Assembly: GCA_018829205.1 (NCBI GenBank)
Contig: JAHJUE010000013.1
Coordinates: 1 to 64,000 of the forward strand
Direction of reading: 5' to 3'
Length of the DNA: 64,000 nucleotides
Origin: Bacteroidota bacterium
Lineage (GTDB): Bacteria; Bacteroidota; Ignavibacteria; Ignavibacteriales; Melioribacteraceae
Shown here piece after piece: positions 1 to 64,000 of this stretch (positions are counted from its first letter, which is position 1; each line of letters starts with the position of its first letter). The notes under the pieces were generated by a model. The model did no database searches. It was given only the letters and a program-made list of their open reading frames with translations, and was not told the origin of the DNA. Position numbers and translations under genes: made by a program.

Positions 1-37
1 ATTTTAAAACATTATTTGTGAAAATAAAAATTTAACA

Positions 38-292
38 ATGAGTAAATATTTCGTTTATATTATTTATTCGGCAAAAAATGATTTGTATTATATCGGTCAT
101 ACAAAAAATTTGATTGATCGATTAACCAGACACAATCAAAATAGAAGTACATTTACTAAAAATAAAGGTCCTTGGAAATTAGTAATTAAAAATAATATAT
201 TTTCGTGTAGTACAACCGGGTTTACAAAATCAGCGTCATTATCAATTATAGCTGATTTTTGCCATGAGTTTCCGCCGTCTTTGCTAATATAA
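38..292 (+). pseudogene. Truncated GIY-YIG nuclease-domain protein
   Basis: The first ~53 residues match the small single-domain GIY-YIG family: a YVYII stretch, then YYIGHTKNLIDRLTRHN with the conserved Arg, then a TKNKGPWKLV block. Members usually continue for 30-40 residues with a basic helix (EAMKRE..LK-W-K type). Here the reading frame after about nt 196-210 instead reads through the antisense of an unrelated secreted protein, so the C-terminal half including the catalytic Glu region is gone. I read it as a 3'-truncated remnant. A non-catalytic chimeric protein of 84 residues could still be made. Confidence 0.6.
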
Positions 293-444
293 ATAACATT
301 ATCGGCGCCCGCATAAATTGTATTAGTTGTATTGTCAACGCAAATGCTTGGTATATTTACATTTTGTGGAATATCTTTTACTGGCATCCACTGAGCGTAT
401 AAATTATATGAAAATAAAAAAATAACTAATATTGTTTTTATCAT
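136..444 (-). pseudogene. N-terminal remnant of a secreted BNR-repeat beta-propeller protein
   Basis: The ATG at 444 opens a clear signal peptide (MIKTILVIFLFSYNLYAQ) followed by the first blade of a sortilin/BNR-type propeller: TIYAGADNVIYISKDGGNSWQ, the SxDGGxxW Asp-box. Such proteins normally run for hundreds of residues and often end in a sorting domain. Here the frame ends after about 100 residues, with the last part reading the antisense of the GIY-YIG gene. The two broken genes meet tail to tail near nt 195-215. The frame is open further upstream to 525, but the signal peptide fixes the real start. Confidence 0.6.
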
Positions 445-523
445 TAGTGTCCATTTTTTTATTAAAAAACGGCAAAAATGATAACTTGTATTAATTAAAA
501 AATCAATTGGTTTTTGACCTGCC

Positions 524-530
524 AAGGAGG
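524..530 (+). promoter_or_regulatory. Strong Shine-Dalgarno that decides a GTG start
   Basis: AAGGAGG ends four bases before GTG at 535. It selects that codon over the in-frame TTG at 514, which precedes the ribosome-binding site. Confidence 0.65.
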
Positions 531-534
531 AAAA

Positions 535-1077
535 GTGCGAAAATTAATTTTATATATAGCCGCAAGTCTTGACGGATTTATTGCGAGAGATGATGGTGGT
601 TTGTTGTGGCTTGAGCAATTTCCTAATCCCGACAAAAATGATTATAACTATAAAAAATTATTAGATTCAATCGATACAACATTTATGGGAAATCTTACAT
701 ATAAATGGCTCAATAACCAGAATATTTATGACCCTTATCCAGGGAAAAAAAATTACGTTTTCAGCAGAAATATGAGGTCTGAATCGGAATTTGTAGAATT
801 TATTAATGATGATCCGCTTAAGTTTGTGAGAACAATTAAGAATCAAAACGGCAAAGATATTTGGCTTGTAGGAGGAGGAAAATTAAACGCTTTATTTCTT
901 CAGAATAATTTAATTGATGAAATCATACTTACTTTCGCGCCGATAATTATCGGCAAAGGAATTAGATTATTCGGGGATATAAATATTGATCTTGAGAATA
1001 AATTTAGGCTTCTAAATAATGAATCATTTAAAAGCGGATTTGTTCAACTGCATTATGCAAAAGATAATGCGGGTTAA
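535..1077 (+). CDS. Dihydrofolate reductase-like (RibD C-terminal domain) protein
   Basis: A 180-residue protein of the RibD_C/YwjB-YyaP family, NADPH-dependent reductases with the DHFR fold. Visible marks are the N-terminal ILYIAASLDGFIARDDGG, the mid-protein GNLTYKW, and DIWLVGGGKLNALFL (nucleotide-binding GGG) followed by APIIIGKGIRLF. The family's substrates are usually unknown, so no pathway is assigned. The frame is open from a TTG at 514. The GTG at 535 is preferred because AAGGAGG lies at 524-530, four bases upstream. It has no operon partner: the next gene is convergent. Confidence 0.8.
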   Translation: MRKLILYIAASLDGFIARDDGGLLWLEQFPNPDKNDYNYKKLLDSIDTTFMGNLTYKWLNNQNIYDPYPGKKNYVFSRNMRSESEFVEFINDDPLKFVRTIKNQNGKDIWLVGGGKLNALFLQNNLIDEIILTFAPIIIGKGIRLFGDINIDLENKFRLLNNESFKSGFVQLHYAKDNAG

Positions 1078-1116
1078 AAAAACTTTCCTAGATGCGGCAG
1101 GTAATTTTATATAAAA

Positions 1117-2259
1117 TCAATTATAAAATATAAGACAAACAGGTGAAGGCACTGTTTCTGATATGCCGGTAAATTCAAGCAGACCGGTTGTATTATTAAT
1201 TTTAAAGACATTTATATTATTAGATTTTTGATTTGCGACCAGCATAAAATTGCCATCCGGATCAATAACAAAATTACGCGGCCAGTTTCCTTGTGTTGAT
1301 TCAAATCCTATATTCGTCAGTTTTCCTGTTTCTTCATTAATTTCAAAAACAGCTATTGAATTATGACCACGGTTGGAGCCGTATAGAAATTTACCGTTAG
1401 GATGTATATGAATATCAGCGCAATAACTTGTTTCATTAAAATCCGCAGGTAAGGTTGAGTAAGTATCAATCAAATCTAATGAGCCGTTATTCTTATCCAC
1501 ATTAAAAGAAATTATTTTATTATTTAATTCATTAATAACATAAGCAAACTTACCGTTTTGGTGAATAACAAAATGCCTTGGTCCCGATCCGGGTTCAATA
1601 TCCGCAGCACTTCGTAAAATTAACTTTCCTGTTTCACTATTAATTGAATAGACTAAAATTTTATCGATTCCCAAATCAACCGCGTAAGCGAATTTATTTT
1701 TACTATCCAAATAAATTGAGTGCGCGTGCGGTTTGGTTTGACGTTTTAGGTTTATGCTTGAACCTACGTGTTGAGCGACATCGGCGGCATCCAATAAAGC
1801 GCCGGTTTCATCAATAGGGTGAATTGAAATATTCCCGCCCGAATAATTTGCGGTAAGCACAAAATTATTTATATCATCAATAGCAATATAACATGGATCA
1901 GCTCCCAAGGAGGATTTTTTATTTATAAATACTAATTCTTTTGTAAGCTTATCAATTTTAAATGAGCTTATGCTTCCGCTGTTTGAATTTTCATAATCTG
2001 AGACTTCATTTACCGAATATAAAAAGTCTTTGGTTTTATTGATTGCAAGAAAGGAGGGGTTTATTACATTCCCGGTAGTAGATTGTATTTCAATTTTGCC
2101 GGTTTCTTTGTTCATTTTTAATAGGTAAATACCTTTGCTCTCTTCACTTGTATATGTTCCCACATAAATAAAAAGATCATTCTTACTATTGTTTGAAAAA
2201 ACATTAGATGATGAAAAACACAAAAGAAGGGCAAAATTTACTAATAAAGGAATTTTCAT
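1117..2259 (-). CDS. Exported lactonase-family seven-bladed propeller (6-phosphogluconolactonase type, Pgl/YbhE)
   Basis: The family hydrolyses sugar-acid lactones, such as 6-phosphogluconolactone in E. coli Pgl. The start is taken at the ATG at 2259, which opens a signal peptide (MKIPLLVNFALLLCFSSSNVFS). An in-frame start at 2310 would put an odd basic stretch ahead of it. Propeller signatures are FIYVGTYTSEESKGIYLLKM near the N-terminus, the KPHAHSIYLD block and GSGPRHFVIHQNGKFAYVINE in the middle, and GNWPRNFVIDPDGNFMLVANQ near the end. Export argues against a cytosolic pentose phosphate role, so the real substrate is uncertain. It is monocistronic. Confidence 0.8.
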   Translation of the reverse strand: MKIPLLVNFALLLCFSSSNVFSNNSKNDLFIYVGTYTSEESKGIYLLKMNKETGKIEIQSTTGNVINPSFLAINKTKDFLYSVNEVSDYENSNSGSISSFKIDKLTKELVFINKKSSLGADPCYIAIDDINNFVLTANYSGGNISIHPIDETGALLDAADVAQHVGSSINLKRQTKPHAHSIYLDSKNKFAYAVDLGIDKILVYSINSETGKLILRSAADIEPGSGPRHFVIHQNGKFAYVINELNNKIISFNVDKNNGSLDLIDTYSTLPADFNETSYCADIHIHPNGKFLYGSNRGHNSIAVFEINEETGKLTNIGFESTQGNWPRNFVIDPDGNFMLVANQKSNNINVFKINNTTGLLEFTGISETVPSPVCLIFYN

Positions 2260-2525
2260 TTGTAATACTTTATTTTTTTGAAAAAGTAATCTAACATAAA
2301 AAAAATCCATATCTAAAATCTAAAATAATGCAATAAAAAAGAATTTGAACCGTCATAAGGATTAGTAATTAAAAAATTATTTTCAAAGGAACATATATCC
2401 TTTTATATGTTAAAAGTAATTACAAAATAAAATTCTAAAAAGGAGCCGCATATAATAGATTCTACTATATTTAATTTCAATGTGAGTAAACGAAAAATAT
2501 TGTATTGATAAAAATGAGGTTTAAT

Positions 2526-2933
2526 ATGGAAATGAATCTTCTTGACCGCAGCAATTATTTCAAAGGACTTTTGCTGTTAACCGCAAAAGATAAAAATATA
2601 TCAGAACCCGAAAAAAAAATGCTTCTTCAAATTGGTAAAGATCTTGGATTTGCCAAAGATTTCTGTGAAAAAGCTCTTCAAGAACTACCATATAACGAGT
2701 ATATTGTTGATCTGCCTCCAGTATTTTCTAACCGTGAATTAGCCGAGATTTTTATAATAGAAGGAATAAAACTCGCGTTTTCGGACAAAAATCTGCATGT
2801 ATTTGAATTAAAATGGCTTATGAAAACAGCGGATCTAAATAATATTGACCGTGAATGGGTTATGGATAGAGTTATTTCACATATTGAAACGGATAATGTA
2901 GAAACTGAAAATTCCGAATTAGTTGCATCATAA
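2526..2933 (+). CDS. TerB-like helical protein of unknown role
   Basis: An all-helical protein of about 135 residues. The block starting near LLDRSNYFKGLLLLTAKD, followed by ISEPEKKMLLQIGKDLGF, resembles the TerB/DjlA-type helical domain (acidic metal-binding fold, K-D-x-x-x-x-xE pattern). The start is taken at ATG 2526, preceded by GAGGT at 2516-2520; the frame is open back to a TTG at 2505 and an ATG at 2514. TerB-like proteins occur in tellurite-resistance and stress loci, but no ter genes are nearby. The function is not known. Confidence 0.6.
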   Translation: MEMNLLDRSNYFKGLLLLTAKDKNISEPEKKMLLQIGKDLGFAKDFCEKALQELPYNEYIVDLPPVFSNRELAEIFIIEGIKLAFSDKNLHVFELKWLMKTADLNNIDREWVMDRVISHIETDNVETENSELVAS

Positions 2934-2948
2934 ATATTAAAAATACAA

Positions 2949-2981
2949 CACTGAATTTATTTTTAAAGACTAAATTCAGTG
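2949..2981. terminator. Hairpin between convergent genes
   Basis: Perfect 11-bp arms, CACTGAATTTA at 2949-2959 and TAAATTCAGTG at 2971-2981, with an 11-nt loop. It lies between the TerB-like gene and pyrE, which converge here. The minus-strand side is followed by a T-rich stretch, so it most likely ends pyrE transcription and may serve both. Confidence 0.65.
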
Positions 2982-3001
2982 CTGTCTTAACTAACGAAAA
3001 A

Positions 3002-3529
3002 TTATTCGGCTAAAAACTTTAATTCTTCCATTGTAAATAATGGAAGTAATTTTAAGCCCGCTTTTTCTAAATTGTCAAAAGCTTTCGGGTCGCGTACAAT
3101 AACTCCCATAACAAAATTAATTTCAGCTCCGAGTGCTCGCAGTTCGTTTACGCTTGTAATTATTTGACCGCCTGTGGTTACAACATCTTCAATTACACAA
3201 ACTTTCTTCCCGGCAAAATCTGTTCCTTCTGCTAATTTTCGCGTTCCATATTCTTTTGCTTTTTTCCTCACAAAAATTGCCGGAATTCCGGTTTTGAATG
3301 AAAGCGCAGTTGATAAAGGTATTCCTCCCATTTCAAGTCCGGCAAGTATTTGCGACTCGGCAGGAATAAACGGTTTCATATGGTTTGCAATTTCATCTAA
3401 TAATTTAGGATCGCTTTCAAATTTGTATTTATCAAAATATTCGTTTGAAATTTGTCCTGATCTTAAAAGAAATTCCCCCGTAATGTGTGAGGTTGAGTAA
3501 ATTTTTTTCCCTAATTCGTCTTTTGTCAT
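3002..3529 (-). CDS. pyrE: Orotate phosphoribosyltransferase
   Basis: Catalyses orotate + PRPP to orotidine 5'-phosphate in de novo pyrimidine synthesis, in the cytosol. The type I phosphoribosyltransferase PRPP loop is clear: VCVIEDVVTTGGQI, around residues 108-121. It is preceded by GGIPLSTALSFKTGIPAIFVRKKAKEYG with the conserved basic residues. At 175 residues it is at the short end of the family. No other pyr genes are adjacent; it is divergent from topA across about 260 bp in which I see no clear regulatory site. Confidence 0.92.
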   Translation of the reverse strand: MTKDELGKKIYSTSHITGEFLLRSGQISNEYFDKYKFESDPKLLDEIANHMKPFIPAESQILAGLEMGGIPLSTALSFKTGIPAIFVRKKAKEYGTRKLAEGTDFAGKKVCVIEDVVTTGGQIITSVNELRALGAEINFVMGVIVRDPKAFDNLEKAGLKLLPLFTMEELKFLAE

Positions 3530-3793
3530 AGTAAAAGGACCTGGTTTACTTTTATAAATATTTTATTAATTAATAGTACTATTATAAGAAAATAATGTTT
3601 AGCAGAAAAATAATTGAATGAAAGTTGATATTTTTTTTGTAATAAACATCAATTAACGGCAATAATTGCAAGTTATAAAAGCAATAAATAGATTAAGCGT
3701 TAAGCAAAAAAATATTATATCTTTATTTTCCGTCATAATTTTATTTATTTTGTGGTTCGCATTTTTAGAAAATAATATTTGTTGTAAAATTTA

Positions 3794-6145
3794 ATGAAAG
3801 AGGTTGCTATTAAGAATTTAGTAATTGTTGAATCGCCGGCAAAAGCAAAAACCATTGAAAAATTTCTTGGTGAAGATTTTACGGTAACATCGAGCTACGG
3901 ACATATAAGGGATTTGGAAAAGAAAAACTCGGGCGTTGAAATAGAAAATAATTTTAAACCGCTTTATAAAATTTCTGATGACAAAAAAAATGTTGTAAAG
4001 GAATTAAAAAAACTGGTTAAAGATTCCGAGCAAGTTTGGCTGGCCTCTGACGAGGACCGCGAAGGAGAGGCTATTGCCTGGCATTTGAAAGAGGTACTGG
4101 AATTACCGAAAGATAAAATTAAAAGAATTGTTTTTCATGAAATTACAAAACCCGCTATTGAAGCCGCTATTAAAAATCCGAGAAGTATTGACGATAATTT
4201 AGTAGACGCCCAGCAGGCCAGAAGAGTGCTTGACCGTTTGGTCGGGTTTGAACTGTCGCCGCTTTTATGGAAAAAAATTAAACCTTCTCTTTCGGCCGGA
4301 AGAGTTCAATCTGTTGCCGTGCGTCTTGTAGTTGAGCGTGAAAGAGAAATTGACGCCTTTGTTCCAGAATCCCAATACCGGGTTGTTGCGAATTTTATTT
4401 CTGCAGATAACGGCAGCGCAATTATAAAAGCGGAACTTTCGAATAAGTTTAAAACAAAGGAAGAAGCATTAGTTTTTCTTGAGAAATGCAAGAAAGCCGA
4501 ATTCTCGGTTGAAAGCCTCGAAAAGAAACCGGCTAAAAAATCTCCGGCAGCTCCTTTTACAACTTCAACATTACAGCAGGAGGCAAGCCGTAAGTTAAGA
4601 TTTTCGGTTTCTAAAACTATGCTGATGGCTCAGCGTTTATATGAAGAAGGTAAGATTACATACATGCGTACTGATTCGGTTAATTTATCTGAAACCGCTC
4701 TGGACGCGGCGAAGAACCAAATTGTAAGTGAGTACGGAAAAGAATATTCAAAAACTCGCCAGTATAAAACAAAATCTTCAAACGCTCAGGAAGCTCACGA
4801 AGCAATTCGCCCTTCATATTTTGAAAATGAAACTGTTTCCGGATCAGCCGACGAAAAAGCGCTGTATGAATTAATTTGGAAACGCGCAATTGCTTCGCAA
4901 ATGAGCGATGCTGATCTTGAACGCACAACCGTTAAAATAAAACTTTCAAATACCGATGAAATATTTGTAGCTAAAGGCGAAGTAATTATTTTCGACGGGT
5001 TTTTAAAAGTTTATATGGAATCAACCGATGAAGATAACGGCAACGGCGATAAAGATGAAAGCGGAATTATCCCACCTCTTAAAAAAGGGGAAATTGTTGA
5101 ATTAAAAGATTTAATCGCTACAGAAAGATACAGCCGCGCTTCGGCCAGATATACCGAAGCCAGTCTTGTTAAAAAACTTGAAGAACTTGGCATCGGCCGC
5201 CCTTCTACTTATGCACCTACAATCAGCACAATTCAAAAACGCGGATATGTTTTAAAAGAAGAAAGAATGGGTACTGAAAGAAAATATAACGTAATTACAT
5301 TAAAAGATAGAAAAGAAATTGTTGATGAAATAAAAACTGAAATTACCGGAGCTGATAAAGGCAAATTATATCCGGCCGATATTGCGATGCTTGTAAACGA
5401 TTTTTTGCATGAAAATTTTCCGCAAATATTGGATTACCAGTTTACTGCTAGTGTTGAAAAAGAACTTGATGATGTAGCAGCCGGACAAATTGACTGGCAT
5501 AAAATGCTCGGAAAATTTTATCACCCGTTTCACGAAAAAGTTGAACATACAACTGAAAACAGTGAAAGAGTTTACGGTGAAAGAGTATTGGGAACCGATC
5601 CTAAAACCGGCAAACAAATATCTGTAAGAATGGCAAAATTTGGCGCGGTTGCTCAATTAACAAATCTTAATGATGAAGAAGATAAGCCAGTTTACGCCGG
5701 TTTAAGAAGAGAACAAAAACTTGAAACTATTACAATAGAAGAAGCTATTGATTTATTCAAACTGCCCCGCAGTCTTGGTGAATATGAAGAGAAAGAAGTT
5801 GTTGCGGCTATAGGAAGATTCGGACCCTATTTAAGGCATGACGGAAAATTCACTTCATTAAGTAAGGATTATGATCCGTATACAATTGAACTTGATGATG
5901 CAATTGAAGTAATAGAAGCTAAAAGAAAAGCTGACGCTGAAAAAACGATTAAAATTTTTGAAGAAGATCCTGAAGTTCAAATTCTAAAAGGAAGATGGGG
6001 ACCATACATAAAAGCGGGAAAGAAAAATGTAAGAATTCCTAAAGATATGGATCCCGACAAACTTACTTTTGAAGAATGTGTTAAGATGGCTGCTGAAGCA
6101 CCTGAAAAAAAAGCATTTGGAAGAAGAAGTAAAAAGAAAGAGTAG
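3794..6145 (+). CDS. topA: DNA topoisomerase I (type IA)
   Basis: Relaxes negatively supercoiled DNA. The Toprim domain starts at LVIVESPAKAKTIEKFLG (residues 9-26) and contains SDEDREGEAIAWHL near residue 90. The catalytic Tyr lies in KITYMRTDSVNLS near residue 290. The C-terminal third carries topo_C repeats: GKQISVRMAKFGAVAQL, AAIGRFGPYLRHDGKFTSL and LKGRWGPYIKAGKKNVRIP. There are no Cys4 zinc ribbons, as in many Bacteroidota-type enzymes. At 783 residues it is a typical length. A terminator follows directly. Confidence 0.96.
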   Translation: MKEVAIKNLVIVESPAKAKTIEKFLGEDFTVTSSYGHIRDLEKKNSGVEIENNFKPLYKISDDKKNVVKELKKLVKDSEQVWLASDEDREGEAIAWHLKEVLELPKDKIKRIVFHEITKPAIEAAIKNPRSIDDNLVDAQQARRVLDRLVGFELSPLLWKKIKPSLSAGRVQSVAVRLVVEREREIDAFVPESQYRVVANFISADNGSAIIKAELSNKFKTKEEALVFLEKCKKAEFSVESLEKKPAKKSPAAPFTTSTLQQEASRKLRFSVSKTMLMAQRLYEEGKITYMRTDSVNLSETALDAAKNQIVSEYGKEYSKTRQYKTKSSNAQEAHEAIRPSYFENETVSGSADEKALYELIWKRAIASQMSDADLERTTVKIKLSNTDEIFVAKGEVIIFDGFLKVYMESTDEDNGNGDKDESGIIPPLKKGEIVELKDLIATERYSRASARYTEASLVKKLEELGIGRPSTYAPTISTIQKRGYVLKEERMGTERKYNVITLKDRKEIVDEIKTEITGADKGKLYPADIAMLVNDFLHENFPQILDYQFTASVEKELDDVAAGQIDWHKMLGKFYHPFHEKVEHTTENSERVYGERVLGTDPKTGKQISVRMAKFGAVAQLTNLNDEEDKPVYAGLRREQKLETITIEEAIDLFKLPRSLGEYEEKEVVAAIGRFGPYLRHDGKFTSLSKDYDPYTIELDDAIEVIEAKRKADAEKTIKIFEEDPEVQILKGRWGPYIKAGKKNVRIPKDMDPDKLTFEECVKMAAEAPEKKAFGRRSKKKE

Positions 6146-6152
6146 TTTTTAT

Positions 6153-6198
6153 AACCGGTTTCTTAATACTTAATTTACGCTAAGAAACCGGTTTTTTA
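6153..6198 (+). terminator. Rho-independent terminator of topA
   Basis: AACCGGTTTCTTA (6153-6165) pairs perfectly with TAAGAAACCGGTT (6181-6193), followed on the plus strand by a T-rich tail to 6198. The second arm overlaps the last codons and the stop of yidD, which converges on topA. Confidence 0.85.
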
Positions 6199-6452
6199 TT
6201 TTTAAATTTTAACTCTTCCTTGGACGGAACAGGATCAAATCCGCTTCCTCCCCACGGGTGGCAGCTTAATATTCTCTTTATACCAAGCCAGCCCCCGATA
6301 AACAATCCGTGCCGCTTTAACGCTTCCAAAGTATATTGTGAACATGTAGGCTGATACCTGCAAGATGAAGGTAAAACAGGTGAAATTAATAACTGGTAAA
6401 ATCTTACCAGCAGTATAAACGGAAAAGTTAATATGTTTAAAAGTATTTTCAT
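6180..6452 (-). CDS. yidD: Membrane protein insertion efficiency factor YidD
   Basis: A small protein that assists YidC-dependent membrane insertion. It shows an N-terminal amphipathic/hydrophobic segment ([21 protein letters not shown]) and the family's signature [21 protein letters not shown], then [13 protein letters not shown]. At 90 residues it is typical. It is normally linked to rpmH-rnpA-yidC; here it stands alone, downstream of cysS on the same strand (59-bp gap). Confidence 0.93.
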
Positions 6453-6511
6453 AAAGTAAGAACGCAGATATAACTACCTATAAAGCAGGTTATTTATCTG
6501 CTCTTTAAAAA

Positions 6512-8020
6512 TCAATTAATTGAATAAGATGTTCCTTCCTTGCCGTCCTTGACTTGAATTCCTGCTTTTGCCAGCTCATCCCTTATTTTATCCGAAAGAG
6601 GCCAGTCTTTATTTTCTCGTGCCTGCTTTCTAATATCTAAAACCAGCTTCATTACACCGTCAAGTTTATCATTATTTCCGCTGTTCTCTTTTTCTAATCC
6701 TAATATTACAGTAACAAAATCATTAAAATATTTTTTTAGGTTATTGAATGTTTCTTTAGAAATTGAACCCAAATCAGTTTTGCCGTCCTTAAATGAATTA
6801 ATGTGTTTGGATAAATCAAACAATGATGCTAAGGTTTGCGGAGTATTAATGTCATCGCTTAAACTTAAGAAACATGATTCAATTAATTCATTAATTTCCT
6901 TTTCCAAATTTTGGTTCAATTCATTTTCTTTTGTATAAGTTAAACTGTTTAAAACATCTAAAGAATTCATTAATCTGTTTAAACCTTTCTCGGCGGCCTG
7001 CAATGCTTCGTTCGAAAAATCAATCGGCGTTCTGTAATGAGTCTGCAAAGTAAAAAATCTTACAGTCATTGGAGTATAAGCCTGCTCAAGTTTTTCGTGA
7101 CTGCCGTTGAATAGTTCTTCAAGTGTAATAAAATTTCCGAGCGAGCGTGCCATTTTCTGACCATCTATTGTGAGCATATTATTATGCATCCAATAATTAA
7201 CAGGCGATTTGCCGAATGCGCCGTTGCACTGAGCAATTTCAGATTCATGATGAGGGAACTGCAGATCCATTCCACCGCAGTGAATATCAAAAGGGACTCC
7301 AAGATATTTAGCGCTCATTGCAGTACATTCAACGTGCCAGCCTGGAAATCCTTCGCCCCAGGGGGAATCCCATTTCATAATATGTTCAGGTTTTGCTTTT
7401 TTCCAAATCGCAAAATCGACCGGATTCTTTTTCTCTTCGGTTCCTTCTAAATTTCTGCTTCCGGACATTAAGTCCTCAACTATTTTCCCCGAAAGCTCAC
7501 CGTAACGTTTTCCCGATTCCATATATTTCATTACATCAAAATAAATAGAGCCGTTTACTTCATATGCGAATCCATGTTCAAGTATATTTTTTACAATATT
7601 AATTTGTTCAATTATATGTCCGCTTGCCGTCGGTTCAATACTCGGCTGAAGAATTTTAAGCATGTCCATATATTTTCTGTAGCTATTAATATATTTCTGT
7701 ACTATTTCCATTGGTTCAAGTTTTTCAAGTCTGGCTTTTTTCGAAATTCTATCTTCTCCCGCGCCCTGAACTTCATCTTCGAGGTGGCCAACGTCAGTTA
7801 CGTTTCTAACAAACCTTACTTTATATCCAAGATATTGGAAATATCTGTTCATTACGTCAAACCCAATATTACCTCTGGCATGTCCAAGGTGAGGGTCGCT
7901 GTAAACAGTTGGTCCGCACAAATAAATACCTATATGCCCTTCGGTAATGGGTTTAAACAATTCTTTTTTTCGAGAGAGAGTGTTATATAATTCAACCGGA
8001 TATTTTTCAATTAAATTCAT
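6512..8020 (-). CDS. cysS: Cysteinyl-tRNA synthetase
   Basis: Charges tRNA-Cys. This class I synthetase of 502 residues shows the zinc and HIGH region (YLCGPTVYSDPHLGHARGN), the zinc ligands in WHVECTAMS and HHESEIAQC, and a KMSKS variant KMARSLGNFI. The C-terminal helical DALR-type domain ends in the small basic anticodon-binding tail. It lies downstream of hemB on the same strand with a 103-bp gap that holds an intergenic repeat hairpin. Confidence 0.95.
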   Translation of the reverse strand: MNLIEKYPVELYNTLSRKKELFKPITEGHIGIYLCGPTVYSDPHLGHARGNIGFDVMNRYFQYLGYKVRFVRNVTDVGHLEDEVQGAGEDRISKKARLEKLEPMEIVQKYINSYRKYMDMLKILQPSIEPTASGHIIEQINIVKNILEHGFAYEVNGSIYFDVMKYMESGKRYGELSGKIVEDLMSGSRNLEGTEEKKNPVDFAIWKKAKPEHIMKWDSPWGEGFPGWHVECTAMSAKYLGVPFDIHCGGMDLQFPHHESEIAQCNGAFGKSPVNYWMHNNMLTIDGQKMARSLGNFITLEELFNGSHEKLEQAYTPMTVRFFTLQTHYRTPIDFSNEALQAAEKGLNRLMNSLDVLNSLTYTKENELNQNLEKEINELIESCFLSLSDDINTPQTLASLFDLSKHINSFKDGKTDLGSISKETFNNLKKYFNDFVTVILGLEKENSGNNDKLDGVMKLVLDIRKQARENKDWPLSDKIRDELAKAGIQVKDGKEGTSYSIN

Positions 8021-8047
8021 GTAAAACCAATTTTAGTTATTTGAAAT

Positions 8048-8105
8048 ATCTTGATCTCGATCTTTGTCGTTATCTTTATCGAAAAAAGAAGTTCGAGACC
8101 AAGAT
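8048..8105. repeat. Intergenic GATAAA-type repeat with imperfect hairpin (copy A)
   Basis: Between hemB and cysS. ATCTTGATCTCGA (8048-8060) pairs with TCGAGACCAAGAT (8093-8105) with one mismatch. On the minus strand the segment reads as degenerate GATAAAGATAACGACAAAGA units followed by GAGATCAAG. The same wording recurs at 29817-29863 and 40971-41015. It could act as a weak terminator or RNA stability element for hemB. Confidence 0.5.
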
Positions 8106-8123
8106 CATGATAAAGAAAAAAAA

Positions 8124-9140
<1,017 letters not shown>

Positions 9141-9303
9141 TCAATTACAATTATTGAAAAATCGCTGTCTGAAATATAAGAATAGTGTTATTCCATAACA
9201 ATGAATGAATGCTTAAAGATTAATTGTTATTTGCTGATTATGATTTTATTTTAGAATAAACTTGCTAATAAGTTAAGACTGACATAATTTTTGCAGTCTT
9301 CTC

Positions 9304-9319
9304 TTGTATTAAAATACAA
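9304..9319. promoter_or_regulatory. 7-2-7 palindrome upstream of the hydroxyproline-peptide operon
   Basis: TTGTATTAAAATACAA is a perfect inverted repeat (7-bp arms, 2-bp centre), 19 bp before the first start codon and just ahead of the CCGGAG ribosome-binding site. A 6-bp inverted repeat (AAGACT 9275-9280 / AGTCTT 9295-9300) sits directly upstream. It is placed where an operator would be; the factor is unknown. Confidence 0.35.
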
Positions 9320-9337
9320 AACAAATCCGGAGAATTA

Positions 9338-10396
9338 ATGCCCAAAATTTCTGCAGTTAATTTTACAAATCTAAAAAATTATTCTCCCCCCGATTCATGG
9401 CTGAAAATATCGACTATTGATGCTCATACCGGGGGAGAACCTTTAAGAATAATTTTAACAGGTTATCCTGAATTAAAAGGAAAAACAATACTCGAAAAAA
9501 GAAAATTTGCTAAAGATAATTATGACCATTTACGTACTGCAATTATGTTTGAACCGCGAGGTCACGCAGATATGTATGGATGCATTTTAACCGAAGCCGT
9601 TACGCAAGAGGCTGATTTCGGAATTTTATTTTTACATAATGAAGGCTACAGTACAATGTGCGGTCACGCAATTATTGCTATTACAAAAGTTGCCGTTGAA
9701 ACAGGTTTCGTAAAAACAGTAAATCCAGTTACGGAAATTATAATTGATTCGCCCGCGGGATTAATAACTTCATACGCAATAATCCGGGATGGAAAAGTTG
9801 AAAATGTATATTTTCATAATGTCCCTTCGTTTGTACAAATTTTAAATAATGAAATTGAAGTGAAAGGACTTGGAAAGGTAAAATTTGACATTGCTTACGG
9901 CGGCGCTTTTTATGCTTTTGTGAACGCCGATTTATTAGGTATTTCCATGGCGCCTGATAACTACAGTCAGCTTATAGAAAAAGGCATGGAAATAAAAAGA
10001 GCGGTAATGAAAAATTATAAATTAGAGCATCCGTTTGATGAAGACCTAAACTTTCTTTATGGTACAATATTTACCGGTAAAGCATTAAACGGAAATGCCG
10101 ACAGCAGAAATGTATGTATATTCGCTGAGGGAGAAGTTGATAGAAGTCCTACAGGTACAGGCGTAAGCGCGCGTATGGCTCTGCATTACGCGAAAGGTGA
10201 AATAAAATTAAATGAATCCATGATAATTGAAAGTATACTCGGGACCCGTTTTAAAGCTTCTCCAATTAAAGAAACAAAATTCGGGCCTTATAATGCGGTA
10301 ATTCCCGAAGTATCGGGAGAAGCGTTTATAACAGGGAAAAATGAATTCTGGATTGATCCGGCTGATCCATTAAAAAACGGTTTTATTTTAAGATAA
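9338..10396 (+). CDS. Proline racemase family protein, probable trans-3-hydroxy-L-proline dehydratase
   Basis: The family fold is clear: IDAHTGGEPLRIILTG near residue 28, GYSTMCGHAIIAI with the first active-site Cys (C108), and DRSPTGTGVSARMALHYAKG near 268. Racemases and 4-hydroxyproline epimerases carry Cys (or Ser) in the second motif (DRSPCGTG). Thr at that position (T272 here) marks the dehydratase branch, known from human L3HYPDH, which converts trans-3-hydroxy-L-proline to pyrroline-2-carboxylate. It is first in a five-gene operon with peptide uptake and prolyl-peptidase genes, which fits a collagen-type peptide diet. The start has the ribosome-binding site CCGGAG. Confidence 0.82.
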   Translation: MPKISAVNFTNLKNYSPPDSWLKISTIDAHTGGEPLRIILTGYPELKGKTILEKRKFAKDNYDHLRTAIMFEPRGHADMYGCILTEAVTQEADFGILFLHNEGYSTMCGHAIIAITKVAVETGFVKTVNPVTEIIIDSPAGLITSYAIIRDGKVENVYFHNVPSFVQILNNEIEVKGLGKVKFDIAYGGAFYAFVNADLLGISMAPDNYSQLIEKGMEIKRAVMKNYKLEHPFDEDLNFLYGTIFTGKALNGNADSRNVCIFAEGEVDRSPTGTGVSARMALHYAKGEIKLNESMIIESILGTRFKASPIKETKFGPYNAVIPEVSGEAFITGKNEFWIDPADPLKNGFILR

Positions 10397-10413
10397 ATTA
10401 ATAAGGAGCTCTA

Positions 10414-11685
10414 ATGCTGAAAAAACATCCTAGCGGTATAATGATTTTATTTTTTACGGAAATGTGGGAAAGATTCGGATTCTATACTTTAATGGCAATA
10501 CTGGTTTTATACATGGGAAGTGAATTCGGCTGGGATGATTCACAAAAGGGGGACGCATACGGATTATTCTTAGGACTTGTCTATTTTATCCCGCTGCTGG
10601 GCGGCTACATAGGCGATAAAATTTTCGGACAAATAAACACTGTCAGGGCCGGAGCAGTTCTTATGATTGCCGGGTATATATTTTTAGGATTTTCATCCGC
10701 AGAAAATATAATGTTTTTTTATTTGGGATTATTCCTTGTTGCTTTCGGGACAGGGATATTTAAAGTAAACATAGCGGTACTTGTCGGAAATCTTTATAAA
10801 GAAAAACCCGCATTAAAGGACGCAGGTTTTAATATATTTTATATGGGTGTTAATGTCGGGGCAACAATTGCGCCGCTAGCCGCGACAATTATCAGCGCCG
10901 TTTGGGGAAGTTATAATATATCATTTTTTGCCGCCGCCGCGGGAATGACACTGGGAATTATTAATCTTCAATTCGGAGTTAAAAAATTGTCCGCAACCGA
11001 TACCCGTTCCGCTAAAGCTAACGGCAATGATTTTACCGTATCAAATATTCCGGCCGCAGAATTTACACAAAGGATTATTTCATTAATTATTTTATTTGTT
11101 ATCGTAATATTTTTCTGGATGGCATTTTACCAGAACGGTTTTGCTTTAACGTTGTTTGCCGAAAGGTCAACTCTTAAAATTGACTGGCTGCGTCCCGAGA
11201 CCTATCAATTTTTTAATCCGTTTTTCATTTTAGTATTAACCCCACTATTATTGGGATATTTTTATAAACTTAATAAGTCCGGCAAAGAGCCGGCTACCCC
11301 AATGAAAATATTTATTGGTATGATGATTATGGCATTTTCTATGATTATTATGGTTGCCGCTTCGCTTCAGGGCGGAAACGACGACGCCAATAATATGATG
11401 CCCGCATGGTTAATTGGAACATATTTTATAGTTACTCTTGCGGAAATTATGATATCTCCGATGGGACAGTCATATGTATCAAAAGTAGCGCCTCCTAAAA
11501 TTCAAGGATTAATGATGGGAGGATGGTTTGCCGCAACGGCATGCGGAAGCTACGGTTCCGGCTTATTAGGAAAATACTACAGCGATTTTGCGCATCACGA
11601 ATATTTTTTAATACTTACAGGACTGCTTCTTTTTTCGGCTTCCTTAGTATTAATTTTTATGAAAAAATTAAAAAAATTCTCGTAA
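10414..11685 (+). CDS. POT/PTR2-family proton-dependent di/tripeptide transporter
   Basis: An MFS-fold importer of di- and tripeptides driven by the proton gradient. The POT hallmark ExxERF is present near the N-terminus (TEMWERFGFYTLMAIL, residues 15-30), followed by about 12 hydrophobic segments. A second family block is FNIFYMGVNVGATIAPL. At 423 residues it is shorter than most bacterial POTs (about 450-500). It lies 17 bp after the dehydratase with an AAGGAG ribosome-binding site. Substrates are inferred to be proline-rich peptides from the neighbours. Confidence 0.88.
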   Translation: MLKKHPSGIMILFFTEMWERFGFYTLMAILVLYMGSEFGWDDSQKGDAYGLFLGLVYFIPLLGGYIGDKIFGQINTVRAGAVLMIAGYIFLGFSSAENIMFFYLGLFLVAFGTGIFKVNIAVLVGNLYKEKPALKDAGFNIFYMGVNVGATIAPLAATIISAVWGSYNISFFAAAAGMTLGIINLQFGVKKLSATDTRSAKANGNDFTVSNIPAAEFTQRIISLIILFVIVIFFWMAFYQNGFALTLFAERSTLKIDWLRPETYQFFNPFFILVLTPLLLGYFYKLNKSGKEPATPMKIFIGMMIMAFSMIIMVAASLQGGNDDANNMMPAWLIGTYFIVTLAEIMISPMGQSYVSKVAPPKIQGLMMGGWFAATACGSYGSGLLGKYYSDFAHHEYFLILTGLLLFSASLVLIFMKKLKKFS

Positions 11686-11705
11686 TAATTTGAGGTACTA
11701 AATTT

Positions 11706-12890
11706 ATGATAATTAAAGAAAAAGTAAGTCAAGCAAAAGAATTATTAAAAGAGTTTAATATTGATTGCTGGATAACATTTGTACGCGAGTCTCAAATTAA
11801 CGGTGATCCGATTCTTCCGTTTTTAACTGATGCCGATTTAACATGGCATTCGGCATTTATTTTTTCAAAAGACGGAAAAACCTGCGCAATTGTGGGCAGA
11901 TATGATGAGGCAAACACTAAAGACCTGGGCGTTTATGATAAAGTTATCGGATTCGTAAAAGGTGCCAAAGAAGAAATCCAAAATTACATAAAGGAATTAA
12001 ACCCGGAACAGATCGCAATTAATTATTCGGTCGGCAGCGAAATATGCGACGGACTTACATACGGAATGTATTTAACACTTTATGACTATTTAAAAGAAAT
12101 CGGATTTGAAAATAGATTAATATCAGCGGAAAAAATAATATCTGCTCTTCGCCAAAGAAAATCTCAGACTGAAATTAATTATATGCAAACCGCTATTAAT
12201 CATACATTGGAAATATTTGAAGCTGTTGCCGGGTATATAAAACCCGGAATGAAAGAAAAAGAAGTAGCAGCTTTTATGAAAGCAGAAGTTGAAAATAGAA
12301 AACTCGGTTTCGCTTGGGAAGAAAAAGTTTGCCCCGCCGTTTTCAGCGGTCCGGATACTGCCGCGGCTCATTACGCTCCTTCCGAAAGATTGATCGAGAA
12401 AGGCCATATATTAAATATGGATTTCGGAGTAAAATATAATGGCTACTGCTCAGACCTTCAAAGAACTTTTTATATTCTTAAAGACGGTGAAATTGAAGCC
12501 CCGCAAGACGTGATGATTGGGTTTAATACAATTGTTAAGTCGGTTGAAGATGCTAAACAGGCAATTAAACCCGGCAGGTTCGGACATGAAATTGATAAAG
12601 TTGCGCGCGATGTTATTGTTAATAACGGTTATGAGGAATTTCCTCACGGACTCGGACATCAGGTTGGAATGTATTCGCATGACGGTACGGCATTACTGGG
12701 ACCTGCATGGGAAAAATACGCCGAAAAACCATTTCAGCCATTGGAAGAAGGTATGGTATTTACAATTGAACCGAGACTTGAAGTAAAAGGAAAAGGAATA
12801 GCAACAATTGAAGAAATGATTGTAATTACAAAAGAAGGCGCCGAATGGTTATCCAAGCCTCAGAAAGAAATAATACTAATTAGAGAATAA
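11706..12890 (+). CDS. M24-family Xaa-Pro peptidase (prolidase/aminopeptidase P type)
   Basis: A pita-bread metallopeptidase that cleaves bonds next to proline. The N-terminal creatinase-like domain (residues 1-155) is followed by the catalytic domain with the dinuclear-metal ligands in MDFGVKYNGYCSDLQRTF (two Asp, near 239 and 250), PHGLGHQVG (His), FTIEPRLEV (Glu) and ATIEEMIV (Glu). No signal peptide, so it is cytosolic and would process imported Xaa-Pro or Xaa-Hyp peptides. It lies 20 bp after the transporter gene. Dipeptidase and aminopeptidase activity cannot be told apart from sequence alone. Confidence 0.85.
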   Translation: MIIKEKVSQAKELLKEFNIDCWITFVRESQINGDPILPFLTDADLTWHSAFIFSKDGKTCAIVGRYDEANTKDLGVYDKVIGFVKGAKEEIQNYIKELNPEQIAINYSVGSEICDGLTYGMYLTLYDYLKEIGFENRLISAEKIISALRQRKSQTEINYMQTAINHTLEIFEAVAGYIKPGMKEKEVAAFMKAEVENRKLGFAWEEKVCPAVFSGPDTAAAHYAPSERLIEKGHILNMDFGVKYNGYCSDLQRTFYILKDGEIEAPQDVMIGFNTIVKSVEDAKQAIKPGRFGHEIDKVARDVIVNNGYEEFPHGLGHQVGMYSHDGTALLGPAWEKYAEKPFQPLEEGMVFTIEPRLEVKGKGIATIEEMIVITKEGAEWLSKPQKEIILIRE

Positions 12891-12913
12891 TAAAAAATTA
12901 CAAAAGGATTATT

Positions 12914-13801
12914 ATGGATTTAGCAGGTATTTTCCCGCCATTACCTACACCGTTTATTGATGATGAAATTGCGGTTGACAAACTTAAAATGAATATTGAT
13001 AAATTAAACAATACGAACCTTTCCGGTTATGTTGTTATGGGCTCCAATGGCGAAAGCGTTTATTTATCAATGAAGGAAAAAATTGAACTCGTTTCAAAAG
13101 TAAAAGAATATGCTTCTGGTAATAAGAAAATTATTGCGGGTACGGGACTCGAATCTATAAAAGACACAATTAAATTAACAAATGAAGCCGCTGATGCAGG
13201 AGCGGACTGTTCATTAATTTTAACTCCATCGTATTATAAGTCTAAAATGACGCATAATGCATTTGTTGAATATTTTTATAATGTAGCCGATGAAGTAAAA
13301 ATTCCCGTATTAATTTATAATGTTCCAAAATTTACTGGAGTTGATATTGAAACCGGAACAGTTGCCAAACTTGCTGATCACAAAAATATTATAGGCATTA
13401 AAAACAGTTCAGAAAATATCGCTCAGCTTGCCGAAATAATTTATTCTACTCCGGATGATTTTATAACGCTTGTGGGAACAGCTTCAGTAATTTTTTCGGG
13501 CATGTCAATTGGCGCTAAAGGAGCAATTGCCGCACTAGCAAATATTGCTCCTTATGAATGTCTTAAAATATTTGATTTGTTTAACAGCGGTAAAATTGAT
13601 GAAAGCTTATCACTGCAATTTAAAATGCTTGCTCTAAATAAAGCTGTTACAGCAAAATACGGAGTGCCGGGACTTAAAAAAGCAATGGATTTGTTGGGAT
13701 ATTTTGGCGGGAATCCGAGAAAACCTTTGCCGATTTTAAATGAAATTGAAACGCAAGATTTAAAAAATATTTTAGCATCTGCTGATATATTAACTGTATA
13801 A
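12914..13801 (+). CDS. DapA-family class I aldolase, HOGA1-like (probable 4-hydroxy-2-oxoglutarate aldolase)
   Basis: A TIM-barrel Schiff-base lyase. It has Lys163 in IIGIKNSSEN, Tyr135 in LIYNVPKFTG and a phosphate/carboxylate loop GSNGE (43-47), where DHDPS has GTTGE. The opening LAGIFPPLPTPF, the GSNGE loop and the ending YGVPGLKKAMDLLGYFGG closely recall mammalian mitochondrial HOGA1, which splits 4-hydroxy-2-oxoglutarate to pyruvate and glyoxylate at the end of hydroxyproline breakdown. The alternative in this family is 1-pyrroline-4-hydroxy-2-carboxylate deaminase, but no hydroxyproline 2-epimerase is visible here. DHDPS is unlikely given the context. It lies 23 bp after the Xaa-Pro peptidase. 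Confidence 0.8.
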   Translation: MDLAGIFPPLPTPFIDDEIAVDKLKMNIDKLNNTNLSGYVVMGSNGESVYLSMKEKIELVSKVKEYASGNKKIIAGTGLESIKDTIKLTNEAADAGADCSLILTPSYYKSKMTHNAFVEYFYNVADEVKIPVLIYNVPKFTGVDIETGTVAKLADHKNIIGIKNSSENIAQLAEIIYSTPDDFITLVGTASVIFSGMSIGAKGAIAALANIAPYECLKIFDLFNSGKIDESLSLQFKMLALNKAVTAKYGVPGLKKAMDLLGYFGGNPRKPLPILNEIETQDLKNILASADILTV

Positions 13802-13858
13802 TTAATTTTAAAGATATAATAATTCATCCAATTACTGACTAAATTATGGCGAAAAAAA

Positions 13859-15151
13859 ATGAAAGGAAAAATTCTTTTAACAATTGCCTGTACTTTATTT
13901 TTATTTAGTAAAATTACATTTGCGCAGGAAACTAAAACAAAATTATTTGAATGGCTGAAATCAAAATCTGAAATTGATATTAAAGAAATTACTTATTCCG
14001 ATAACTATAATGAAGCTTACGAAATTATGATTGAACAGCCTGTTGACCACAAGAATCCCGACGGTGATAAATTCCGTCAGCAGATATTTCTATTTAACGT
14101 AAATGAAAACAGCCCTGTTGTTATTGAACTTGATGGTTACGATGTTGACGGTAAAAGAAAAAATGAGCTTAGCCAATTATTAAAATCAAATTATATACTT
14201 GTCGAGCATCGATATTTTGCCGAATCAACGCCCGAAAATAAAAACTGGCAGTATCTGAATATTGAGCAAGCCGCCGGGGATGCACATAGAATTATTCAGT
14301 TATTCAAAGAATATTATAAGAATAAATGGGTAAGTACCGGAATAAGTAAGGGAGGGCAAACTACAATTTATCATAGATATTTTTATAATGACGATGTTGA
14401 CGCTTCCGTTCCATACGTTGCCCCAATTAATCTGGCAAAAGAAGATCCGCGAATTTTTACATTCTTAAATAATGTAGGCGATGAAAGCTGCAGACATATT
14501 ATAAAAGAATTTCAAAGAAACGCTCTTGCAAAAAAAACTGAAATTCTTCCCATAATTTTAAAAAAGGCCGAAGCAGACGGAATAGAATTTGTTATTGATC
14601 CAATGATGGCATTTGAATACGCGATATTAGAATATCCATTCTATTTTTGGCAATGGGATGATAATTGCGCGGGAGTTCCCGGTACTTATGTTTCATGCGA
14701 AAAAATTGCTGATTATTTATGGGGCTTAAAATTCTTTGATTTATACGATGTAAAAGAATTAAAGAGAATAGAGTCATTTTTTTATCAGGCTTATACTGAA
14801 ATTGGATATTACGGATATGACATAACAGATTTTAATGATTTGATTACGGAAGTTAAAAATCCGACAAATGAAATTTTTGCTCCCAAAGAAGTTAATTTAA
14901 AATATAATTACGAATCTATGCAGAAAGTATATGAATGGATAATGAATGAAGGACAGAACTTTATATTTATTTACGGAGAATATGATCCGTGGAACGCATC
15001 GTCGGTTCAATTAAACGGTACGACAAATTCAATTAAAATGGTAAAAAAAGCAGGTTCGCACGCAACAAGAATAAAACATTTTAATAATGAAGAGAAAGAA
15101 TTGATTTATTCAACTTTGGAAAAATGGCTGGACATTAAAATTAATAGATAA
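13859..15151 (+). CDS. Secreted serine peptidase of family S37 (prolyl tripeptidyl aminopeptidase type)
   Basis: Signal peptide at residues 1-22 (ending ITFAQ). It is an alpha/beta hydrolase with the VEHRYFAES block (115-123), the nucleophile in VSTGISKGGQTT (Ser163), the Asp in YGEYDPWNASS and the His in GSHATRI near the C-terminus. This pattern matches S37 (PS-10), whose Streptomyces member releases proline-containing tripeptides. It acts outside the cytoplasm and would feed the POT transporter of the same operon. The 57-bp gap to the aldolase holds no terminator. It converges on the response regulator with only 8 bp between stops. Confidence 0.82.
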   Translation: MKGKILLTIACTLFLFSKITFAQETKTKLFEWLKSKSEIDIKEITYSDNYNEAYEIMIEQPVDHKNPDGDKFRQQIFLFNVNENSPVVIELDGYDVDGKRKNELSQLLKSNYILVEHRYFAESTPENKNWQYLNIEQAAGDAHRIIQLFKEYYKNKWVSTGISKGGQTTIYHRYFYNDDVDASVPYVAPINLAKEDPRIFTFLNNVGDESCRHIIKEFQRNALAKKTEILPIILKKAEADGIEFVIDPMMAFEYAILEYPFYFWQWDDNCAGVPGTYVSCEKIADYLWGLKFFDLYDVKELKRIESFFYQAYTEIGYYGYDITDFNDLITEVKNPTNEIFAPKEVNLKYNYESMQKVYEWIMNEGQNFIFIYGEYDPWNASSVQLNGTTNSIKMVKKAGSHATRIKHFNNEEKELIYSTLEKWLDIKINR

Positions 15152-15159
15152 TAAAAAAA

Positions 15160-15861
15160 TTATTCTTGGCTGTTGTTCTTTCCCATTTGAAGATATTTGA
15201 TTGCATATTTCATAAGCTCGGGGAGCGTTGTTACCTCGAGCTTTCTCATTATATGGGCTCTGTGAGCGTCGACTGTCCTTTTACTTAAATGAACCCTTGT
15301 GGCAATTTCAGAACTAGTTAATCCCTCGCCGATATTTTTTAAGATTTCTCTTTCGCGCGGCGATAAATTAGGTTTATTGTCGTTTTTCTTACCGGATAGA
15401 AACTCAAATCTGTTGTATAATTCCTTAAGTTTTTCTTCAGGCCAGTTCTGTCCGAAATATTGTTTGCCGTCATTAGCCGCTCGGATTGCGTACGTAAGTT
15501 CGCCTTTCATTATATTTTTACTTATTAATCCGTACGCGCCGTTTTTCATAGCATAATAAATGTATTCTTCCGTATCATGCATTGATACGAATAAAGCTTT
15601 AACATTTTTATCCTTTTTCTTTAATTCTGCTAAAGCCTCAACGCCGTTTAAGAAGGGCATTGATATATCAACAACTATTACATCCGGTTTCAAATCAAAA
15701 TAAAGCTGAAGCAGTTCTTCGCCGTTATCAGCTTCGCCTACAATAAAAAAATCTTTTTCATCTTCAAGCAGACTTATTAAACCGCTTCGGAAAAGTTTAT
15801 GATCATCGGCAACTATTATACGAATCATTTTTTCTTTATTATTATTTATATTGTCAATCAA
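15160..15861 (-). CDS. NarL/FixJ-type response regulator (orphan)
   Basis: The receiver domain (IRIIVADDHKLFRSGL, phospho-acceptor Asp in PDVIVVDISMPFLNG, conserved Lys near ISKNIMKG) is followed by a LuxR-type HTH (LSPREREILKNIGEGLTSSEIATRVHLSKRTVDAHRAHIMRKL; residues ~165-225). The start is given as the TTG at 15861, which has GAGGA upstream. An ATG at 15828 directly before IRIIVADDH is equally possible. No histidine kinase is adjacent, so the partner is unknown. The nearest small gene upstream (16231) is on the same strand. Confidence 0.9.
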   Translation of the reverse strand: MIDNINNNKEKMIRIIVADDHKLFRSGLISLLEDEKDFFIVGEADNGEELLQLYFDLKPDVIVVDISMPFLNGVEALAELKKKDKNVKALFVSMHDTEEYIYYAMKNGAYGLISKNIMKGELTYAIRAANDGKQYFGQNWPEEKLKELYNRFEFLSGKKNDNKPNLSPREREILKNIGEGLTSSEIATRVHLSKRTVDAHRAHIMRKLEVTTLPELMKYAIKYLQMGKNNSQE

Positions 15862-15976
15862 ACGGGTCCTCAGAAAATATATTTAATCTTATAGTTTTAT
15901 TTAGAGATATAAGATAAATAAATTCTGATAACATTTGATAATTGTTTATTTGGTTATTTTTCTTATAAACTGTCAG

Positions 15977-16231
15977 TTAAACCTCTAAATCTTTTTCTAA
16001 AGTCAAAAACAGCTGATCAAGAAAAATTCGAACAAAATCATTTTTACTTATTCGGGTATCAATCAAACTAAAACATCTATTAATCGTTTTTATTATTAAT
16101 CTTGATGGAATTTCAGGGAATACCTTGGCGATTTGACGGGTTAAAATGTAATTATCATCATTATTAGATTTAAATAAATAATCACTTAATAAAACTCTTT
16201 TCAGCTTTTTTTCCGCTTTTGATATAACCAT
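15977..16231 (-). CDS. Small helical protein, unknown
   Basis: 84 residues, rich in Lys, Arg and Leu, predicted all-helical with no signal peptide or membrane segment. A basic N-terminus (KAEKKLKRVLLSDYLF) is followed by ILTRQIAKVFPEIPSRLIIKTINRCF. I recognise no family. It sits 115 bp upstream of the orphan NarL-type regulator on the same strand. It is supported only by an ATG start, length and location, so it may not be real. Confidence 0.45.
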   Translation of the reverse strand: MVISKAEKKLKRVLLSDYLFKSNNDDNYILTRQIAKVFPEIPSRLIIKTINRCFSLIDTRISKNDFVRIFLDQLFLTLEKDLEV

Positions 16232-16566
16232 ATTACAATCCTTGCTAACAAATTAAACTTAATAGGATTAATTCTAAAAGTCATCAGTACAATTACCGTA
16301 TTTCTGCTTATTAATTTTGAGAAACCTTAAATTCGGAATATAAAATTAACGCAAAAAATTGTATTTATAGGTGAAAATTAAGGTATTTTAAACCACTATA
16401 GGTATTAATACCTACGGATTTTTTATCAATAATTTATTGAAGAAACTTTATTGAAAATTTAAAACGGCGAATTCTTTAAATTAGCTAATTACTCCATTAT
16501 TATGTAAATTTATCCGTTAAAATATTCCAAAAGCCTATTTTTTTAATAAAATCACGGAATCTAAAT
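16232..16566. other. 335-bp divergent intergenic region
   Basis: This lies between the 84-residue gene (minus) and lgt (plus). It is AT-rich, and I see no further gene or structured RNA. The only distinct feature is the 16-bp palindrome at 16399-16414. It must hold promoters in both directions, but I could not fix their boxes with confidence. Confidence 0.6.
16399..16414. promoter_or_regulatory. Perfect 16-bp palindrome in divergent region
   Basis: TAGGTATTAATACCTA is an exact inverted repeat with no spacer. A half-site-like AAGGTATTTTA lies about 10 bp upstream (16380-16390). It sits about 150 bp before lgt and about 170 bp before the minus-strand small gene, as expected of an operator for a dimeric regulator. 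The factor is unknown. Confidence 0.4.
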
Positions 16567-17361
16567 TTGATCTATTGGGATATAAGCCCCGAACTATTTT
16601 CGCTCGGACCTTTCTCTATCAGGTGGTATGGTCTTCTTTTTGCTCTTTCTTTTATTGCCGGATTCCAGATTATGAAATGGATATTCGTAAAAGAGAAAAA
16701 ATCAGAAAACGATTTAAATGATCTCGTTATGTATATGATTATCGGTACTGTTGCCGGCGCCCGACTAGGTCATTGTCTTTTTTACAACCCCGGTTATTAC
16801 TTGAGCAATCCCCTTGAAATATTACTTATTTGGCACGGCGGTTTAGCAAGTCACGGCGCCGCAATCGGAATTATAATTTCTCTTTACTATTATTCTAAAA
16901 AACATAAAGATCAGGCATATTTGTGGATATTTGACAGGGTTGTAATTACTGTCGCTTTAGCCGGATTTTTTATAAGAATGGGAAATCTGTTTAACTCAGA
17001 AATTATAGGAATTCCAACCGATTTGCCTTGGTCCTTTATTTTTGCATCAATTGACGGTTATCCGAGACATCCTGCCCAGCTTTACGAAGCGATTGCTTAT
17101 CTTTCTATTTTTGTAGTTCTTTTTAATTATTACAGAATCAAAAACGGTAAAACCCGTGACGGTTTTATTTTTGGTTTATTCCTTATTTCAGTTTTTACTT
17201 TCAGATTTTTTGTGGAATTCGTAAAAGAAAATCAAACTCCTTTTGAAAACAACATGCCTCTTAACATGGGTCAATTGTTAAGTATTCCTTTAATAATAGG
17301 CGGTATCGTGCTTATTATCAAAGCAAATAAAGTTCAGCCCGTATCAAAAAACAATAAATAA
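16567..17361 (+). CDS. lgt: Prolipoprotein diacylglyceryl transferase
   Basis: An inner-membrane enzyme that attaches diacylglycerol to the lipobox Cys of prolipoproteins. Family marks are IRWYGLLFALSFIAG, IGTVAGARLGHCLFYNP, IWHGGLASHGAAIG (catalytic His region), RMGNLFNSEIIG and HPAQLYEA. About seven membrane segments; 264 residues. The start is a TTG. It heads a tight plus-strand run with a lipoprotein gene 27 bp downstream, an unknown gene and an rRNA methyltransferase. Confidence 0.94.
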   Translation: MIYWDISPELFSLGPFSIRWYGLLFALSFIAGFQIMKWIFVKEKKSENDLNDLVMYMIIGTVAGARLGHCLFYNPGYYLSNPLEILLIWHGGLASHGAAIGIIISLYYYSKKHKDQAYLWIFDRVVITVALAGFFIRMGNLFNSEIIGIPTDLPWSFIFASIDGYPRHPAQLYEAIAYLSIFVVLFNYYRIKNGKTRDGFIFGLFLISVFTFRFFVEFVKENQTPFENNMPLNMGQLLSIPLIIGGIVLIIKANKVQPVSKNNK

Positions 17362-17388
17362 TTTTTAATTAGTTTGAAGGATATTAAA

Positions 17389-18540
17389 TTGAATTACTTA
17401 AAATTATTGGGTAACGGAATAACGGGAGTAATTTTACTTTCGTTTTTTATATCATGCGCCGATAAAGAAATTAATCAGACTGTTTACGACGCATCGTCAG
17501 ACAGTCTACGATTTGAAGGCGAATCTCATATCAGGAATATCAAACAATTAACTTTCGGCGGAAATAACGCCGAGGCTTATTGGAGCTTCGACAACAAACA
17601 ATTGGTTTTTCAAAGCGACTGGCAGCAAATAAATGAGCAGGGCTGCGATCAGATTTTTACAATGAATGCAGACGGTTCCAAATTAGAGAACGGTTCTAAT
17701 TATAAGCTTGTTTCTACGGGCAAAGGGAGAACAACATGCAGCTATTTTATGAAAGACGGAAGAATAATTTACGCTTCGACTCATGCGGCTGATCCAGATT
17801 GTCCGGAAACCCCAATGTTTGTAAATGGAAAATATGTTTGGGCAATCTATAAAACTTTCGATATTTATATATGCGATGCCGACGGGTCAAATAATGAACT
17901 TTTGATAGGCGGAGAAGGATATGATGCCGAAGCAACAGTTTCACCTGACGGAAAGTATATTATTTATACTTCTACAAGAAGCGGCGACCTTGAACTATGG
18001 CGGTATGAAGTAGCTACAAAAGAAATAATGCAGCTTACGAATGAACTTGGTTATGACGGCGGCGCATTCTTCTCTTATGATTCTAAAAAAATTGTATGGC
18101 GTGCAAGCAGACCCGAAGGTAGGCAAGCAAATGATTATATTATGCTTTTATCGCAAGGATTGGTTGAACCGAAAGAACTTAATATTTTTGTCGCGGATAT
18201 TGACGGCTCTAATAAAAAGCAGGTTACTAATTTACCAGGCGCAAATTGGGCCCCGTTTTTTCATCCAGACGGTAATAAACTGGTTTTTGCTTCAAACCAT
18301 CATTCTCAGAAACAAGGCGGAAGATTATTTGATATCTTTATGATAAACATAGACGGCACCGGATTGAAACAAATTACTAATTCAGGAACGTTTGACGCTT
18401 TCCCGATGTTTTCTTTTGACGGAAAGAAAATTGCTTTTGCATCAAATAGAAGAGCGGACCGAAAACCAACAAGAGATACAAATATATTTGTAGCCGATTG
18501 GATTGAAAATCCTGCTGAAGAAGATATTAATTTTAAATAA
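17389..18540 (+). CDS. Lipoprotein with TolB-like/PD40 beta-propeller
   Basis: The start is taken at TTG 17389, seven bases after AAGGAT; a TTG at 17374 is also in frame. A lipoprotein signal ends at LLSFFISC, so it should be lipidated by the product of the preceding lgt gene. The mature part is a WD40/TolB-type propeller with repeated units such as AYWSFDNKQLVFQS, ATVSPDGKYIIYTSTRSGDLELW and PMFSFDGKKIAFASNRR. Such proteins bind partners or scaffolds. No Tol-Pal genes are nearby, so the role is open. Confidence 0.75.
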   Translation: MNYLKLLGNGITGVILLSFFISCADKEINQTVYDASSDSLRFEGESHIRNIKQLTFGGNNAEAYWSFDNKQLVFQSDWQQINEQGCDQIFTMNADGSKLENGSNYKLVSTGKGRTTCSYFMKDGRIIYASTHAADPDCPETPMFVNGKYVWAIYKTFDIYICDADGSNNELLIGGEGYDAEATVSPDGKYIIYTSTRSGDLELWRYEVATKEIMQLTNELGYDGGAFFSYDSKKIVWRASRPEGRQANDYIMLLSQGLVEPKELNIFVADIDGSNKKQVTNLPGANWAPFFHPDGNKLVFASNHHSQKQGGRLFDIFMINIDGTGLKQITNSGTFDAFPMFSFDGKKIAFASNRRADRKPTRDTNIFVADWIENPAEEDINFK

Positions 18541-18542
18541 AT

Positions 18543-18968
18543 ATGACAGAAAAAGACTTTATAAAAAAATGGGTTGGTGAAATTGGTGAATTGTTAAAAA
18601 ATTTTCCGGATGATTTTATTGATATAAACTACTGCGAAATTGTGAAAATGCCCGGAAAAACTTTAGTCCCCGGCTCCGAATTATTCGGGTCACATGAAAT
18701 TCTTGACGTAGAAGGGAATCCGTTTCTGCATGTCCAGGATTATTCTAAATTAAAATTTATTCTTTACGCGAATAGAACTAAACCGAATCAGATTTATTTA
18801 CCTATATCCGAAGAAACAATTAAATCAGCCGTAAAAAATTATGAAAATCATATCGATTCATTTTTAATTGGAATTGAAAAGGATTATAAAAGTAATTTCC
18901 CTTCCGCAAAAAACTTCAAAGAAATTTCTAATACAATATTTTATAACCTTAACATACAGCGATACTAA
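18543..18968 (+). CDS. Conserved-looking hypothetical protein
   Basis: 141 residues, soluble, no signal peptide. I do not recognise a family. It contains VKMPGKTLVPGSELFGSHEILDVEG and an aromatic-rich C-terminus. It is tightly packed in an operon: two bases after the lipoprotein stop and three before the rRNA methyltransferase start. The real-gene call rests on this spacing and coding-like composition. A role linked to ribosome or envelope biogenesis would be a guess. Confidence 0.65.
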   Translation: MTEKDFIKKWVGEIGELLKNFPDDFIDINYCEIVKMPGKTLVPGSELFGSHEILDVEGNPFLHVQDYSKLKFILYANRTKPNQIYLPISEETIKSAVKNYENHIDSFLIGIEKDYKSNFPSAKNFKEISNTIFYNLNIQRY

Positions 18969-18971
18969 ATT

Positions 18972-20399
18972 TTGATCCCGATAAGCGATAATATAAGTGA
19001 ATATATAAAATCAGTTTTAGGTGAAGAATATCTAAACAAGTTTAAAGAATATATCAATTCGGGTTACAGCAGTTATGTGCGTATAACAGGTGAACAATCA
19101 GAAAAAGATTTTCTTATTAATAATCTAAAAAACTACGGAATTAAACTTGAACAAATTCCCGGACTAAGTTTTGCTTATAAAATTATAGAAGGGCAGCAGA
19201 CAATTGGCAAAACATTAGAACACGCCCTCGGAAAATATTATATACAAAGTTTATCTTCAATGATTCCGGCCTATGTTTTAAACCCATTGCCGGGTGAAAA
19301 AGTACTTGATCTTTGCGCTGCGCCCGGTTCAAAAACAACCCAGCTCGCTTCCTTAATGAATAATACCGGCACCTTAATTGCAAATGAACCAAATCTTCAA
19401 AGAGTTAAAGCGTTAATTTATAATTTAGACAGACTTAGTTTTGTAAACCTGGCTGTAATTAAAGATAAAGGTGAACTGCTAAGTAAATTTTATGAAAATT
19501 ATTTTGATAAAATTTTAGTCGACGCACCATGCAGCGCTTTAGGCATAATTCAGAAAAAGGGGGAAGTAAGCAACTGGTGGAATTTGGAACAGGCAGAAAA
19601 AATCGCCGAGCTTCAATTCAGACTTTTATTAAGCGCGGTTAAAATGGCTAAGGTCGGCACCGAAATTGTTTATTCAACTTGTACGCTTACACTGGAAGAA
19701 AATGAAGTAATTCTAAATAAGGTTTTAAAAAAATATCCCGTGCAATTAATGGAGTTCGAACTTCCTTTACAGACTCATGAAGGATTTGTTAAATACGGAG
19801 ATGAAGAGTTAAATCCTGAAATTAGAAAATCAAAAAGAATAATACCCTGGGAAATAAATTCGGAAGGTTTTTTTGTCGCTAAACTTCGCAAAACAGGCGA
19901 TACTGAAGCAATGAAAAGAGCTGAAATTAAAGACAGAGGGCATGTATTTTTATCTTCAAATAGTTCTAAAATAAAAAAATACTTAAATGATATTAAAGAA
20001 CATTTCGGAATAGAAGAAAACATTTTAAATAAGTATAAATATCTTAGAAAAAATAACGATATATTTTTTATAAATGCAGATTGGGATGAAGAAGATTTAA
20101 ATCCGTTTATGCGCGTTGGTATTAAGTTCGGCAATATTGATAATAAGGACAACGCTCATCTATATTCAAACGCGGCCAGCCTTTTTGAGAATAAGGTTTC
20201 CAGCAATGTTATCGAACTAATAGAAATGAACGATTTAAAAATTTATATGAACGGCGGGACAATAAAACGGGAATTTGTTCCGTTCGGACAAAAAATAATT
20301 AAGTATAAAAATTATTTTATTGGAACGGCCGTTGCATCTAAAGACGGACTGAAAAGCAGGTTCCCCAGGGCAATGAGAACCGGTGAGATTATTTTATGA
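18972..20399 (+). CDS. rsmF: RsmF/RsmB-type (NOL1/NOP2/Sun) rRNA cytosine-C5 methyltransferase
   Basis: Transfers methyl from SAM to cytosine-5 in 16S rRNA. The SAM site is LDLCAAPGSKTTQLA (near residue 110). The two catalytic Cys lie in VDAPCSALGII and YSTCTLTLEENE. The C-terminal RNA-binding extension, ending GLKSRFPRAMRTGEI, is what separates the RsmF/YebU type from plain RsmB. At 475 residues it matches E. coli RsmF length. The start is a TTG three bases after the previous stop. The exact target base cannot be read from sequence. Confidence 0.85.
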   Translation: MIPISDNISEYIKSVLGEEYLNKFKEYINSGYSSYVRITGEQSEKDFLINNLKNYGIKLEQIPGLSFAYKIIEGQQTIGKTLEHALGKYYIQSLSSMIPAYVLNPLPGEKVLDLCAAPGSKTTQLASLMNNTGTLIANEPNLQRVKALIYNLDRLSFVNLAVIKDKGELLSKFYENYFDKILVDAPCSALGIIQKKGEVSNWWNLEQAEKIAELQFRLLLSAVKMAKVGTEIVYSTCTLTLEENEVILNKVLKKYPVQLMEFELPLQTHEGFVKYGDEELNPEIRKSKRIIPWEINSEGFFVAKLRKTGDTEAMKRAEIKDRGHVFLSSNSSKIKKYLNDIKEHFGIEENILNKYKYLRKNNDIFFINADWDEEDLNPFMRVGIKFGNIDNKDNAHLYSNAASLFENKVSSNVIELIEMNDLKIYMNGGTIKREFVPFGQKIIKYKNYFIGTAVASKDGLKSRFPRAMRTGEIIL

Positions 20400-20448
20400 T
20401 GTTTGCTTCCCGTTAATAACCGGAAATGATTTTTAAAAGCAGTTAAAT

Positions 20449-20475
20449 AAAAAAGGCGGTTTATTAAACCGCCTT
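20449..20475 (-). terminator. Rho-independent terminator of glnA
   Basis: AAGGCGGTTTA (20453-20463) and TAAACCGCCTT (20465-20475) form a GC-rich hairpin. On the minus strand it is followed by a run of six T. It lies 31 bp past the glnA stop and also faces the end of the convergent methyltransferase gene. Confidence 0.85.
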
Positions 20476-20505
20476 CCTGTAATTATCAGTAATATTTATA
20501 ACCTT

Positions 20506-21933
20506 CTAAACATCATAATATAATGCGAATTCGAATGGATGAGGTCTTTGCGCCATAGGTTTAATTTCTTTTTCGATTTTATATTTAATCCATGTTTCAA
20601 TTACGTCTTCCGTAAACACATCTCCTTTAAGCAAATATTCGTGATCTTTTTCTAAATTTTCTAAGGCAAGATCTAACGACCCAGGGGTTTCGGGTACGTT
20701 CTTTAATTCTTCAGGTTCCATATCGTAAATATCTTTATCAAGAGCTTCGCCCGGATCAATTCTGTTTTGAATTCCGTCAAGACCGGCCATCATAATTGCT
20801 GAGAAAGCAAGATATGGATTTGCCGTAGGGTCCGGACATCTGAACTCAACTCTTTTTGTTTTAGGATTACTCGAGAACATTGGAATACGCACAGCCGCGC
20901 TTCTGTTGCTTTGCGAATAGGCCAGTCTAACCGGTGCTTCAAAACCGGGCACTAATCTTTTGTAAGAATTTGTAGTGGGGTTTGTGATCGCTAGCAGCGA
21001 AGGAGCGTGTTTAAGAATTCCTCCAATATAATACAAGGCTGTATCGCTCAATCCCGCATAACCGTTGCCGGCGAATAACGGTTTCCCTTTTTTCCATAAA
21101 CTTGAATGCACATGCATACCGCTTCCGTTATCGCCTTGTATTGGTTTAGGCATAAATGTAACGGTTTTGTTATTGGCGCGGGCTGTGTTTTTTATTATAT
21201 ATTTAAACATTAACAGCTGATCGGCAGATTGAAGCAATGGAGCAAAACGTAAATCTATTTCACTTTGACCTCCGGTTGCAACTTCATGATGCTGGCATTC
21301 AACATCAAGTCCGGCTTCAATCATATTTAATACCATATCATTTCTTAGATCATTTAAAGAATCGGTAGGGGGTACCGGAAAGTAGCCTTCTTTATATCTG
21401 GGTTTATATGCCAGGTTCGGACCTTCATCTCTTCCTGAATTCCACCGGCCTTCTATTGAGTCAACAAAATAATAACTTGAATTAGGCTGAGAATCAAAAC
21501 GGACGTCGTCGAATATAAAGAATTCGGCTTCGGGACCGAAATATGCAGTATCCGCAATTCCGGTTGATTTTAAATATGCGTCTGCTTTTTGTGCTATATT
21601 TCTCGGACAGCGTCCGTATTTTTCTTTTGTCGCTGGTTCATGAACATCACATATCATACTTACTGTCGGCGCTTTTATGAATTTATCTACGAACATTGTT
21701 GAGGCGTCCGGAATAATTATCATATCGCTTTCATTAATAACCTTCCAGCCTCTTATTGATGAACCGTCAAATCCAAATCCGTCAACAAATGAATCGGCGT
21801 CCAATTGAGATACCGGCACGGTGAAATGCTGCCACTGACCGGGGAAGTCCATAAACTTGAAATCAATAAATTGAATTTTATTTGCTTTGACAAAGTTTAA
21901 AACTTTATCAATAGCGGATTTTGATACAGCCAT
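20506..21933 (-). CDS. glnA: Glutamine synthetase type I
   Basis: ATP-dependent ammonia assimilation into glutamine. The 475-residue GSI protein shows the N-terminal beta-grasp with [10 protein letters not shown], the Asp-50-type loop [12 protein letters not shown], the metal-binding [26 protein letters not shown] and [17 protein letters not shown] Tyr in [11 protein letters not shown] sits where the adenylylation Tyr of GSI-beta enzymes lies. It is 17 bp downstream of an Lrp/AsnC regulator gene on the same strand, which suggests co-transcription and control by that protein. Confidence 0.95.
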
Positions 21934-21949
21934 ATACTTCTCCTATAGT

Positions 21950-22396
21950 TTATATTTCTAATTTAGTTGTCTCTTTTAATGTCGATAAAATAAAACTTGT
22001 TATGGTTTTATGAACTCCGGGCCACGATTGAATTTTTCCTAATAATGCTTCTAGGGACGCAGTATCCTTTGTAAGTACTTTTAGTATATGCGAACCCTCT
22101 CCCAGTACGGAATAACACTCGGTAATTTCCGGAGTTTTTGAAACATTATGAGCGAATTTTTCATAATTTTTTGAGGAATCCATTACAATCGTTAAAAAAG
22201 CCATAATATCATATCCGAATGCTTTTTTATTTAGTTTTGTGTAATATCCCTCAATAATTTTGTGCTCTTCAAGTTTTTTTAATCTTTCGCTTAATGATGG
22301 GAGCGAGAGCCCCACTTGCTCTGCAATCGCATTTCTTTTAACCCTGCCGTTCTCCTGCATGAGATTTAGTATTTTAATATCTAAGTCGTCTAGCAT
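21950..22396 (-). CDS. Lrp/AsnC-family transcriptional regulator
   Basis: An amino-acid-responsive DNA-binding protein. The N-terminal winged HTH (MLDDLDIKILNLMQENGRVKRNAIAEQVGLSLPSLSERLKKLEE) is followed by the RAM/AsnC ligand domain (YDIMAFLTIVMDSS and the GEGSHILKVLTKD effector loop). 148 residues, typical. It lies directly upstream of glnA, so it probably regulates nitrogen assimilation and itself. The 195-bp divergent region toward a histidine kinase carries a perfect inverted 12-mer that may be its binding site. Confidence 0.92.
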   Translation of the reverse strand: MLDDLDIKILNLMQENGRVKRNAIAEQVGLSLPSLSERLKKLEEHKIIEGYYTKLNKKAFGYDIMAFLTIVMDSSKNYEKFAHNVSKTPEITECYSVLGEGSHILKVLTKDTASLEALLGKIQSWPGVHKTITSFILSTLKETTKLEI

Positions 22397-22429
22397 GATC
22401 TCTCTTATTTATTTAGGAATTATATAAAA

Positions 22430-22575
22430 TTTAGCTGAAAAAATAAGGCAAAGTAATGATAAATACAAATCTATTTTAAAATTATTTTATTTTTTCTGAA
22501 TAAGAATTCATGTTTTTAAATACTTGATAAATAAAAACAAAAAAAAAGGCGGAATAACTTTAATTTTCAGCTAAA
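22430..22575. promoter_or_regulatory. Paired 12-bp inverted repeat framing the lrp/kinase divergent region
   Basis: TTTAGCTGAAAA at 22430-22441 and its exact reverse complement TTTTCAGCTAAA at 22564-22575. Each copy lies close to one start codon: 34 bp from the lrp start and 17 bp from the kinase start. Symmetric placement in a divergent promoter region suggests paired operators for a dimeric or octameric regulator such as the adjacent Lrp protein. This is inference from sequence layout. Confidence 0.5.
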
Positions 22576-22591
22576 CTGCCGATAATATTCT

Positions 22592-23611
22592 ATGGAAAAT
22601 CATGTTTATATATTAATTCTGATATCAATCGCTTTTCTGTTTTTTATGGGAACTCTGATTGTTTTAGCGAAAAAGAATGTTTTTTCAACGGAAAGATCAA
22701 AAGTAAAGAAACATAATAAATTAAATAAAACTGATAATTACGACGAACTTTTAAAGTTAGTAGAAAATTTAAAGAATGAATTAAAGATTTATCAAAATCA
22801 AAACGAATCGTTAAATGGAAAGATAGCAGAACTTGAAGAGAACGTTAAATCATTAAACAACCAGAAGTTTAATCTGCTTGAGAACAAGAAAAAACTTGAA
22901 AACCTGCAAAAAGAAAAAGACGATTTTATAACTACCGTTGTTCATGATATTAAAAATCCCGCTTTCGCAATTAATGGTTTTGTTAAACTGCTGGAGTCGT
23001 ATGATTTAACTACAAAAGAACAGCAGGAAATAATGGAAGGACTTCTTAATACTTCAAATAGAATTGTTAGATTAGTTGAAGATGTTACAAAGGTACTGGA
23101 AACCGAAAGAGAAATTTCGGAAACTGTTTTCTCAAACTTTCAGCTTAATAATATTATTGATACGGTTTGTTCAAGATATTCAGGTGTAATAAAATCTAAA
23201 AATTTATCCCTTAAAATTAATAAATCCCCAAATTTGCCTTTAAGCATGATTGATGAAAACAAAATTGACCATGTAATTGATAATCTTATAAATAACGCTA
23301 TTAAATTTTCACCGCCTAAAACTGAAATTGAAATAAAAACCTATAAAGAAGAAAATTTTATTGTAGTAGAGGTAAAGGATAACGGTTACGGTTTAAATCA
23401 GGATGAACTCGGCAAAGCATTTGAAAAAGGGGGGAAACTATCCACCCGACCTACTGCCGGTGAAAGCAGTTCGGGATTGGGATTATGGATTGTTAAACGC
23501 ATTGTTGAAGAGCATCAGGGGCGTGTATGGGTTAAAAGTTCAAAAGGTTACGGATCAACTTTCGCATTTAAAATACCGATAAAACAGGAAAAAATTTTAG
23601 AAGTAGCCTAA
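22592..23611 (+). CDS. Membrane-anchored sensor histidine kinase
   Basis: 339 residues. One N-terminal membrane segment (ILILISIAFLFFMGTLIVLA) and a long coiled coil (about residues 45-112) precede HisKA (VVHDIKNPAFAINGFVKLL, His near 118) and HATPase_c (N-box DHVIDNLINNAIKFSPP, G1 VKDNGYGL, G2 GLGLWIVKRIVEEHQG). It has no periplasmic or PAS sensor, so signals are probably read through the membrane or coiled coil. No response regulator is adjacent. It is divergent from lrp-glnA and shares its intergenic region. Confidence 0.88.
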   Translation: MENHVYILILISIAFLFFMGTLIVLAKKNVFSTERSKVKKHNKLNKTDNYDELLKLVENLKNELKIYQNQNESLNGKIAELEENVKSLNNQKFNLLENKKKLENLQKEKDDFITTVVHDIKNPAFAINGFVKLLESYDLTTKEQQEIMEGLLNTSNRIVRLVEDVTKVLETEREISETVFSNFQLNNIIDTVCSRYSGVIKSKNLSLKINKSPNLPLSMIDENKIDHVIDNLINNAIKFSPPKTEIEIKTYKEENFIVVEVKDNGYGLNQDELGKAFEKGGKLSTRPTAGESSSGLGLWIVKRIVEEHQGRVWVKSSKGYGSTFAFKIPIKQEKILEVA

Positions 23612-23656
23612 AAAAAAAGCAGAAGCAATTTCAAATTAATTGAAACTGCATTCTGC
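23611..23656 (-). terminator. Terminator of sucC
   Basis: On the minus strand an imperfect hairpin (arms 23619-23634 and 23640-23656, one mismatch and one bulge) is followed by eight T at 23618-23611. It starts 12 bp after the sucC stop and touches the end of the convergent kinase gene. Confidence 0.8.
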
Positions 23657-23667
23657 CCATTAAAGTT

Positions 23668-24831
23668 TTAGTTTTTTAAAACCGCAGTTACTTTTTTTGC
23701 CGCGTCTTCTAACGACACCGCAACTTCAAAATTTAAACCTGATTTATCAAGCAGTTCACCGGCTTCTTTTGCATTTGTTCCTTCAAGTCTTACAACAATC
23801 GGAACTGTAACTTTGATTTCATTTACAGCGTCAATAACACCTTGAGCAACACGGTCGCATCTTACAATTCCGCCGAAAATATTAATAAGAATTGCTTTAA
23901 CATTAGGATCGGATAAAATAATTTTGAAACCGTTTGCGACGGTTTCTTTATTAGCTCCGCCGCCCACATCCAAAAAGTTGGCTGGTTCACCGCCGGCTAA
24001 TTTAATTATATCCATTGTAGCCATTGCCAAACCTGCGCCGTTTACCATGCATCCTACGTTTCCGTCGAGTTTGATATAATTCAGATTAAATCTCGAAGCT
24101 TCAATTTCGAGCGGTTCTTCTTCGTCAAGATCTCTATATTCAACCAAATCAGGGTGTCTGTAAAGAGCGTTATCGTCAAAATTTATTTTTGCGTCAAGCG
24201 CAATAACATTTCCTTCTTTAGTAACAACAAGCGGATTTATTTCGGCAATTGAAGCGTCTGTGGCTTCATAAACTTTGTATAATCCTGTTAAAAACTTTAC
24301 GGCGTTTTTAAATTGAGTTCCTTCAAGTCCTAATCCGAAAGCGAGTTTTCTGGCCTGATAACCTTGAATTCCAACAGCGGGATCAACAGCTTCTTTAATA
24401 ATCAATTCAGGATTTTCTTCGGCAACTTTTTCAATTTCAACTCCGCCTTCTGTTGAAACCATAATAACATTTTTCGATTGAACGCGGTCGAGAGTAATTC
24501 CAACGTAAAGTTCTTTATCTATATTTACACCTTGTTCAATTAAAATTCTTTTTACTAATCTTCCTTCAGGACCTGTTTGATGAGTAATCAGCGTCATGCC
24601 TAACAATTCTCCGGCCAGCTGTTTTACTTCATCCAGACTTTTAGCGATTTTAACTCCGCCTCCTTTTCCTCTTCCGCCGGCATGAATTTGAGCTTTTACC
24701 ACCCACAAATTCCCCCCGATTTCTTTTGCCGCGTTTACCGCTTCATCGGGTGTAAATGCAACCTTTCCTTCGGGTACAGGAACGTTAAATTTTCTTAAAA
24801 TTTCCTTCCCTTGGTATTCGTGTATTTTCAT
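23668..24831 (-). CDS. sucC: Succinyl-CoA synthetase beta subunit (ADP/GDP-forming)
   Basis: A TCA-cycle enzyme half that makes ATP/GTP with succinyl-CoA. The ATP-grasp N-terminus ([38 protein letters not shown]) and the C-terminal ligase domain ([34 protein letters not shown]) are clear. 387 residues, normal. The alpha subunit gene sucD is not adjacent on either side, so it must be encoded elsewhere. Confidence 0.95.
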
Positions 24832-24978
24832 GATTTCCCTTAATTAGATCATATAATAATTAATTTAACAGCGATACAAATTATTGTTTTTGGGGGTAAG
24901 AATCAATTTCCCCAGTTGAATAAAAAATGATTATTTTGAACAAGATAATTGAAAATTAGTACTGTTGAAATTAAAATC

Positions 24979-25001
24979 CGTTTCTATATAAATTGGAAAC
25001 G
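24979..25001 (-). terminator. Possible terminator after the NtrC-like gene
   Basis: CGTTTC (24979-24984) and GAAACG (24996-25001) form a short stem with an 11-nt loop just after the regulator stop. On the minus strand it is followed by GATTTTAATTT. The stem is short and the T tract is interrupted, so this is tentative. Confidence 0.4.
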
Positions 25002-25009
25002 TTTCTTTA

Positions 25010-26377
25010 CTACTCGAAATCCTTTGGTGACTTTGTAGGAATTCCAAGATCTTCCATTTTCCTGTAAAGTGAAGAAAGACCGATCTTTAAAGCTTTAGCT
25101 GCTTCTTCTTTATTATAATCAAATTTCATTATGATTTTATTTATATGTTCTTTTTCAAAATTCTTTAAAGCTTCTTTCAGCGCGTCGGGGTAACCGGCAT
25201 CAATTTTTGAACCGCGCACGTTTTCGGTTAAATCATCCACAGTAATCATTTCATTTTTCACAAAAATAACCGCGCGTTCTATTACATTTTCGAGTTCACG
25301 CACTCCACCCCGCCAATCGTGGTTTATTAATAATTTCATAGATTCATTATCGGCGCCGAGGACTTTTTTCCCCATTTCATTGCTGGCTTTTTCGATAAAA
25401 TGATTTACCAATAGGGGAATGTCATCTTTCTTTTCGTTTAGTGAAGGGAGTTTAATTTCAACAACATTTAATCTGTAATAAAGGTCTTCTCTAAACTCGC
25501 CGGTTTTTGTTTTTTCGTAAATATTCTGATTGGTAGCCGCTATTATTCTTACGTCGGTTGAAACAGGTTTTGTTCCGCCTACCGGCAGGAACTGTTTATC
25601 TTCAATTGCTCTTAAAAGTTTCACTTGAAGGTTTAACGGCAAATCGCCGATTTCATCCAAAAATAAAGTACCGCCTTCTGCGACTTTGAATAAACCCATT
25701 TTATCATCTGTGGCTCCGGTAAATGATCCTTTTTTATGTCCGAACAATTCGCTTTCGATTAAGTTTTCGGAAATAGCCCCGCAATTTATAGGAAGGAATA
25801 TATTATCTTTTCTGCGGCTGTTGTAATGAATAGCCTTTGCCACTAGTTCTTTTCCTGTTCCGCTCTTCCCGTATATAAAAACGTTTGAATTTGTGGGAGC
25901 AACCTGTTCAATCAAATCAAATACTTTTTTCATCGGTTCGCTTTTGCCAATAATACTTCGGTAGCCGGATTCAGATGAAATTCTTTGTCTTAATGTTCTG
26001 TTTTCAATCGAGAGTTTTTTGAAATCAATAAGTCTTTTTAAACGTATTATCAAGTCGTCAAATTCAACGGGTTTAATTAAATAATCGTAAGCTCCGTTTC
26101 TAAGGGCGTCAATTGCCGTGTTAACAGAAGCGAACGCGGTCATAATCATAAAAAAAGTTTGGGGTGATATTTTTGCCGCTTCCTGCATAAGCTGCATGCC
26201 GTCCATCTTCGGCATCTTTATATCTGTAATAACAATATCAAAATCAAACTCCTTGATTTTCAGCAGGGCTTCTTCACCGTCTGCAGCCGAATCGGTAGTA
26301 TAACCTTCGTCGGCTAAAATTAATTTAAGTGAATCGCGGATAGCTTTTTCATCATCTACAAGTAAAACACTTGCCAT
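25010..26377 (-). CDS. NtrC-family sigma-54-dependent response regulator
   Basis: 455 residues with three domains. Receiver (1-120; Asp near 53 in DIVITDIKMPKMDG), sigma-54 AAA+ domain (~140-375; Walker A GKSGTGKELVAKAIH, the sigma-54-contact loop KKGSFTGAT, Walker B GGTLFLDEIGDL) and a Fis-type HTH at the end (DYNKEEAAKALKIGLSSLYRKMEDLG). It activates sigma-54 promoters by ATP hydrolysis. It is co-transcribed with the kinase gene 11 bp upstream, its evident partner. Targets are unknown. Confidence 0.94.
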   Translation of the reverse strand: MASVLLVDDEKAIRDSLKLILADEGYTTDSAADGEEALLKIKEFDFDIVITDIKMPKMDGMQLMQEAAKISPQTFFMIMTAFASVNTAIDALRNGAYDYLIKPVEFDDLIIRLKRLIDFKKLSIENRTLRQRISSESGYRSIIGKSEPMKKVFDLIEQVAPTNSNVFIYGKSGTGKELVAKAIHYNSRRKDNIFLPINCGAISENLIESELFGHKKGSFTGATDDKMGLFKVAEGGTLFLDEIGDLPLNLQVKLLRAIEDKQFLPVGGTKPVSTDVRIIAATNQNIYEKTKTGEFREDLYYRLNVVEIKLPSLNEKKDDIPLLVNHFIEKASNEMGKKVLGADNESMKLLINHDWRGGVRELENVIERAVIFVKNEMITVDDLTENVRGSKIDAGYPDALKEALKNFEKEHINKIIMKFDYNKEEAAKALKIGLSSLYRKMEDLGIPTKSPKDFE

Positions 26378-26388
26378 AGTATCTCCAA

Positions 26389-27885
26389 TTATTTTTCTAA
26401 AGGAAGTTTTACAGTAAAGGTACTTCCTTCGTTTAATTTACTTTTTACTTCAATTTTCCCGTTCATTTTTTTTATAATTCCGTAACTTACCGAAAGTCCA
26501 AGTCCTGTTCCTTTACCTACTTCTTTTGTTGTAAAAAATGGGTCAAAGATTCGTTCAACCGTTAATTCATTCATGCCAGTACCGTTATCAGTAATTTCAA
26601 CTAAAACATACTCGGAATTATGAAATGAATTTACCTGGATTGTGCCGTTGCCGTGAATTGCGTCAAGAGCATTTAGTAGAATATTTACAAATACCTGCAG
26701 CAGCTGGTCGGGTACAATATTTAATTTCGGAACCTCGGGATCCAAAGAAGTTTCAAAATTAACCTTGTGTACGCGTTTATCATATTTAACAATTCCTAAG
26801 GCGGTTTTAATTACATCGGTAATTTGGATAAAACTTTTTTCATAACCGGGCGGACGGGAAAAATCAACAAGTTCACGTACAATTCTAGAAATCCTGTCTA
26901 TATTTTCCTTAATTGTTGAAAGCTGTTCGGTTATAAAATCATCTTTAAGCTGCCGCTGCAGAAGCTGAACAATTGAAGAAATTGAAGCCAGCGGATTACC
27001 GATTTCATGCGCAACGCCGGCCGCGACCTGACCAATAACTGCAAGTTTCTCCGACTGATCAATCTGCTGCTGAAGTTTTTTTACTTCCGTTGTATCTTTA
27101 ATTATTACAGAGCGTCCGGCATAATCTCCGTTTTGATCGGGCAGTTTAGTAACATTTAACTGAACTGTAAGTATTTTCCCGTGTTTTGTTTTTCTTTCCG
27201 TTTCGAATATTCTTACATATCCGTTTTTTTTAGTTTCATCTTTAATATAATTTAATTCGGTTAAATACCTTTTATTATCGGGCAGTAGAGTGCTGCTGGA
27301 CTGGTATAAAATTTCTTCTTCGGAGTAACCGAAAATTTTTTCGGCCCCTTTATTCCAAGCTACTATATTTTCATCTTTATCAATAACCATAATCGCAGAA
27401 TCAGAGGCGTGGAGAATATTTGAAAGATACTGCTGGTTAGTTTCAAGCTTTGCCGCTAAACGGTCGCGGTCGCTTTCTAATTCCTGCATTTGCGCTTTCT
27501 GGTGAAGCATGCCGTATCTTGCATAAATCTGTTCAATTATTTCATCAATAAATCCTATTAAAATAATTGGGTCATATTTATAAGAGTTATCGTTTTCAAT
27601 AGGACTTAATATTGCGTAGCGGCCTTGTGAAAAGATATGACTTATTTCAAGAAGATTTAAATTTGATTTAGAAAACAAATTATAAATATCAATCAGATAC
27701 TGATCTGCTGTTTTATAATCAGAAGTTTCAATTACTTCAATAATTAATTTAATGCTGCTTTCAACAAATGTTCTAATCTGAGATTCGGTTAACTTGTCTT
27801 TTAATTTATCATTTACATTTTTAACCCAGTTTTCAAGAATTACCTTAAAATACTTTGTTAAAAGCTCTATTATAATTTTTTTCAT
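26389..27885 (-). CDS. PAS-containing sensor histidine kinase (NtrB-like), partner of the NtrC-like regulator
   Basis: 498 residues, no membrane segment, so a cytosolic sensor. An all-helical N-terminal domain (1-150), a PAS domain (LSNILHASDSAIMVIDKDENIVAWNKGAEKIFGYSEEEIL, ~155-270), HisKA with VAAGVAHEIGNPLASIS (His ~293), and HATPase_c with FVNILLNALDAIHG, TDNGTGM and GTGLGLSVSYGIIKKMNG. The NPLASI motif is typical of NtrB-type kinases paired with sigma-54 activators. The regulator gene follows by 11 bp. Confidence 0.92.
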   Translation of the reverse strand: MKKIIIELLTKYFKVILENWVKNVNDKLKDKLTESQIRTFVESSIKLIIEVIETSDYKTADQYLIDIYNLFSKSNLNLLEISHIFSQGRYAILSPIENDNSYKYDPIILIGFIDEIIEQIYARYGMLHQKAQMQELESDRDRLAAKLETNQQYLSNILHASDSAIMVIDKDENIVAWNKGAEKIFGYSEEEILYQSSSTLLPDNKRYLTELNYIKDETKKNGYVRIFETERKTKHGKILTVQLNVTKLPDQNGDYAGRSVIIKDTTEVKKLQQQIDQSEKLAVIGQVAAGVAHEIGNPLASISSIVQLLQRQLKDDFITEQLSTIKENIDRISRIVRELVDFSRPPGYEKSFIQITDVIKTALGIVKYDKRVHKVNFETSLDPEVPKLNIVPDQLLQVFVNILLNALDAIHGNGTIQVNSFHNSEYVLVEITDNGTGMNELTVERIFDPFFTTKEVGKGTGLGLSVSYGIIKKMNGKIEVKSKLNEGSTFTVKLPLEK

Positions 27886-28196
27886 AAATCCGTGATAAGT
27901 GGTGTAAAATTAGAATCAGGATGTTTCTCAAAATTAAGAATCAAAAATAAAGAAAGAGAGGATGAATTGAAAGGGAATTAAACTTTTGAATAAGTCTTTA
28001 TCAGAAAACTGACCGAAATTACATTATAATATTGCTGTTTCTTTTCTAATATTCTCTTAACCTGATTAATGTTTTTTACTTTTTGTAACTTAAAAACTAA
28101 AAATGGGAAAACATAATTTTTATTTAAGAATTAAAGGAACACCCGGATTTAAATCATGTATAAAAGTAAATTTAATTACAACCAAAAGGTGAAAAA
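27886..28196. other. 311-bp divergent intergenic region
   Basis: This lies between the NtrB-like kinase (minus) and the MuiA-family gene (plus). I find no open gene, hairpin or tandem repeat. I looked for a -24/-12 sigma-54 promoter (TGGCA-N7-TGC) and did not see a convincing one. The only distinct site is the ribosome-binding AAGGTG just before 28197. Confidence 0.55.
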
Positions 28197-29798
28197 ATGC
28201 TGAGGATTATTTTCTCAATTTTATTGTTATGTCAAACAATTATTTTATCGGCCGGCGGCATTAATCAAAAAACAAAACTAGAAGCAGTTAAGGTATTTTT
28301 ATCGGGAGTTGAGTTAAGTCATTCGGCGCAGGTTGAACTGCCGTCAAAAGGGAATTATGAATTAGTATTCGATGGAATTGCCTCTAATATAATCGAAAAC
28401 AGCCTACAAGTTTCGGCCGGCGGAAATGTTTTAATACTTTCGGTAAAAAGCCGAACTAATTATTTGACATCTAATGTAAAACCTCAAGAAGTTATTAAAC
28501 TTGAAGATTCATTAAAAATATTAAATATGCAGAAATCAAAAACACAAAATGATAATGACGTGTTAAAAATGGACATTGAGTTTCTTGTGGCGAACAGACA
28601 ATTCGCGGGTGAACAAAAAAGTATTACGGTTAAAGAGCTTCAACAGTTCGCAGATTTCTACTCCGAAAGATTAAAAAAAATTAAAAGCAATATTTTATCC
28701 GTTGAAATGAAACTGACTGAAATTGAAAAGGATATTTTAAGAATCACAAACCAGTTAAACGAAATTAATAAAAGAAGGAATCAGCCTTCAACTGAAGTAG
28801 TTGTAAACGTTGCTGCTGCAAAAGCAGAGAAATGTAATTTTAAACTAACATATTTAAATAATAACTCGGGCTGGAATCCTGTTTATGATCTACGGGCAGT
28901 AGATATTGTAAGTCCGGTTACTCTGAATTATAAAGCTGAGGTATTTCAAAACACAGGGATAGAATGGAAGGACGCTAAGATTATATTGTCGACCAGAAAC
29001 CCAAGGGAAAGCGGCAACAAACCGGAACTATATACATGGTATCTCGATTTTGAAAATAGGTACGGACAAAATTGGGGACAACCACAGCAAAGACAATTAA
29101 TGCAAAAAATGGCGCCGGCAGAATCAGTACAAATGGATGCCGCTGCATTAGAGCCTTCAATAGAAGATTTTATAATAATCAGCGAAACACAAATGGCCGT
29201 TGAATTTGCTGCTGAAGTTAATTACACGGTTCCATCTGATAATAAAAGGCATGCAATTGCTCTAAGAGAATATAGTCTGCCTGCAAGATTTGAATATTAC
29301 GCCGCGCCGAAAATTGACGGTGACGCTTTTCTTATCGCATATATAAATGATTGGAAAGAGATGAATTTACTCCCCGGACAAGCAAATATTTATTTCGAAA
29401 ATTCTTTTATCGGACAATCGGTTATTGATCCTTTTACAACCGAAAAAGAGTTGACACTTTCAATGGGACGGGATAAAAATATTATAATAGAAAGAAAAAT
29501 GTTAAAGGATTTTACAGAGGATAAATTTTTAAGCAGCGATATAGAAAGGCATTTCGCCTATGAAATTAAAATTAAGAATAATAAAAAAAACGATATAAAA
29601 TTGATTCTGGAAGAACAATTCCCGGTTTCAAAAAATGAAGATATAAAAGTAGAACTAATAAACAACGGCGGTGCGCAAGTAAACAAGGTAAAGGGAATAT
29701 TAAAGTGGGCTATTGATTTAAATCCTTCAAAAGATATTTCACAACATTATGTCTATTCGGTCCGTTATCCGGCGGATAAAGTAATTCCGGGTTTATAA
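28197..29798 (+). CDS. Mucoidy inhibitor MuiA family protein (DUF4140/DUF4139)
   Basis: A signal peptide (MLRIIFSILLLCQTIILSAGG) is followed by the N-terminal DUF4140 part (AVKVFLSGVELSHSAQVELPSKGNYELVFDGI), a coiled-coil stretch (~95-200) and the DUF4139 beta-rich region (WNPVYDLRAVD, YKAEVFQNTGIEWKDAKIILSTRNP). The end, LKWAIDLNPSKDISQHYVYSVRYP, is also typical. 533 residues matches the family. It is exported, with unknown biochemical function; the name comes from a phenotype in other bacteria. Monocistronic. Confidence 0.85.
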   Translation: MLRIIFSILLLCQTIILSAGGINQKTKLEAVKVFLSGVELSHSAQVELPSKGNYELVFDGIASNIIENSLQVSAGGNVLILSVKSRTNYLTSNVKPQEVIKLEDSLKILNMQKSKTQNDNDVLKMDIEFLVANRQFAGEQKSITVKELQQFADFYSERLKKIKSNILSVEMKLTEIEKDILRITNQLNEINKRRNQPSTEVVVNVAAAKAEKCNFKLTYLNNNSGWNPVYDLRAVDIVSPVTLNYKAEVFQNTGIEWKDAKIILSTRNPRESGNKPELYTWYLDFENRYGQNWGQPQQRQLMQKMAPAESVQMDAAALEPSIEDFIIISETQMAVEFAAEVNYTVPSDNKRHAIALREYSLPARFEYYAAPKIDGDAFLIAYINDWKEMNLLPGQANIYFENSFIGQSVIDPFTTEKELTLSMGRDKNIIIERKMLKDFTEDKFLSSDIERHFAYEIKIKNNKKNDIKLILEEQFPVSKNEDIKVELINNGGAQVNKVKGILKWAIDLNPSKDISQHYVYSVRYPADKVIPGL

Positions 29799-29816
29799 TT
29801 TTATCTTTACTTCTTT

Positions 29817-29863
29817 TTCTTGATCTTTATCCTTATCTGTAAAGTTTGGATAAAGATTAAGAA
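29817..29863. repeat. GATAAA-type intergenic hairpin (copy C), possible terminator
   Basis: TTCTTGATCTTTATCC (29817-29832) pairs with GGATAAAGATTAAGAA (29848-29863) with one mismatch, loop 15 nt. It follows the MuiA-family stop by about 20 bp and precedes the end of the convergent kinase. It shares the GATAAAGATCAAG wording with the repeats at 8048-8105 and 40971-41015. Confidence 0.55.
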
Positions 29864-29910
29864 AATAATTTATAAATAATTATTAAATGAGTAATAGATG
29901 ATAAGAATGA

Positions 29911-31707
29911 TTAAGATACCGCTGTTTGAAGTGGGATTGTAAAAATAAATTTTGCGCCTTTATTCGGACTGCTTTCAGCCCGGATTTTTCCGCCGTGTTT
30001 TTCCACAAATTCTTTGCATAAAATTAATCCTAATCCGGTTCCTTTTTCTTTATTTGTTCCTTCACGGCTCATTCCTTTTTTAAGATTGAATAAATTTTTA
30101 ATTTCATTTTCAGTCATTCCAATCCCGGTGTCGCAAACACAAATTTCAGCCGTTTTATTTTTAATTGCCGCGGTTACGATAATCTCTCCTTTTTCGTGAG
30201 TAAATTTTAACGCGTTTGAAATTAAATTCCTTATAATTGATTCAATCATATTTTTATCGGCATATAGATTTATTTCATCCTTAATATCGCTTCTTAGTTT
30301 AATATTTTTTTCAATGGCAATAATCTCAAACAGCTCAATATTTTCCTTAACGAGAGAACGTAATTCAAAACTTTCCGGATGGAATTCTTTTCCTTCAGTC
30401 TGAATCATTGACCATTCAAGGAGATTAGATAGTAGTTTAAATATATTTGCGGCCGAAGAATTTATATTTGCCGCGTATTTTTTAATTTCATCATTGGTTA
30501 ATTCGTCAATCTCTTCGTTAAGAAATTCTGAAAAACCAAGTATTGAAGAGAACGGACTTTTTAAGTCGTGCGCTATTACAGAAAAAAGCTTGTCCTTGTT
30601 ATTGTTTAATTCTTCAAGTTCAGCGGTTCTTTCTTTTACTTTAAGTTCGAGATCCTCATTTGCTTTCTTAAGCAGTTCTTCGTTTCTTTTTCTCTCTGTT
30701 ATATCGCGCGCAATTGTTACATAACCGGTAATAACTTCATTATCTATAACCGGAGTAGAAGAAAAACTCATCGGGATTAATGAACCGTTTTTACATTTAA
30801 ACTCGGCATCAAAAAATCCTTCATGCATTCTTCTTTGACGGGTATAATTTTTATAGCCTTCGATGTAATCGGGATTATCAAGCAGATCAGTAAGTTTTTG
30901 GCCTACTAGCTCGCCTTCTGAATATCCGATTAATGATTTTAAATCGCCGCGCGCGTATTCAATTCTAAAATTTTCATCGGTCTTAATAAAAAGATCCTTC
31001 ATTACCGAAAGTGTCTGCTTTAACGAATCAAATAATGTAACAACCGCTTTATGCCTGAATATATAATATATTGATAGTGCCAGCGCTATAGTGGAAGAAA
31101 AGAAATATGCTTCATAATCTTTTTTAAATATTGTCGAAAGAATTGATTCGCTGAAAGGCCCGGGGAGGAGTAAGAATAAATAAATAAATCCTGAAAACAG
31201 CAGTTTTGATTTAAAATTTTTATCGCCGAAACCACCTACAAACGAATAAAGCTGAGTAATACCTATTGTGAAAAATATTGAGCTCCATATAATATAAAAT
31301 ATAAATCCGTTAGGCGAGATTCCTCCAAACTCATTATAAGGCTGTGGAAGGTATCCTAATAATGTCATTGTATAACTAAATAGTCCGGTAAAATATATTA
31401 TAAACAGAACACGTTTTTTATTCAAAGTATTTACAGAGCCTATAAATACAATTATAAAATGAATAAAAAAGAAAGGGATCAAAGAATATAAAAATATTGA
31501 AATTGTTCTAAAGAATTCTTTCAAAGGATCGATAAACATTACAGCCGAAAAATAGCTGGAAATGCCGTATGCTGTTAAAAGCATAATACACAAAAAATAA
31601 AATTGACTTATAAAACTGCGTCTTATTTTATAAATAATAGCCGATGCTATAATAATATTTATTAATGTATATGCGGCGGATACTTGGAAATATATCATGT
31701 GTGTCAA
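29911..31707 (-). CDS. 7TM-PAS sensor histidine kinase
   Basis: 598 residues. Seven or so N-terminal membrane segments (residues ~5-225, e.g. IYFTGLFSYTMTLLGYLP and FSGFIYLFLLLPGPF) resemble the histidine-kinase 7TM sensor module. A PAS domain follows (KTDENFRIEYARGDLKSLIG... ending ARDITERKRNEE), then a coiled coil, HisKA (FSVIAHDLKSPFSSILGFSEFL, His ~379) and HATPase_c (IIRNLISNALKFTHEKG, GTGLGLILCKEFVEKHGG). The start is given as TTG 31707 with AGGGA upstream; ATG at 31698 is also possible. No response regulator is adjacent. Confidence 0.88.
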   Translation of the reverse strand: MTHMIYFQVSAAYTLINIIIASAIIYKIRRSFISQFYFLCIMLLTAYGISSYFSAVMFIDPLKEFFRTISIFLYSLIPFFFIHFIIVFIGSVNTLNKKRVLFIIYFTGLFSYTMTLLGYLPQPYNEFGGISPNGFIFYIIWSSIFFTIGITQLYSFVGGFGDKNFKSKLLFSGFIYLFLLLPGPFSESILSTIFKKDYEAYFFSSTIALALSIYYIFRHKAVVTLFDSLKQTLSVMKDLFIKTDENFRIEYARGDLKSLIGYSEGELVGQKLTDLLDNPDYIEGYKNYTRQRRMHEGFFDAEFKCKNGSLIPMSFSSTPVIDNEVITGYVTIARDITERKRNEELLKKANEDLELKVKERTAELEELNNNKDKLFSVIAHDLKSPFSSILGFSEFLNEEIDELTNDEIKKYAANINSSAANIFKLLSNLLEWSMIQTEGKEFHPESFELRSLVKENIELFEIIAIEKNIKLRSDIKDEINLYADKNMIESIIRNLISNALKFTHEKGEIIVTAAIKNKTAEICVCDTGIGMTENEIKNLFNLKKGMSREGTNKEKGTGLGLILCKEFVEKHGGKIRAESSPNKGAKFIFTIPLQTAVS

Positions 31708-31814
31708 GGATTTCCCTGATGAATTAAAACTAATATATAAATAATAAAATAATTTTAAAACAGAATTAATCTTATTTTAATATTGACGCGTTTTATTTGC
31801 GGGGGATAATTAAT

Positions 31815-32657
31815 TTATTTTTTAAACCTACGGAATGCAAAAAGAAACTGAGTAAAATAATTTAAAGGGAAAAATGTTTTTAATCCGTAATCAGAGGCTT
31901 TGTCATTCTCGGGTAAATATGCCGAGCCGAAAATCCAATCCCAAACTGCAAGTTTAGTTGAAAAATTTCTGTTTCTTCCTTTCCCCGTTGTGTGATGCCA
32001 CCTGTGCATTTCAGGGCCATTAATAAAATATTGAATTTTGCCAGTTTCAACATTAATATTTGAGTGTATATACATTCCCCAAACCGCGCTTATAACACCT
32101 TTATATGCTATCACTTCCGGGGGAGCGCCAAGAAGTACAATAGGCAGAAACTCTACTGTTTGATTAATTATAATTTCTATCGCATGCGAGCGCGAACCCG
32201 AAAGCCAGTCGACTTTTTTAGGCGAGTGGTGAGCTTCATGAATACGCCAAAGCCATTTGTTTTTATGCTGCCATCTGTGCATCCAGTAAATATATAAATC
32301 ATGACTTACTGTAAAGATTACCAATTGCAGCCAAATGGGAATATCCGCAAATAATTCTAATCGCGATATACCTGTTGTTGAATCTATATAAGCTATTATA
32401 TAACCGAATATCAAAATACCAAGTATATAACTCTGAGCGATGGTGTACAGTACTAAATCGTCAAAGAATCCATCTCTTAAAATTTTTTGTCCCTTTGTAT
32501 ATGGAAAAATTCTTTCCAATATCAAAAATAGCGCTGCGGATGATATAATAATTATTATTGATATTTTTTCGGGTTGGGACAAACCTGACAAATAATTTAA
32601 GAGAAGGTCAGCCGCCTGTCCAAAAATATTCGATGTTAATATTTCTATTGATTCCAT
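31815..32657 (-). CDS. Fatty acid hydroxylase/sterol desaturase superfamily membrane protein
   Basis: An integral membrane di-iron oxygenase family member. The His-box set is complete: HDLYIYWMHRWQH, RIHEAHHS, and later HSNIN plus MHRWHHTTG. Hydrophobic segments occupy ~10-110 and ~165-185. 280 residues. The substrate is unknown; bacterial relatives hydroxylate lipids or carotenoids. It lies 54 bp after the NeuB-like gene on the same strand, so it may belong to the surface-sugar operon, or simply follow it. Confidence 0.82.
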   Translation of the reverse strand: MESIEILTSNIFGQAADLLLNYLSGLSQPEKISIIIIISSAALFLILERIFPYTKGQKILRDGFFDDLVLYTIAQSYILGILIFGYIIAYIDSTTGISRLELFADIPIWLQLVIFTVSHDLYIYWMHRWQHKNKWLWRIHEAHHSPKKVDWLSGSRSHAIEIIINQTVEFLPIVLLGAPPEVIAYKGVISAVWGMYIHSNINVETGKIQYFINGPEMHRWHHTTGKGRNRNFSTKLAVWDWIFGSAYLPENDKASDYGLKTFFPLNYFTQFLFAFRRFKK

Positions 32658-32711
32658 AACACCAAAAAGAAAAATAATTTAATCGGGTAAAACATAATTA
32701 CAAATAAATGA

Positions 32712-33608
32712 TTAAGCCATTTCGGTTTTTTTAATTCTTCTTAATTTATTTATAGAAGAGAGTTCACTATCAAAAACTTTTTTAATGCCGTCGCCGAGTG
32801 ATTTTTCAATATCTCTTATATCTTTAACAAGTCTGAACATACCTTGAACCTCTACCGAAGCGGCTTGATCGGAACCCCACATAGCTCGGTCTAAAGTTAT
32901 ATGCCGTTCTATAAATGCAGCGCCGAGTGCGACAGCGGCCATTGTTGGCGCCAGCCCGGTTTCATGACCCGAGTATCCGATTGGTATATTAGGAAATTTC
33001 TTTTTATAAGTTTGAATAACTCTAAGATTTAGTTCCTCAAGCTTGCATGGATATGTTGAGGTTGACTGAGCAAGTAAAATATTCTCATTACCACAAAGCA
33101 TTACAGCATTTTCAACTTCTTCCATTGAAGACATACCCGAAGAAAGCATTATCGGTTTACCCGTTTTTTTAACACATTTTAAAAGTTCAGAATCAGTTAA
33201 TGAAGCAGAAGCAATTTTATAAATTACAGGATCGAATTTATTGATAAAATCAACCGCTCCCTCATCCCAGGGAGAAACGAACCAATGAATATTTTTTTTT
33301 CGGCAGTAACTGTCAATTTCGGCATATTCATCTTCATTAAACTCAACTTTGTATCGGTAATCAATATATGTCATTCTTCCCCAAGGCGTGTCTCTCTCAA
33401 TATTCCATTGATCTTTTGGGACACAAAGTTCGGGAGTTCTTTTTTGAAATTTTACAGCATCGCATCCAGAGAAAACGGCACCGTCGATAAGTTTTTTTGC
33501 ATTTTCCAGAGATCCGTTATGGTTAATACCTATTTCCGCAATAATGTAAACAGGCTCTCCGTCGCCAATAAAACGGTCGCCCACTTTAACATTGTTTGGT
33601 TTTATCAT
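32712..33608 (-). CDS. NeuB-like sialic/ulosonic acid synthase, lacking the SAF domain
   Basis: Condenses PEP with a hexose derivative to form a nonulosonic acid. The TIM-barrel marks are PVYIIAEIGINHNGSLENAK, GCDAVKFQKRTPE, YKIASASLTDSELL, LSSGMSSMEEVENAV, NIPIGYSGHETGLAP and GAAFIERHITLDRAMWGSDQ. NeuB/SpsE proteins usually reach 340-370 residues with a C-terminal SAF (antifreeze-like) domain. This one ends at 298, just after the barrel. It belongs to a minus-strand sugar operon with a phosphatase and a cytidylyltransferase; the preceding phosphatase gene is 30 bp upstream. Confidence 0.85.
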   Translation of the reverse strand: MIKPNNVKVGDRFIGDGEPVYIIAEIGINHNGSLENAKKLIDGAVFSGCDAVKFQKRTPELCVPKDQWNIERDTPWGRMTYIDYRYKVEFNEDEYAEIDSYCRKKNIHWFVSPWDEGAVDFINKFDPVIYKIASASLTDSELLKCVKKTGKPIMLSSGMSSMEEVENAVMLCGNENILLAQSTSTYPCKLEELNLRVIQTYKKKFPNIPIGYSGHETGLAPTMAAVALGAAFIERHITLDRAMWGSDQAASVEVQGMFRLVKDIRDIEKSLGDGIKKVFDSELSSINKLRRIKKTEMA

Positions 33609-33638
33609 TTTAAAATTCCGATTACTTTTTAAAAATGT

Positions 33639-34148
33639 TTATTTAATCGACTTTGATTCAATTAGAAATTCAGCAAAATCTCTGAAAGCGCCATAACCGC
33701 CGTTGCTTTCCACAATAATATCTGAAACTTCTTTCGCGAACTTTGTGGCATCGGCAGGGCAGGCTGAAAGACCGGCCAGTTTCATAATCTCAATATCATT
33801 TGTATCATCACCAATAAAAGCAACTTCATCAATCAGTAAATTTTTTCTTTTTATAATTTCATTAAGAACTTCAACTTTATTTTTTATGCCTAGGTGTACT
33901 TCATCAATTTTTAATTTAGCAGCTCGCGAAGTAACGATACCTGAATTTTCACCGGTGATTATCCCGGTTTCAATTCCAACTAAACTACGCAAACGCTCAA
34001 CGCCCATTCCGTCGCGGATAGAAAACCTCTTCATTATTTCTCCATCCTGAGAATAGTAAGATCCGGTATCGGTTAAAACGCCGTCGCAATCGGTTAATAA
34101 TAATTTTATTTTTTTTGCCTTTTCAATAATTTCTGGATGTACATTCAT
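33639..34148 (-). CDS. KdsC-like HAD phosphatase
   Basis: A C0-type HAD hydrolase of 169 residues. The nucleophile motif LLLTDCDGVLTD, the threonine motif GIITGENSG, and the acidic motif VAFIGDDTNDIEIMKLAG are all intact. Relatives dephosphorylate KDO-8-P, Neu5Ac-9-P or KDN-9-P, removing the phosphate left after the PEP condensation step. Next to a NeuB-like synthase, this suggests that a phosphorylated hexose, rather than free ManNAc, is the precursor. Confidence 0.85.
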   Translation of the reverse strand: MNVHPEIIEKAKKIKLLLTDCDGVLTDTGSYYSQDGEIMKRFSIRDGMGVERLRSLVGIETGIITGENSGIVTSRAAKLKIDEVHLGIKNKVEVLNEIIKRKNLLIDEVAFIGDDTNDIEIMKLAGLSACPADATKFAKEVSDIIVESNGGYGAFRDFAEFLIESKSIK

Positions 34149-34202
34149 TATATATTCTCATTTACTTTATAAACTTTTAACTTTACTAACTTTCAAACTG
34201 AA

Positions 34203-35006
34203 TTACCATGCAGTCCAGCCGCCGTCAACAATTAAATTTGCGCCGGTCATATATTTTGATGAATCGCCGGCAAGAAAAATTAAAGCTCCTTTGTAATCGT
34301 CGGGTTTTGCCATTCTGCCTAACGGAGTCTTTGCGGAATACTTATTTATAAAAAACTCATCCTGATTGTTCTCAACTCCGCCTGGAGATAATGTATTCAC
34401 GCGCACTCCGTCCTTACCCCAATAAGCGGCAAGATACTTTGTGAACATTATTACCGCACCTTTGGTAGCAGAATACGCAGGCGGTTTATAAAAGGATTGC
34501 GAGCCGTCTTCTTTTATATAAAGAGATTGGTCGGGGGCTGTAATTCCGTATGTTGAAGCGATATTAATAATGCTTCCGGATTTCTGCCGGGCCATTGAAG
34601 TACCGAAAACCTGTGAACATAAAAATACGCCTGTTAAATTTACATCGATAGATTTTTGCCAGAGATCAAGCGGATAATTTTCAAATTTAGATTGTTCGGC
34701 GGCGGCTTTCGGGTTTTCAAACATATCATTTATCGCCGCGTTGTTTACAAGAATATCGATATGCCCAAACATTTCAATTACTTTATCGCGCGCATTTTTT
34801 ACGGAATCGGGATTTGTAACATCAAGCAGTAAACCCATTGAATGAGTTTCTAAAGCATCGGCAAAAATTATGCATTTCTCTTCATTAATATCGGCCGCTA
34901 CAACATTAGCTCCCGCTTCAGATAATGCTTTGCAGTGCTCTTTTCCTATAAGTCCCAATGCTCCTGTTACAACCGCAGTTTTGTTTTTTAGTGAGAACAG
35001 TTCCAT
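34203..35006 (-). CDS. SDR-family oxidoreductase in sugar cluster
   Basis: A classical short-chain dehydrogenase of 267 residues: NAD(P) motif AVVTGALGLIGKEH (near residue 10), LVNNAAIND, and the catalytic Tyr-Lys pair in YSATKGAV. The C-terminus (KYMTGANLIVDGGWTAW) is typical. The family resembles PtmA-type enzymes in legionaminate/flagellin sugar loci. The likely role is to oxidise or reduce a hydroxyl on the sugar acid, pairing with the adjacent aminotransferase. Confidence 0.82.
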   Translation of the reverse strand: MELFSLKNKTAVVTGALGLIGKEHCKALSEAGANVVAADINEEKCIIFADALETHSMGLLLDVTNPDSVKNARDKVIEMFGHIDILVNNAAINDMFENPKAAAEQSKFENYPLDLWQKSIDVNLTGVFLCSQVFGTSMARQKSGSIINIASTYGITAPDQSLYIKEDGSQSFYKPPAYSATKGAVIMFTKYLAAYWGKDGVRVNTLSPGGVENNQDEFFINKYSAKTPLGRMAKPDDYKGALIFLAGDSSKYMTGANLIVDGGWTAW

Positions 35007-35064
35007 ATAAAATATTCTAAGTAATTAATAATTATTTATTTATTCATGAATTTGAAATTGCAGT

Positions 35065-36399
35065 TTATTTTTTAACAGGTTTCATGTTGAAATTGTCTGT
35101 TTTTCTGAACACTGGCTGAACCGGTGTTCCCCTAAGCAATTCAAATACATTTTTATCTTCAACGGCTTTTTTTAAGAGCGGCAGAACATCTCTATAAGCA
35201 TTTAATGTATATTCTATATCTTCATCAGAATGCGAGAAGCTCATATTATGAAATCCGGACCAAAGGACTCCCCGTTTTATCATTTCTTGCTGAACAAAAG
35301 ATTTTAAAATAAGCGGATCTCCGGCACTACCGTCGAAAGAAATGATTGATCGCCAATTATAACCTGAAGCCTTGGTATAATTCATACCTAATCCTTCGGC
35401 AATTTCATTATATCCGTCTTTTAGCTTTTTACCCTGTACATTTAAATAATCGATTACGTTTTTTTCTTTTATTTCCTCTATTGTAGCTTTTGCCGCTGCC
35501 AATGATAACGCTTCGCCCCCAAATGTTGTATAAAAGAAAATATCTTCATCGGCCAAATCCATAATTTTTCTTTTACCCGTTAATACTGAGATAGGCATAC
35601 CGTTGGCTATTGCTTTAGAATAAGTTGCGAGATCGGGTGTAATACCGAAATATTCCTGCGCACCGCCTAAAGCTAATCTGAAACCTGTCCACATTTCATC
35701 AAAAATTAATACAATGTTTTTTTCTTTACAGAGTTCGGCAACTTTATGCAGGAAATTGTCTTTCGGTTCCTGAAATACAACAGGTTCCAATATAACCGCC
35801 GCGGTATCTTCATCAATTGAGTTTTTTAGTGAGTCTATATCATTGTAGTTAAATGTATAACTAATTGCCTGTACGGCTTCCGGAATTCCATTGTTCCTTG
35901 CAGTTACGCTTATGTACCAGTCATGCCAACCGTGATATCCGCAGCATAAAACTTTATTTTTGCCTGTATAAGCGCGGGCAAGTCTAATAGCGGCGCTTGT
36001 AACATCGGCTCCGGTTTTACTATATCTAACCGCTTCCGCGTTCGGTAAAATTTCACGCAGTAATTCAGCCACTTCAACTTCAAGCGGATGCATTAAAGAA
36101 AAAGTAATACCGTTCTCTAATTGTTTTTTAATAGCCTCATCGGTTTTAGGATACGCATAACCCAGAGACAGGGGGCCAATTGCCATATTAAAATCGATAA
36201 ATTCGTTTCCGTCAACATCCCAAACATGTGAGCCCTTTCCTTTTTCCAAATATTTTGGCGATGCGCCGTTCACATACTGAGTAGGACCTTTAGCCAGTGT
36301 TTGAGTAACGGAAGGTATTAAACCCAATGCTCGGCTGTAAAGTTCATCGGACTTTTCAATTACGGGATAATCGTTGTTCAAGCTAATATTGTTAGGCAT
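35065..36399 (-). CDS. Class III aminotransferase (glutamate-1-semialdehyde aminomutase-like)
   Basis: A PLP enzyme of 444 residues. The PLP-binding blocks are YSKTGADVTSAAIRLARAYTGK, CCGYHGWHDWY, LIFDEMWTGFRLALGGAQ and TYSKAIANGMPISVLTG with the Schiff-base Lys. It resembles HemL, but the context (between an SDR and an SpsF-type gene) indicates a sugar role. It would install an amino group on a keto-sugar or keto-acid made by the SDR. The N-terminal ~40 residues extend beyond typical HemL. Confidence 0.85.
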   Translation of the reverse strand: MPNNISLNNDYPVIEKSDELYSRALGLIPSVTQTLAKGPTQYVNGASPKYLEKGKGSHVWDVDGNEFIDFNMAIGPLSLGYAYPKTDEAIKKQLENGITFSLMHPLEVEVAELLREILPNAEAVRYSKTGADVTSAAIRLARAYTGKNKVLCCGYHGWHDWYISVTARNNGIPEAVQAISYTFNYNDIDSLKNSIDEDTAAVILEPVVFQEPKDNFLHKVAELCKEKNIVLIFDEMWTGFRLALGGAQEYFGITPDLATYSKAIANGMPISVLTGKRKIMDLADEDIFFYTTFGGEALSLAAAKATIEEIKEKNVIDYLNVQGKKLKDGYNEIAEGLGMNYTKASGYNWRSIISFDGSAGDPLILKSFVQQEMIKRGVLWSGFHNMSFSHSDEDIEYTLNAYRDVLPLLKKAVEDKNVFELLRGTPVQPVFRKTDNFNMKPVKK

Positions 36400-36424
36400 A
36401 ATATCTCTTCAAATTATTTTGTGA

Positions 36425-37237
36425 TTAACTTTTCTTTAATTCTTTTTTATAATCATCAATTTGGTTTAATTCTTCAAGATGATTTTCGTACCAGTATTTG
36501 CCAATGTACCGGCTATTAATGTCATATATAAACGGTTTATCTTTTAGTAAATTAAGGATATTATTTATGCTGAATTTCGGATTTTTCTTATATAGCTCTT
36601 CATAAACAGTTCTTATAAATATATAGTCTTCTTCATAATCAATTGTCCATCTATGTTTTGCAGAATAATTAAATCCGGTTTCCCATAAAACATTTCCGAT
36701 TCTAAATTTTTCAGGGTTTTCCCATATAAAAGGAGTAGTATGTTCGCGCTCAAGTTTACGTTCGGCTTCTTTCCAAGCTGTTTCAATTGTTTTTAACGAC
36801 ATAATTTCAACATCATTTCCGTCGGGATATGTGGCCGGATGCAGATTACTGACAAAATCGTATTTGTCTATATTATCGATATAGAACTTAAACACTTTGT
36901 CAATTATTTCTGGGTCAATTAAAGGGCAGTCCGAAGGAATTTTAGCCACCGCGTCGGCATTATATTTTTTTGCAGTTTGATAATGTCTGTCTAATAGATC
37001 ATTTAGTTCGCCTCTGAAACATTCAATGCCCTCAGCTTTGCAAATTTCTTCTATTGTATTGTCGGACTTATCCGTAGAAGTAGCGACTACCACCGTTCCC
37101 GCAAGCTGCGCCGACATTACTCTTTCAACCATTCTTACTAGTAATGGTTTTCCGCAAAGTGACATTAATACTTTGTGAGGAAGTCTCGTTGAACCTGTTC
37201 TTGCCTGGATAACCGTAACAATTTTTAATTGAGACAT
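36425..37237 (-). CDS. SpsF-type cytidylyltransferase
   Basis: A NeuA/KdsB-like nucleotidyltransferase of 270 residues. N-terminal signature VTVIQARTGSTRLPHKVLMSLCGKPLL, then AKIPSDCPLIDPEIID and the active-site region HRWTIDYEEDYIFI. It is expected to activate the sugar acid as a CMP derivative. SpsF relatives occur in spore-coat and O-antigen-like loci. It lies 13 bp after a GT-B-like gene and 25 bp before the aminotransferase gene. Confidence 0.85.
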   Translation of the reverse strand: MSQLKIVTVIQARTGSTRLPHKVLMSLCGKPLLVRMVERVMSAQLAGTVVVATSTDKSDNTIEEICKAEGIECFRGELNDLLDRHYQTAKKYNADAVAKIPSDCPLIDPEIIDKVFKFYIDNIDKYDFVSNLHPATYPDGNDVEIMSLKTIETAWKEAERKLEREHTTPFIWENPEKFRIGNVLWETGFNYSAKHRWTIDYEEDYIFIRTVYEELYKKNPKFSINNILNLLKDKPFIYDINSRYIGKYWYENHLEELNQIDDYKKELKKS

Positions 37238-37250
37238 ATTTTCAATTTTA

Positions 37251-38273
37251 TCAATGATTCAAAACCTGTTTATAATCATAATTTTCTTTCATTTCATTTT
37301 CCGGAGCCAATGATTCTTCAATAAACCGTCTTCCAACAGCTGCGATTCTTTCGGCCGAAGTTCCGTTGTTTTGAATGGGCATTAATTTTTTTAGGTCGCT
37401 TAACTTAAAATAAGAATGTACTTCTTTACCTAAAGCAAGTCCAATGTAAACTACTGAAGAATATTTCGCGATTAATACGTCGCAATTTGCAATCATATGA
37501 TTTGTATTGCCTTGCTGGAATATTAAAGAACCGGGAGCATACTTCTCAATTTCCTTTTTCGCTCTTTCAAATAATTCATTTGGGTGAAGTTTAAAAATAA
37601 TCTGTTTCCCTTTTGCTATTTTTACAGCGTCCAAAATAAATTTTTTACGGTTCTCAAATTTAAAAGTTTCTCTTGAGTCTGATGTAGCCACTAAAACATA
37701 ATTATTATATGGGAAATCATTCTTCAAAAATTGTTTTGCGTTATCAAAATTTGGTATTCCTGTTACAACAATTTTTTTAGGATCGGCGCCTTTTTTTACA
37801 AATAATTCTTTGTAACCTTCGGAAGCTACGCAGAATAAATCATAATCTTTTGACAATCCGGTCGCCGCAGTACTAGCGATCCAGCGCGGGAACTTCAAAT
37901 ATTTCGCTAAATAATAACCAATTGTGACAGGGTCGGTCATACCTTCCTGCACGTGTATTACTTTTTTATCCCTAATATTTTTAGGCATTATTAAATCAGA
38001 ACATGTAAAAACAAGATCGTAATTATTATTAAGGCCTTTATAGTCCATTTTCAGCGAGTTGGCTTCAAGAAATTCTTCTGTACTTTTTTTGAATTTTCCG
38101 CCTAATATTGAAAAATTTACAAATCCTTTTTGAACAAAAAAATCCAGAACTCCATCAGTATAATAAGGAGAAAAATAACAGTCGTACTCCTCGTATAAAT
38201 TTTGATAAATTCTAAACATTATTGTCGTTTGATTTAACGAACCGCCGATAAACAGTATTTTCTTTTTCTTCAT
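37251..38273 (-). CDS. GT-B-like glycosyl/glycerophosphotransferase of the sugar cluster
   Basis: 340 residues with no membrane segment. The C-terminal half resembles CDP-glycerol glycerophosphotransferase/UDP-GlcNAc 2-epimerase GT-B folds: VVTGIPNFDNA, YVLVATSDSRETFKFENR, IIFKLHPNELFERA and NCDVLIAKYSSVVYIGLALGKEV. Acceptor and donor are unknown. It is first in the minus-strand operon, so it could transfer the CMP-sugar or take part in its synthesis (an epimerase-like NeuC role is possible but not shown). Confidence 0.6.
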   Translation of the reverse strand: MKKKKILFIGGSLNQTTIMFRIYQNLYEEYDCYFSPYYTDGVLDFFVQKGFVNFSILGGKFKKSTEEFLEANSLKMDYKGLNNNYDLVFTCSDLIMPKNIRDKKVIHVQEGMTDPVTIGYYLAKYLKFPRWIASTAATGLSKDYDLFCVASEGYKELFVKKGADPKKIVVTGIPNFDNAKQFLKNDFPYNNYVLVATSDSRETFKFENRKKFILDAVKIAKGKQIIFKLHPNELFERAKKEIEKYAPGSLIFQQGNTNHMIANCDVLIAKYSSVVYIGLALGKEVHSYFKLSDLKKLMPIQNNGTSAERIAAVGRRFIEESLAPENEMKENYDYKQVLNH

Positions 38274-38313
38274 ATAATTATTGTTTTATTTCTAACAACA
38301 ATATTCAAAAAAA

Positions 38314-38347
38314 AACAGAATTTTTCTGTTATATAATTGTTAACAAT
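38314..38347. promoter_or_regulatory. Inverted repeats upstream of the sugar operon
   Basis: In the divergent region between the GT-B-like gene and a phosphoesterase. AACAGAA (38314-38320) pairs with TTCTGTT (38324-38330), 3-nt spacer. ATTGTTAACAAT (38336-38347) is a perfect 12-bp palindrome. Both lie 40-75 bp upstream of the operon's first start. They may be operators or chance symmetry in AT-rich DNA. Confidence 0.3.
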
Positions 38348-38456
38348 CATTCCATATTGATAATAATTTGATAACATTAAATTTATTTTCAATTAATATT
38401 TATAGTATAAATTTGAGCATTAGAAATAATATTTTTAAAATTACTAAAATTACATT

Positions 38457-39395
38457 ATGAAAATTGCTCATATTTCTGATTTACATTTCAGCAGGTCATA
38501 TAAAAGTAATAATATACGAAAGACGAAAAGACTTATAAAATATTGCATAGAACAGGGTTTTGATCATTTGGTTATTACCGGGGATATCTCCGATAATAGC
38601 GATGAAAAAGACTTTTTAATATTAAGAAACATTTTAAATAATTTCAATTTACTCGATTCCGGCAAAGTATCATTAACGATCGGTAATCACGATATTTTCG
38701 GCGGTGTTCAAACCGCCAATGATATTGTTAATTTCCCTTCAAAATGCTTAAAAATAAACTATGATCAAAAAGTAAAAAAGTTTGTTTCATTTTTCAGTGA
38801 ACTCTTCGATAGCGCGGTATTCCCTAATCCCGATAAAATTTTCCCTTACGCTAAGATTATAGGAGATGTTGCCATAATTGGAATAAATTCAATTCGTCAT
38901 TATTCGAGAATTAAAAATCCCTTTGCTTCAAACGGGAAAATATATAATGATGATTTTGAATCAATTAAAGCTATGCTGGAATTTGATTCAATCAAAGTAA
39001 GGAAAAAGATTGTCGCTGTTCACCATCATTTTTATAAAAACAGTGTTGAGGCAACAAGTTCTCAAAGTAATTTATGGAATAGAATCGAAGGATATACATT
39101 AAAACTTAGAGGTAAAAAAAAGCTGTTGAAATTATTTAAAGAAAATAAAGTTGATTTGGTGCTTCACGGGCACAGTCATGAACTTAAAGAATATGAAAGA
39201 AAGGGGATCAAGTTTGTAAACGCCGGCGCCTCAATTGATAATACAAGCTCGACAGAAGCAAATGTATTTTTTATTAATATATTAGAAGACGAATTAACTG
39301 TACAGCTAAAAACTCTCCCTGAAATTAATCCTTCCGTGCCCAAAGAAAATGAAGTGCCAAATTTTATTCCTGCATTTGCCGAAAAAATTGGTTAG
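38457..39395 (+). CDS. Calcineurin-like metallophosphoesterase
   Basis: 312 residues, cytosolic. The metallophosphoesterase motif order is intact: KIAHISDLHFS, HLVITGDISDNSDE, SLTIGNHDIFGG, KIVAVHHHF and DLVLHGHSHELKEY. Closest in style to CpdA/Icc-type phosphodiesterases, but the nucleotide or other substrate is unknown. Monocistronic, divergent from the sugar operon. About 210 bp to rnfC. Confidence 0.85.
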   Translation: MKIAHISDLHFSRSYKSNNIRKTKRLIKYCIEQGFDHLVITGDISDNSDEKDFLILRNILNNFNLLDSGKVSLTIGNHDIFGGVQTANDIVNFPSKCLKINYDQKVKKFVSFFSELFDSAVFPNPDKIFPYAKIIGDVAIIGINSIRHYSRIKNPFASNGKIYNDDFESIKAMLEFDSIKVRKKIVAVHHHFYKNSVEATSSQSNLWNRIEGYTLKLRGKKKLLKLFKENKVDLVLHGHSHELKEYERKGIKFVNAGASIDNTSSTEANVFFINILEDELTVQLKTLPEINPSVPKENEVPNFIPAFAEKIG

Positions 39396-39544
39396 AGCAG
39401 ATATAGTTGCTGTTTATCCGATATTTCTCAAAGAAAAATATTTTTTTTCAGTTTTGAAAAATCCCAATTTTTCATTGAATAGATATTCATTCAGAAACGT
39501 CAAATCCATTGATTTAAGCCGAAATTCCAATATTTAAATTAAAA

Positions 39545-39588
39545 CATTACTGGCATAGTTTATGTCTTTTATATGAATTCCAGTAATG
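39545..39588. promoter_or_regulatory. Hairpin in the rnf leader region
   Basis: CATTACTGG (39545-39553) and CCAGTAATG (39580-39588) form a perfect 9-bp inverted repeat with a 26-nt loop. It ends 19 bp before the rnfC start. There is no T tract after it, so it is more likely an operator pair or 5' leader structure than a terminator of the phosphoesterase gene. Confidence 0.4.
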
Positions 39589-39607
39589 ATTAAGTGAAAT
39601 TTAAATT

Positions 39608-40945
39608 ATGAGCGTATACAGTAAATCAAATTCTTTCAGGGGCGGAATTCATCCGGTTGAGGAAAAACAATTAACTGAAAATCTAGCATTTGAAATAATG
39701 CCTAATCCCAAAAATATTCTTCTTCCTTTATCTCAGCATATAGGCAAACCTGCAATACCGATTGTTAAAAAGGGAGACTCCGTAAAAGCAGGGACACTTG
39801 TGGCTGAACAGGAAGGTTTTATTTCTTCTCCGATTTATAGTTCTGTATCCGGGACTGTGAAAAAAATATCGGTTGAGAATAATGCATCCGGATTCCCGAA
39901 AGAAGCAATTATAATTGAAGCGGCCGAATCAAATGAAATTGAATTGTTCATTCCTTTAGATTTGGATACAGTTACGTCTCAAGAAATTCGTGATAGAGTA
40001 AAAGCTGCGGGAATTGTCGGTCAAGGGGGAGCTGCTTTCCCTACGTTTGTGAAACTTACTCCGCCGAAAGATAAAGAAATAGATTTCGTAATTATTAACG
40101 GATGTGAATGTGAACCATACTTAACAAGAGATTATAGACTAATGCTCGAACGGCCGAAAGAATTAATTGAAGGTCTAAAATTAATTATGAAGTCTCTTGG
40201 AGTCGCAAAAGGAACTATAGGCATTGAAGATAATAAACCTGAAGCGGCTGAAATATTGAAAAGAAATTTAAAAAATGAAAAAAATATTTCTATAGAAATT
40301 TTAAAAACAAAATATCCTCAAGGCGCGGAAAAAATGCTGATAAAAGCGGTAACCGGAAAAGAAGTGCCTCCCGGTAAACTTCCGCTGGATGTAGGAATTG
40401 TAATTCAGAATGTCGGAACTGCAATTGCGATTTTTGATGCGGTTGTAAAAGGTGAGCCGGAAATAACAGCAGCTTTAACGGTTTCCGGTAAAGGAATTAA
40501 TTACCCTAAAAATTTAATAGTAAGAGTAGGGACACCAATTAGTGATGTTCTTGATTATTGCGGCGGGTTAAAAGAAAATGCGGTAAAGGTGGTTGTCGGC
40601 GGTCCGATGATGGGAGTTGCTCAATACGATTTTTCAGCCCCGGTTATGAAAGCAACTTCGGGAATTTTGATACTTACCGAAGAAGAAATCAATTCACACA
40701 AAGAAACCCCCTGTTTAAAATGCGGGAAATGTATTGAGGCCTGCCCTCTTAATTTAATGCCTACAAAGTTAGCCCGACTGTCGCAGCTTGATAAACTTGA
40801 TGATGCCGAACAACTGGGAATTACAGTGTGCATGGAATGCGGAACTTGCACCTTTGCCTGCCCGGCAAATATACCGCTGGTTCAATGGATTAGATTGGGA
40901 AAACAAAGAGTACTTAAAAATCAAAAAGAAAGAATTTCAGCTTAA
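39608..40945 (+). CDS. rnfC: Rnf electron transport complex subunit C
   Basis: Peripheral iron-sulfur/flavin subunit that passes electrons between NADH and the ferredoxin side of the ion-pumping Rnf complex. It has an N-terminal barrel-sandwich domain (GGIHPVEEKQLT...), the NADH/FMN domain (AGIVGQGGAAFPTFVKLTPP, FVIINGCECEPYLTRDYRLM) and two 4Fe-4S motifs near residues 368-430 (CLKCGKCIEACP and CMECGTCTFACP). 445 residues. First gene of the operon C-D-G-E-A-B. Confidence 0.95.
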   Translation: MSVYSKSNSFRGGIHPVEEKQLTENLAFEIMPNPKNILLPLSQHIGKPAIPIVKKGDSVKAGTLVAEQEGFISSPIYSSVSGTVKKISVENNASGFPKEAIIIEAAESNEIELFIPLDLDTVTSQEIRDRVKAAGIVGQGGAAFPTFVKLTPPKDKEIDFVIINGCECEPYLTRDYRLMLERPKELIEGLKLIMKSLGVAKGTIGIEDNKPEAAEILKRNLKNEKNISIEILKTKYPQGAEKMLIKAVTGKEVPPGKLPLDVGIVIQNVGTAIAIFDAVVKGEPEITAALTVSGKGINYPKNLIVRVGTPISDVLDYCGGLKENAVKVVVGGPMMGVAQYDFSAPVMKATSGILILTEEEINSHKETPCLKCGKCIEACPLNLMPTKLARLSQLDKLDDAEQLGITVCMECGTCTFACPANIPLVQWIRLGKQRVLKNQKERISA

Positions 40946-40970
40946 GAGTTTTTTTTGAAATATAGGTCGT

Positions 40971-41015
40971 GATCAAAAGATAAAGATAAAGATTATGATA
41001 AAGATAGAGATCAAG
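40971..41015 (+). repeat. GATAAA-type intergenic repeat inside the rnf operon (copy B)
   Basis: In the 89-bp gap between rnfC and rnfD. It begins GATCAAAAGATAAAGATAAA, continues with two more degenerate GATAAAG units and ends GAGATCAAG at 41015. The unit matches the minus-strand wording of the repeats at 8048-8105 and 29817-29863. It is not strongly self-complementary, so transcription through it is likely. Confidence 0.5.
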
Positions 41016-41034
41016 AATAAAAAATAGAGAAATC

Positions 41035-42000
41035 ATGTCAACAATTACTGCAAATCCGGTTTACAAATTAGAATTAACAAGTTCGCCTCATGTTCATTCG
41101 CGCTGGTCAACAAAACAGGCAATGTGGATGGTTGTTTTAGCTTTATTGCCTGCACTAATTTCTTCTGTTATATTTTTCGGATTTTATCAATTGCTTGTTG
41201 TGTCGGTTAGTGTGGCTTCTGCCGTAGTAACAGAGTCATTAATTAAGTATATCCGAAAAAGGGAAATAACAATTACAGACGGAAGCGGAATAATTACAGG
41301 TATGCTTCTAGGGTTAATACTGCCGCCGAATTTTAATTTATTTTTTACGGCATTAGGTTCCATTGTTGCTATTGGAATCGGTAAAGAAATATTCGGAGGA
41401 CTCGGATATAATATTTTTAATCCCGCGCTTGTCGGAAGAGCATTTCTTCAAGCTGCCTTCCCGGTTCAAATGACCACATGGATTAAACCAAATATGGCTG
41501 TTGATTCTGTTTCAACTGCTACACCGCTTTCCGCTTTTAAATTTGATTCAATATTTGCCGATATAAGTAATATGTTTATTGGAAATATCGGCGGATCGCT
41601 TGGCGAAACCTCAGCGATTTCTATTTTAATCGGGGGGATATTTCTTATTGTAATCGGAGTTGTAAACTGGAGAATTCCGGTTTCAATGTTTCTTGGTGTA
41701 ATTATATTCGGAGGATTATTCTGGCTTCTAAACGCTGATCAATATCCAAGTCCGGTTTTTCATATGCTGGCCGGCGGATTTTTATTCGGAGCGTTTTTTA
41801 TGGCTACCGATTGGGTAACATCTCCTTTAACGGCAAAGGGAATGTGGATATTCGGATTTGGGATTTCATTAGTTGTTGTAATGATTAGATTATTCGGCGG
41901 ACTTCCCGAGGGAGTAATGTACGCCATATTATTTATGAATGCATTTGTGCCATTAATTAACCGTTACACACGCCCACGAATTTTTGGGGAGGCTAAATGA
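41035..42000 (+). CDS. rnfD: Rnf complex subunit D
   Basis: Membrane flavoprotein subunit of the Rnf pump, NqrB/RnfD family. 321 residues with about nine hydrophobic segments. The covalent-FMN site is visible as SVSTATPLSAF near residue 160. Other marks are GSGIITGMLLGLILPP and YNIFNPALVGRAFL. It overlaps rnfG by 4 bp (ATGA), which indicates translational coupling. Confidence 0.95.
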   Translation: MSTITANPVYKLELTSSPHVHSRWSTKQAMWMVVLALLPALISSVIFFGFYQLLVVSVSVASAVVTESLIKYIRKREITITDGSGIITGMLLGLILPPNFNLFFTALGSIVAIGIGKEIFGGLGYNIFNPALVGRAFLQAAFPVQMTTWIKPNMAVDSVSTATPLSAFKFDSIFADISNMFIGNIGGSLGETSAISILIGGIFLIVIGVVNWRIPVSMFLGVIIFGGLFWLLNADQYPSPVFHMLAGGFLFGAFFMATDWVTSPLTAKGMWIFGFGISLVVVMIRLFGGLPEGVMYAILFMNAFVPLINRYTRPRIFGEAK

Positions 42001-42563
42001 AAACAGTAATTCATATGCTGTTAACGCTAACGTTTATAGGTATCGTTTCGGGCGGTTTGCTTTCACAAATAAGTGAATGGGCGGAACCTAAAATTGAAGA
42101 ACATAGAAAAGCGGAAACAGCTCGCGCAATTTATTTAGTTCAACCCGAGGCAAAAAGTTACGAAAGAATTACTAATGTTGATTTTGAAGTTTATAAAGTA
42201 TTTGATGAAATGAAAAATTCAATCGGTTTTGCGCTGCCTTATGAAGGAAACGGTTTTCAGGGTAAAATTAGATTAATGGTGGGATTGAATGATGAATTAA
42301 ATAAACTGAAGGGACTGCAAATTTTAGAACAGGTTGAAACACCGGGACTAGGAACAAAAATAACCGAGGAAAACTTCTTAAAACAATTTCTTAATTTAAG
42401 CGCCCAGCCAATGGTTAATTGGGTTAAAGCCGTTCCTCCTGAAAAACAAAATGAAATTCAGACAATTACCGGCGCAACTATTTCATCCAAAGCTGTGGTA
42501 ATAATTCTAAACGACGGAATAAAAAAACTCCGGGATGCTGAAAAAGACGGAGGAGTTAAATGA
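41997..42563 (+). CDS. rnfG: Rnf complex subunit G
   Basis: Single-pass membrane flavoprotein with an extracytoplasmic FMN domain. The N-terminal anchor is VIHMLLTLTFIGIVSGGLL. The FMN attachment motif is TITGATISSKAVV near residue 158 (S/T-GAT-S/T type). The block LEQVETPGLGTKI is also typical. 188 residues. It overlaps rnfD and rnfE by 4 bp each. Confidence 0.94.
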   Translation: MKTVIHMLLTLTFIGIVSGGLLSQISEWAEPKIEEHRKAETARAIYLVQPEAKSYERITNVDFEVYKVFDEMKNSIGFALPYEGNGFQGKIRLMVGLNDELNKLKGLQILEQVETPGLGTKITEENFLKQFLNLSAQPMVNWVKAVPPEKQNEIQTITGATISSKAVVIILNDGIKKLRDAEKDGGVK

Positions 42564-43243
42564 AAAACAAAGTAACCATTATTAAAGAATACACAAAAGG
42601 TATATGGCAGAGTAATCCGGTGTTTAAACAAATATTGGGAATGTGTCCTACTCTCGCCGTTACAGTATCCGCAATTAATGGAATCGCGATGGCCCTTGCC
42701 ACAACATTTGTATTAGTTTTTTCAAGTTTTATTATTTCTTCCGTAAGGAAATTAATCCCGACACAGGTTCGTATAGCTTCATACATTGTTGTTATAGCTA
42801 CATTTGTTACAATTGTTGATTTAGTTATGAAAGCGCAGTTTCCTGAATTAAGTAAATCGCTTGGACCCTACATTCCTTTAATAGTAGTTAACTGTATTAT
42901 TCTGGGAAGACAGGAAGCCTTCTCTTCAAAAAATACTCCGTTAAGATCTGTTGTGGATGCGCTGGGAATGGGAAGCGGATTTTTAATTGCGCTTTTTATG
43001 CTCGGAAGTATACGGGAGCTACTCGGTTCGCGCACAATATTAGGGTTTCAATTATTACCTGATTTTTATGAACCCTGGCTTGTAATGATTTTGCCCGCAG
43101 GTGCTTTTTTAACATTAGGGTTGATGCTTGCTTTTTTTAATAATTTAAGTCTGCATAAAAAGAAAAGCGATAATGATAAACTGATTGCGAAATATTTAAA
43201 AACAAAAACTGCGGCTGATTTTGTAATTGAGGAGAATAAATAA
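42560..43243 (+). CDS. rnfE: Rnf complex subunit E
   Basis: Polytopic membrane subunit of the RnfA/RnfE (NqrD/NqrE) family, which form the ion-translocating core with an inverted-repeat fold. Marks are NPVFKQILGMCPTLAVTVSA and PLIVVNCIILGRQEAF; each symmetrical half carries a conserved Cys for a membrane iron-sulfur site (CPTLAV and NCIILG). 227 residues. It shares one base with the rnfA start (TAATG). Confidence 0.94.
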   Translation: MKNKVTIIKEYTKGIWQSNPVFKQILGMCPTLAVTVSAINGIAMALATTFVLVFSSFIISSVRKLIPTQVRIASYIVVIATFVTIVDLVMKAQFPELSKSLGPYIPLIVVNCIILGRQEAFSSKNTPLRSVVDALGMGSGFLIALFMLGSIRELLGSRTILGFQLLPDFYEPWLVMILPAGAFLTLGLMLAFFNNLSLHKKKSDNDKLIAKYLKTKTAADFVIEENK

Positions 43244-43821
43244 TGGAACTGATATTAATTTTCTTTTCGGCTGCGATTGTAAACAACTTTGTGCTCGCCT
43301 ATTTTTTAGGCATTTGCCCTTTTATCGGAGTATCGAACAAAATTACTTCGGCATTTTCAATGGGTCTCGCCACAACATTTGTTATGACAATTACCGCCAT
43401 TGTTACGTGGTTGATTTATCACTTGATATTAGTCCCGTTTCATCTCGAATTTTTAGAATATGTTTCATTTATTTTAGTGATCGCTTCTCTTGTTCAGTTT
43501 GTTGAAATGTTTATCAAAAAAGTAAGTCAGCCTTTATACCGCGCTCTTGGAATATTTCTTCCGCTTATTACTACTAACTGCGCAATTTTAGGATTAGCGC
43601 TTTTCATAGTTTTAAGAGAATATACTTTTCTACAGGGAATATTTTTTGGAGTTGGCGCGGGCGCGGGTTTTACTTTAGCCATTACAATTATGGCCGGAAT
43701 AAGGGAAGAACTTGATTTAGCCGATGTTCCAAAAGCGTTTCAAGGCGCGCCTATTACTCTAATTGTTGCGGGAATTTTAGCCCTGGCATTTATGGGCTTT
43801 TCTGGATTGATTTCTGTTTAG
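43243..43821 (+). CDS. rnfA: Rnf complex subunit A
   Basis: Polytopic membrane partner of RnfE, 192 residues. Characteristic stretches are NNFVLAYFLGICPFIGVSNK and PLITTNCAILGLALF, again with the paired Cys residues (GICPF and NCAIL). The tandem heptamer array begins at the last base of its stop codon. Confidence 0.95.
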   Translation: MELILIFFSAAIVNNFVLAYFLGICPFIGVSNKITSAFSMGLATTFVMTITAIVTWLIYHLILVPFHLEFLEYVSFILVIASLVQFVEMFIKKVSQPLYRALGIFLPLITTNCAILGLALFIVLREYTFLQGIFFGVGAGAGFTLAITIMAGIREELDLADVPKAFQGAPITLIVAGILALAFMGFSGLISV

Positions 43822-43862
43822 ATATGAGATATGAGATATGAGATATGAGATTTGAGATTTGA
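43821..43862 (+). repeat. Tandem heptamer array between rnfA and rnfB
   Basis: Six perfect-register 7-bp units: four GATATGA then two GATTTGA, starting at the last base of the rnfA stop codon. The 113-bp rnfA-rnfB gap is unusual for this otherwise overlapping operon. The array length could vary by slippage. Confidence 0.85.
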
Positions 43863-43934
43863 GACACAAGAATTAATAAAATATATAAAATTGTTGTTTG
43901 CTTTTATGATTTGGAATTTTAATGCGGAGGTACA

Positions 43935-44756
43935 GTGGATTTAACACTTATTATTGCAATTGCTACAATGGGCGGATTAGGATTTTTATTCGCCGGCGGA
44001 TTAGCAATAGCCGATAAAAAATTAAGAGTTGAAGAAAATCCTTTAATTGGAAAAATAAATGATTTATTGCCTGGTGCTAATTGCGGCGCATGCGGAAAAG
44101 CAGGCTGTTATGATTATGCCGTTAATATTGTTGAAAATAACGCTCCTGTTAACGGTTGCCCTGTAGGCGGAAATGAAACGGCAGTATTAATTGCGGAAAT
44201 ACTTGGCGTTGAAACAAATGCTTCGGTAAAAATGATTCCTCGAATACTATGCAGAGGGGGTAACAGCGAAGCCGTGAAAAAAATGGCTGAATACTTCGGT
44301 CCCTTAAGCTGCTCGGCAATGGATATTGTTTCCGGGGGAGATAAATTATGTTATTACGGTTGCCTAGGCGGCGGCGATTGTGTTAATGCTTGTCCGTTTA
44401 ACGCAATGCTAATGAATAGTGACGGAATTCCTGAAGTTATTGAAGAACTATGCACCGGCTGCGGAATGTGCGTTAAAGCATGTCCCAGGAATGTAATTGA
44501 AATGCATCCTCAGGATAGAAATGTATTTGTATATTGCAAAAACCAGGATGATCCAAAACGATCTAAAGATGTATGCACTGTTTCTTGCATGGGATGCGGT
44601 ATATGCGCCCGGAAATCCGAAGGCGGAGTAGAAATTGTTAATAATCTTGCCGTTATTAATTATGATAAGTTTGTGGAATCCAATATTCCATTTGATAAAT
44701 GTAAAACAAAAGCAATTGACAGAATTGATAAAATTAGTACCGGACAAAATAATTAA
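43935..44756 (+). CDS. rnfB: Rnf complex subunit B (ferredoxin-like)
   Basis: Electron-entry subunit that accepts electrons from ferredoxin. The GTG start has GCGGAGGT upstream. One N-terminal membrane segment (MGGLGFLFAGGLAIA), then the Fes domain Cys50, Cys53, Cys58 and Cys75 (GANCGACGKAGC...NGCPVGG), then ferredoxin motifs CLGGGDCVNACPF and CTGCGMCVKACPR, and a further Cys-rich site VSCMGCGICAR near the C-terminus. 273 residues. Confidence 0.95.
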   Translation: MDLTLIIAIATMGGLGFLFAGGLAIADKKLRVEENPLIGKINDLLPGANCGACGKAGCYDYAVNIVENNAPVNGCPVGGNETAVLIAEILGVETNASVKMIPRILCRGGNSEAVKKMAEYFGPLSCSAMDIVSGGDKLCYYGCLGGGDCVNACPFNAMLMNSDGIPEVIEELCTGCGMCVKACPRNVIEMHPQDRNVFVYCKNQDDPKRSKDVCTVSCMGCGICARKSEGGVEIVNNLAVINYDKFVESNIPFDKCKTKAIDRIDKISTGQNN

Positions 44757-44758
44757 TT

Positions 44759-45202
44759 ATGAATGAAGTATTAGTTGAATCAGGAATAGTAATAAAAAGC
44801 GGAAACGGAATAGCTGAAATACGTTTAAATAAAAACGAGTCTTGTGAAGAATGCTCCGCTAAAATTTTCTGCAGTCCGGGAGAAAATAATTTAAGAACTA
44901 TAACCGTATCAGACTCAATTGGAACGCTTCCTGGCGATAAAGTAAATATTGCAATCAGGGGGATTGAAGTATTAAAAGTTTCAGTTTTATTATACGGAAT
45001 TCCTTTGATTTTAATTATTGCGGGAATTTTAGCGGGTATGTTTTTGCTTAAGGATTCAAATCATAAGGAAATTTATTCATTTTTATCGGGACTTTTATTA
45101 ACTGGTTTATACTATACTTTTTTATACTTCAAATTTTCCATGACCAAAAAATTAAAACCTCTCTCTAAAATTATATCTTCCTGCAGATCAGAAATAATTT
45201 AA
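44759..45202 (+). CDS. RseC/MucC-family membrane protein
   Basis: 147 residues. The N-terminal part has a Cys cluster (ESCEECSAKIFC, residues ~28-40), followed by two membrane segments (VSVLLYGIPLILIIAGILAGMFLL and SFLSGLLLTGLYYTFLYF). This architecture is that of RseC/positive regulator of sigma-E, found next to rnf genes in many bacteria and thought to help reduce redox-sensing proteins such as SoxR. It lies two bases after rnfB, so it is part of the operon. Confidence 0.82.
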   Translation: MNEVLVESGIVIKSGNGIAEIRLNKNESCEECSAKIFCSPGENNLRTITVSDSIGTLPGDKVNIAIRGIEVLKVSVLLYGIPLILIIAGILAGMFLLKDSNHKEIYSFLSGLLLTGLYYTFLYFKFSMTKKLKPLSKIISSCRSEII

Positions 45203-45331
45203 CAATTAAGTGTAATTTTACTTTAAAAAAAAAGATTTTGTTCGATTATTAAGGACGGGAAATAATACACGTTGCAAGAATAAAGAGTGTATATTATTCA
45301 TACTTATTATTGAAAATCTGGGACACAGTAT

Positions 45332-46927
45332 ATGCACGAAACACTCATTGATACACAAAGTTTATTAACTTCTGTTTTTCAAGCCGCAGATGCTGGCATA
45401 AGTATAGTGAATAAAGAAGGTATTCTGATTGAAGCTAATAATACTTTTTGTCAGCTTTACGGATATATGCGTGAAGAATTGTTGGGATGTCATTTTACAA
45501 AACTTATTCCTGACGAATTTAAAGAAGAAGCCTTAAAACAGCATAGTGAATTTTTTGAAAGCAAAGAAAGTATGAGGGGGCTCGGAATAGTAAAGCAGAA
45601 AAATGGAACCGAGATAAACGCTCAAATAACCGCAGTGAAAATTTTAGATTCGGCAGGTAATCCATACAGAATTACAACCGTTACCGATGTATCTGAAATT
45701 AAATATAATGAAGCTATTCAATCCGTACTTTTGGAAATTTCACAAGCAGCCGGTGTTGCAAGTTCACCCGACGAGTTATATAAACTAATTCACAATTATG
45801 TTGAAAGATTAATGCCCGTAAAGAATTTTTATATTGCATTATTTGATGAAGAAAACGATACTATTAAGTTCCCCTATTTGGTTGATGAAGTAGATGAAGA
45901 AGACGATGTGATTGTTAATGCGAAATCGAACAAAGGAATTACTGCCTATATAATCAGACATCCAAAGGTATCTTTATTCAGAGAAGTTGAGCTTAGAAGA
46001 ATGATAAAAAAGGGAGATATTGTTCAAATAGGACCGGTACCAAGTGTTTATTTAGGAGCGCCTTTGATGATAAAAGATAAGCCGATTGGAGTTATGGCGC
46101 TTCAGAGTTATGACGATCAAAACGCTTACACTGAAAACGATAAAAATCTTATTGAGCTAATTTCAGGTCAGGTTGCGCGCGTTATTGAAAGAAAAAAGTA
46201 TGAAGAAGAAATAATTGTTGCCCGGCTTAAAGCCGAAGAATCAAACAGGATAAAGTCAGAGTTTTTAGCTCAAATGTCGCATGAAATAAGAACACCTATC
46301 AACGCGATATTAAGTTTTTCTTCTTTAATTAGAGATGATTTGGAAGGAAACGTAAGTGAAGACTTAAACGAAAGTTTTGACCTTATTGAAAGAGGCGGTA
46401 AAAGATTAATAAGAACAATTGATTTAATACTAAATGTAGCCCAGCTTCAAACGGGAAAATATAAGGTGGATCTTGTTGAAGTTGATTTGGAAGAAGATAT
46501 AATACTTCCTTTGTTTACCCAGTTCGAAAAAATTGCATCTTCAAACGGTTTAAAAATGTCCGTTAAAAATAACGTGGAATATTCAAAAATCGTTTGCGAT
46601 TATTATTCAATAAATCAGCTGTTTATTAACTTGATTGACAACGCAATTAAATATACGCTTACAGGTTCTATTGAAGTTCAAATAAACCGCACACCAAAAG
46701 AAAACTTAAAAGTTGATATTGTTGATACAGGAATTGGTATTTCCGAAGAGTTTCTTGAAAAAATATTTGAGATTTTTACTCAAGAAGAAAGCGGCTACTC
46801 AAGAAAATTTGAAGGTACGGGATTAGGCCTGTCACTTGTTAAGCAATACGCAAAATTGAATAATGCGGAAGTTTTTGTTGAAAGTATGAAAGGTAAAGGA
46901 TCTAAGTTTTCCGTAGTATTTAACTAG
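45332..46927 (+). CDS. PAS-GAF sensor histidine kinase
   Basis: 531 residues, no membrane segment. PAS (SVFQAADAGISIVNKEGILIEANNTFCQLYGY, ~10-130), GAF (~140-285; YLGAPLMIKDKPIGVMALQSY), HisKA (SEFLAQMSHEIRTPINAILSFSS, His ~316) and HATPase_c (LINLIDNAIKYTLTGS, GTGLGLSLVKQYAKLNNA). The kinase half is strikingly like that of the 1390-residue kinase immediately downstream. No receiver domain or adjacent regulator. Confidence 0.9.
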   Translation: MHETLIDTQSLLTSVFQAADAGISIVNKEGILIEANNTFCQLYGYMREELLGCHFTKLIPDEFKEEALKQHSEFFESKESMRGLGIVKQKNGTEINAQITAVKILDSAGNPYRITTVTDVSEIKYNEAIQSVLLEISQAAGVASSPDELYKLIHNYVERLMPVKNFYIALFDEENDTIKFPYLVDEVDEEDDVIVNAKSNKGITAYIIRHPKVSLFREVELRRMIKKGDIVQIGPVPSVYLGAPLMIKDKPIGVMALQSYDDQNAYTENDKNLIELISGQVARVIERKKYEEEIIVARLKAEESNRIKSEFLAQMSHEIRTPINAILSFSSLIRDDLEGNVSEDLNESFDLIERGGKRLIRTIDLILNVAQLQTGKYKVDLVEVDLEEDIILPLFTQFEKIASSNGLKMSVKNNVEYSKIVCDYYSINQLFINLIDNAIKYTLTGSIEVQINRTPKENLKVDIVDTGIGISEEFLEKIFEIFTQEESGYSRKFEGTGLGLSLVKQYAKLNNAEVFVESMKGKGSKFSVVFN

Positions 46928-47027
46928 AATTTGCTATCTTCAAATTTTTTCTTTTCGGGAAATTTATTTATGAAAATATTTGGCTGATACCTATTATTTT
47001 TGTAATGATTAACAAACCGGTCATAGA

Positions 47028-50000
47028 TTGAAAATAAAATATTTTCTTATAAATTTAATATTATTCCTCCTATTTTTATCCGATATAATATTCGCTCAGC
47101 AATTTTCCTCAAAGTATTATACCGAAGAAGAAGGTCTTCCTGATGCCCAAGTAAATGATATTTTACAGGACGAAAAAGGACGCATTTGGTTTGCTACAAG
47201 AAGCGGTATAGGCATTTATGACGGCAATAGCTGGGTTTATCACAATAATACGAACGGACTATTAAAACAGAATATCCTAAAAATTCAGTTCGATAATTTT
47301 AATAAACCATGGGTATTATCATCTTCAAATAATATTTCCTTATCGTATCTTGAAAATAATAAGTGGAACGAGATAAAGGGCGTTAAATTAGATTTGGGAA
47401 GCAATTTTAAACTGACCGGATTTAAAGTTCAATATATAAATAATGAATTAATTATTTTCGTCGGTACTAAATCTACCGGATTGTTTATTTTTAGACATGG
47501 TTATTGGAGTAATCTCACAAAAGAGTTCGGACTTCCGTCATCCAACATAAATTCAATTGAATTTTATAATAATCTGTTTTTTGTTGGCACCTCACATGGA
47601 GCAGTATGCTTCGATAAAGACTTAAACTTAAAACCGCTCCCTTTTTTGGAAAAAGCCGGACATTCAATTTTATTGTTTAAATCTGATGTTATAGATTCTA
47701 ATCTATGGTTAATGGGGGACAAAAATATTGGATATATTAAAAACGATAATTTTATAAACGTTGCTGAAAATTCGGCATTAAAAAATGAATTCAATTATTA
47801 TAACGCCTCGCTTGTTCCCAATTATTTTAACTCATTAGTTTACAGCTGTTATCAATCGTTGCTTCTATTCGAAAAAGACTCCAGGCATTCATCAACGTTA
47901 AACTTGGAAAACGGGTTGCCTCAAATTGGAGCGACATCAATCTTTTTAGATAGAGAAAAAAATCTTTGGATTACCGGCTTAAGAGGAGTGACAAAAATTT
48001 CAAGCATGCGTTTTGCAAATTATAATAATGATAACGGTTTATTCGAGGACGAGGTTAGTGCAATTAATGAAATTAAGAATGGCGAATTAATCTTCGGACA
48101 TAATAACGGTTTCTCATTCTTTTCAGGCGGAAGTTTTACTCATTTACAAATTAAATCCCCTTTAACGAAAAATATTGGTTACAACAGAGTTTTGGACATT
48201 GCCGTTGATGGAAAGGGAAACGCTTATTTTGCCGCAGCCGAAACAGGTTTCGGAAGAATAGATATTAACAAAAATGTTTCTTGGCTTGGTAATGAAAATA
48301 AAAATTATGAAGCAGCCTCGGTTGAAGTCTCTGCAAAAGGTAATTTGTACTGTCTTACTTATTCCAATTTGTATTTATATGAAAAAGAACAGTTGAAAAA
48401 TATTTATTCTTTTGAAGATGATAAAGTCAGCGCACGAAAAATATTTTTTCATAACAATGAAATTTTTATTGCAACTACAAACAGGGGACTAGCACATACT
48501 GCCGATGCTAAAAAATGGACATATATTCAATCATCTCAAAAAAAAGAAATTAATAACGTTTATTCATTTTTAATAGATAATAAATTTGGAAAACTTGTCG
48601 GTACGGAAGCTGGACTTTTTCTTGTTGACGGAGATTCATTAAAAAAATTCATGGTTAATGATTTTGAAATTAACCGCCCGGTTTATTTTATCGCGCGTGA
48701 TACTCTAAATAATTTATGGATGGGAACTAATAACGGGGTGTATTGCTGGGACGGTGAAATAGCCCGGCATTATTCAAATAAAACCGGCCTGCTGGGTCAT
48801 GAAACAAATAGAGACGCGGGATATGTTTGCTCAAAAGGATGTATCTGGATTGGCACTGATAAAGGAGCTTCAAGATACCTACGTCAATTTGATAAAGTTT
48901 CGGAAATTGCAGCTCCTATTGTTATTTTAGATTCAATACTGATTGACGGGATTTCGTATCCGGGCAATAAAGCTTTAAGTATGCCCGCGTCAAAAAATAA
49001 CGTCATTTTTGAAGTAGATATAATTTCTTTTATTGCCGAAGATCATAATATTCTTAATTATAAACTTGAAGGATATGACGCTGAATGGCAGAAACCTCTG
49101 GATTCAAAATCTAGTTTTATAAGATATACAAATTTACCGCCGGGCGAATATTATCTTAACCTGAAAGCCTATAACGTACTTAACCAAGTAAGTGAAATTG
49201 TTAAATCAGAAATTATAGTAATTGAAAAACCGTTTTATTCTTCCTATTGGTTTTATCTTGGTGTTATTCTGCTGCTTGTATTTTTTGTCTTTGTCGCGTT
49301 TAAAGAATTTGAAAGAATACAATTTTCTAAAAAACTTGAAAAAGAAATAAAGGTAAGATTGGTAGAGCTTAAGGAATCTGAAAGCAAATATGAGTCATTA
49401 TTGTCGAACTTACAGGACGGATTCTTTGTAGTACAGGACGGAATTGTAAAGTTGGCAAATAATGCCCTGGCAAGAATGCTGGGTTACGAATTACACGAGT
49501 TGATAGATAGAAGTTATGAAAATTTAATAGCTCCTGAGAACCTGCATATAGTATTGCATCGATATAATGAAAGACAATCCGGAGCCAATATTATAAATGA
49601 ATATGAATTCAAGATGCTTCATAAAAACGGAAGCCGCGTATTTGTGAATATGAATGTAAATATTGGATTATATGAGGGGAATAAAGCAACTATAGGAACT
49701 CTTAAAGACATCACAGAAAGAAAAAGAAACGAAGAATTGTTAAATAAATTGTCAACTGCCGTAAAACAAAGCCCTAATATTGTTATAATCACCGATCAAT
49801 ACGGCGTAATAGAATATGTTAATCCCACTTTTACATTGGTGAGCGGATATACATTTGAAGAAATAAAAAACAGAAATATTAATTTAATTAAATCCGGATT
49901 AATTGAAACCGCTGTTTACGATGATATGTGGATTACGATTAAAAGAGGCGATCTGTGGAGAGGGGAATTAATAAATAAAAAGAAAAACGGAGAACTTTAT

Positions 50001-51200
50001 TGGGTTAGGGCAACAATTTCTCCTATTATCGATGGGAAAGAAAAAACTACAACTCATTACCTTGCAACACAGGAAGATATTACATTTGAAAAATATGCGA
50101 ATGAAGAAATTCAAAAAGGCGAAAAATTAATAAATACGGTATTAAACAATGTGCCGGTTATGATTTTTGCATTCGATAAAAATGGAAATATATCTTTTGT
50201 CAACGGTAAAATATTGGGTACTCTCGGGTTTACACAGGAAATGGCTGTAGGGAAATCATCATTCAAATTATTTGCTAAATCACCTGATATACTAAACGAT
50301 ATAAAAATGGCGCTTAACGGCGAGTCATTTACTTCAGTAAGAAGAATAAGAAGATATACGTTCGAAGTTACATATACTCCGATGTACAATTCCGAAAATA
50401 AATATACGGGCACTTTAGGCATAGCTTATAATATAACCGACAGAAAGAAATATGAAATTGATTTAATAAAAGCTAAAGAAGAAGCTGAAAAATCGGACAG
50501 ACTAAAATCAGAATTTCTGGCGCAAATGTCGCATGAAATCAGAACGCCTATAAATTCAATTTTAAGCTTTACAACGCTTCTAAAAGAAGAACTGAAAAAC
50601 AGCATGCCGGAAGATCTGGCCGACGGATTTATATTTATAGAAAACGGAGCTAAGAGATTAATTAGAACCATTGACCTAATTTTGAATATGTCTCAAATTC
50701 AAACCGGTACGTATCTGCCTTATTTTAGCGAACTTGATCTTGATAAAGATATTCTAAGAGGTATTATCACTGAATTTCAAGGTGTCGCTTTAAATAAAAA
50801 AATAGATTTAATTTATTCGGTTATTTCCGATAATAATTATATTAAAGGGGATAGTTATACATTAGGCCAAATTTTTGCGAACCTTGTAGATAACGCGATA
50901 AAATATACCCCTAAAGGCAAAATTGAAGTTGAAGTAACAAAATTTAACGGGGATCTTGTTGTTAAAATAAACGATACTGGAATTGGAATCTCAAATGAGT
51001 TTATCCCTGATTTGTTTACACCATTTACTCAGGAAGAATCAGGATATACAAGAAAATTTGAAGGCAACGGTCTCGGGCTTGCATTAGTAAAAAAATACGT
51101 TGAAATGAATAACGCTGTTATTAATGTTGAAAGTCAAAAAGGAATCGGAACCTCATTTGCGGTTTCATTTAAAGGAATAAAACATTTACCTCCCGTTTAA
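47028..51200 (+). CDS. Giant hybrid sensor: Reg_prop beta-propeller, Y_Y_Y, TM, three PAS, histidine kinase
   Basis: 1390 residues from a TTG start. A signal peptide (ending IIFAQ) leads into a large extracytoplasmic two-component-regulator propeller (~25-640; repeats such as YYTEEEGLPDAQVNDILQDEKG and GRIWFATRSGIGIYDG), then Y_Y_Y (~650-735; YKLEGYDAEWQKPL). One membrane helix follows (~738-757, FYLGVILLLVFFVFVAF), then PAS domains near 787, 904 and 1032, and HisKA/HATPase_c (~1160-1385). Unlike Bacteroides hybrid systems it has no receiver or AraC output. It likely senses a polymer or envelope ligand. Confidence 0.92.
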   Translation: MKIKYFLINLILFLLFLSDIIFAQQFSSKYYTEEEGLPDAQVNDILQDEKGRIWFATRSGIGIYDGNSWVYHNNTNGLLKQNILKIQFDNFNKPWVLSSSNNISLSYLENNKWNEIKGVKLDLGSNFKLTGFKVQYINNELIIFVGTKSTGLFIFRHGYWSNLTKEFGLPSSNINSIEFYNNLFFVGTSHGAVCFDKDLNLKPLPFLEKAGHSILLFKSDVIDSNLWLMGDKNIGYIKNDNFINVAENSALKNEFNYYNASLVPNYFNSLVYSCYQSLLLFEKDSRHSSTLNLENGLPQIGATSIFLDREKNLWITGLRGVTKISSMRFANYNNDNGLFEDEVSAINEIKNGELIFGHNNGFSFFSGGSFTHLQIKSPLTKNIGYNRVLDIAVDGKGNAYFAAAETGFGRIDINKNVSWLGNENKNYEAASVEVSAKGNLYCLTYSNLYLYEKEQLKNIYSFEDDKVSARKIFFHNNEIFIATTNRGLAHTADAKKWTYIQSSQKKEINNVYSFLIDNKFGKLVGTEAGLFLVDGDSLKKFMVNDFEINRPVYFIARDTLNNLWMGTNNGVYCWDGEIARHYSNKTGLLGHETNRDAGYVCSKGCIWIGTDKGASRYLRQFDKVSEIAAPIVILDSILIDGISYPGNKALSMPASKNNVIFEVDIISFIAEDHNILNYKLEGYDAEWQKPLDSKSSFIRYTNLPPGEYYLNLKAYNVLNQVSEIVKSEIIVIEKPFYSSYWFYLGVILLLVFFVFVAFKEFERIQFSKKLEKEIKVRLVELKESESKYESLLSNLQDGFFVVQDGIVKLANNALARMLGYELHELIDRSYENLIAPENLHIVLHRYNERQSGANIINEYEFKMLHKNGSRVFVNMNVNIGLYEGNKATIGTLKDITERKRNEELLNKLSTAVKQSPNIVIITDQYGVIEYVNPTFTLVSGYTFEEIKNRNINLIKSGLIETAVYDDMWITIKRGDLWRGELINKKKNGELYWVRATISPIIDGKEKTTTHYLATQEDITFEKYANEEIQKGEKLINTVLNNVPVMIFAFDKNGNISFVNGKILGTLGFTQEMAVGKSSFKLFAKSPDILNDIKMALNGESFTSVRRIRRYTFEVTYTPMYNSENKYTGTLGIAYNITDRKKYEIDLIKAKEEAEKSDRLKSEFLAQMSHEIRTPINSILSFTTLLKEELKNSMPEDLADGFIFIENGAKRLIRTIDLILNMSQIQTGTYLPYFSELDLDKDILRGIITEFQGVALNKKIDLIYSVISDNNYIKGDSYTLGQIFANLVDNAIKYTPKGKIEVEVTKFNGDLVVKINDTGIGISNEFIPDLFTPFTQEESGYTRKFEGNGLGLALVKKYVEMNNAVINVESQKGIGTSFAVSFKGIKHLPPV

Positions 51201-52516
51201 TTCTTATCGGATAAATTATGTCCCTCAGAATTAAAATATTCCGAACTCGTCATCTCTCCTTCTTTATATAAAGATTTTCTTTTCAGTCTGCCGTTATTGT
51301 AGTAGGAATAATAAATCCCGTTAAGTAAATTATTTTCATAAATACTGTAATCTGATATTTCCCCGTTCTCATAATACCAGGTTGATATTCCTTCACGCCG
51401 CCCTTTTCTATAAGATTCCTGAGACCACAAATTTCCCGACTTATAATAAAATTTTGAAACTCCTTCAAGATTTCCGTTCCTGTATTTTTTTTCGGCTTTT
51501 AACTCACCGGTTTCGTAAAATTCTTCGGACTCTCCCTCAAGAATATCTACTACATAATTATTTCTTTTTACCAGTACGCCTTTTTCATTAAATATTTTTT
51601 CTTCGCCGTTTTTATAACCATTTAGATATTCGGAAATGCTGCTTATAATCCCGCCGTCATGATAAGTCACGTTTATGCTGTCAAGTTTATCATCTTTAAA
51701 ATTTAACACGGATTTTAAATATCCGCTTTGATAATAATATTTATTAATTCCGAAACGTTTGCCTTCTTTGAACTTTAATTCGGATTTTAATGCGCCGTCA
51801 CCGTAATATTCATTAAATGATTCTTCAACTTTGTCAAAATTACCCACTATGTCATAACGTACTCTTTTTACAATTTGACCTTCTTCGTAGGTATCAACTA
51901 CCTTAATCGAGCCGTCGGCATAATAAATATATGATGTACCGTGGAGGTTGTTATTTTTATAGTGAGCTTCAAGAGCTATTTGACCGAAATCATAATAAAC
52001 TTTCGAAACACCCTCAAGATTTCCGTTAACATAATTACGCTCAACTTCGAGTTTACCGTTTTCGAAATATATTTTCGAAAGTCCGTTTAACTCTCCGTTC
52101 TCATAATACCAGATACCTTGAAGGGCACCGCTTGAATAATAAGTTTTTGTAAATCCTTTTTGTATTCCGTATTCATAGTTCGGTTCTGCCCATAGTTCAC
52201 CGGTTTCGCGGTACCATTTAGAAATGCCCTCCAATTTCCCGTTAAGATAATACCATTCCATACTTAAGGTTCCGTCGGGAAAATACCATTTTGAGATGCC
52301 TTCTTCTTTGCCGTTTTCAAAATACCACTCTTTCCAAAGCTGACCGTCTTCGTAATATTCTTTATAAAAACCATGACGTATTTCACTAACATATTCGCCG
52401 GCTGTCTTAAGCGCGCCGTTCTGATAATATGTTTTTTTTACCTCGTAGCCGCTTTGAGAAAATAAAATGCAGGGGATCAAAAATAATACAAGTATATATA
52501 ATTTTAAAAAATTCAT
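51197..52516 (-). CDS. Secreted MORN_2-repeat protein (YwqK-like)
   Basis: A signal peptide (LYILVLFLIPCILFSQ) is followed by about 18 tandem ~23-residue units of the form YYxxGxLxxxxxYxNGxLEGxSK, for example YYEDGQLWKEWYFENGKEEG and YFENGKLEVERNYVNGNLEG. These are MORN variant repeats, predicted to fold as a beta-hairpin ladder. Databases often label this family as YwqK antitoxin; no toxin is nearby, and export argues against that role. Its stop overlaps the end of the giant kinase gene by 4 bp (51197-51200). Confidence 0.85.
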   Translation of the reverse strand: MNFLKLYILVLFLIPCILFSQSGYEVKKTYYQNGALKTAGEYVSEIRHGFYKEYYEDGQLWKEWYFENGKEEGISKWYFPDGTLSMEWYYLNGKLEGISKWYRETGELWAEPNYEYGIQKGFTKTYYSSGALQGIWYYENGELNGLSKIYFENGKLEVERNYVNGNLEGVSKVYYDFGQIALEAHYKNNNLHGTSYIYYADGSIKVVDTYEEGQIVKRVRYDIVGNFDKVEESFNEYYGDGALKSELKFKEGKRFGINKYYYQSGYLKSVLNFKDDKLDSINVTYHDGGIISSISEYLNGYKNGEEKIFNEKGVLVKRNNYVVDILEGESEEFYETGELKAEKKYRNGNLEGVSKFYYKSGNLWSQESYRKGRREGISTWYYENGEISDYSIYENNLLNGIYYSYYNNGRLKRKSLYKEGEMTSSEYFNSEGHNLSDKN

Positions 52517-52639
52517 AATTCCCGGTTAAATTTTATTGCCAAAACTACACAAAAGAGAATGAATTACAAAAAAATATAAATAGTTTTCAATGAAATTCTT
52601 TATTTTAATTGAATCATTTATACAATCAATTAAAAAATT

Positions 52640-53041
52640 ATGTTCAAAGAAAAAGTTAAAATTAATTTTTACGATTGCGATCCGGCCGGTATTTTGTTTT
52701 ATGCCAACCTATTTAAATTTGCTCACAAAATTTATGAATCTTTTATTGAAAGTTTTGACCTAAGCGATAGTTATTTTGACAGTAATGAATTTGTTGTGCC
52801 TATAACGCATGCGGACGGCGAATATTTTATTCCAATGAAACCCGGCGATGAAATTGAGGTGTCGGTTTATGTCTCTCAATTAAGAAATTCTTCATTCGAG
52901 CTTTTATACAAATTTATTAACAAAGATTTTAATATTTGCGCTCAAGTAAAAACTGTTCATGTTTTTGTTAATAAAACTTCTTTTAAGAAAATCGAAATAC
53001 CGTCAGAAATATTAATGAAATTGGACTCTAATAAAGGCTAA
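52640..53041 (+). CDS. Hotdog-fold acyl-CoA thioesterase, probable DHNA-CoA thioesterase (MenI)
   Basis: 133 residues of the 4-hydroxybenzoyl-CoA thioesterase family. The catalytic region reads INFYDCDPAGILFYANLFKFAHK, with the Asp nucleophile. It converges on menE with a 14-bp overlap (53028-53041). In menaquinone synthesis a hotdog thioesterase releases 1,4-dihydroxy-2-naphthoate from the MenB product, and no other such gene is in the men operon. The assignment rests on this location; another aryl/acyl-CoA substrate is possible. Confidence 0.72.
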   Translation: MFKEKVKINFYDCDPAGILFYANLFKFAHKIYESFIESFDLSDSYFDSNEFVVPITHADGEYFIPMKPGDEIEVSVYVSQLRNSSFELLYKFINKDFNICAQVKTVHVFVNKTSFKKIEIPSEILMKLDSNKG

Positions 53042-54464
53042 GCATTTTTAACAATTCTTCTTTTCTCACCTTTCCCAAAGCGGTTTTTGGAATCGATTTA
53101 ATTATATAAATATTTTTAGGAATTTTATATGAAGCGATTTTCGACTTCAAATAATCGCGTATCATATTTTCATTCAAACCCGTCTTTGCCGGAACAACCG
53201 CGCAAGCTACAGATTGTCCCCATTGTTTATCTTTAACCCCGAATGTATAAACGTCGGCAATTAAAATATTTTCAAGCAAGGTATTGGTAATTTCATTAGC
53301 ATTTATATTCTCGCCGCCTGAAATTATAATGTCGTCAATTCTTCCTTCAATAAATAGGTATCCATCTTCATCAATAAATCCGTAATCATTTGAGTGAAAT
53401 TTCCCATTTATAAGATTTTGCGATTCTTCTTTATAATATCCATTTGCTACAGATAAACCTTCAATTAAAACTTCACCTTTGTTCTTACCCAATATCGTAA
53501 TTGAATTGTCTTGAATTGCTTTCCCGGCTGAATCAAGTTTTATAAGTTTCTTCCTTAAATCAAGAGCCGAAACCATTGAACAAGTTTCTGTTGAACCGTA
53601 AACTTTTATAATTGGCCATCCTAATTTTATAGCTTCAAGTAACATGTTCTTTTCTATGGGTCCGCCTCCTATAAACAAAGCTTTTAACTTACTATTCGGA
53701 GCAGTTTTCGCTGAAGTTATTCTTAATAGTTGAGTCGATACAAAAGAAATGAATGACGGATTATGTTCGTTAATAAAAGTTGTAAGCGATTCATTTGTTA
53801 ATGGCCCTGGCAATAATAAGGTGCTTCGGTTAAATAATGCTCTGATAAAAATCATAAATCCGCCGATATGATATAAGGGAAGGCTCGCAAGCCATGTATC
53901 ATTTTGTCGGGCACCGGACAGCTTGTAGGTTTGAAGCGCGCTTGAGTGAAAATTCCCAAAAGTAAAAACAACAGCTTTTGGTTTATCGCTTGAACCCGAA
54001 GTGAAAAGAATTAGAGAATTTTTATCGAAATTAAGTTCGATCTCATGATCAGAATCTATTGGCTGCACCGAATCATAAAAAGGAATTTCAATTACGGTTG
54101 TTCCAGTTTCAAAAGAAAATTTGCTTTTAATTTCTTTGTGTATTAAAACGTAAGCGCAATCGGTAAATTTAATTTGATTATTAAGTTCTTGATTTGTCAA
54201 TCTAATATTTAAAGGAACAGGCACCGTGCCTATTTTCCAGAGCGCAATTACTGAAATTATAAAATCAATATTATTTTCTGAAATTATTGCGCAATTACAA
54301 TTATTACTTACTCCGGCGTTAAGCAATTTATTTGCGGCATTTTTGACAAGCCGGCTTAATGATTTGAATGTTACCTGACTTGAATTTGTAATTAAGGCAA
54401 CCGCATTCGGGTTTTCTAAGAAATTAAGGGATAAGTATTCTTTATTATCATTAGAATGTGTCAT
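53028..54464 (-). CDS. menE: o-Succinylbenzoate-CoA ligase
   Basis: Adenylate-forming ligase that activates OSB to OSB-CoA. Motifs: P-loop-like LILFTSGSSDKPKAVVF, KVYGSTETCSMVSA, GYLFIEGRIDDIIISGGENI and the C-terminal catalytic Lys in IPKTALGKVRKEEL. 478 residues. Last gene of the men operon, overlapping menC by one base (TAATG). Confidence 0.92.
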   Translation of the reverse strand: MTHSNDNKEYLSLNFLENPNAVALITNSSQVTFKSLSRLVKNAANKLLNAGVSNNCNCAIISENNIDFIISVIALWKIGTVPVPLNIRLTNQELNNQIKFTDCAYVLIHKEIKSKFSFETGTTVIEIPFYDSVQPIDSDHEIELNFDKNSLILFTSGSSDKPKAVVFTFGNFHSSALQTYKLSGARQNDTWLASLPLYHIGGFMIFIRALFNRSTLLLPGPLTNESLTTFINEHNPSFISFVSTQLLRITSAKTAPNSKLKALFIGGGPIEKNMLLEAIKLGWPIIKVYGSTETCSMVSALDLRKKLIKLDSAGKAIQDNSITILGKNKGEVLIEGLSVANGYYKEESQNLINGKFHSNDYGFIDEDGYLFIEGRIDDIIISGGENINANEITNTLLENILIADVYTFGVKDKQWGQSVACAVVPAKTGLNENMIRDYLKSKIASYKIPKNIYIIKSIPKTALGKVRKEELLKMLSLY

Positions 54465-55525
54465 TAAAAAACAAACTCCGGCGGATATTTATTAATGTCA
54501 AAACTTATTTTCCCTGCTTCAATTAAATAAGGATCATCGCAGATTTTATTTTTGAAAAGGTTGTCAACTCCTAATCCGTGAGCAAAATTATGACTTGTTA
54601 AAGAAGCCAAATATACTAATGCGCTTTTCCCGACAGGGCTTTCAAATGAGGAAGAAAATATAACGTTCGCTCCGTGCCGCTCGGCTTCTTTTAAAATATT
54701 TATTGAATTTAATATACCGCCGATTACTGCAGGTTTTACAACAAGAAATCTGATCCCGTTTGTTAATAAAGTACTTGCGTCTTCAATGTTTTTAATTGAT
54801 TCATCGGCTGCTAAATTTATTATAGTAATTACTGAAAGCTCAATTAAATCTTTTATTGAGCTTACAGGCTGTTCTATGTATTCTATGTTGAATTTTTCCA
54901 GCTCTTTTAAGTATTCTTTAGCTTCTCCGAATTCCCAGTTGCCGTTAATATCAATACGCAAATTAATTTTACGTCCGAAACTATTGTTTATAGCATTAAT
55001 CACTTTTAAATCATCGTCAAAATTCTTTCTACCGCATTTCAACTTTATAGTAGTAAATCCATTTTCTAAAAATGAATTAATATTTTTAATAATTTGTTCA
55101 GAACTGCCGAACCCGGCAACTGCATTAATATTAATTATTCTTTTATTCTGATGACTGAATAATTTGATGTAGAAATCCGCATTACGTTTTGAAAATAATG
55201 TAAAGACTGCTTGTTCGATAGCGAATCTTAACGCAGGAAAATCTGATAATTCATTCAAGCAGTTTTTAAATTCCTCATCGGTTACTTTTTCAAATGAACG
55301 GTTTATAAAAGAGTTTTTTATTTCAGCTAATTTATTTTCAGCCTGTTCATAATTTTCGGTCCCGAATTCTGGCAATGGCGAACATTCCCCTTTGCCGATA
55401 TTATTTAATTCATCGCTTATAATAACTATGAAAATCATCTTCTTTTCGAAAACGGACTTAGAAGTTTGGAATGGAATATTAAATATAAGTTCTTCGGAAA
55501 AATATTTAATTTCTTTAATTACCAT
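54464..55525 (-). CDS. menC: o-Succinylbenzoate synthase
   Basis: Enolase-superfamily dehydratase turning SHCHC into OSB. The catalytic KxK is in TIKLKCGRKNF. Metal ligands are in RIDINGNWEF (Asp), YIEQPV (Glu) and LAADESIKN (Asp), and the second Lys is in LVVKPAVIGG. 353 residues. It overlaps menA by 7 bp. Confidence 0.92.
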   Translation of the reverse strand: MVIKEIKYFSEELIFNIPFQTSKSVFEKKMIFIVIISDELNNIGKGECSPLPEFGTENYEQAENKLAEIKNSFINRSFEKVTDEEFKNCLNELSDFPALRFAIEQAVFTLFSKRNADFYIKLFSHQNKRIININAVAGFGSSEQIIKNINSFLENGFTTIKLKCGRKNFDDDLKVINAINNSFGRKINLRIDINGNWEFGEAKEYLKELEKFNIEYIEQPVSSIKDLIELSVITIINLAADESIKNIEDASTLLTNGIRFLVVKPAVIGGILNSINILKEAERHGANVIFSSSFESPVGKSALVYLASLTSHNFAHGLGVDNLFKNKICDDPYLIEAGKISFDINKYPPEFVF

Positions 55526-56421
55526 AATAATATGCCGGCGGCGAATAATATTCCGTAAATAAAGGAAAGTTTGGCAGTTAATGCGAGTGTATTATTTAGT
55601 GATTTTCCCTTAATAGAATAAATCATTTTAATTAATTTTAATGCGATTGGTAAACTTAAAAAAGGAAGGAAAACAAGGTAGCTTTGTTTATATGTAAAAT
55701 AAACAACGAACAAAATTGAATATGACAGAATCATAAAAACAACATATTGAAGTCTTGCGAAAGTTGGACCCAATTTAACAGCCAGTGTATTTTTGCCGTT
55801 GGATTTATCTTCTTCAATATCCCTGTAGTTATTAATAACTAATATATTAGTAATCAAAGCGCCGACAGGGATTGAAGCCCAAACCGCAATCATTTGAACG
55901 CTTCCGGTTTGAACATAATAAGTCCCAACGGTACCGATCAAACCGAAAAATACAAAAACGAAAATATCCCCCAATCCGTTGTATGCTAAAGGATATGGAC
56001 CGGCTGTATATGCAATTCCGGCGATGATTGAAAAAATACCAATTAGTAAAATTAGCCAGCCGCCGAGGTAAACAAGATAAAGACCAAGAAGAAATGTAAG
56101 TGCAAATGTAATAATTACCCCGGTTTTCATTTCATTAACCGAAATTAATCCCGAGGCAAGCGCGCGCGTTGGACCTAATCGTTCGTGTGTATCTTTGCCT
56201 TTTAAAAAATCGTATAAGTCATTAACAAAATTAGTCCCAATCTGAATTAATATGGAACAAATTAAAGCAACCGCAGCAGCTAAGGGTTTAAATGAATTAT
56301 GGTGCGCGGCTATTGACGAACCGATAATAACAGGGACAAATGCCGCCAGCAAGGTTTTAGGGCGACTTGCCAAAACCCAGCTTTCAATTTTTCCGATATC
56401 TTTTATTTGAGAATTTAACAT
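55519..56421 (-). CDS. menA: 1,4-Dihydroxy-2-naphthoate polyprenyltransferase
   Basis: UbiA-superfamily integral membrane prenyltransferase that attaches the isoprenoid tail to DHNA. The two Asp-rich motifs are TNFVNDLYDFLKGKDTHERLG and NNYRDIEEDKSNGKNTLAVKLG. About eight to nine membrane segments; 300 residues. It lies 3 bp after menB. Confidence 0.93.
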   Translation of the reverse strand: MLNSQIKDIGKIESWVLASRPKTLLAAFVPVIIGSSIAAHHNSFKPLAAAVALICSILIQIGTNFVNDLYDFLKGKDTHERLGPTRALASGLISVNEMKTGVIITFALTFLLGLYLVYLGGWLILLIGIFSIIAGIAYTAGPYPLAYNGLGDIFVFVFFGLIGTVGTYYVQTGSVQMIAVWASIPVGALITNILVINNYRDIEEDKSNGKNTLAVKLGPTFARLQYVVFMILSYSILFVVYFTYKQSYLVFLPFLSLPIALKLIKMIYSIKGKSLNNTLALTAKLSFIYGILFAAGILLW

Positions 56422-56424
56422 AAG

Positions 56425-57258
56425 TTACGGCACTCTCGGAAATTTAGAAAAATCAGGTTTACGTTTTTCATTGTATGCATTACGTCCTTCCTGCGCTTCT
56501 TCGCTCATATAATAAAGCAAAGTTGCGTTTCCCGCAAGTTCCTGAATTCCGGATTGTCCGTCAAGTTCAGCATTAAATGCTGATTTTAAACATCTAACTG
56601 CAAGCGGACTCATGTTTAAAATATCCTTTGCCCAATTAACTCCTTCTTTTTCAAGATCTTCAACAGGCACAATTTTATTAACAAGTCCCATTTTGTCAGC
56701 TTCATGAGCGTTATATTGACGGCATAAAAACCATATTTCACGCGCTTTCTTTTGTCCGACAATTCTAGCTAAATAACTTGCGCCGAACCCTCCGTCGAAA
56801 CTTCCTACCTTTGGACCTGTCTGGCCAAAGACAGCATTATCCGCTGCAATAGTCATATCACAAACTACGTGAAGAACGTGTCCGCCGCCAATAGCGTAAC
56901 CGGCAACTAAAGCAATTACTGGTTTAGGAATACTTCTTATTTGCTTTTGCACATCCAATATATTTAAACGAGGAATGCCGTCGCTTCCAACATATCCTCT
57001 ATCGCCGCGGATTTTCTGATCTCCGCCCGAACAGAACGCATATTTGCCGTCCTTTGCCGGACCGGCACCTGTAAGTAATATTACACCGATACTTGAATCT
57101 TCCCTTGCAATATTAAATGCGTCAAACATTTCCAAGACTGTATCAGGTCTGAATGCGTTTCTAACTTCTGGACGATTAATTGTTATCTTCGCTATACCAT
57201 CCATTTTTTCAAACAGTATGTCTTTATAAGTTTTGATTGCCTGCCAATTGTAATTCAT
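56425..57258 (-). CDS. menB: 1,4-Dihydroxy-2-naphthoyl-CoA synthase
   Basis: Crotonase-fold enzyme that cyclises OSB-CoA to DHNA-CoA. Family marks are [54 protein letters not shown] and [20 protein letters not shown]. The tail [19 protein letters not shown] is diagnostic of MenB. 277 residues. It lies 36 bp after menH, the largest gap in the men operon. Confidence 0.95.
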
Positions 57259-57294
57259 GGTTACCTTTCTTTTTATCTTAATTATAATTAAAAA

Positions 57295-58122
57295 TTATAA
57301 AAATATTTTTAAATATTTGTTTACGTAAAATATATATTCTTTCTCATTTTCAATGTGAGTATTGTGCCCCGCATTAAAAACAATTGCATGCTCAGCATTG
57401 CTAAATTCATTTACAAATAATTTGTTAATATTAGTAAACTTTTCGTCTAGTACTCCGGTTATGAACAGCACAGGGATAACATATTCATTAAAATTTTTCA
57501 AATCAATATTCATATTTCCTGTACTGAATCCACGTAAAGAATTTGAAAGTCCGACGGCAGAATTATTTAATTTTGATTTTACCAAAGCATTAAATTTTTC
57601 ATCGGGAATATTTTTTAACGTCTCAAATAAAGGAATGCTCATCCAATATTTAATGAAACTCTCTAAACCTTCTGCTTTAATTTTATCGGCTAGTATAAAA
57701 TCGTTTTTTAATCTTTCCAGTTTTTCCGTTTCATTGTTCAATCCTTTTGAAGCGCTTTCTAAAATTAGACCTGAAATTTTTTGCGGATACTTTGCAGCGT
57801 AATATAAAGCGGCTCTACCTCCCATTGAATAACCGCAGAGAATAATTTTATCAAATCCCAGGTATTCAAAAATCAAGTTGAGTTGACTAACAATAGCCTG
57901 AGGCGTATAATGATCCAATTCAAGGGGAGAGGAAGATTTCCCGTGGCCGATTAGATCAACAGCAACCGGTAAAAATGTATCGGGAAGTTTATCATAAATG
58001 AAATTCCAGTCATTTGACGAACCGGTAAAACCGTGAATAAAAACTATGGGCTTCAGACCTTTGTTTAATTTAGTATCATCCACAACCATATTAAATTGAA
58101 GCTGATCTAATTTAATTATCAT
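57295..58122 (-). CDS. menH: SHCHC synthase
   Basis: Alpha/beta-hydrolase-fold enzyme making 2-succinyl-6-hydroxy-2,4-cyclohexadiene-1-carboxylate by loss of pyruvate from SEPHCHC. Catalytic Ser in ILCGYSMGGRAALYYA, oxyanion region FIHGFTGSSNDW, Asp region LFITGVLDEKF and His region FNAGHNTHIEN. 275 residues. It overlaps menD by 11 bp. The fold alone is generic; the operon fixes the role. Confidence 0.88.
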   Translation of the reverse strand: MIIKLDQLQFNMVVDDTKLNKGLKPIVFIHGFTGSSNDWNFIYDKLPDTFLPVAVDLIGHGKSSSPLELDHYTPQAIVSQLNLIFEYLGFDKIILCGYSMGGRAALYYAAKYPQKISGLILESASKGLNNETEKLERLKNDFILADKIKAEGLESFIKYWMSIPLFETLKNIPDEKFNALVKSKLNNSAVGLSNSLRGFSTGNMNIDLKNFNEYVIPVLFITGVLDEKFTNINKLFVNEFSNAEHAIVFNAGHNTHIENEKEYIFYVNKYLKIFL

Positions 58123-59887
58123 TTAAAATACTGTCTGTTAATAATAGAGATTCATTTGAAAACTTTTTTCTTAACAAATGTGATTTTGAAGAATCAGTTT
58201 TTATTTGAAGGACTGTGAAATTAGTTAAGGATAATGCCTTTTTAAATTCAGTATTAAATAGTTCCCAGTTTTTAATATTCACAAAATTTCCATTATAGCC
58301 TTCGACAATTTTAGAAAAATTTATCGTATGCGGAGTTTTAAAATAATCATTAAAAACATTTTGATATTTAGAAATTGGAAGCATATCAAAAATTGCGCCG
58401 CCGTTATTATTAATTAATATAATAACTAATGGAACTTTATAATTCTTTGCACCAAGCAATCCGTTAAGATCGTGATAAAAAGATAAGTCACCGGTAATAA
58501 GTACGGTTTGTTTTTTTGAACTAGCCGCAATACCCAACGCAGTAGAAGTAATGCCGTCTATTCCGCTGGCGCCCCGGTTTGAGAATACTTTAATATGTTT
58601 ATCCGATACTTCAGAAAAATATTCCAAATCCCGGGCAGGCATACTATTTGAAATCATCAAGTTAGAATTATCCGGCAACAAAGAAATTACTTCGTTTATA
58701 ATTCTGCCTTCAAAAGGAAATTCCGCACAAAAAATTTCACGTCTTCTTATCTCGCAAATATTCTCGTCGATTGTTTTTATTGTGTTAAAATATTTGTTAT
58801 CAACTTTCGGCTTAGTTTCACTTTTTAAGCTTTCTTTTCTAAAGAATTCTTTAATAAATGATTCCGGTTTCAAATTTATAATCGTCCCTGCATTTTTCGA
58901 CGGATCCATTAAATCACCGAATTCATTTACAAGAATTATCTTAGCTTTTGACTTTTCAAAAAATTCCAGGGCCGGATTTGTAGTAGGGGCCGCGCCGAAT
59001 TGTATTATGATTTGCGGATCAAAATTTTGGATAAACTTTGCTGAACGCAAAAATGTATCGAAGTTTGAAACTATAAATTTATTTTTTGAAAAACGTACCG
59101 AAGATAAAGCGCTTGCAAAAACAGGAAAATTATTTTTAGAAGAAAACTTTTTTAGTAAACTTATAAAAGAATTATCATATTCACCGGGTCCGCAGAATAT
59201 AATTCCCTTATCTGAATTTCTAATAATTTGAAAAATCTTTTCGGGAATTTTAATGTCGCTTAATTTCGAATTGTTTAATCCATTAAAATTTACGGAAGAA
59301 ATATCATTTAACAATTTAGAGTCAATTTTGTCTGTATACGAATCCGGTTCAAAAGGTTTGTCAAAAGGGAAATTAATATGAACCGGTCCGCGGTTGTCGT
59401 GCATAGATAAATAAAAAGCATCGGCGGCAGTTTTTTTTATTTTCAGCAATTTTGATTTTGAAATTGAAGGGAGTCCTGCATTGTAATATTTTCTTATATG
59501 ATTTTTATAAAGATTAATTTGGTTTATTGTCTGGTTTGCTCCGCAGTTATAATATTTTGGCGGACGATCGCCGGTGCAAATTATCAGCGGCGTTCTTTGA
59601 TAATACGCTTCTATTATGGCAGGATAAAGTTCTGCAGCCGCTGTTCCCGAGGTTGTTACGACTGCGACGGGTGTATTCGAACTTTTAGCGAGGCCTAATG
59701 CAAAGAATGCGCTTGAACGTTCATCAATCAGCACATATTTTTTTATGTTTTTATTTTCAGCGAAAGCGAAAGTAAGCGGGGTGCTTCGTGAACCGGGGGA
59801 TATGCAAACATACCTTACCCCGCAGGCAGCTAATTGTTTAACAAACAAATCAGCCCATAAAATATTACGGTTGATATGCTTTTTCAT
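58112..59887 (-). CDS. menD: SEPHCHC synthase
   Basis: ThDP-dependent enzyme joining isochorismate and 2-oxoglutarate. Visible are CISPGSRSTPLTFAFAENK, IDERSSAFFALGLAKSS with the ThDP-activating Glu, TTSGTAAAELYPAIIEA, GDRPP and the ThDP/Mg site ITGDLSFYHDLNGLLGA...NNNGGAIFDMLP. 591 residues. It overlaps menF by 23 bp, suggesting translational coupling. Confidence 0.93.
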   Translation of the reverse strand: MKKHINRNILWADLFVKQLAACGVRYVCISPGSRSTPLTFAFAENKNIKKYVLIDERSSAFFALGLAKSSNTPVAVVTTSGTAAAELYPAIIEAYYQRTPLIICTGDRPPKYYNCGANQTINQINLYKNHIRKYYNAGLPSISKSKLLKIKKTAADAFYLSMHDNRGPVHINFPFDKPFEPDSYTDKIDSKLLNDISSVNFNGLNNSKLSDIKIPEKIFQIIRNSDKGIIFCGPGEYDNSFISLLKKFSSKNNFPVFASALSSVRFSKNKFIVSNFDTFLRSAKFIQNFDPQIIIQFGAAPTTNPALEFFEKSKAKIILVNEFGDLMDPSKNAGTIINLKPESFIKEFFRKESLKSETKPKVDNKYFNTIKTIDENICEIRRREIFCAEFPFEGRIINEVISLLPDNSNLMISNSMPARDLEYFSEVSDKHIKVFSNRGASGIDGITSTALGIAASSKKQTVLITGDLSFYHDLNGLLGAKNYKVPLVIILINNNGGAIFDMLPISKYQNVFNDYFKTPHTINFSKIVEGYNGNFVNIKNWELFNTEFKKALSLTNFTVLQIKTDSSKSHLLRKKFSNESLLLTDSILNDN

Positions 59888-61274
59888 TTTCGAAAAGTGA
59901 CAAGATTGGTTTTAATTTTAATTCAGTCTCTTCAAATTCTAATATCGGATCAGAGCCTTCAACAATTCCGCAGCCGGCAAAAGCGTAAAGGTCTTTTCCA
60001 TTAAGCAGCGCGGAGCGAATTGATACGGCGAATTCACCTTCGTTATCAAAATTGAACCATCCTGTAATACCGGCAAATAATCCGCGCTCAAAATTTTCAA
60101 GCTGTTTAATATTGCTTAATGCTATTGACCAAGGCGCTCCGCATATTGCCGGAGTAGGGTGAATTGATTTTAAAAGATGAAAGATTGTGTATTCTTTGTT
60201 CAGTTTGGCTTTAATAGGCGTCCACAAATGCTGGATATTGGATAGTTTTCTTATAATTGGGTTCTGATCATAAATGATTTTATCCGAAAAATCTTTAAAT
60301 GAGTCTTCAATAAATTCAACAACTGCTCTTTGTTCGGCAAGATTTTTTTTACTGTTTAATAGTTCTTCTTCAAACTTTTTATCTTCTGCGTCATCTTTGC
60401 CGCGAGGGAAGGAACCAGCCAATGCATCGGCTTCAATCCAGCCGTTTGAAATCTTCGCCAGTTTTTCAGGAGAGGCTCCGAAGAAAACAGAGTCATTATT
60501 TTTAAATGCGAAAATATAACATTTGGGAAAATCTTTACTGAGCTTTGAAAGCAATTTATATAGTTTTGGAACGGATTCAAATCTAAGCTGTACTTTCCTG
60601 GATAATACAATTTTCTGAATTTCGTTTTTCGAAATTTTATTGAGCGCCGATTTTACTTTTTCAGTCCAGCTCTCTTTTTCATTTTCCGGGCTTTCTTCTT
60701 CAACCTTATAAAATTTTAATTCTTGTTCGCCGTTTGTTTTATTGTATGTTAACAGTTCATAACCTAACTGGAAAGAATTTAATATATCTTCAAGCGAATC
60801 GGATATGAAAAAATTAGTGAGAAGAAAATTTCCGTCATTGTTCGAGATCAATATATTTTTCGGTATTCTCCATTCGGAGTCGGCGTAATCCCGCCAAATT
60901 TCATTTTTATCGTCGGCAGAAAATTTCATACCGCCAACAATTAGAGGTACGGAGGTTAGGTTATATTCTGCCCAATTATTATGAAAATTTTTCTGGAGTT
61001 TTTTAAATTTCTCTTCTGTTTTTTCAGTTCTTTTCTGACCGTTCTCTGAGATCGAGAAAATGGAATCAGCGCAAAAAATTGATGTATTTTCAGCCGGAAT
61101 GCTCCAATAAAAATAATTATTATTTTTGTTTTGATATAAATATAGTATCGAGTCGAAGTTAATACTATCTACTCTTGAAACGAAACTTACCAAAACCGAT
61201 TCGTTTACTTCACCGGATGTCTTGTTTATTACATCGTCGCGAAATATTAGTAATTTTTCTTTATGTGTTCTCAA
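59865..61274 (-). CDS. menF: Isochorismate synthase
   Basis: Chorismate-binding enzyme that commits chorismate to menaquinone synthesis. C-terminal catalytic domain marks: QKIVLSRKVQL, VFFGASPEKLAKI, EADALAGSFPRGKD, IHPTPAICGAPW and AFAGCGIVEGSDPILEFEETE. The first ~200 residues are poorly conserved, as usual. 469 residues. First gene of the minus-strand men operon F-D-H-B-A-C-E. Confidence 0.9.
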   Translation of the reverse strand: MRTHKEKLLIFRDDVINKTSGEVNESVLVSFVSRVDSINFDSILYLYQNKNNNYFYWSIPAENTSIFCADSIFSISENGQKRTEKTEEKFKKLQKNFHNNWAEYNLTSVPLIVGGMKFSADDKNEIWRDYADSEWRIPKNILISNNDGNFLLTNFFISDSLEDILNSFQLGYELLTYNKTNGEQELKFYKVEEESPENEKESWTEKVKSALNKISKNEIQKIVLSRKVQLRFESVPKLYKLLSKLSKDFPKCYIFAFKNNDSVFFGASPEKLAKISNGWIEADALAGSFPRGKDDAEDKKFEEELLNSKKNLAEQRAVVEFIEDSFKDFSDKIIYDQNPIIRKLSNIQHLWTPIKAKLNKEYTIFHLLKSIHPTPAICGAPWSIALSNIKQLENFERGLFAGITGWFNFDNEGEFAVSIRSALLNGKDLYAFAGCGIVEGSDPILEFEETELKLKPILSLFENEKAYQP

Positions 61275-61396
61275 AATATCGCAGATTCTTAGAAATTATT
61301 ATCTAAATATAATTGAAACAAATGAAGTATCAAATGTGAAAATCATCATTTCTTTTTAGTTACTTTTTATTTAATTTTGATTAAGTTGAGTGGAGA

Positions 61397-62068
61397 TTGA
61401 ATCTGAACTATAGAACTGATGAGATTATAGAATTCAAGTTTAAAGTTAAAAAGAGTAAAAAAGCAAAATACGTTAGTTTAAGAGTTTCACCTTTCGATGG
61501 TTTAGAAGTTGTGGTCCCATTTTTTTTGAAAGATTTTAATGTTGAAAAATTATTATATTCGAAAAGAGTATGGATTAAACAAAAACTGCTGATTGTTCAG
61601 AACCTGAAAACCAAACGATTATTATTCGGAAATAAGATTTTATTAGAAGAACAGTTTAATCTATTTGATAATTTTTCAGTTCTTTTAAATAATGATAAGT
61701 TGATTATATCAAAACCATTATCTTATAACCGTAATGTTGATGAAATTTTTGAAAAATGGCTTTTTGAACAAGCAGAAAATTATATACCTAAGCGAGTCAA
61801 TTATATTGCAAAGCATTTTAATTTTGAGTTTAACAAAATCAAAATTAAAAATCAGAAGACAAGGTGGGGCAGCTGTTCCAGTAAAAAAAATCTTTCATTT
61901 AATTACAGATTGATTAGCTTTGATAAAAAAGTAATTGATTATGTAATTATACATGAACTTTGTCATTTGAAAGAAATGAATCATTCAAAAGATTTTTGGA
62001 AACTTGTTGAAGATTGTATGCCAGACTATAAGCTCCATAGGAAGATGATTCAAAATATAAATAACTAA
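61397..62068 (+). CDS. YgjP-like metallopeptidase domain protein (DUF45)
   Basis: 223 residues of the YgjP/WLM-type zincin family. The zinc motif is VIIHELCHLKEMNHSKDFW (HExxH with a downstream His), preceded by KTRWGSCSSKKNLSFNYRL. The N-terminus (KKAKYVSLRVSPFDGLEVVVP) is also typical. The physiological substrate is unknown. The given start is a TTG at 61397; the upstream GGAG is very close to it, so the start is not firm. It is followed 26 bp later by a MarR gene. Confidence 0.83.
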   Translation: MNLNYRTDEIIEFKFKVKKSKKAKYVSLRVSPFDGLEVVVPFFLKDFNVEKLLYSKRVWIKQKLLIVQNLKTKRLLFGNKILLEEQFNLFDNFSVLLNNDKLIISKPLSYNRNVDEIFEKWLFEQAENYIPKRVNYIAKHFNFEFNKIKIKNQKTRWGSCSSKKNLSFNYRLISFDKKVIDYVIIHELCHLKEMNHSKDFWKLVEDCMPDYKLHRKMIQNINN

Positions 62069-62094
62069 ACTTGCCATAATAAAGAGGGAGTAAC

Positions 62095-62520
62095 ATGCAA
62101 GACACTAAATCAAAGCTGGCTTTAGAACTATGGAGTAAGTTATCCAAAGCTCACGACATAGTGCGAAAGTCGCATATTAAACAAATGTCTGTTCATAATT
62201 TAACAGCTCCGCAGTTCCATGTACTCGAAGTGTTAAAATCTTCGGGACCGATACCTTTAAAAAGAATTAGCGAAGAATTGTTAGTAACAGGCGCAAATAT
62301 CACATGTGTAGTAGATAATTTGGAAAAAGAGGATCTTGTAAAAAGAGTGCCTTCAAAAGAAGACAGAAGAGTTATTAATGCCGAACTTACAGATAAAGGC
62401 AGACAGAAATTAGAAAACATTTATCCTCAATATGTAGAAAATATGAAAAATATTACACGTGTACTTTCTGAAAACGAGCAGCAGCAATTATCTGTTCTTT
62501 TAGAAAAATTAAACGCATAA
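62095..62520 (+). CDS. MarR-family transcriptional regulator
   Basis: 141 residues with a winged HTH: LTAPQFHVLEVLKSSGPIPLKRISEELLVTGANITCVVDNLEKEDLVKRVPSKEDRRV, including the DRR wing motif. A basic N-terminal helix and a C-terminal dimerisation helix flank it. MarR proteins usually repress neighbouring genes in response to small ligands. No transporter or oxidoreductase is adjacent; the metallopeptidase gene upstream is the nearest candidate target. Confidence 0.9.
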   Translation: MQDTKSKLALELWSKLSKAHDIVRKSHIKQMSVHNLTAPQFHVLEVLKSSGPIPLKRISEELLVTGANITCVVDNLEKEDLVKRVPSKEDRRVINAELTDKGRQKLENIYPQYVENMKNITRVLSENEQQQLSVLLEKLNA

Positions 62521-62544
62521 TTATTATAAGAGAAAAAGATTCTT

Positions 62545-63396
62545 TTAATTTTTTAACTCAAATACGAGAGCTATCCATTCATCTAATTGAAGTTTATCAA
62601 TAACATTTAAGTTAGGTAATGAATAGCTCTTTTTTATATCATCCTTGTCAACATCCAATATACCGGAAAGAATTAATTTACCCCCGGGAGTAATTTTTTT
62701 GTAAAGTTCTTCATTAATATTAAGCAGAACATTTTTATTAATGTTTGCCAGGACTAAATTAAAATCTGATTCTTCTATTTCATGAACTTCACAGTTTTTA
62801 ACTTCAATCCTGTCGGAAACATTGTTTAACTCAATATTCTCGTTCCCGTTTATTAAGCACCATTCGTCATTATCAATTGCAATTGCGGAGGCTCCGCCTA
62901 AAAGCACCGATGCAATCGCAAGTACTGCTGTTCCGCTGCCCACATCAATGGTTTTAATTCCTGGGACCACATATTTCTCCAAAGCCAACAATACAAGTTT
63001 AGTTGTCTGATGTTCGCCGGTTCCGAATGACATTTTGGGAACAATTTCTATAACCACTTGCTCCTGTTTCGGAATATAATCCTTAAAAGTAGGCTTAATA
63101 ACTATTTTATCTGATATTTGAATTACATTAATTGTTTTTTCCCACTCCGCATTCCAATTCTGATCTTCGTACGTTTTTTCATCAATTGAAAAATTTTCTA
63201 TCAGATTTTCTTTAATTAATCCGTTTAAAAGATTTTCGACAATCTCGGAAGAGATATTGTTTTCTTCGAGCGCGTTAACAATTAAATAATTATCCATTTC
63301 CTGTATTCCGGCAATTTCAAGATTCCACAAACAGCCGCTTAACAAATCAACATTAAAAGGGTTAGCCGTAACAATAAATTCTTTATAATTTTTCAT
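62545..63396 (-). CDS. prmA: Ribosomal protein L11 methyltransferase
   Basis: Trimethylates L11 using SAM. The SAM-binding domain carries KTIDVGSGTAVLAIASVLLGG, AIDNDEWCLINGNENIELNN and NLVLANINKNVLL; MSFGTGEHQTTKLVLLALE precedes it. The N-terminal substrate-recognition domain is short, as in Bacteroidota-type PrmA. 283 residues. It follows the carboxypeptidase gene by 6 bp on the same strand. Confidence 0.9.
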   Translation of the reverse strand: MKNYKEFIVTANPFNVDLLSGCLWNLEIAGIQEMDNYLIVNALEENNISSEIVENLLNGLIKENLIENFSIDEKTYEDQNWNAEWEKTINVIQISDKIVIKPTFKDYIPKQEQVVIEIVPKMSFGTGEHQTTKLVLLALEKYVVPGIKTIDVGSGTAVLAIASVLLGGASAIAIDNDEWCLINGNENIELNNVSDRIEVKNCEVHEIEESDFNLVLANINKNVLLNINEELYKKITPGGKLILSGILDVDKDDIKKSYSLPNLNVIDKLQLDEWIALVFELKN

Positions 63397-63402
63397 ATTA
63401 TT

Positions 63403-64000
63403 TTATTTATACTCCGAAAGTAATTTGCAAATTTCATCCTGAAAATTGCGCGCTGTTTTTGAACTGCCTTTATAATTTTGTATTATAATTGAGAACGCAA
63501 TTAGATGATCATTTTTTGTTTTTAAATATCCTGAAAGAGAACTTACTCCGCTTAATGTTCCTGTTTTCGCATGAACATTGTTAAATGCCGGGCTGTTCTT
63601 CATTCTGTTTTTTAATGTTCCGTCGACTCCGCCAACCGGCAGAGATTCCCAAAACAGCGGGTACAATTTTTTTTGATCGCGGTAAATATATTTTAACAGC
63701 TGTGTTAATAGTTCGGCAGATATTAAATTATAATGCGATACTCCCGAACCGTCAACAATTCTATAATCGGCCGGATTTAAACCGGTTAACACAATTAAAC
63801 TATCTTGAACTTTTATTCCGTTTTCGGCGGTAGCAGGGTTGCCGAAATATTTGTTGGAAATTGCGCGCAAAGTCATTTCAGCGCTTAAGTTGTCGCTTTC
63901 TTTATTCAAGTTTAAAATCACTTCACCGTAGTTTCTTTCCCAGGCAAATATTTTTTCAGCTTCTTCGGGAAGCGGATTAAATTCACAATGCCCATTTATT
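63403..64000 (-). CDS. dacB: D-alanyl-D-alanine carboxypeptidase/endopeptidase, S13 (DacB/PBP4) family, C-terminal part
   Basis: The frame stays open to the window edge, so the gene is 5'-incomplete here; the GTG at 63921 is internal. Visible family blocks are LNKESDNLSAEMTLRAI, IVDGSGVSHYNLISAELL (the S-x-N region) and the KTG triad HAKTGTLSGVSSLSGYL. The catalytic SxxK lies outside the window. It trims or cleaves peptidoglycan cross-links in the periplasm. It precedes prmA by 6 bp. Confidence 0.88.
   Translation of the reverse strand, partial: INGHCEFNPLPEEAEKIFAWERNYGEVILNLNKESDNLSAEMTLRAISNKYFGNPATAENGIKVQDSLIVLTGLNPADYRIVDGSGVSHYNLISAELLTQLLKYIYRDQKKLYPLFWESLPVGGVDGTLKNRMKNSPAFNNVHAKTGTLSGVSSLSGYLKTKNDHLIAFSIIIQNYKGSSKTARNFQDEICKLLSEYK

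Follow-up and report, generated by a model that had tools for sequence, protein, structure and literature searches.

Bacterial use of 4-hydroxyproline is described in two ways in the literature consulted, as a D-hydroxyproline route to alpha-ketoglutarate and as radical dehydration by HypD (PMC11574389). The vertebrate list of 4-hydroxyproline enzymes (PMC8779045) matches the set that is predicted below for the full operons of related bacteria. A search of open-access literature found no report of a bacterial HOGA/PRODH2 operon, which is weak evidence of absence. The window, which is the whole stretch of 64,000 nucleotides analysed here, belongs to contig C6. The genome has a size of 4.59 Mb, is 99.95% complete and, by the names of its nearest named relatives, would fall in an Ignavibacteria-like order. 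The window carries a five-gene operon. Judged from sequence comparison, from which all activities, fluxes and losses discussed here are deduced, this operon is quite probably a reduced copy of a system of Ignavibacteria and Calditrichota for peptides rich in proline and hydroxyproline, which in its full form would degrade 4-hydroxyproline by an animal-type route.

The five-gene operon of the window

The genes, in their order along the window, are as follows.

9338..10396, + strand: trans-3-hydroxyproline dehydratase-type protein (T3HD; Pfam Pro_racemase, 4.9e-113; Cys-Thr motifs; PDB 6r76)
10414..11685, + strand: POT, compact proton/peptide symporter, 423 aa (Pfam PTR2/POT; TIGR00924, 252 bits)
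11706..12890, + strand: M24C, cytosolic M24 metallopeptidase, Xaa-Pro peptidase-like, 394 aa (Peptidase_M24, 8.4e-47)
12914..13801, + strand: HOGA, 4-hydroxy-2-oxoglutarate aldolase-type protein of the DHDPS family, 295 aa (HOGA1 match, residues, tree)
13859..15151, + strand: S37, secreted serine peptidase of the prolyl tripeptidyl peptidase type, 430 aa (Peptidase_S37, 9.8e-52)

All five open reading frames are present and co-directional, with gaps of 17, 20, 23 and 57 bp, and all five Pfam scores (Pro_racemase, PTR2/POT, Peptidase_M24, DHDPS and Peptidase_S37) are far over the cut-off. Genes on the opposite strand border the run on both sides: upstream, at a distance of 230 bp, lies HemB, and downstream, 8 bp away, a response regulator. 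The scan of the region for promoters and terminators yielded no excess over shuffled sequences and gives no operon evidence. The five genes, tightly spaced and with their active-site residues intact, form a real operon.

In the PDB the first gene finds its best match in 6r76 (E 2.5e-150); this chain, filed under the name 'Proline racemase', we take to be the trans-3-hydroxyproline dehydratase of Thermococcus. The gene's best NCBIfam model, TransHydProDhtase, scores 394 bits, under the cut-off of 540; this is a divergent subfamily, and the protein is therefore named dehydratase-type by its residues and not as a proven member. These residues, in the motifs MCGHA and DRSPTGTG, are of the Cys-Thr type (PMC4364671); the Cys-Thr pair is present in all T3HD proteins compared, and the epimerase encoded on contig C38 of the same genome has Cys-Cys. 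By these residues the first gene is of the trans-3-hydroxyproline dehydratase type, Cys-Thr class. Proline racemase and 4-hydroxyproline epimerase were rejected as identities, because Thr stands in place of the second Cys.

The transporter exceeds the cut-off of the oligopeptide:H+ symporter model TIGR00924 (130 bits) and retains the ExxER motif, the LLKPN-type Lys and the Glu of the TM10 region, but Met replaces the Arg of MRAIL. In all 10 proteins compared, Met or Ser stands in place of this second Arg. With a conserved Arg missing, the transporter may have a different substrate. M24C, whose best PDB match is the proline dipeptidase 3q6d, has intact metal-ligand motifs (NMDFG...D, PHGLGH, TIEP and EEM). 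The last protein has no sequence relative among the solved structures of the PDB; it belongs by its domain and by its catalytic Ser, Asp and His motifs (GISKGG, GEYDPW and SHATR) to the S37 family, cleavage at prolyl residues is the predicted specificity, and its signal peptide was read by eye.

Generic family models describe the fourth protein as DapA-like (TIGR00674, 199.5 bits, slightly under the cut-off of 206), and DHDPS-family genes near genes of the proline racemase family are usually deaminases (PMC4113996). Both points would fit a hydroxypyrroline-carboxylate deaminase of the Pseudomonas type (LhpC-like, acting in the D-hydroxyproline route) or the DapA of the lysine pathway, but either identity is very improbable in the light of the following comparisons. 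Among PDB chains human HOGA1 is matched at 6e-64 and the best DHDPS at 2.5e-42. The protein is 38% identical to human HOGA1 and holds the equivalents of Ser77, Asn78, Tyr140, Tyr168, Lys196, Ser198 and Gly222, which are sites of the human enzyme (PMC3188589). The Schiff-base Lys and the substrate residues Ser77, Asn78 and Ser198 are found in 54 of 54 HOGA proteins compared, where DapA has Thr, Thr and Ala. The true deaminase candidate is encoded in the C38 operon; it is 21% identical to human HOGA1 and carries Thr and Leu at Ser77 and Asn78. In the tree the window protein falls in a HOGA clade of 55 rows that includes the human protein (support 100/99; the human row drew a long-branch warning) and that is separate from both DapA and the deaminase. 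Residues and tree placement identify the fourth gene as a HOGA1-type aldolase; DapA and an LhpC-like deaminase were rejected on residues, identity and tree.

The sequence-only reading had described a five-gene operon with gaps of 17-57 bp, and the spacing agrees with it; the POT, M24 and S37 families that it named are confirmed by Pfam domains and, for M24 and S37, by intact catalytic motifs, the dehydratase type of the first gene by its Cys-Thr residues, and the HOGA1-like fourth gene by PDB match, substrate residues and tree. Its view of T3HD as a metazoan oddity does not hold, since T3HD is widespread in bacteria and archaea (PMC4364671). From public genomes 80 relatives of the first gene were gathered.

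The full operon in related genomes

The 164 genomes of the order were searched for the first and fourth genes, and the neighbourhoods of the matches were then read. In these relatives the genes are mechanical open reading frames that took their labels from BLAST matches of at least 30% identity. This and the shortness of many contigs make the gene counts lower bounds. The first gene is present in 21 of the 164 genomes and HOGA in 51. Among the 55 HOGA loci, PRODH lies in the same run in at least 49, in at least 47 of them directly upstream, and AGT in at least 36; the same run includes P5CDH, which scores over the cut-off of TIGR01236, in at least 16, PepP in at least 22, T3HD in at least 14, HypD in at least 13 and S37 in at least 13. 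Around a PRODH-HOGA-AGT core the recurrent neighbours are P5CDH, PepP, M24, POT, T3HD, S37 and HypD, the last together with its activase. Locus L178 (genome G128) has the order T3HD-POT-M24-PRODH-HOGA-AGT-S37, L165 and L140 have the same order without S37, and L208 and L209 have PRODH-HOGA-AGT-P5CDH; hydroxyproline-type PRODH, P5CDH, HOGA and AGT are encoded together in L208, L209, L146, L179 and others. The window operon equals the L178 array minus PRODH and AGT, with the order otherwise the same. T3HD and HOGA co-occur with a p value of 2e-9, which overstates independence because the genomes are related. Gene order is conserved in the relatives beyond chance. A Leu-type PRODH-HOGA pair with M24 upstream is also present in a genome of Calditrichaceae (L299), so the linkage crosses a phylum. 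HOGA-like proteins without PRODH occur in several phyla (L300, L302-L309, L211 and L212), and HOGA alone is therefore no proof of hydroxyproline use.

In the majority of the genomes with HOGA, two genes encode a PRODH. The residue equivalent to Tyr540 of E. coli PutA is Leu in 47 of 47 comparable operon PRODHs and Tyr in 30 of 30 standalone paralogues elsewhere in those genomes; the other catalytic residues of the operon proteins (Lys, Asp, Tyr and Arg-Arg) are unchanged. Human PRODH2 also lacks Tyr in this position and carries Ser. Across the order, 48 genomes have both Leu-type PRODH and HOGA, 3 have HOGA only, 5 have this PRODH only, and 108 are without either (Fisher p 7e-32, a descriptive value that overstates independence, the genomes being related). 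G017, which is among the three genomes with HOGA only, has a PRODH that is cut off by a contig end; G132 (L161), like the window genome, has HOGA without the PRODH. Tyr540 is reported to enforce the preference for proline over hydroxyproline in PRODH (Ostrander 2009, as cited in PMC3718742). The operon PRODH is PRODH2-like in having lost this Tyr, and a preference of the Leu form for hydroxyproline is predicted.

On the one hand, the presence of Leu alone is not enough to identify the substrate, enzymes of the AGT family are broad, and the AGT of the relatives, although its best structural match is alanine-glyoxylate aminotransferase, has no AGT-like family model over its cut-off. The operon PRODH could have a different substituted proline or a cyclic imino acid, such as 3-hydroxyproline or pipecolate, as its substrate, and HOGA and AGT could act on other aldol and transamination substrates. 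On the other hand, the operons repeatedly hold Xaa-Pro peptidases, T3HD and a HypD that scores 1314 bits against the cut-off of 1100 of the trans-4-hydroxyproline dehydratase equivalog NF043068, and the Ser of HOGA that binds the 4-hydroxyl is invariant across the compared proteins; these points make such other substrates unlikely. We rather favour the view that Ignavibacteria and at least one lineage of Calditrichota run an animal-type oxidative, glyoxylate-forming 4-hydroxyproline pathway as one operon together with import of prolyl peptides, that a PRODH paralogue switched substrate by a fixed change of Tyr to Leu, and that the window lineage dismantled the route after, or alongside, the gain of a Pseudomonas-type pathway.

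In this pathway the secreted S37 would clip prolyl peptides outside the cell, POT would import them and the M24 peptidases would free proline and hydroxyproline. T3HD would convert trans-3-hydroxyproline to pyrroline-2-carboxylate, which an OCD-type reductase would turn into proline. The dedicated PRODH, with its Leu for Tyr540, would oxidise 4-hydroxyproline, and P5CDH would follow; the transamination of 4-hydroxyglutamate would come next, a step for which the operons have no gene and for which a housekeeping AspAT is assumed. HOGA would then split 4-hydroxy-2-oxoglutarate into pyruvate and glyoxylate, and AGT would convert glyoxylate to glycine. The presence of HypD in many operons suggests that anaerobic and oxidative branches exist side by side.

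The probably reduced copy in the window genome

In the window genome a search for a second, HOGA-feeding PRODH of the Leu type found none, the single PRODH (contig C8) having Tyr at the decisive position. One query for AGT gave no match in the genome, and a search of the window for remnants of PRODH or AGT gave chance-level matches only. P5CDH is present on C26 (65% identical), and an OCD-family reductase lies on C9 (36%), away from the operon. The C38 operon (L103:5903-11705) encodes an AraC regulator, a deaminase, a semialdehyde dehydrogenase, the Cys-Cys epimerase and a D-amino-acid dehydrogenase; with the dehydrogenase roles read from translations, it is by its gene content a 4-hydroxyproline route of the Pseudomonas type. 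Among the 164 genomes the 4-hydroxyproline epimerase was found in the window genome only.

Owing to the missing Leu-type PRODH, the missing AGT match and the separate C38 operon, the window HOGA is probably a leftover or orphan enzyme. In the tree it nests within the PRODH-linked group, beside L165, L161, L147 and L164, and loss of PRODH and AGT in the window lineage would therefore be the simplest history. The C38 route may have taken over 4-hydroxyproline, probably by way of the epimerase and D-hydroxyproline to alpha-ketoglutarate, so that PRODH and AGT became dispensable. What was left after their loss would be a module for prolyl peptides and 3-hydroxyproline in which HOGA is retained.

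For this genome only, the operon could also be simply a module for proline peptides and 3-hydroxyproline (S37, POT, M24 and T3HD) with HOGA as an accidental or relic passenger that has no role in the organism's use of hydroxyproline. The same gaps in the genome and the second 4-hydroxyproline route fit such a module, as does G117 (L188), where T3HD-OCD-POT-M24-S37 has no PRODH, HOGA or AGT adjoining. However, HOGA is still in place within a tight operon, and its open frame, ordinary branch length and full set of catalytic and substrate residues argue for continued use, which leaves a mere passenger quite possible, if somewhat doubtful. This reading is compatible with a full system in the relatives.

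The sequence-only reading had called the route complete. It is not, given that the window genome lacks the hydroxyproline-type PRODH and the AGT, the partners that would feed and drain HOGA, that the reductase expected after the first gene is elsewhere and that 4-hydroxyproline has an operon of its own. The general theme of hydroxyproline and prolyl peptides nevertheless stands, and the proposed check, conservation of the five-gene order, came out positive, L178 having that order plus PRODH and AGT.

Comparison with known systems

If true, the animal-type operon would add a further bacterial route for 4-hydroxyproline and would serve as a genetic marker for the environmental turnover of collagen or of plant hydroxyproline proteins. 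It would also offer bacterial enzymes for the study of two proteins mutated in human primary hyperoxaluria, HOGA1 and AGT. The pair of PRODHs, Tyr in the housekeeping and Leu in the operon form, lends itself to a clean single-residue test of specificity, and in the window genome one 4-hydroxyproline route has apparently been displaced by another.

Four known systems are closest. The trans-3-hydroxyproline pathway (T3HypD and Pyr2C reductase) resembles the window operon in the Cys-Thr type of the first gene; many relatives pair T3HD with an OCD-family reductase, whereas in the window genome the sole OCD-family match found is unlinked. The Pseudomonas-type pathway (4HypE, D-Hyp dehydrogenase, Pyr4H2C deaminase and KGSA dehydrogenase) is represented at C38 with its Cys-Cys epimerase, but the window operon has a Cys-Thr protein instead, along with an aldolase of the HOGA type. 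Clusters of the glycyl-radical trans-4-hydroxyproline dehydratase HypD (Levin 2017, via PMC11574389) have a likeness in the many relatives that have HypD and its activase before PepP-T3HD-PRODH-HOGA-AGT; the window operon differs in being without HypD. The likeness to the animal mitochondrial route (PRODH2, P5CDH, AspAT/GOT2, HOGA1 and AGT/AGXT) lies in the relatives' full operons, which encode PRODH, P5CDH, a HOGA1-type aldolase and AGT, with a PRODH that has lost the hydroxyproline-excluding Tyr and with HOGA substrate sites identical to the human ones. The bacterial version differs in that its genes are clustered and stand together with those for peptide import, peptidases, T3HD and, in many cases, HypD, in having a short PRODH of the Thermus type with Leu, and, in the window copy, in having neither PRODH nor AGT.

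Compact peptide transporters and other window clusters

The proton/peptide symporter (POT) encoded by the second gene of the operon (10414-11685) is, like those of the relatives, compact, at about 423 aa. In all ten POTs compared (window and relatives), Met or Ser stands in place of the Arg that is conserved at the peptide site within the MRAIL motif, a change that may set their peptide specificity apart. Three further clusters were read from translations alone:

32712-38273: NeuB-like, cytidylyltransferase-like and aminotransferase genes
39608-44756: Rnf electron-transport complex-like operon (rnfC, D, G, E, A, B)
53028-61274, minus strand: menaquinone biosynthesis-like cluster (MenE, C, A, B, H, D, F-like)

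The gene content of the first suggests a nonulosonic-acid surface sugar cluster.

HypD genes in relatives and HOGA-like genes in several phyla

In several relatives, the glycyl-radical trans-4-hydroxyproline dehydratase HypD and its activase lie immediately 5' of genes for Xaa-Pro peptidase, in some cases the trans-3-hydroxyproline dehydratase-type protein, proline dehydrogenase, the 4-hydroxy-2-oxoglutarate aldolase-type protein (HOGA) and alanine-glyoxylate aminotransferase (neighbourhoods L139, L140, L143, L146, L149, L154, L156, L170, L179 and others). It is possible that such operons pair an anaerobic with an oxidative branch of 4-hydroxyproline use.

HOGA-like proteins without operon partners are present in several phyla (L300, L302-L308, L211, L212). 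GYDGE replaces GSNGE in two of them (L307, L308), and the L303 gene adjoins one reading as a KDPG/KHG-type aldolase.

A Pseudomonas-type operon in the same genome

Among the 164 genomes of the order that were searched, the window's genome was the only carrier seen of a Cys-Cys 4-hydroxyproline epimerase of the following kind. The gene belongs to a second, separate operon, on contig C38, which is of the Pseudomonas 4-hydroxyproline type:

L103:5903-11705: AraC, DapA-like deaminase, KGSA dehydrogenase-like, Cys-Cys 4-hydroxyproline epimerase and DadA-like genes
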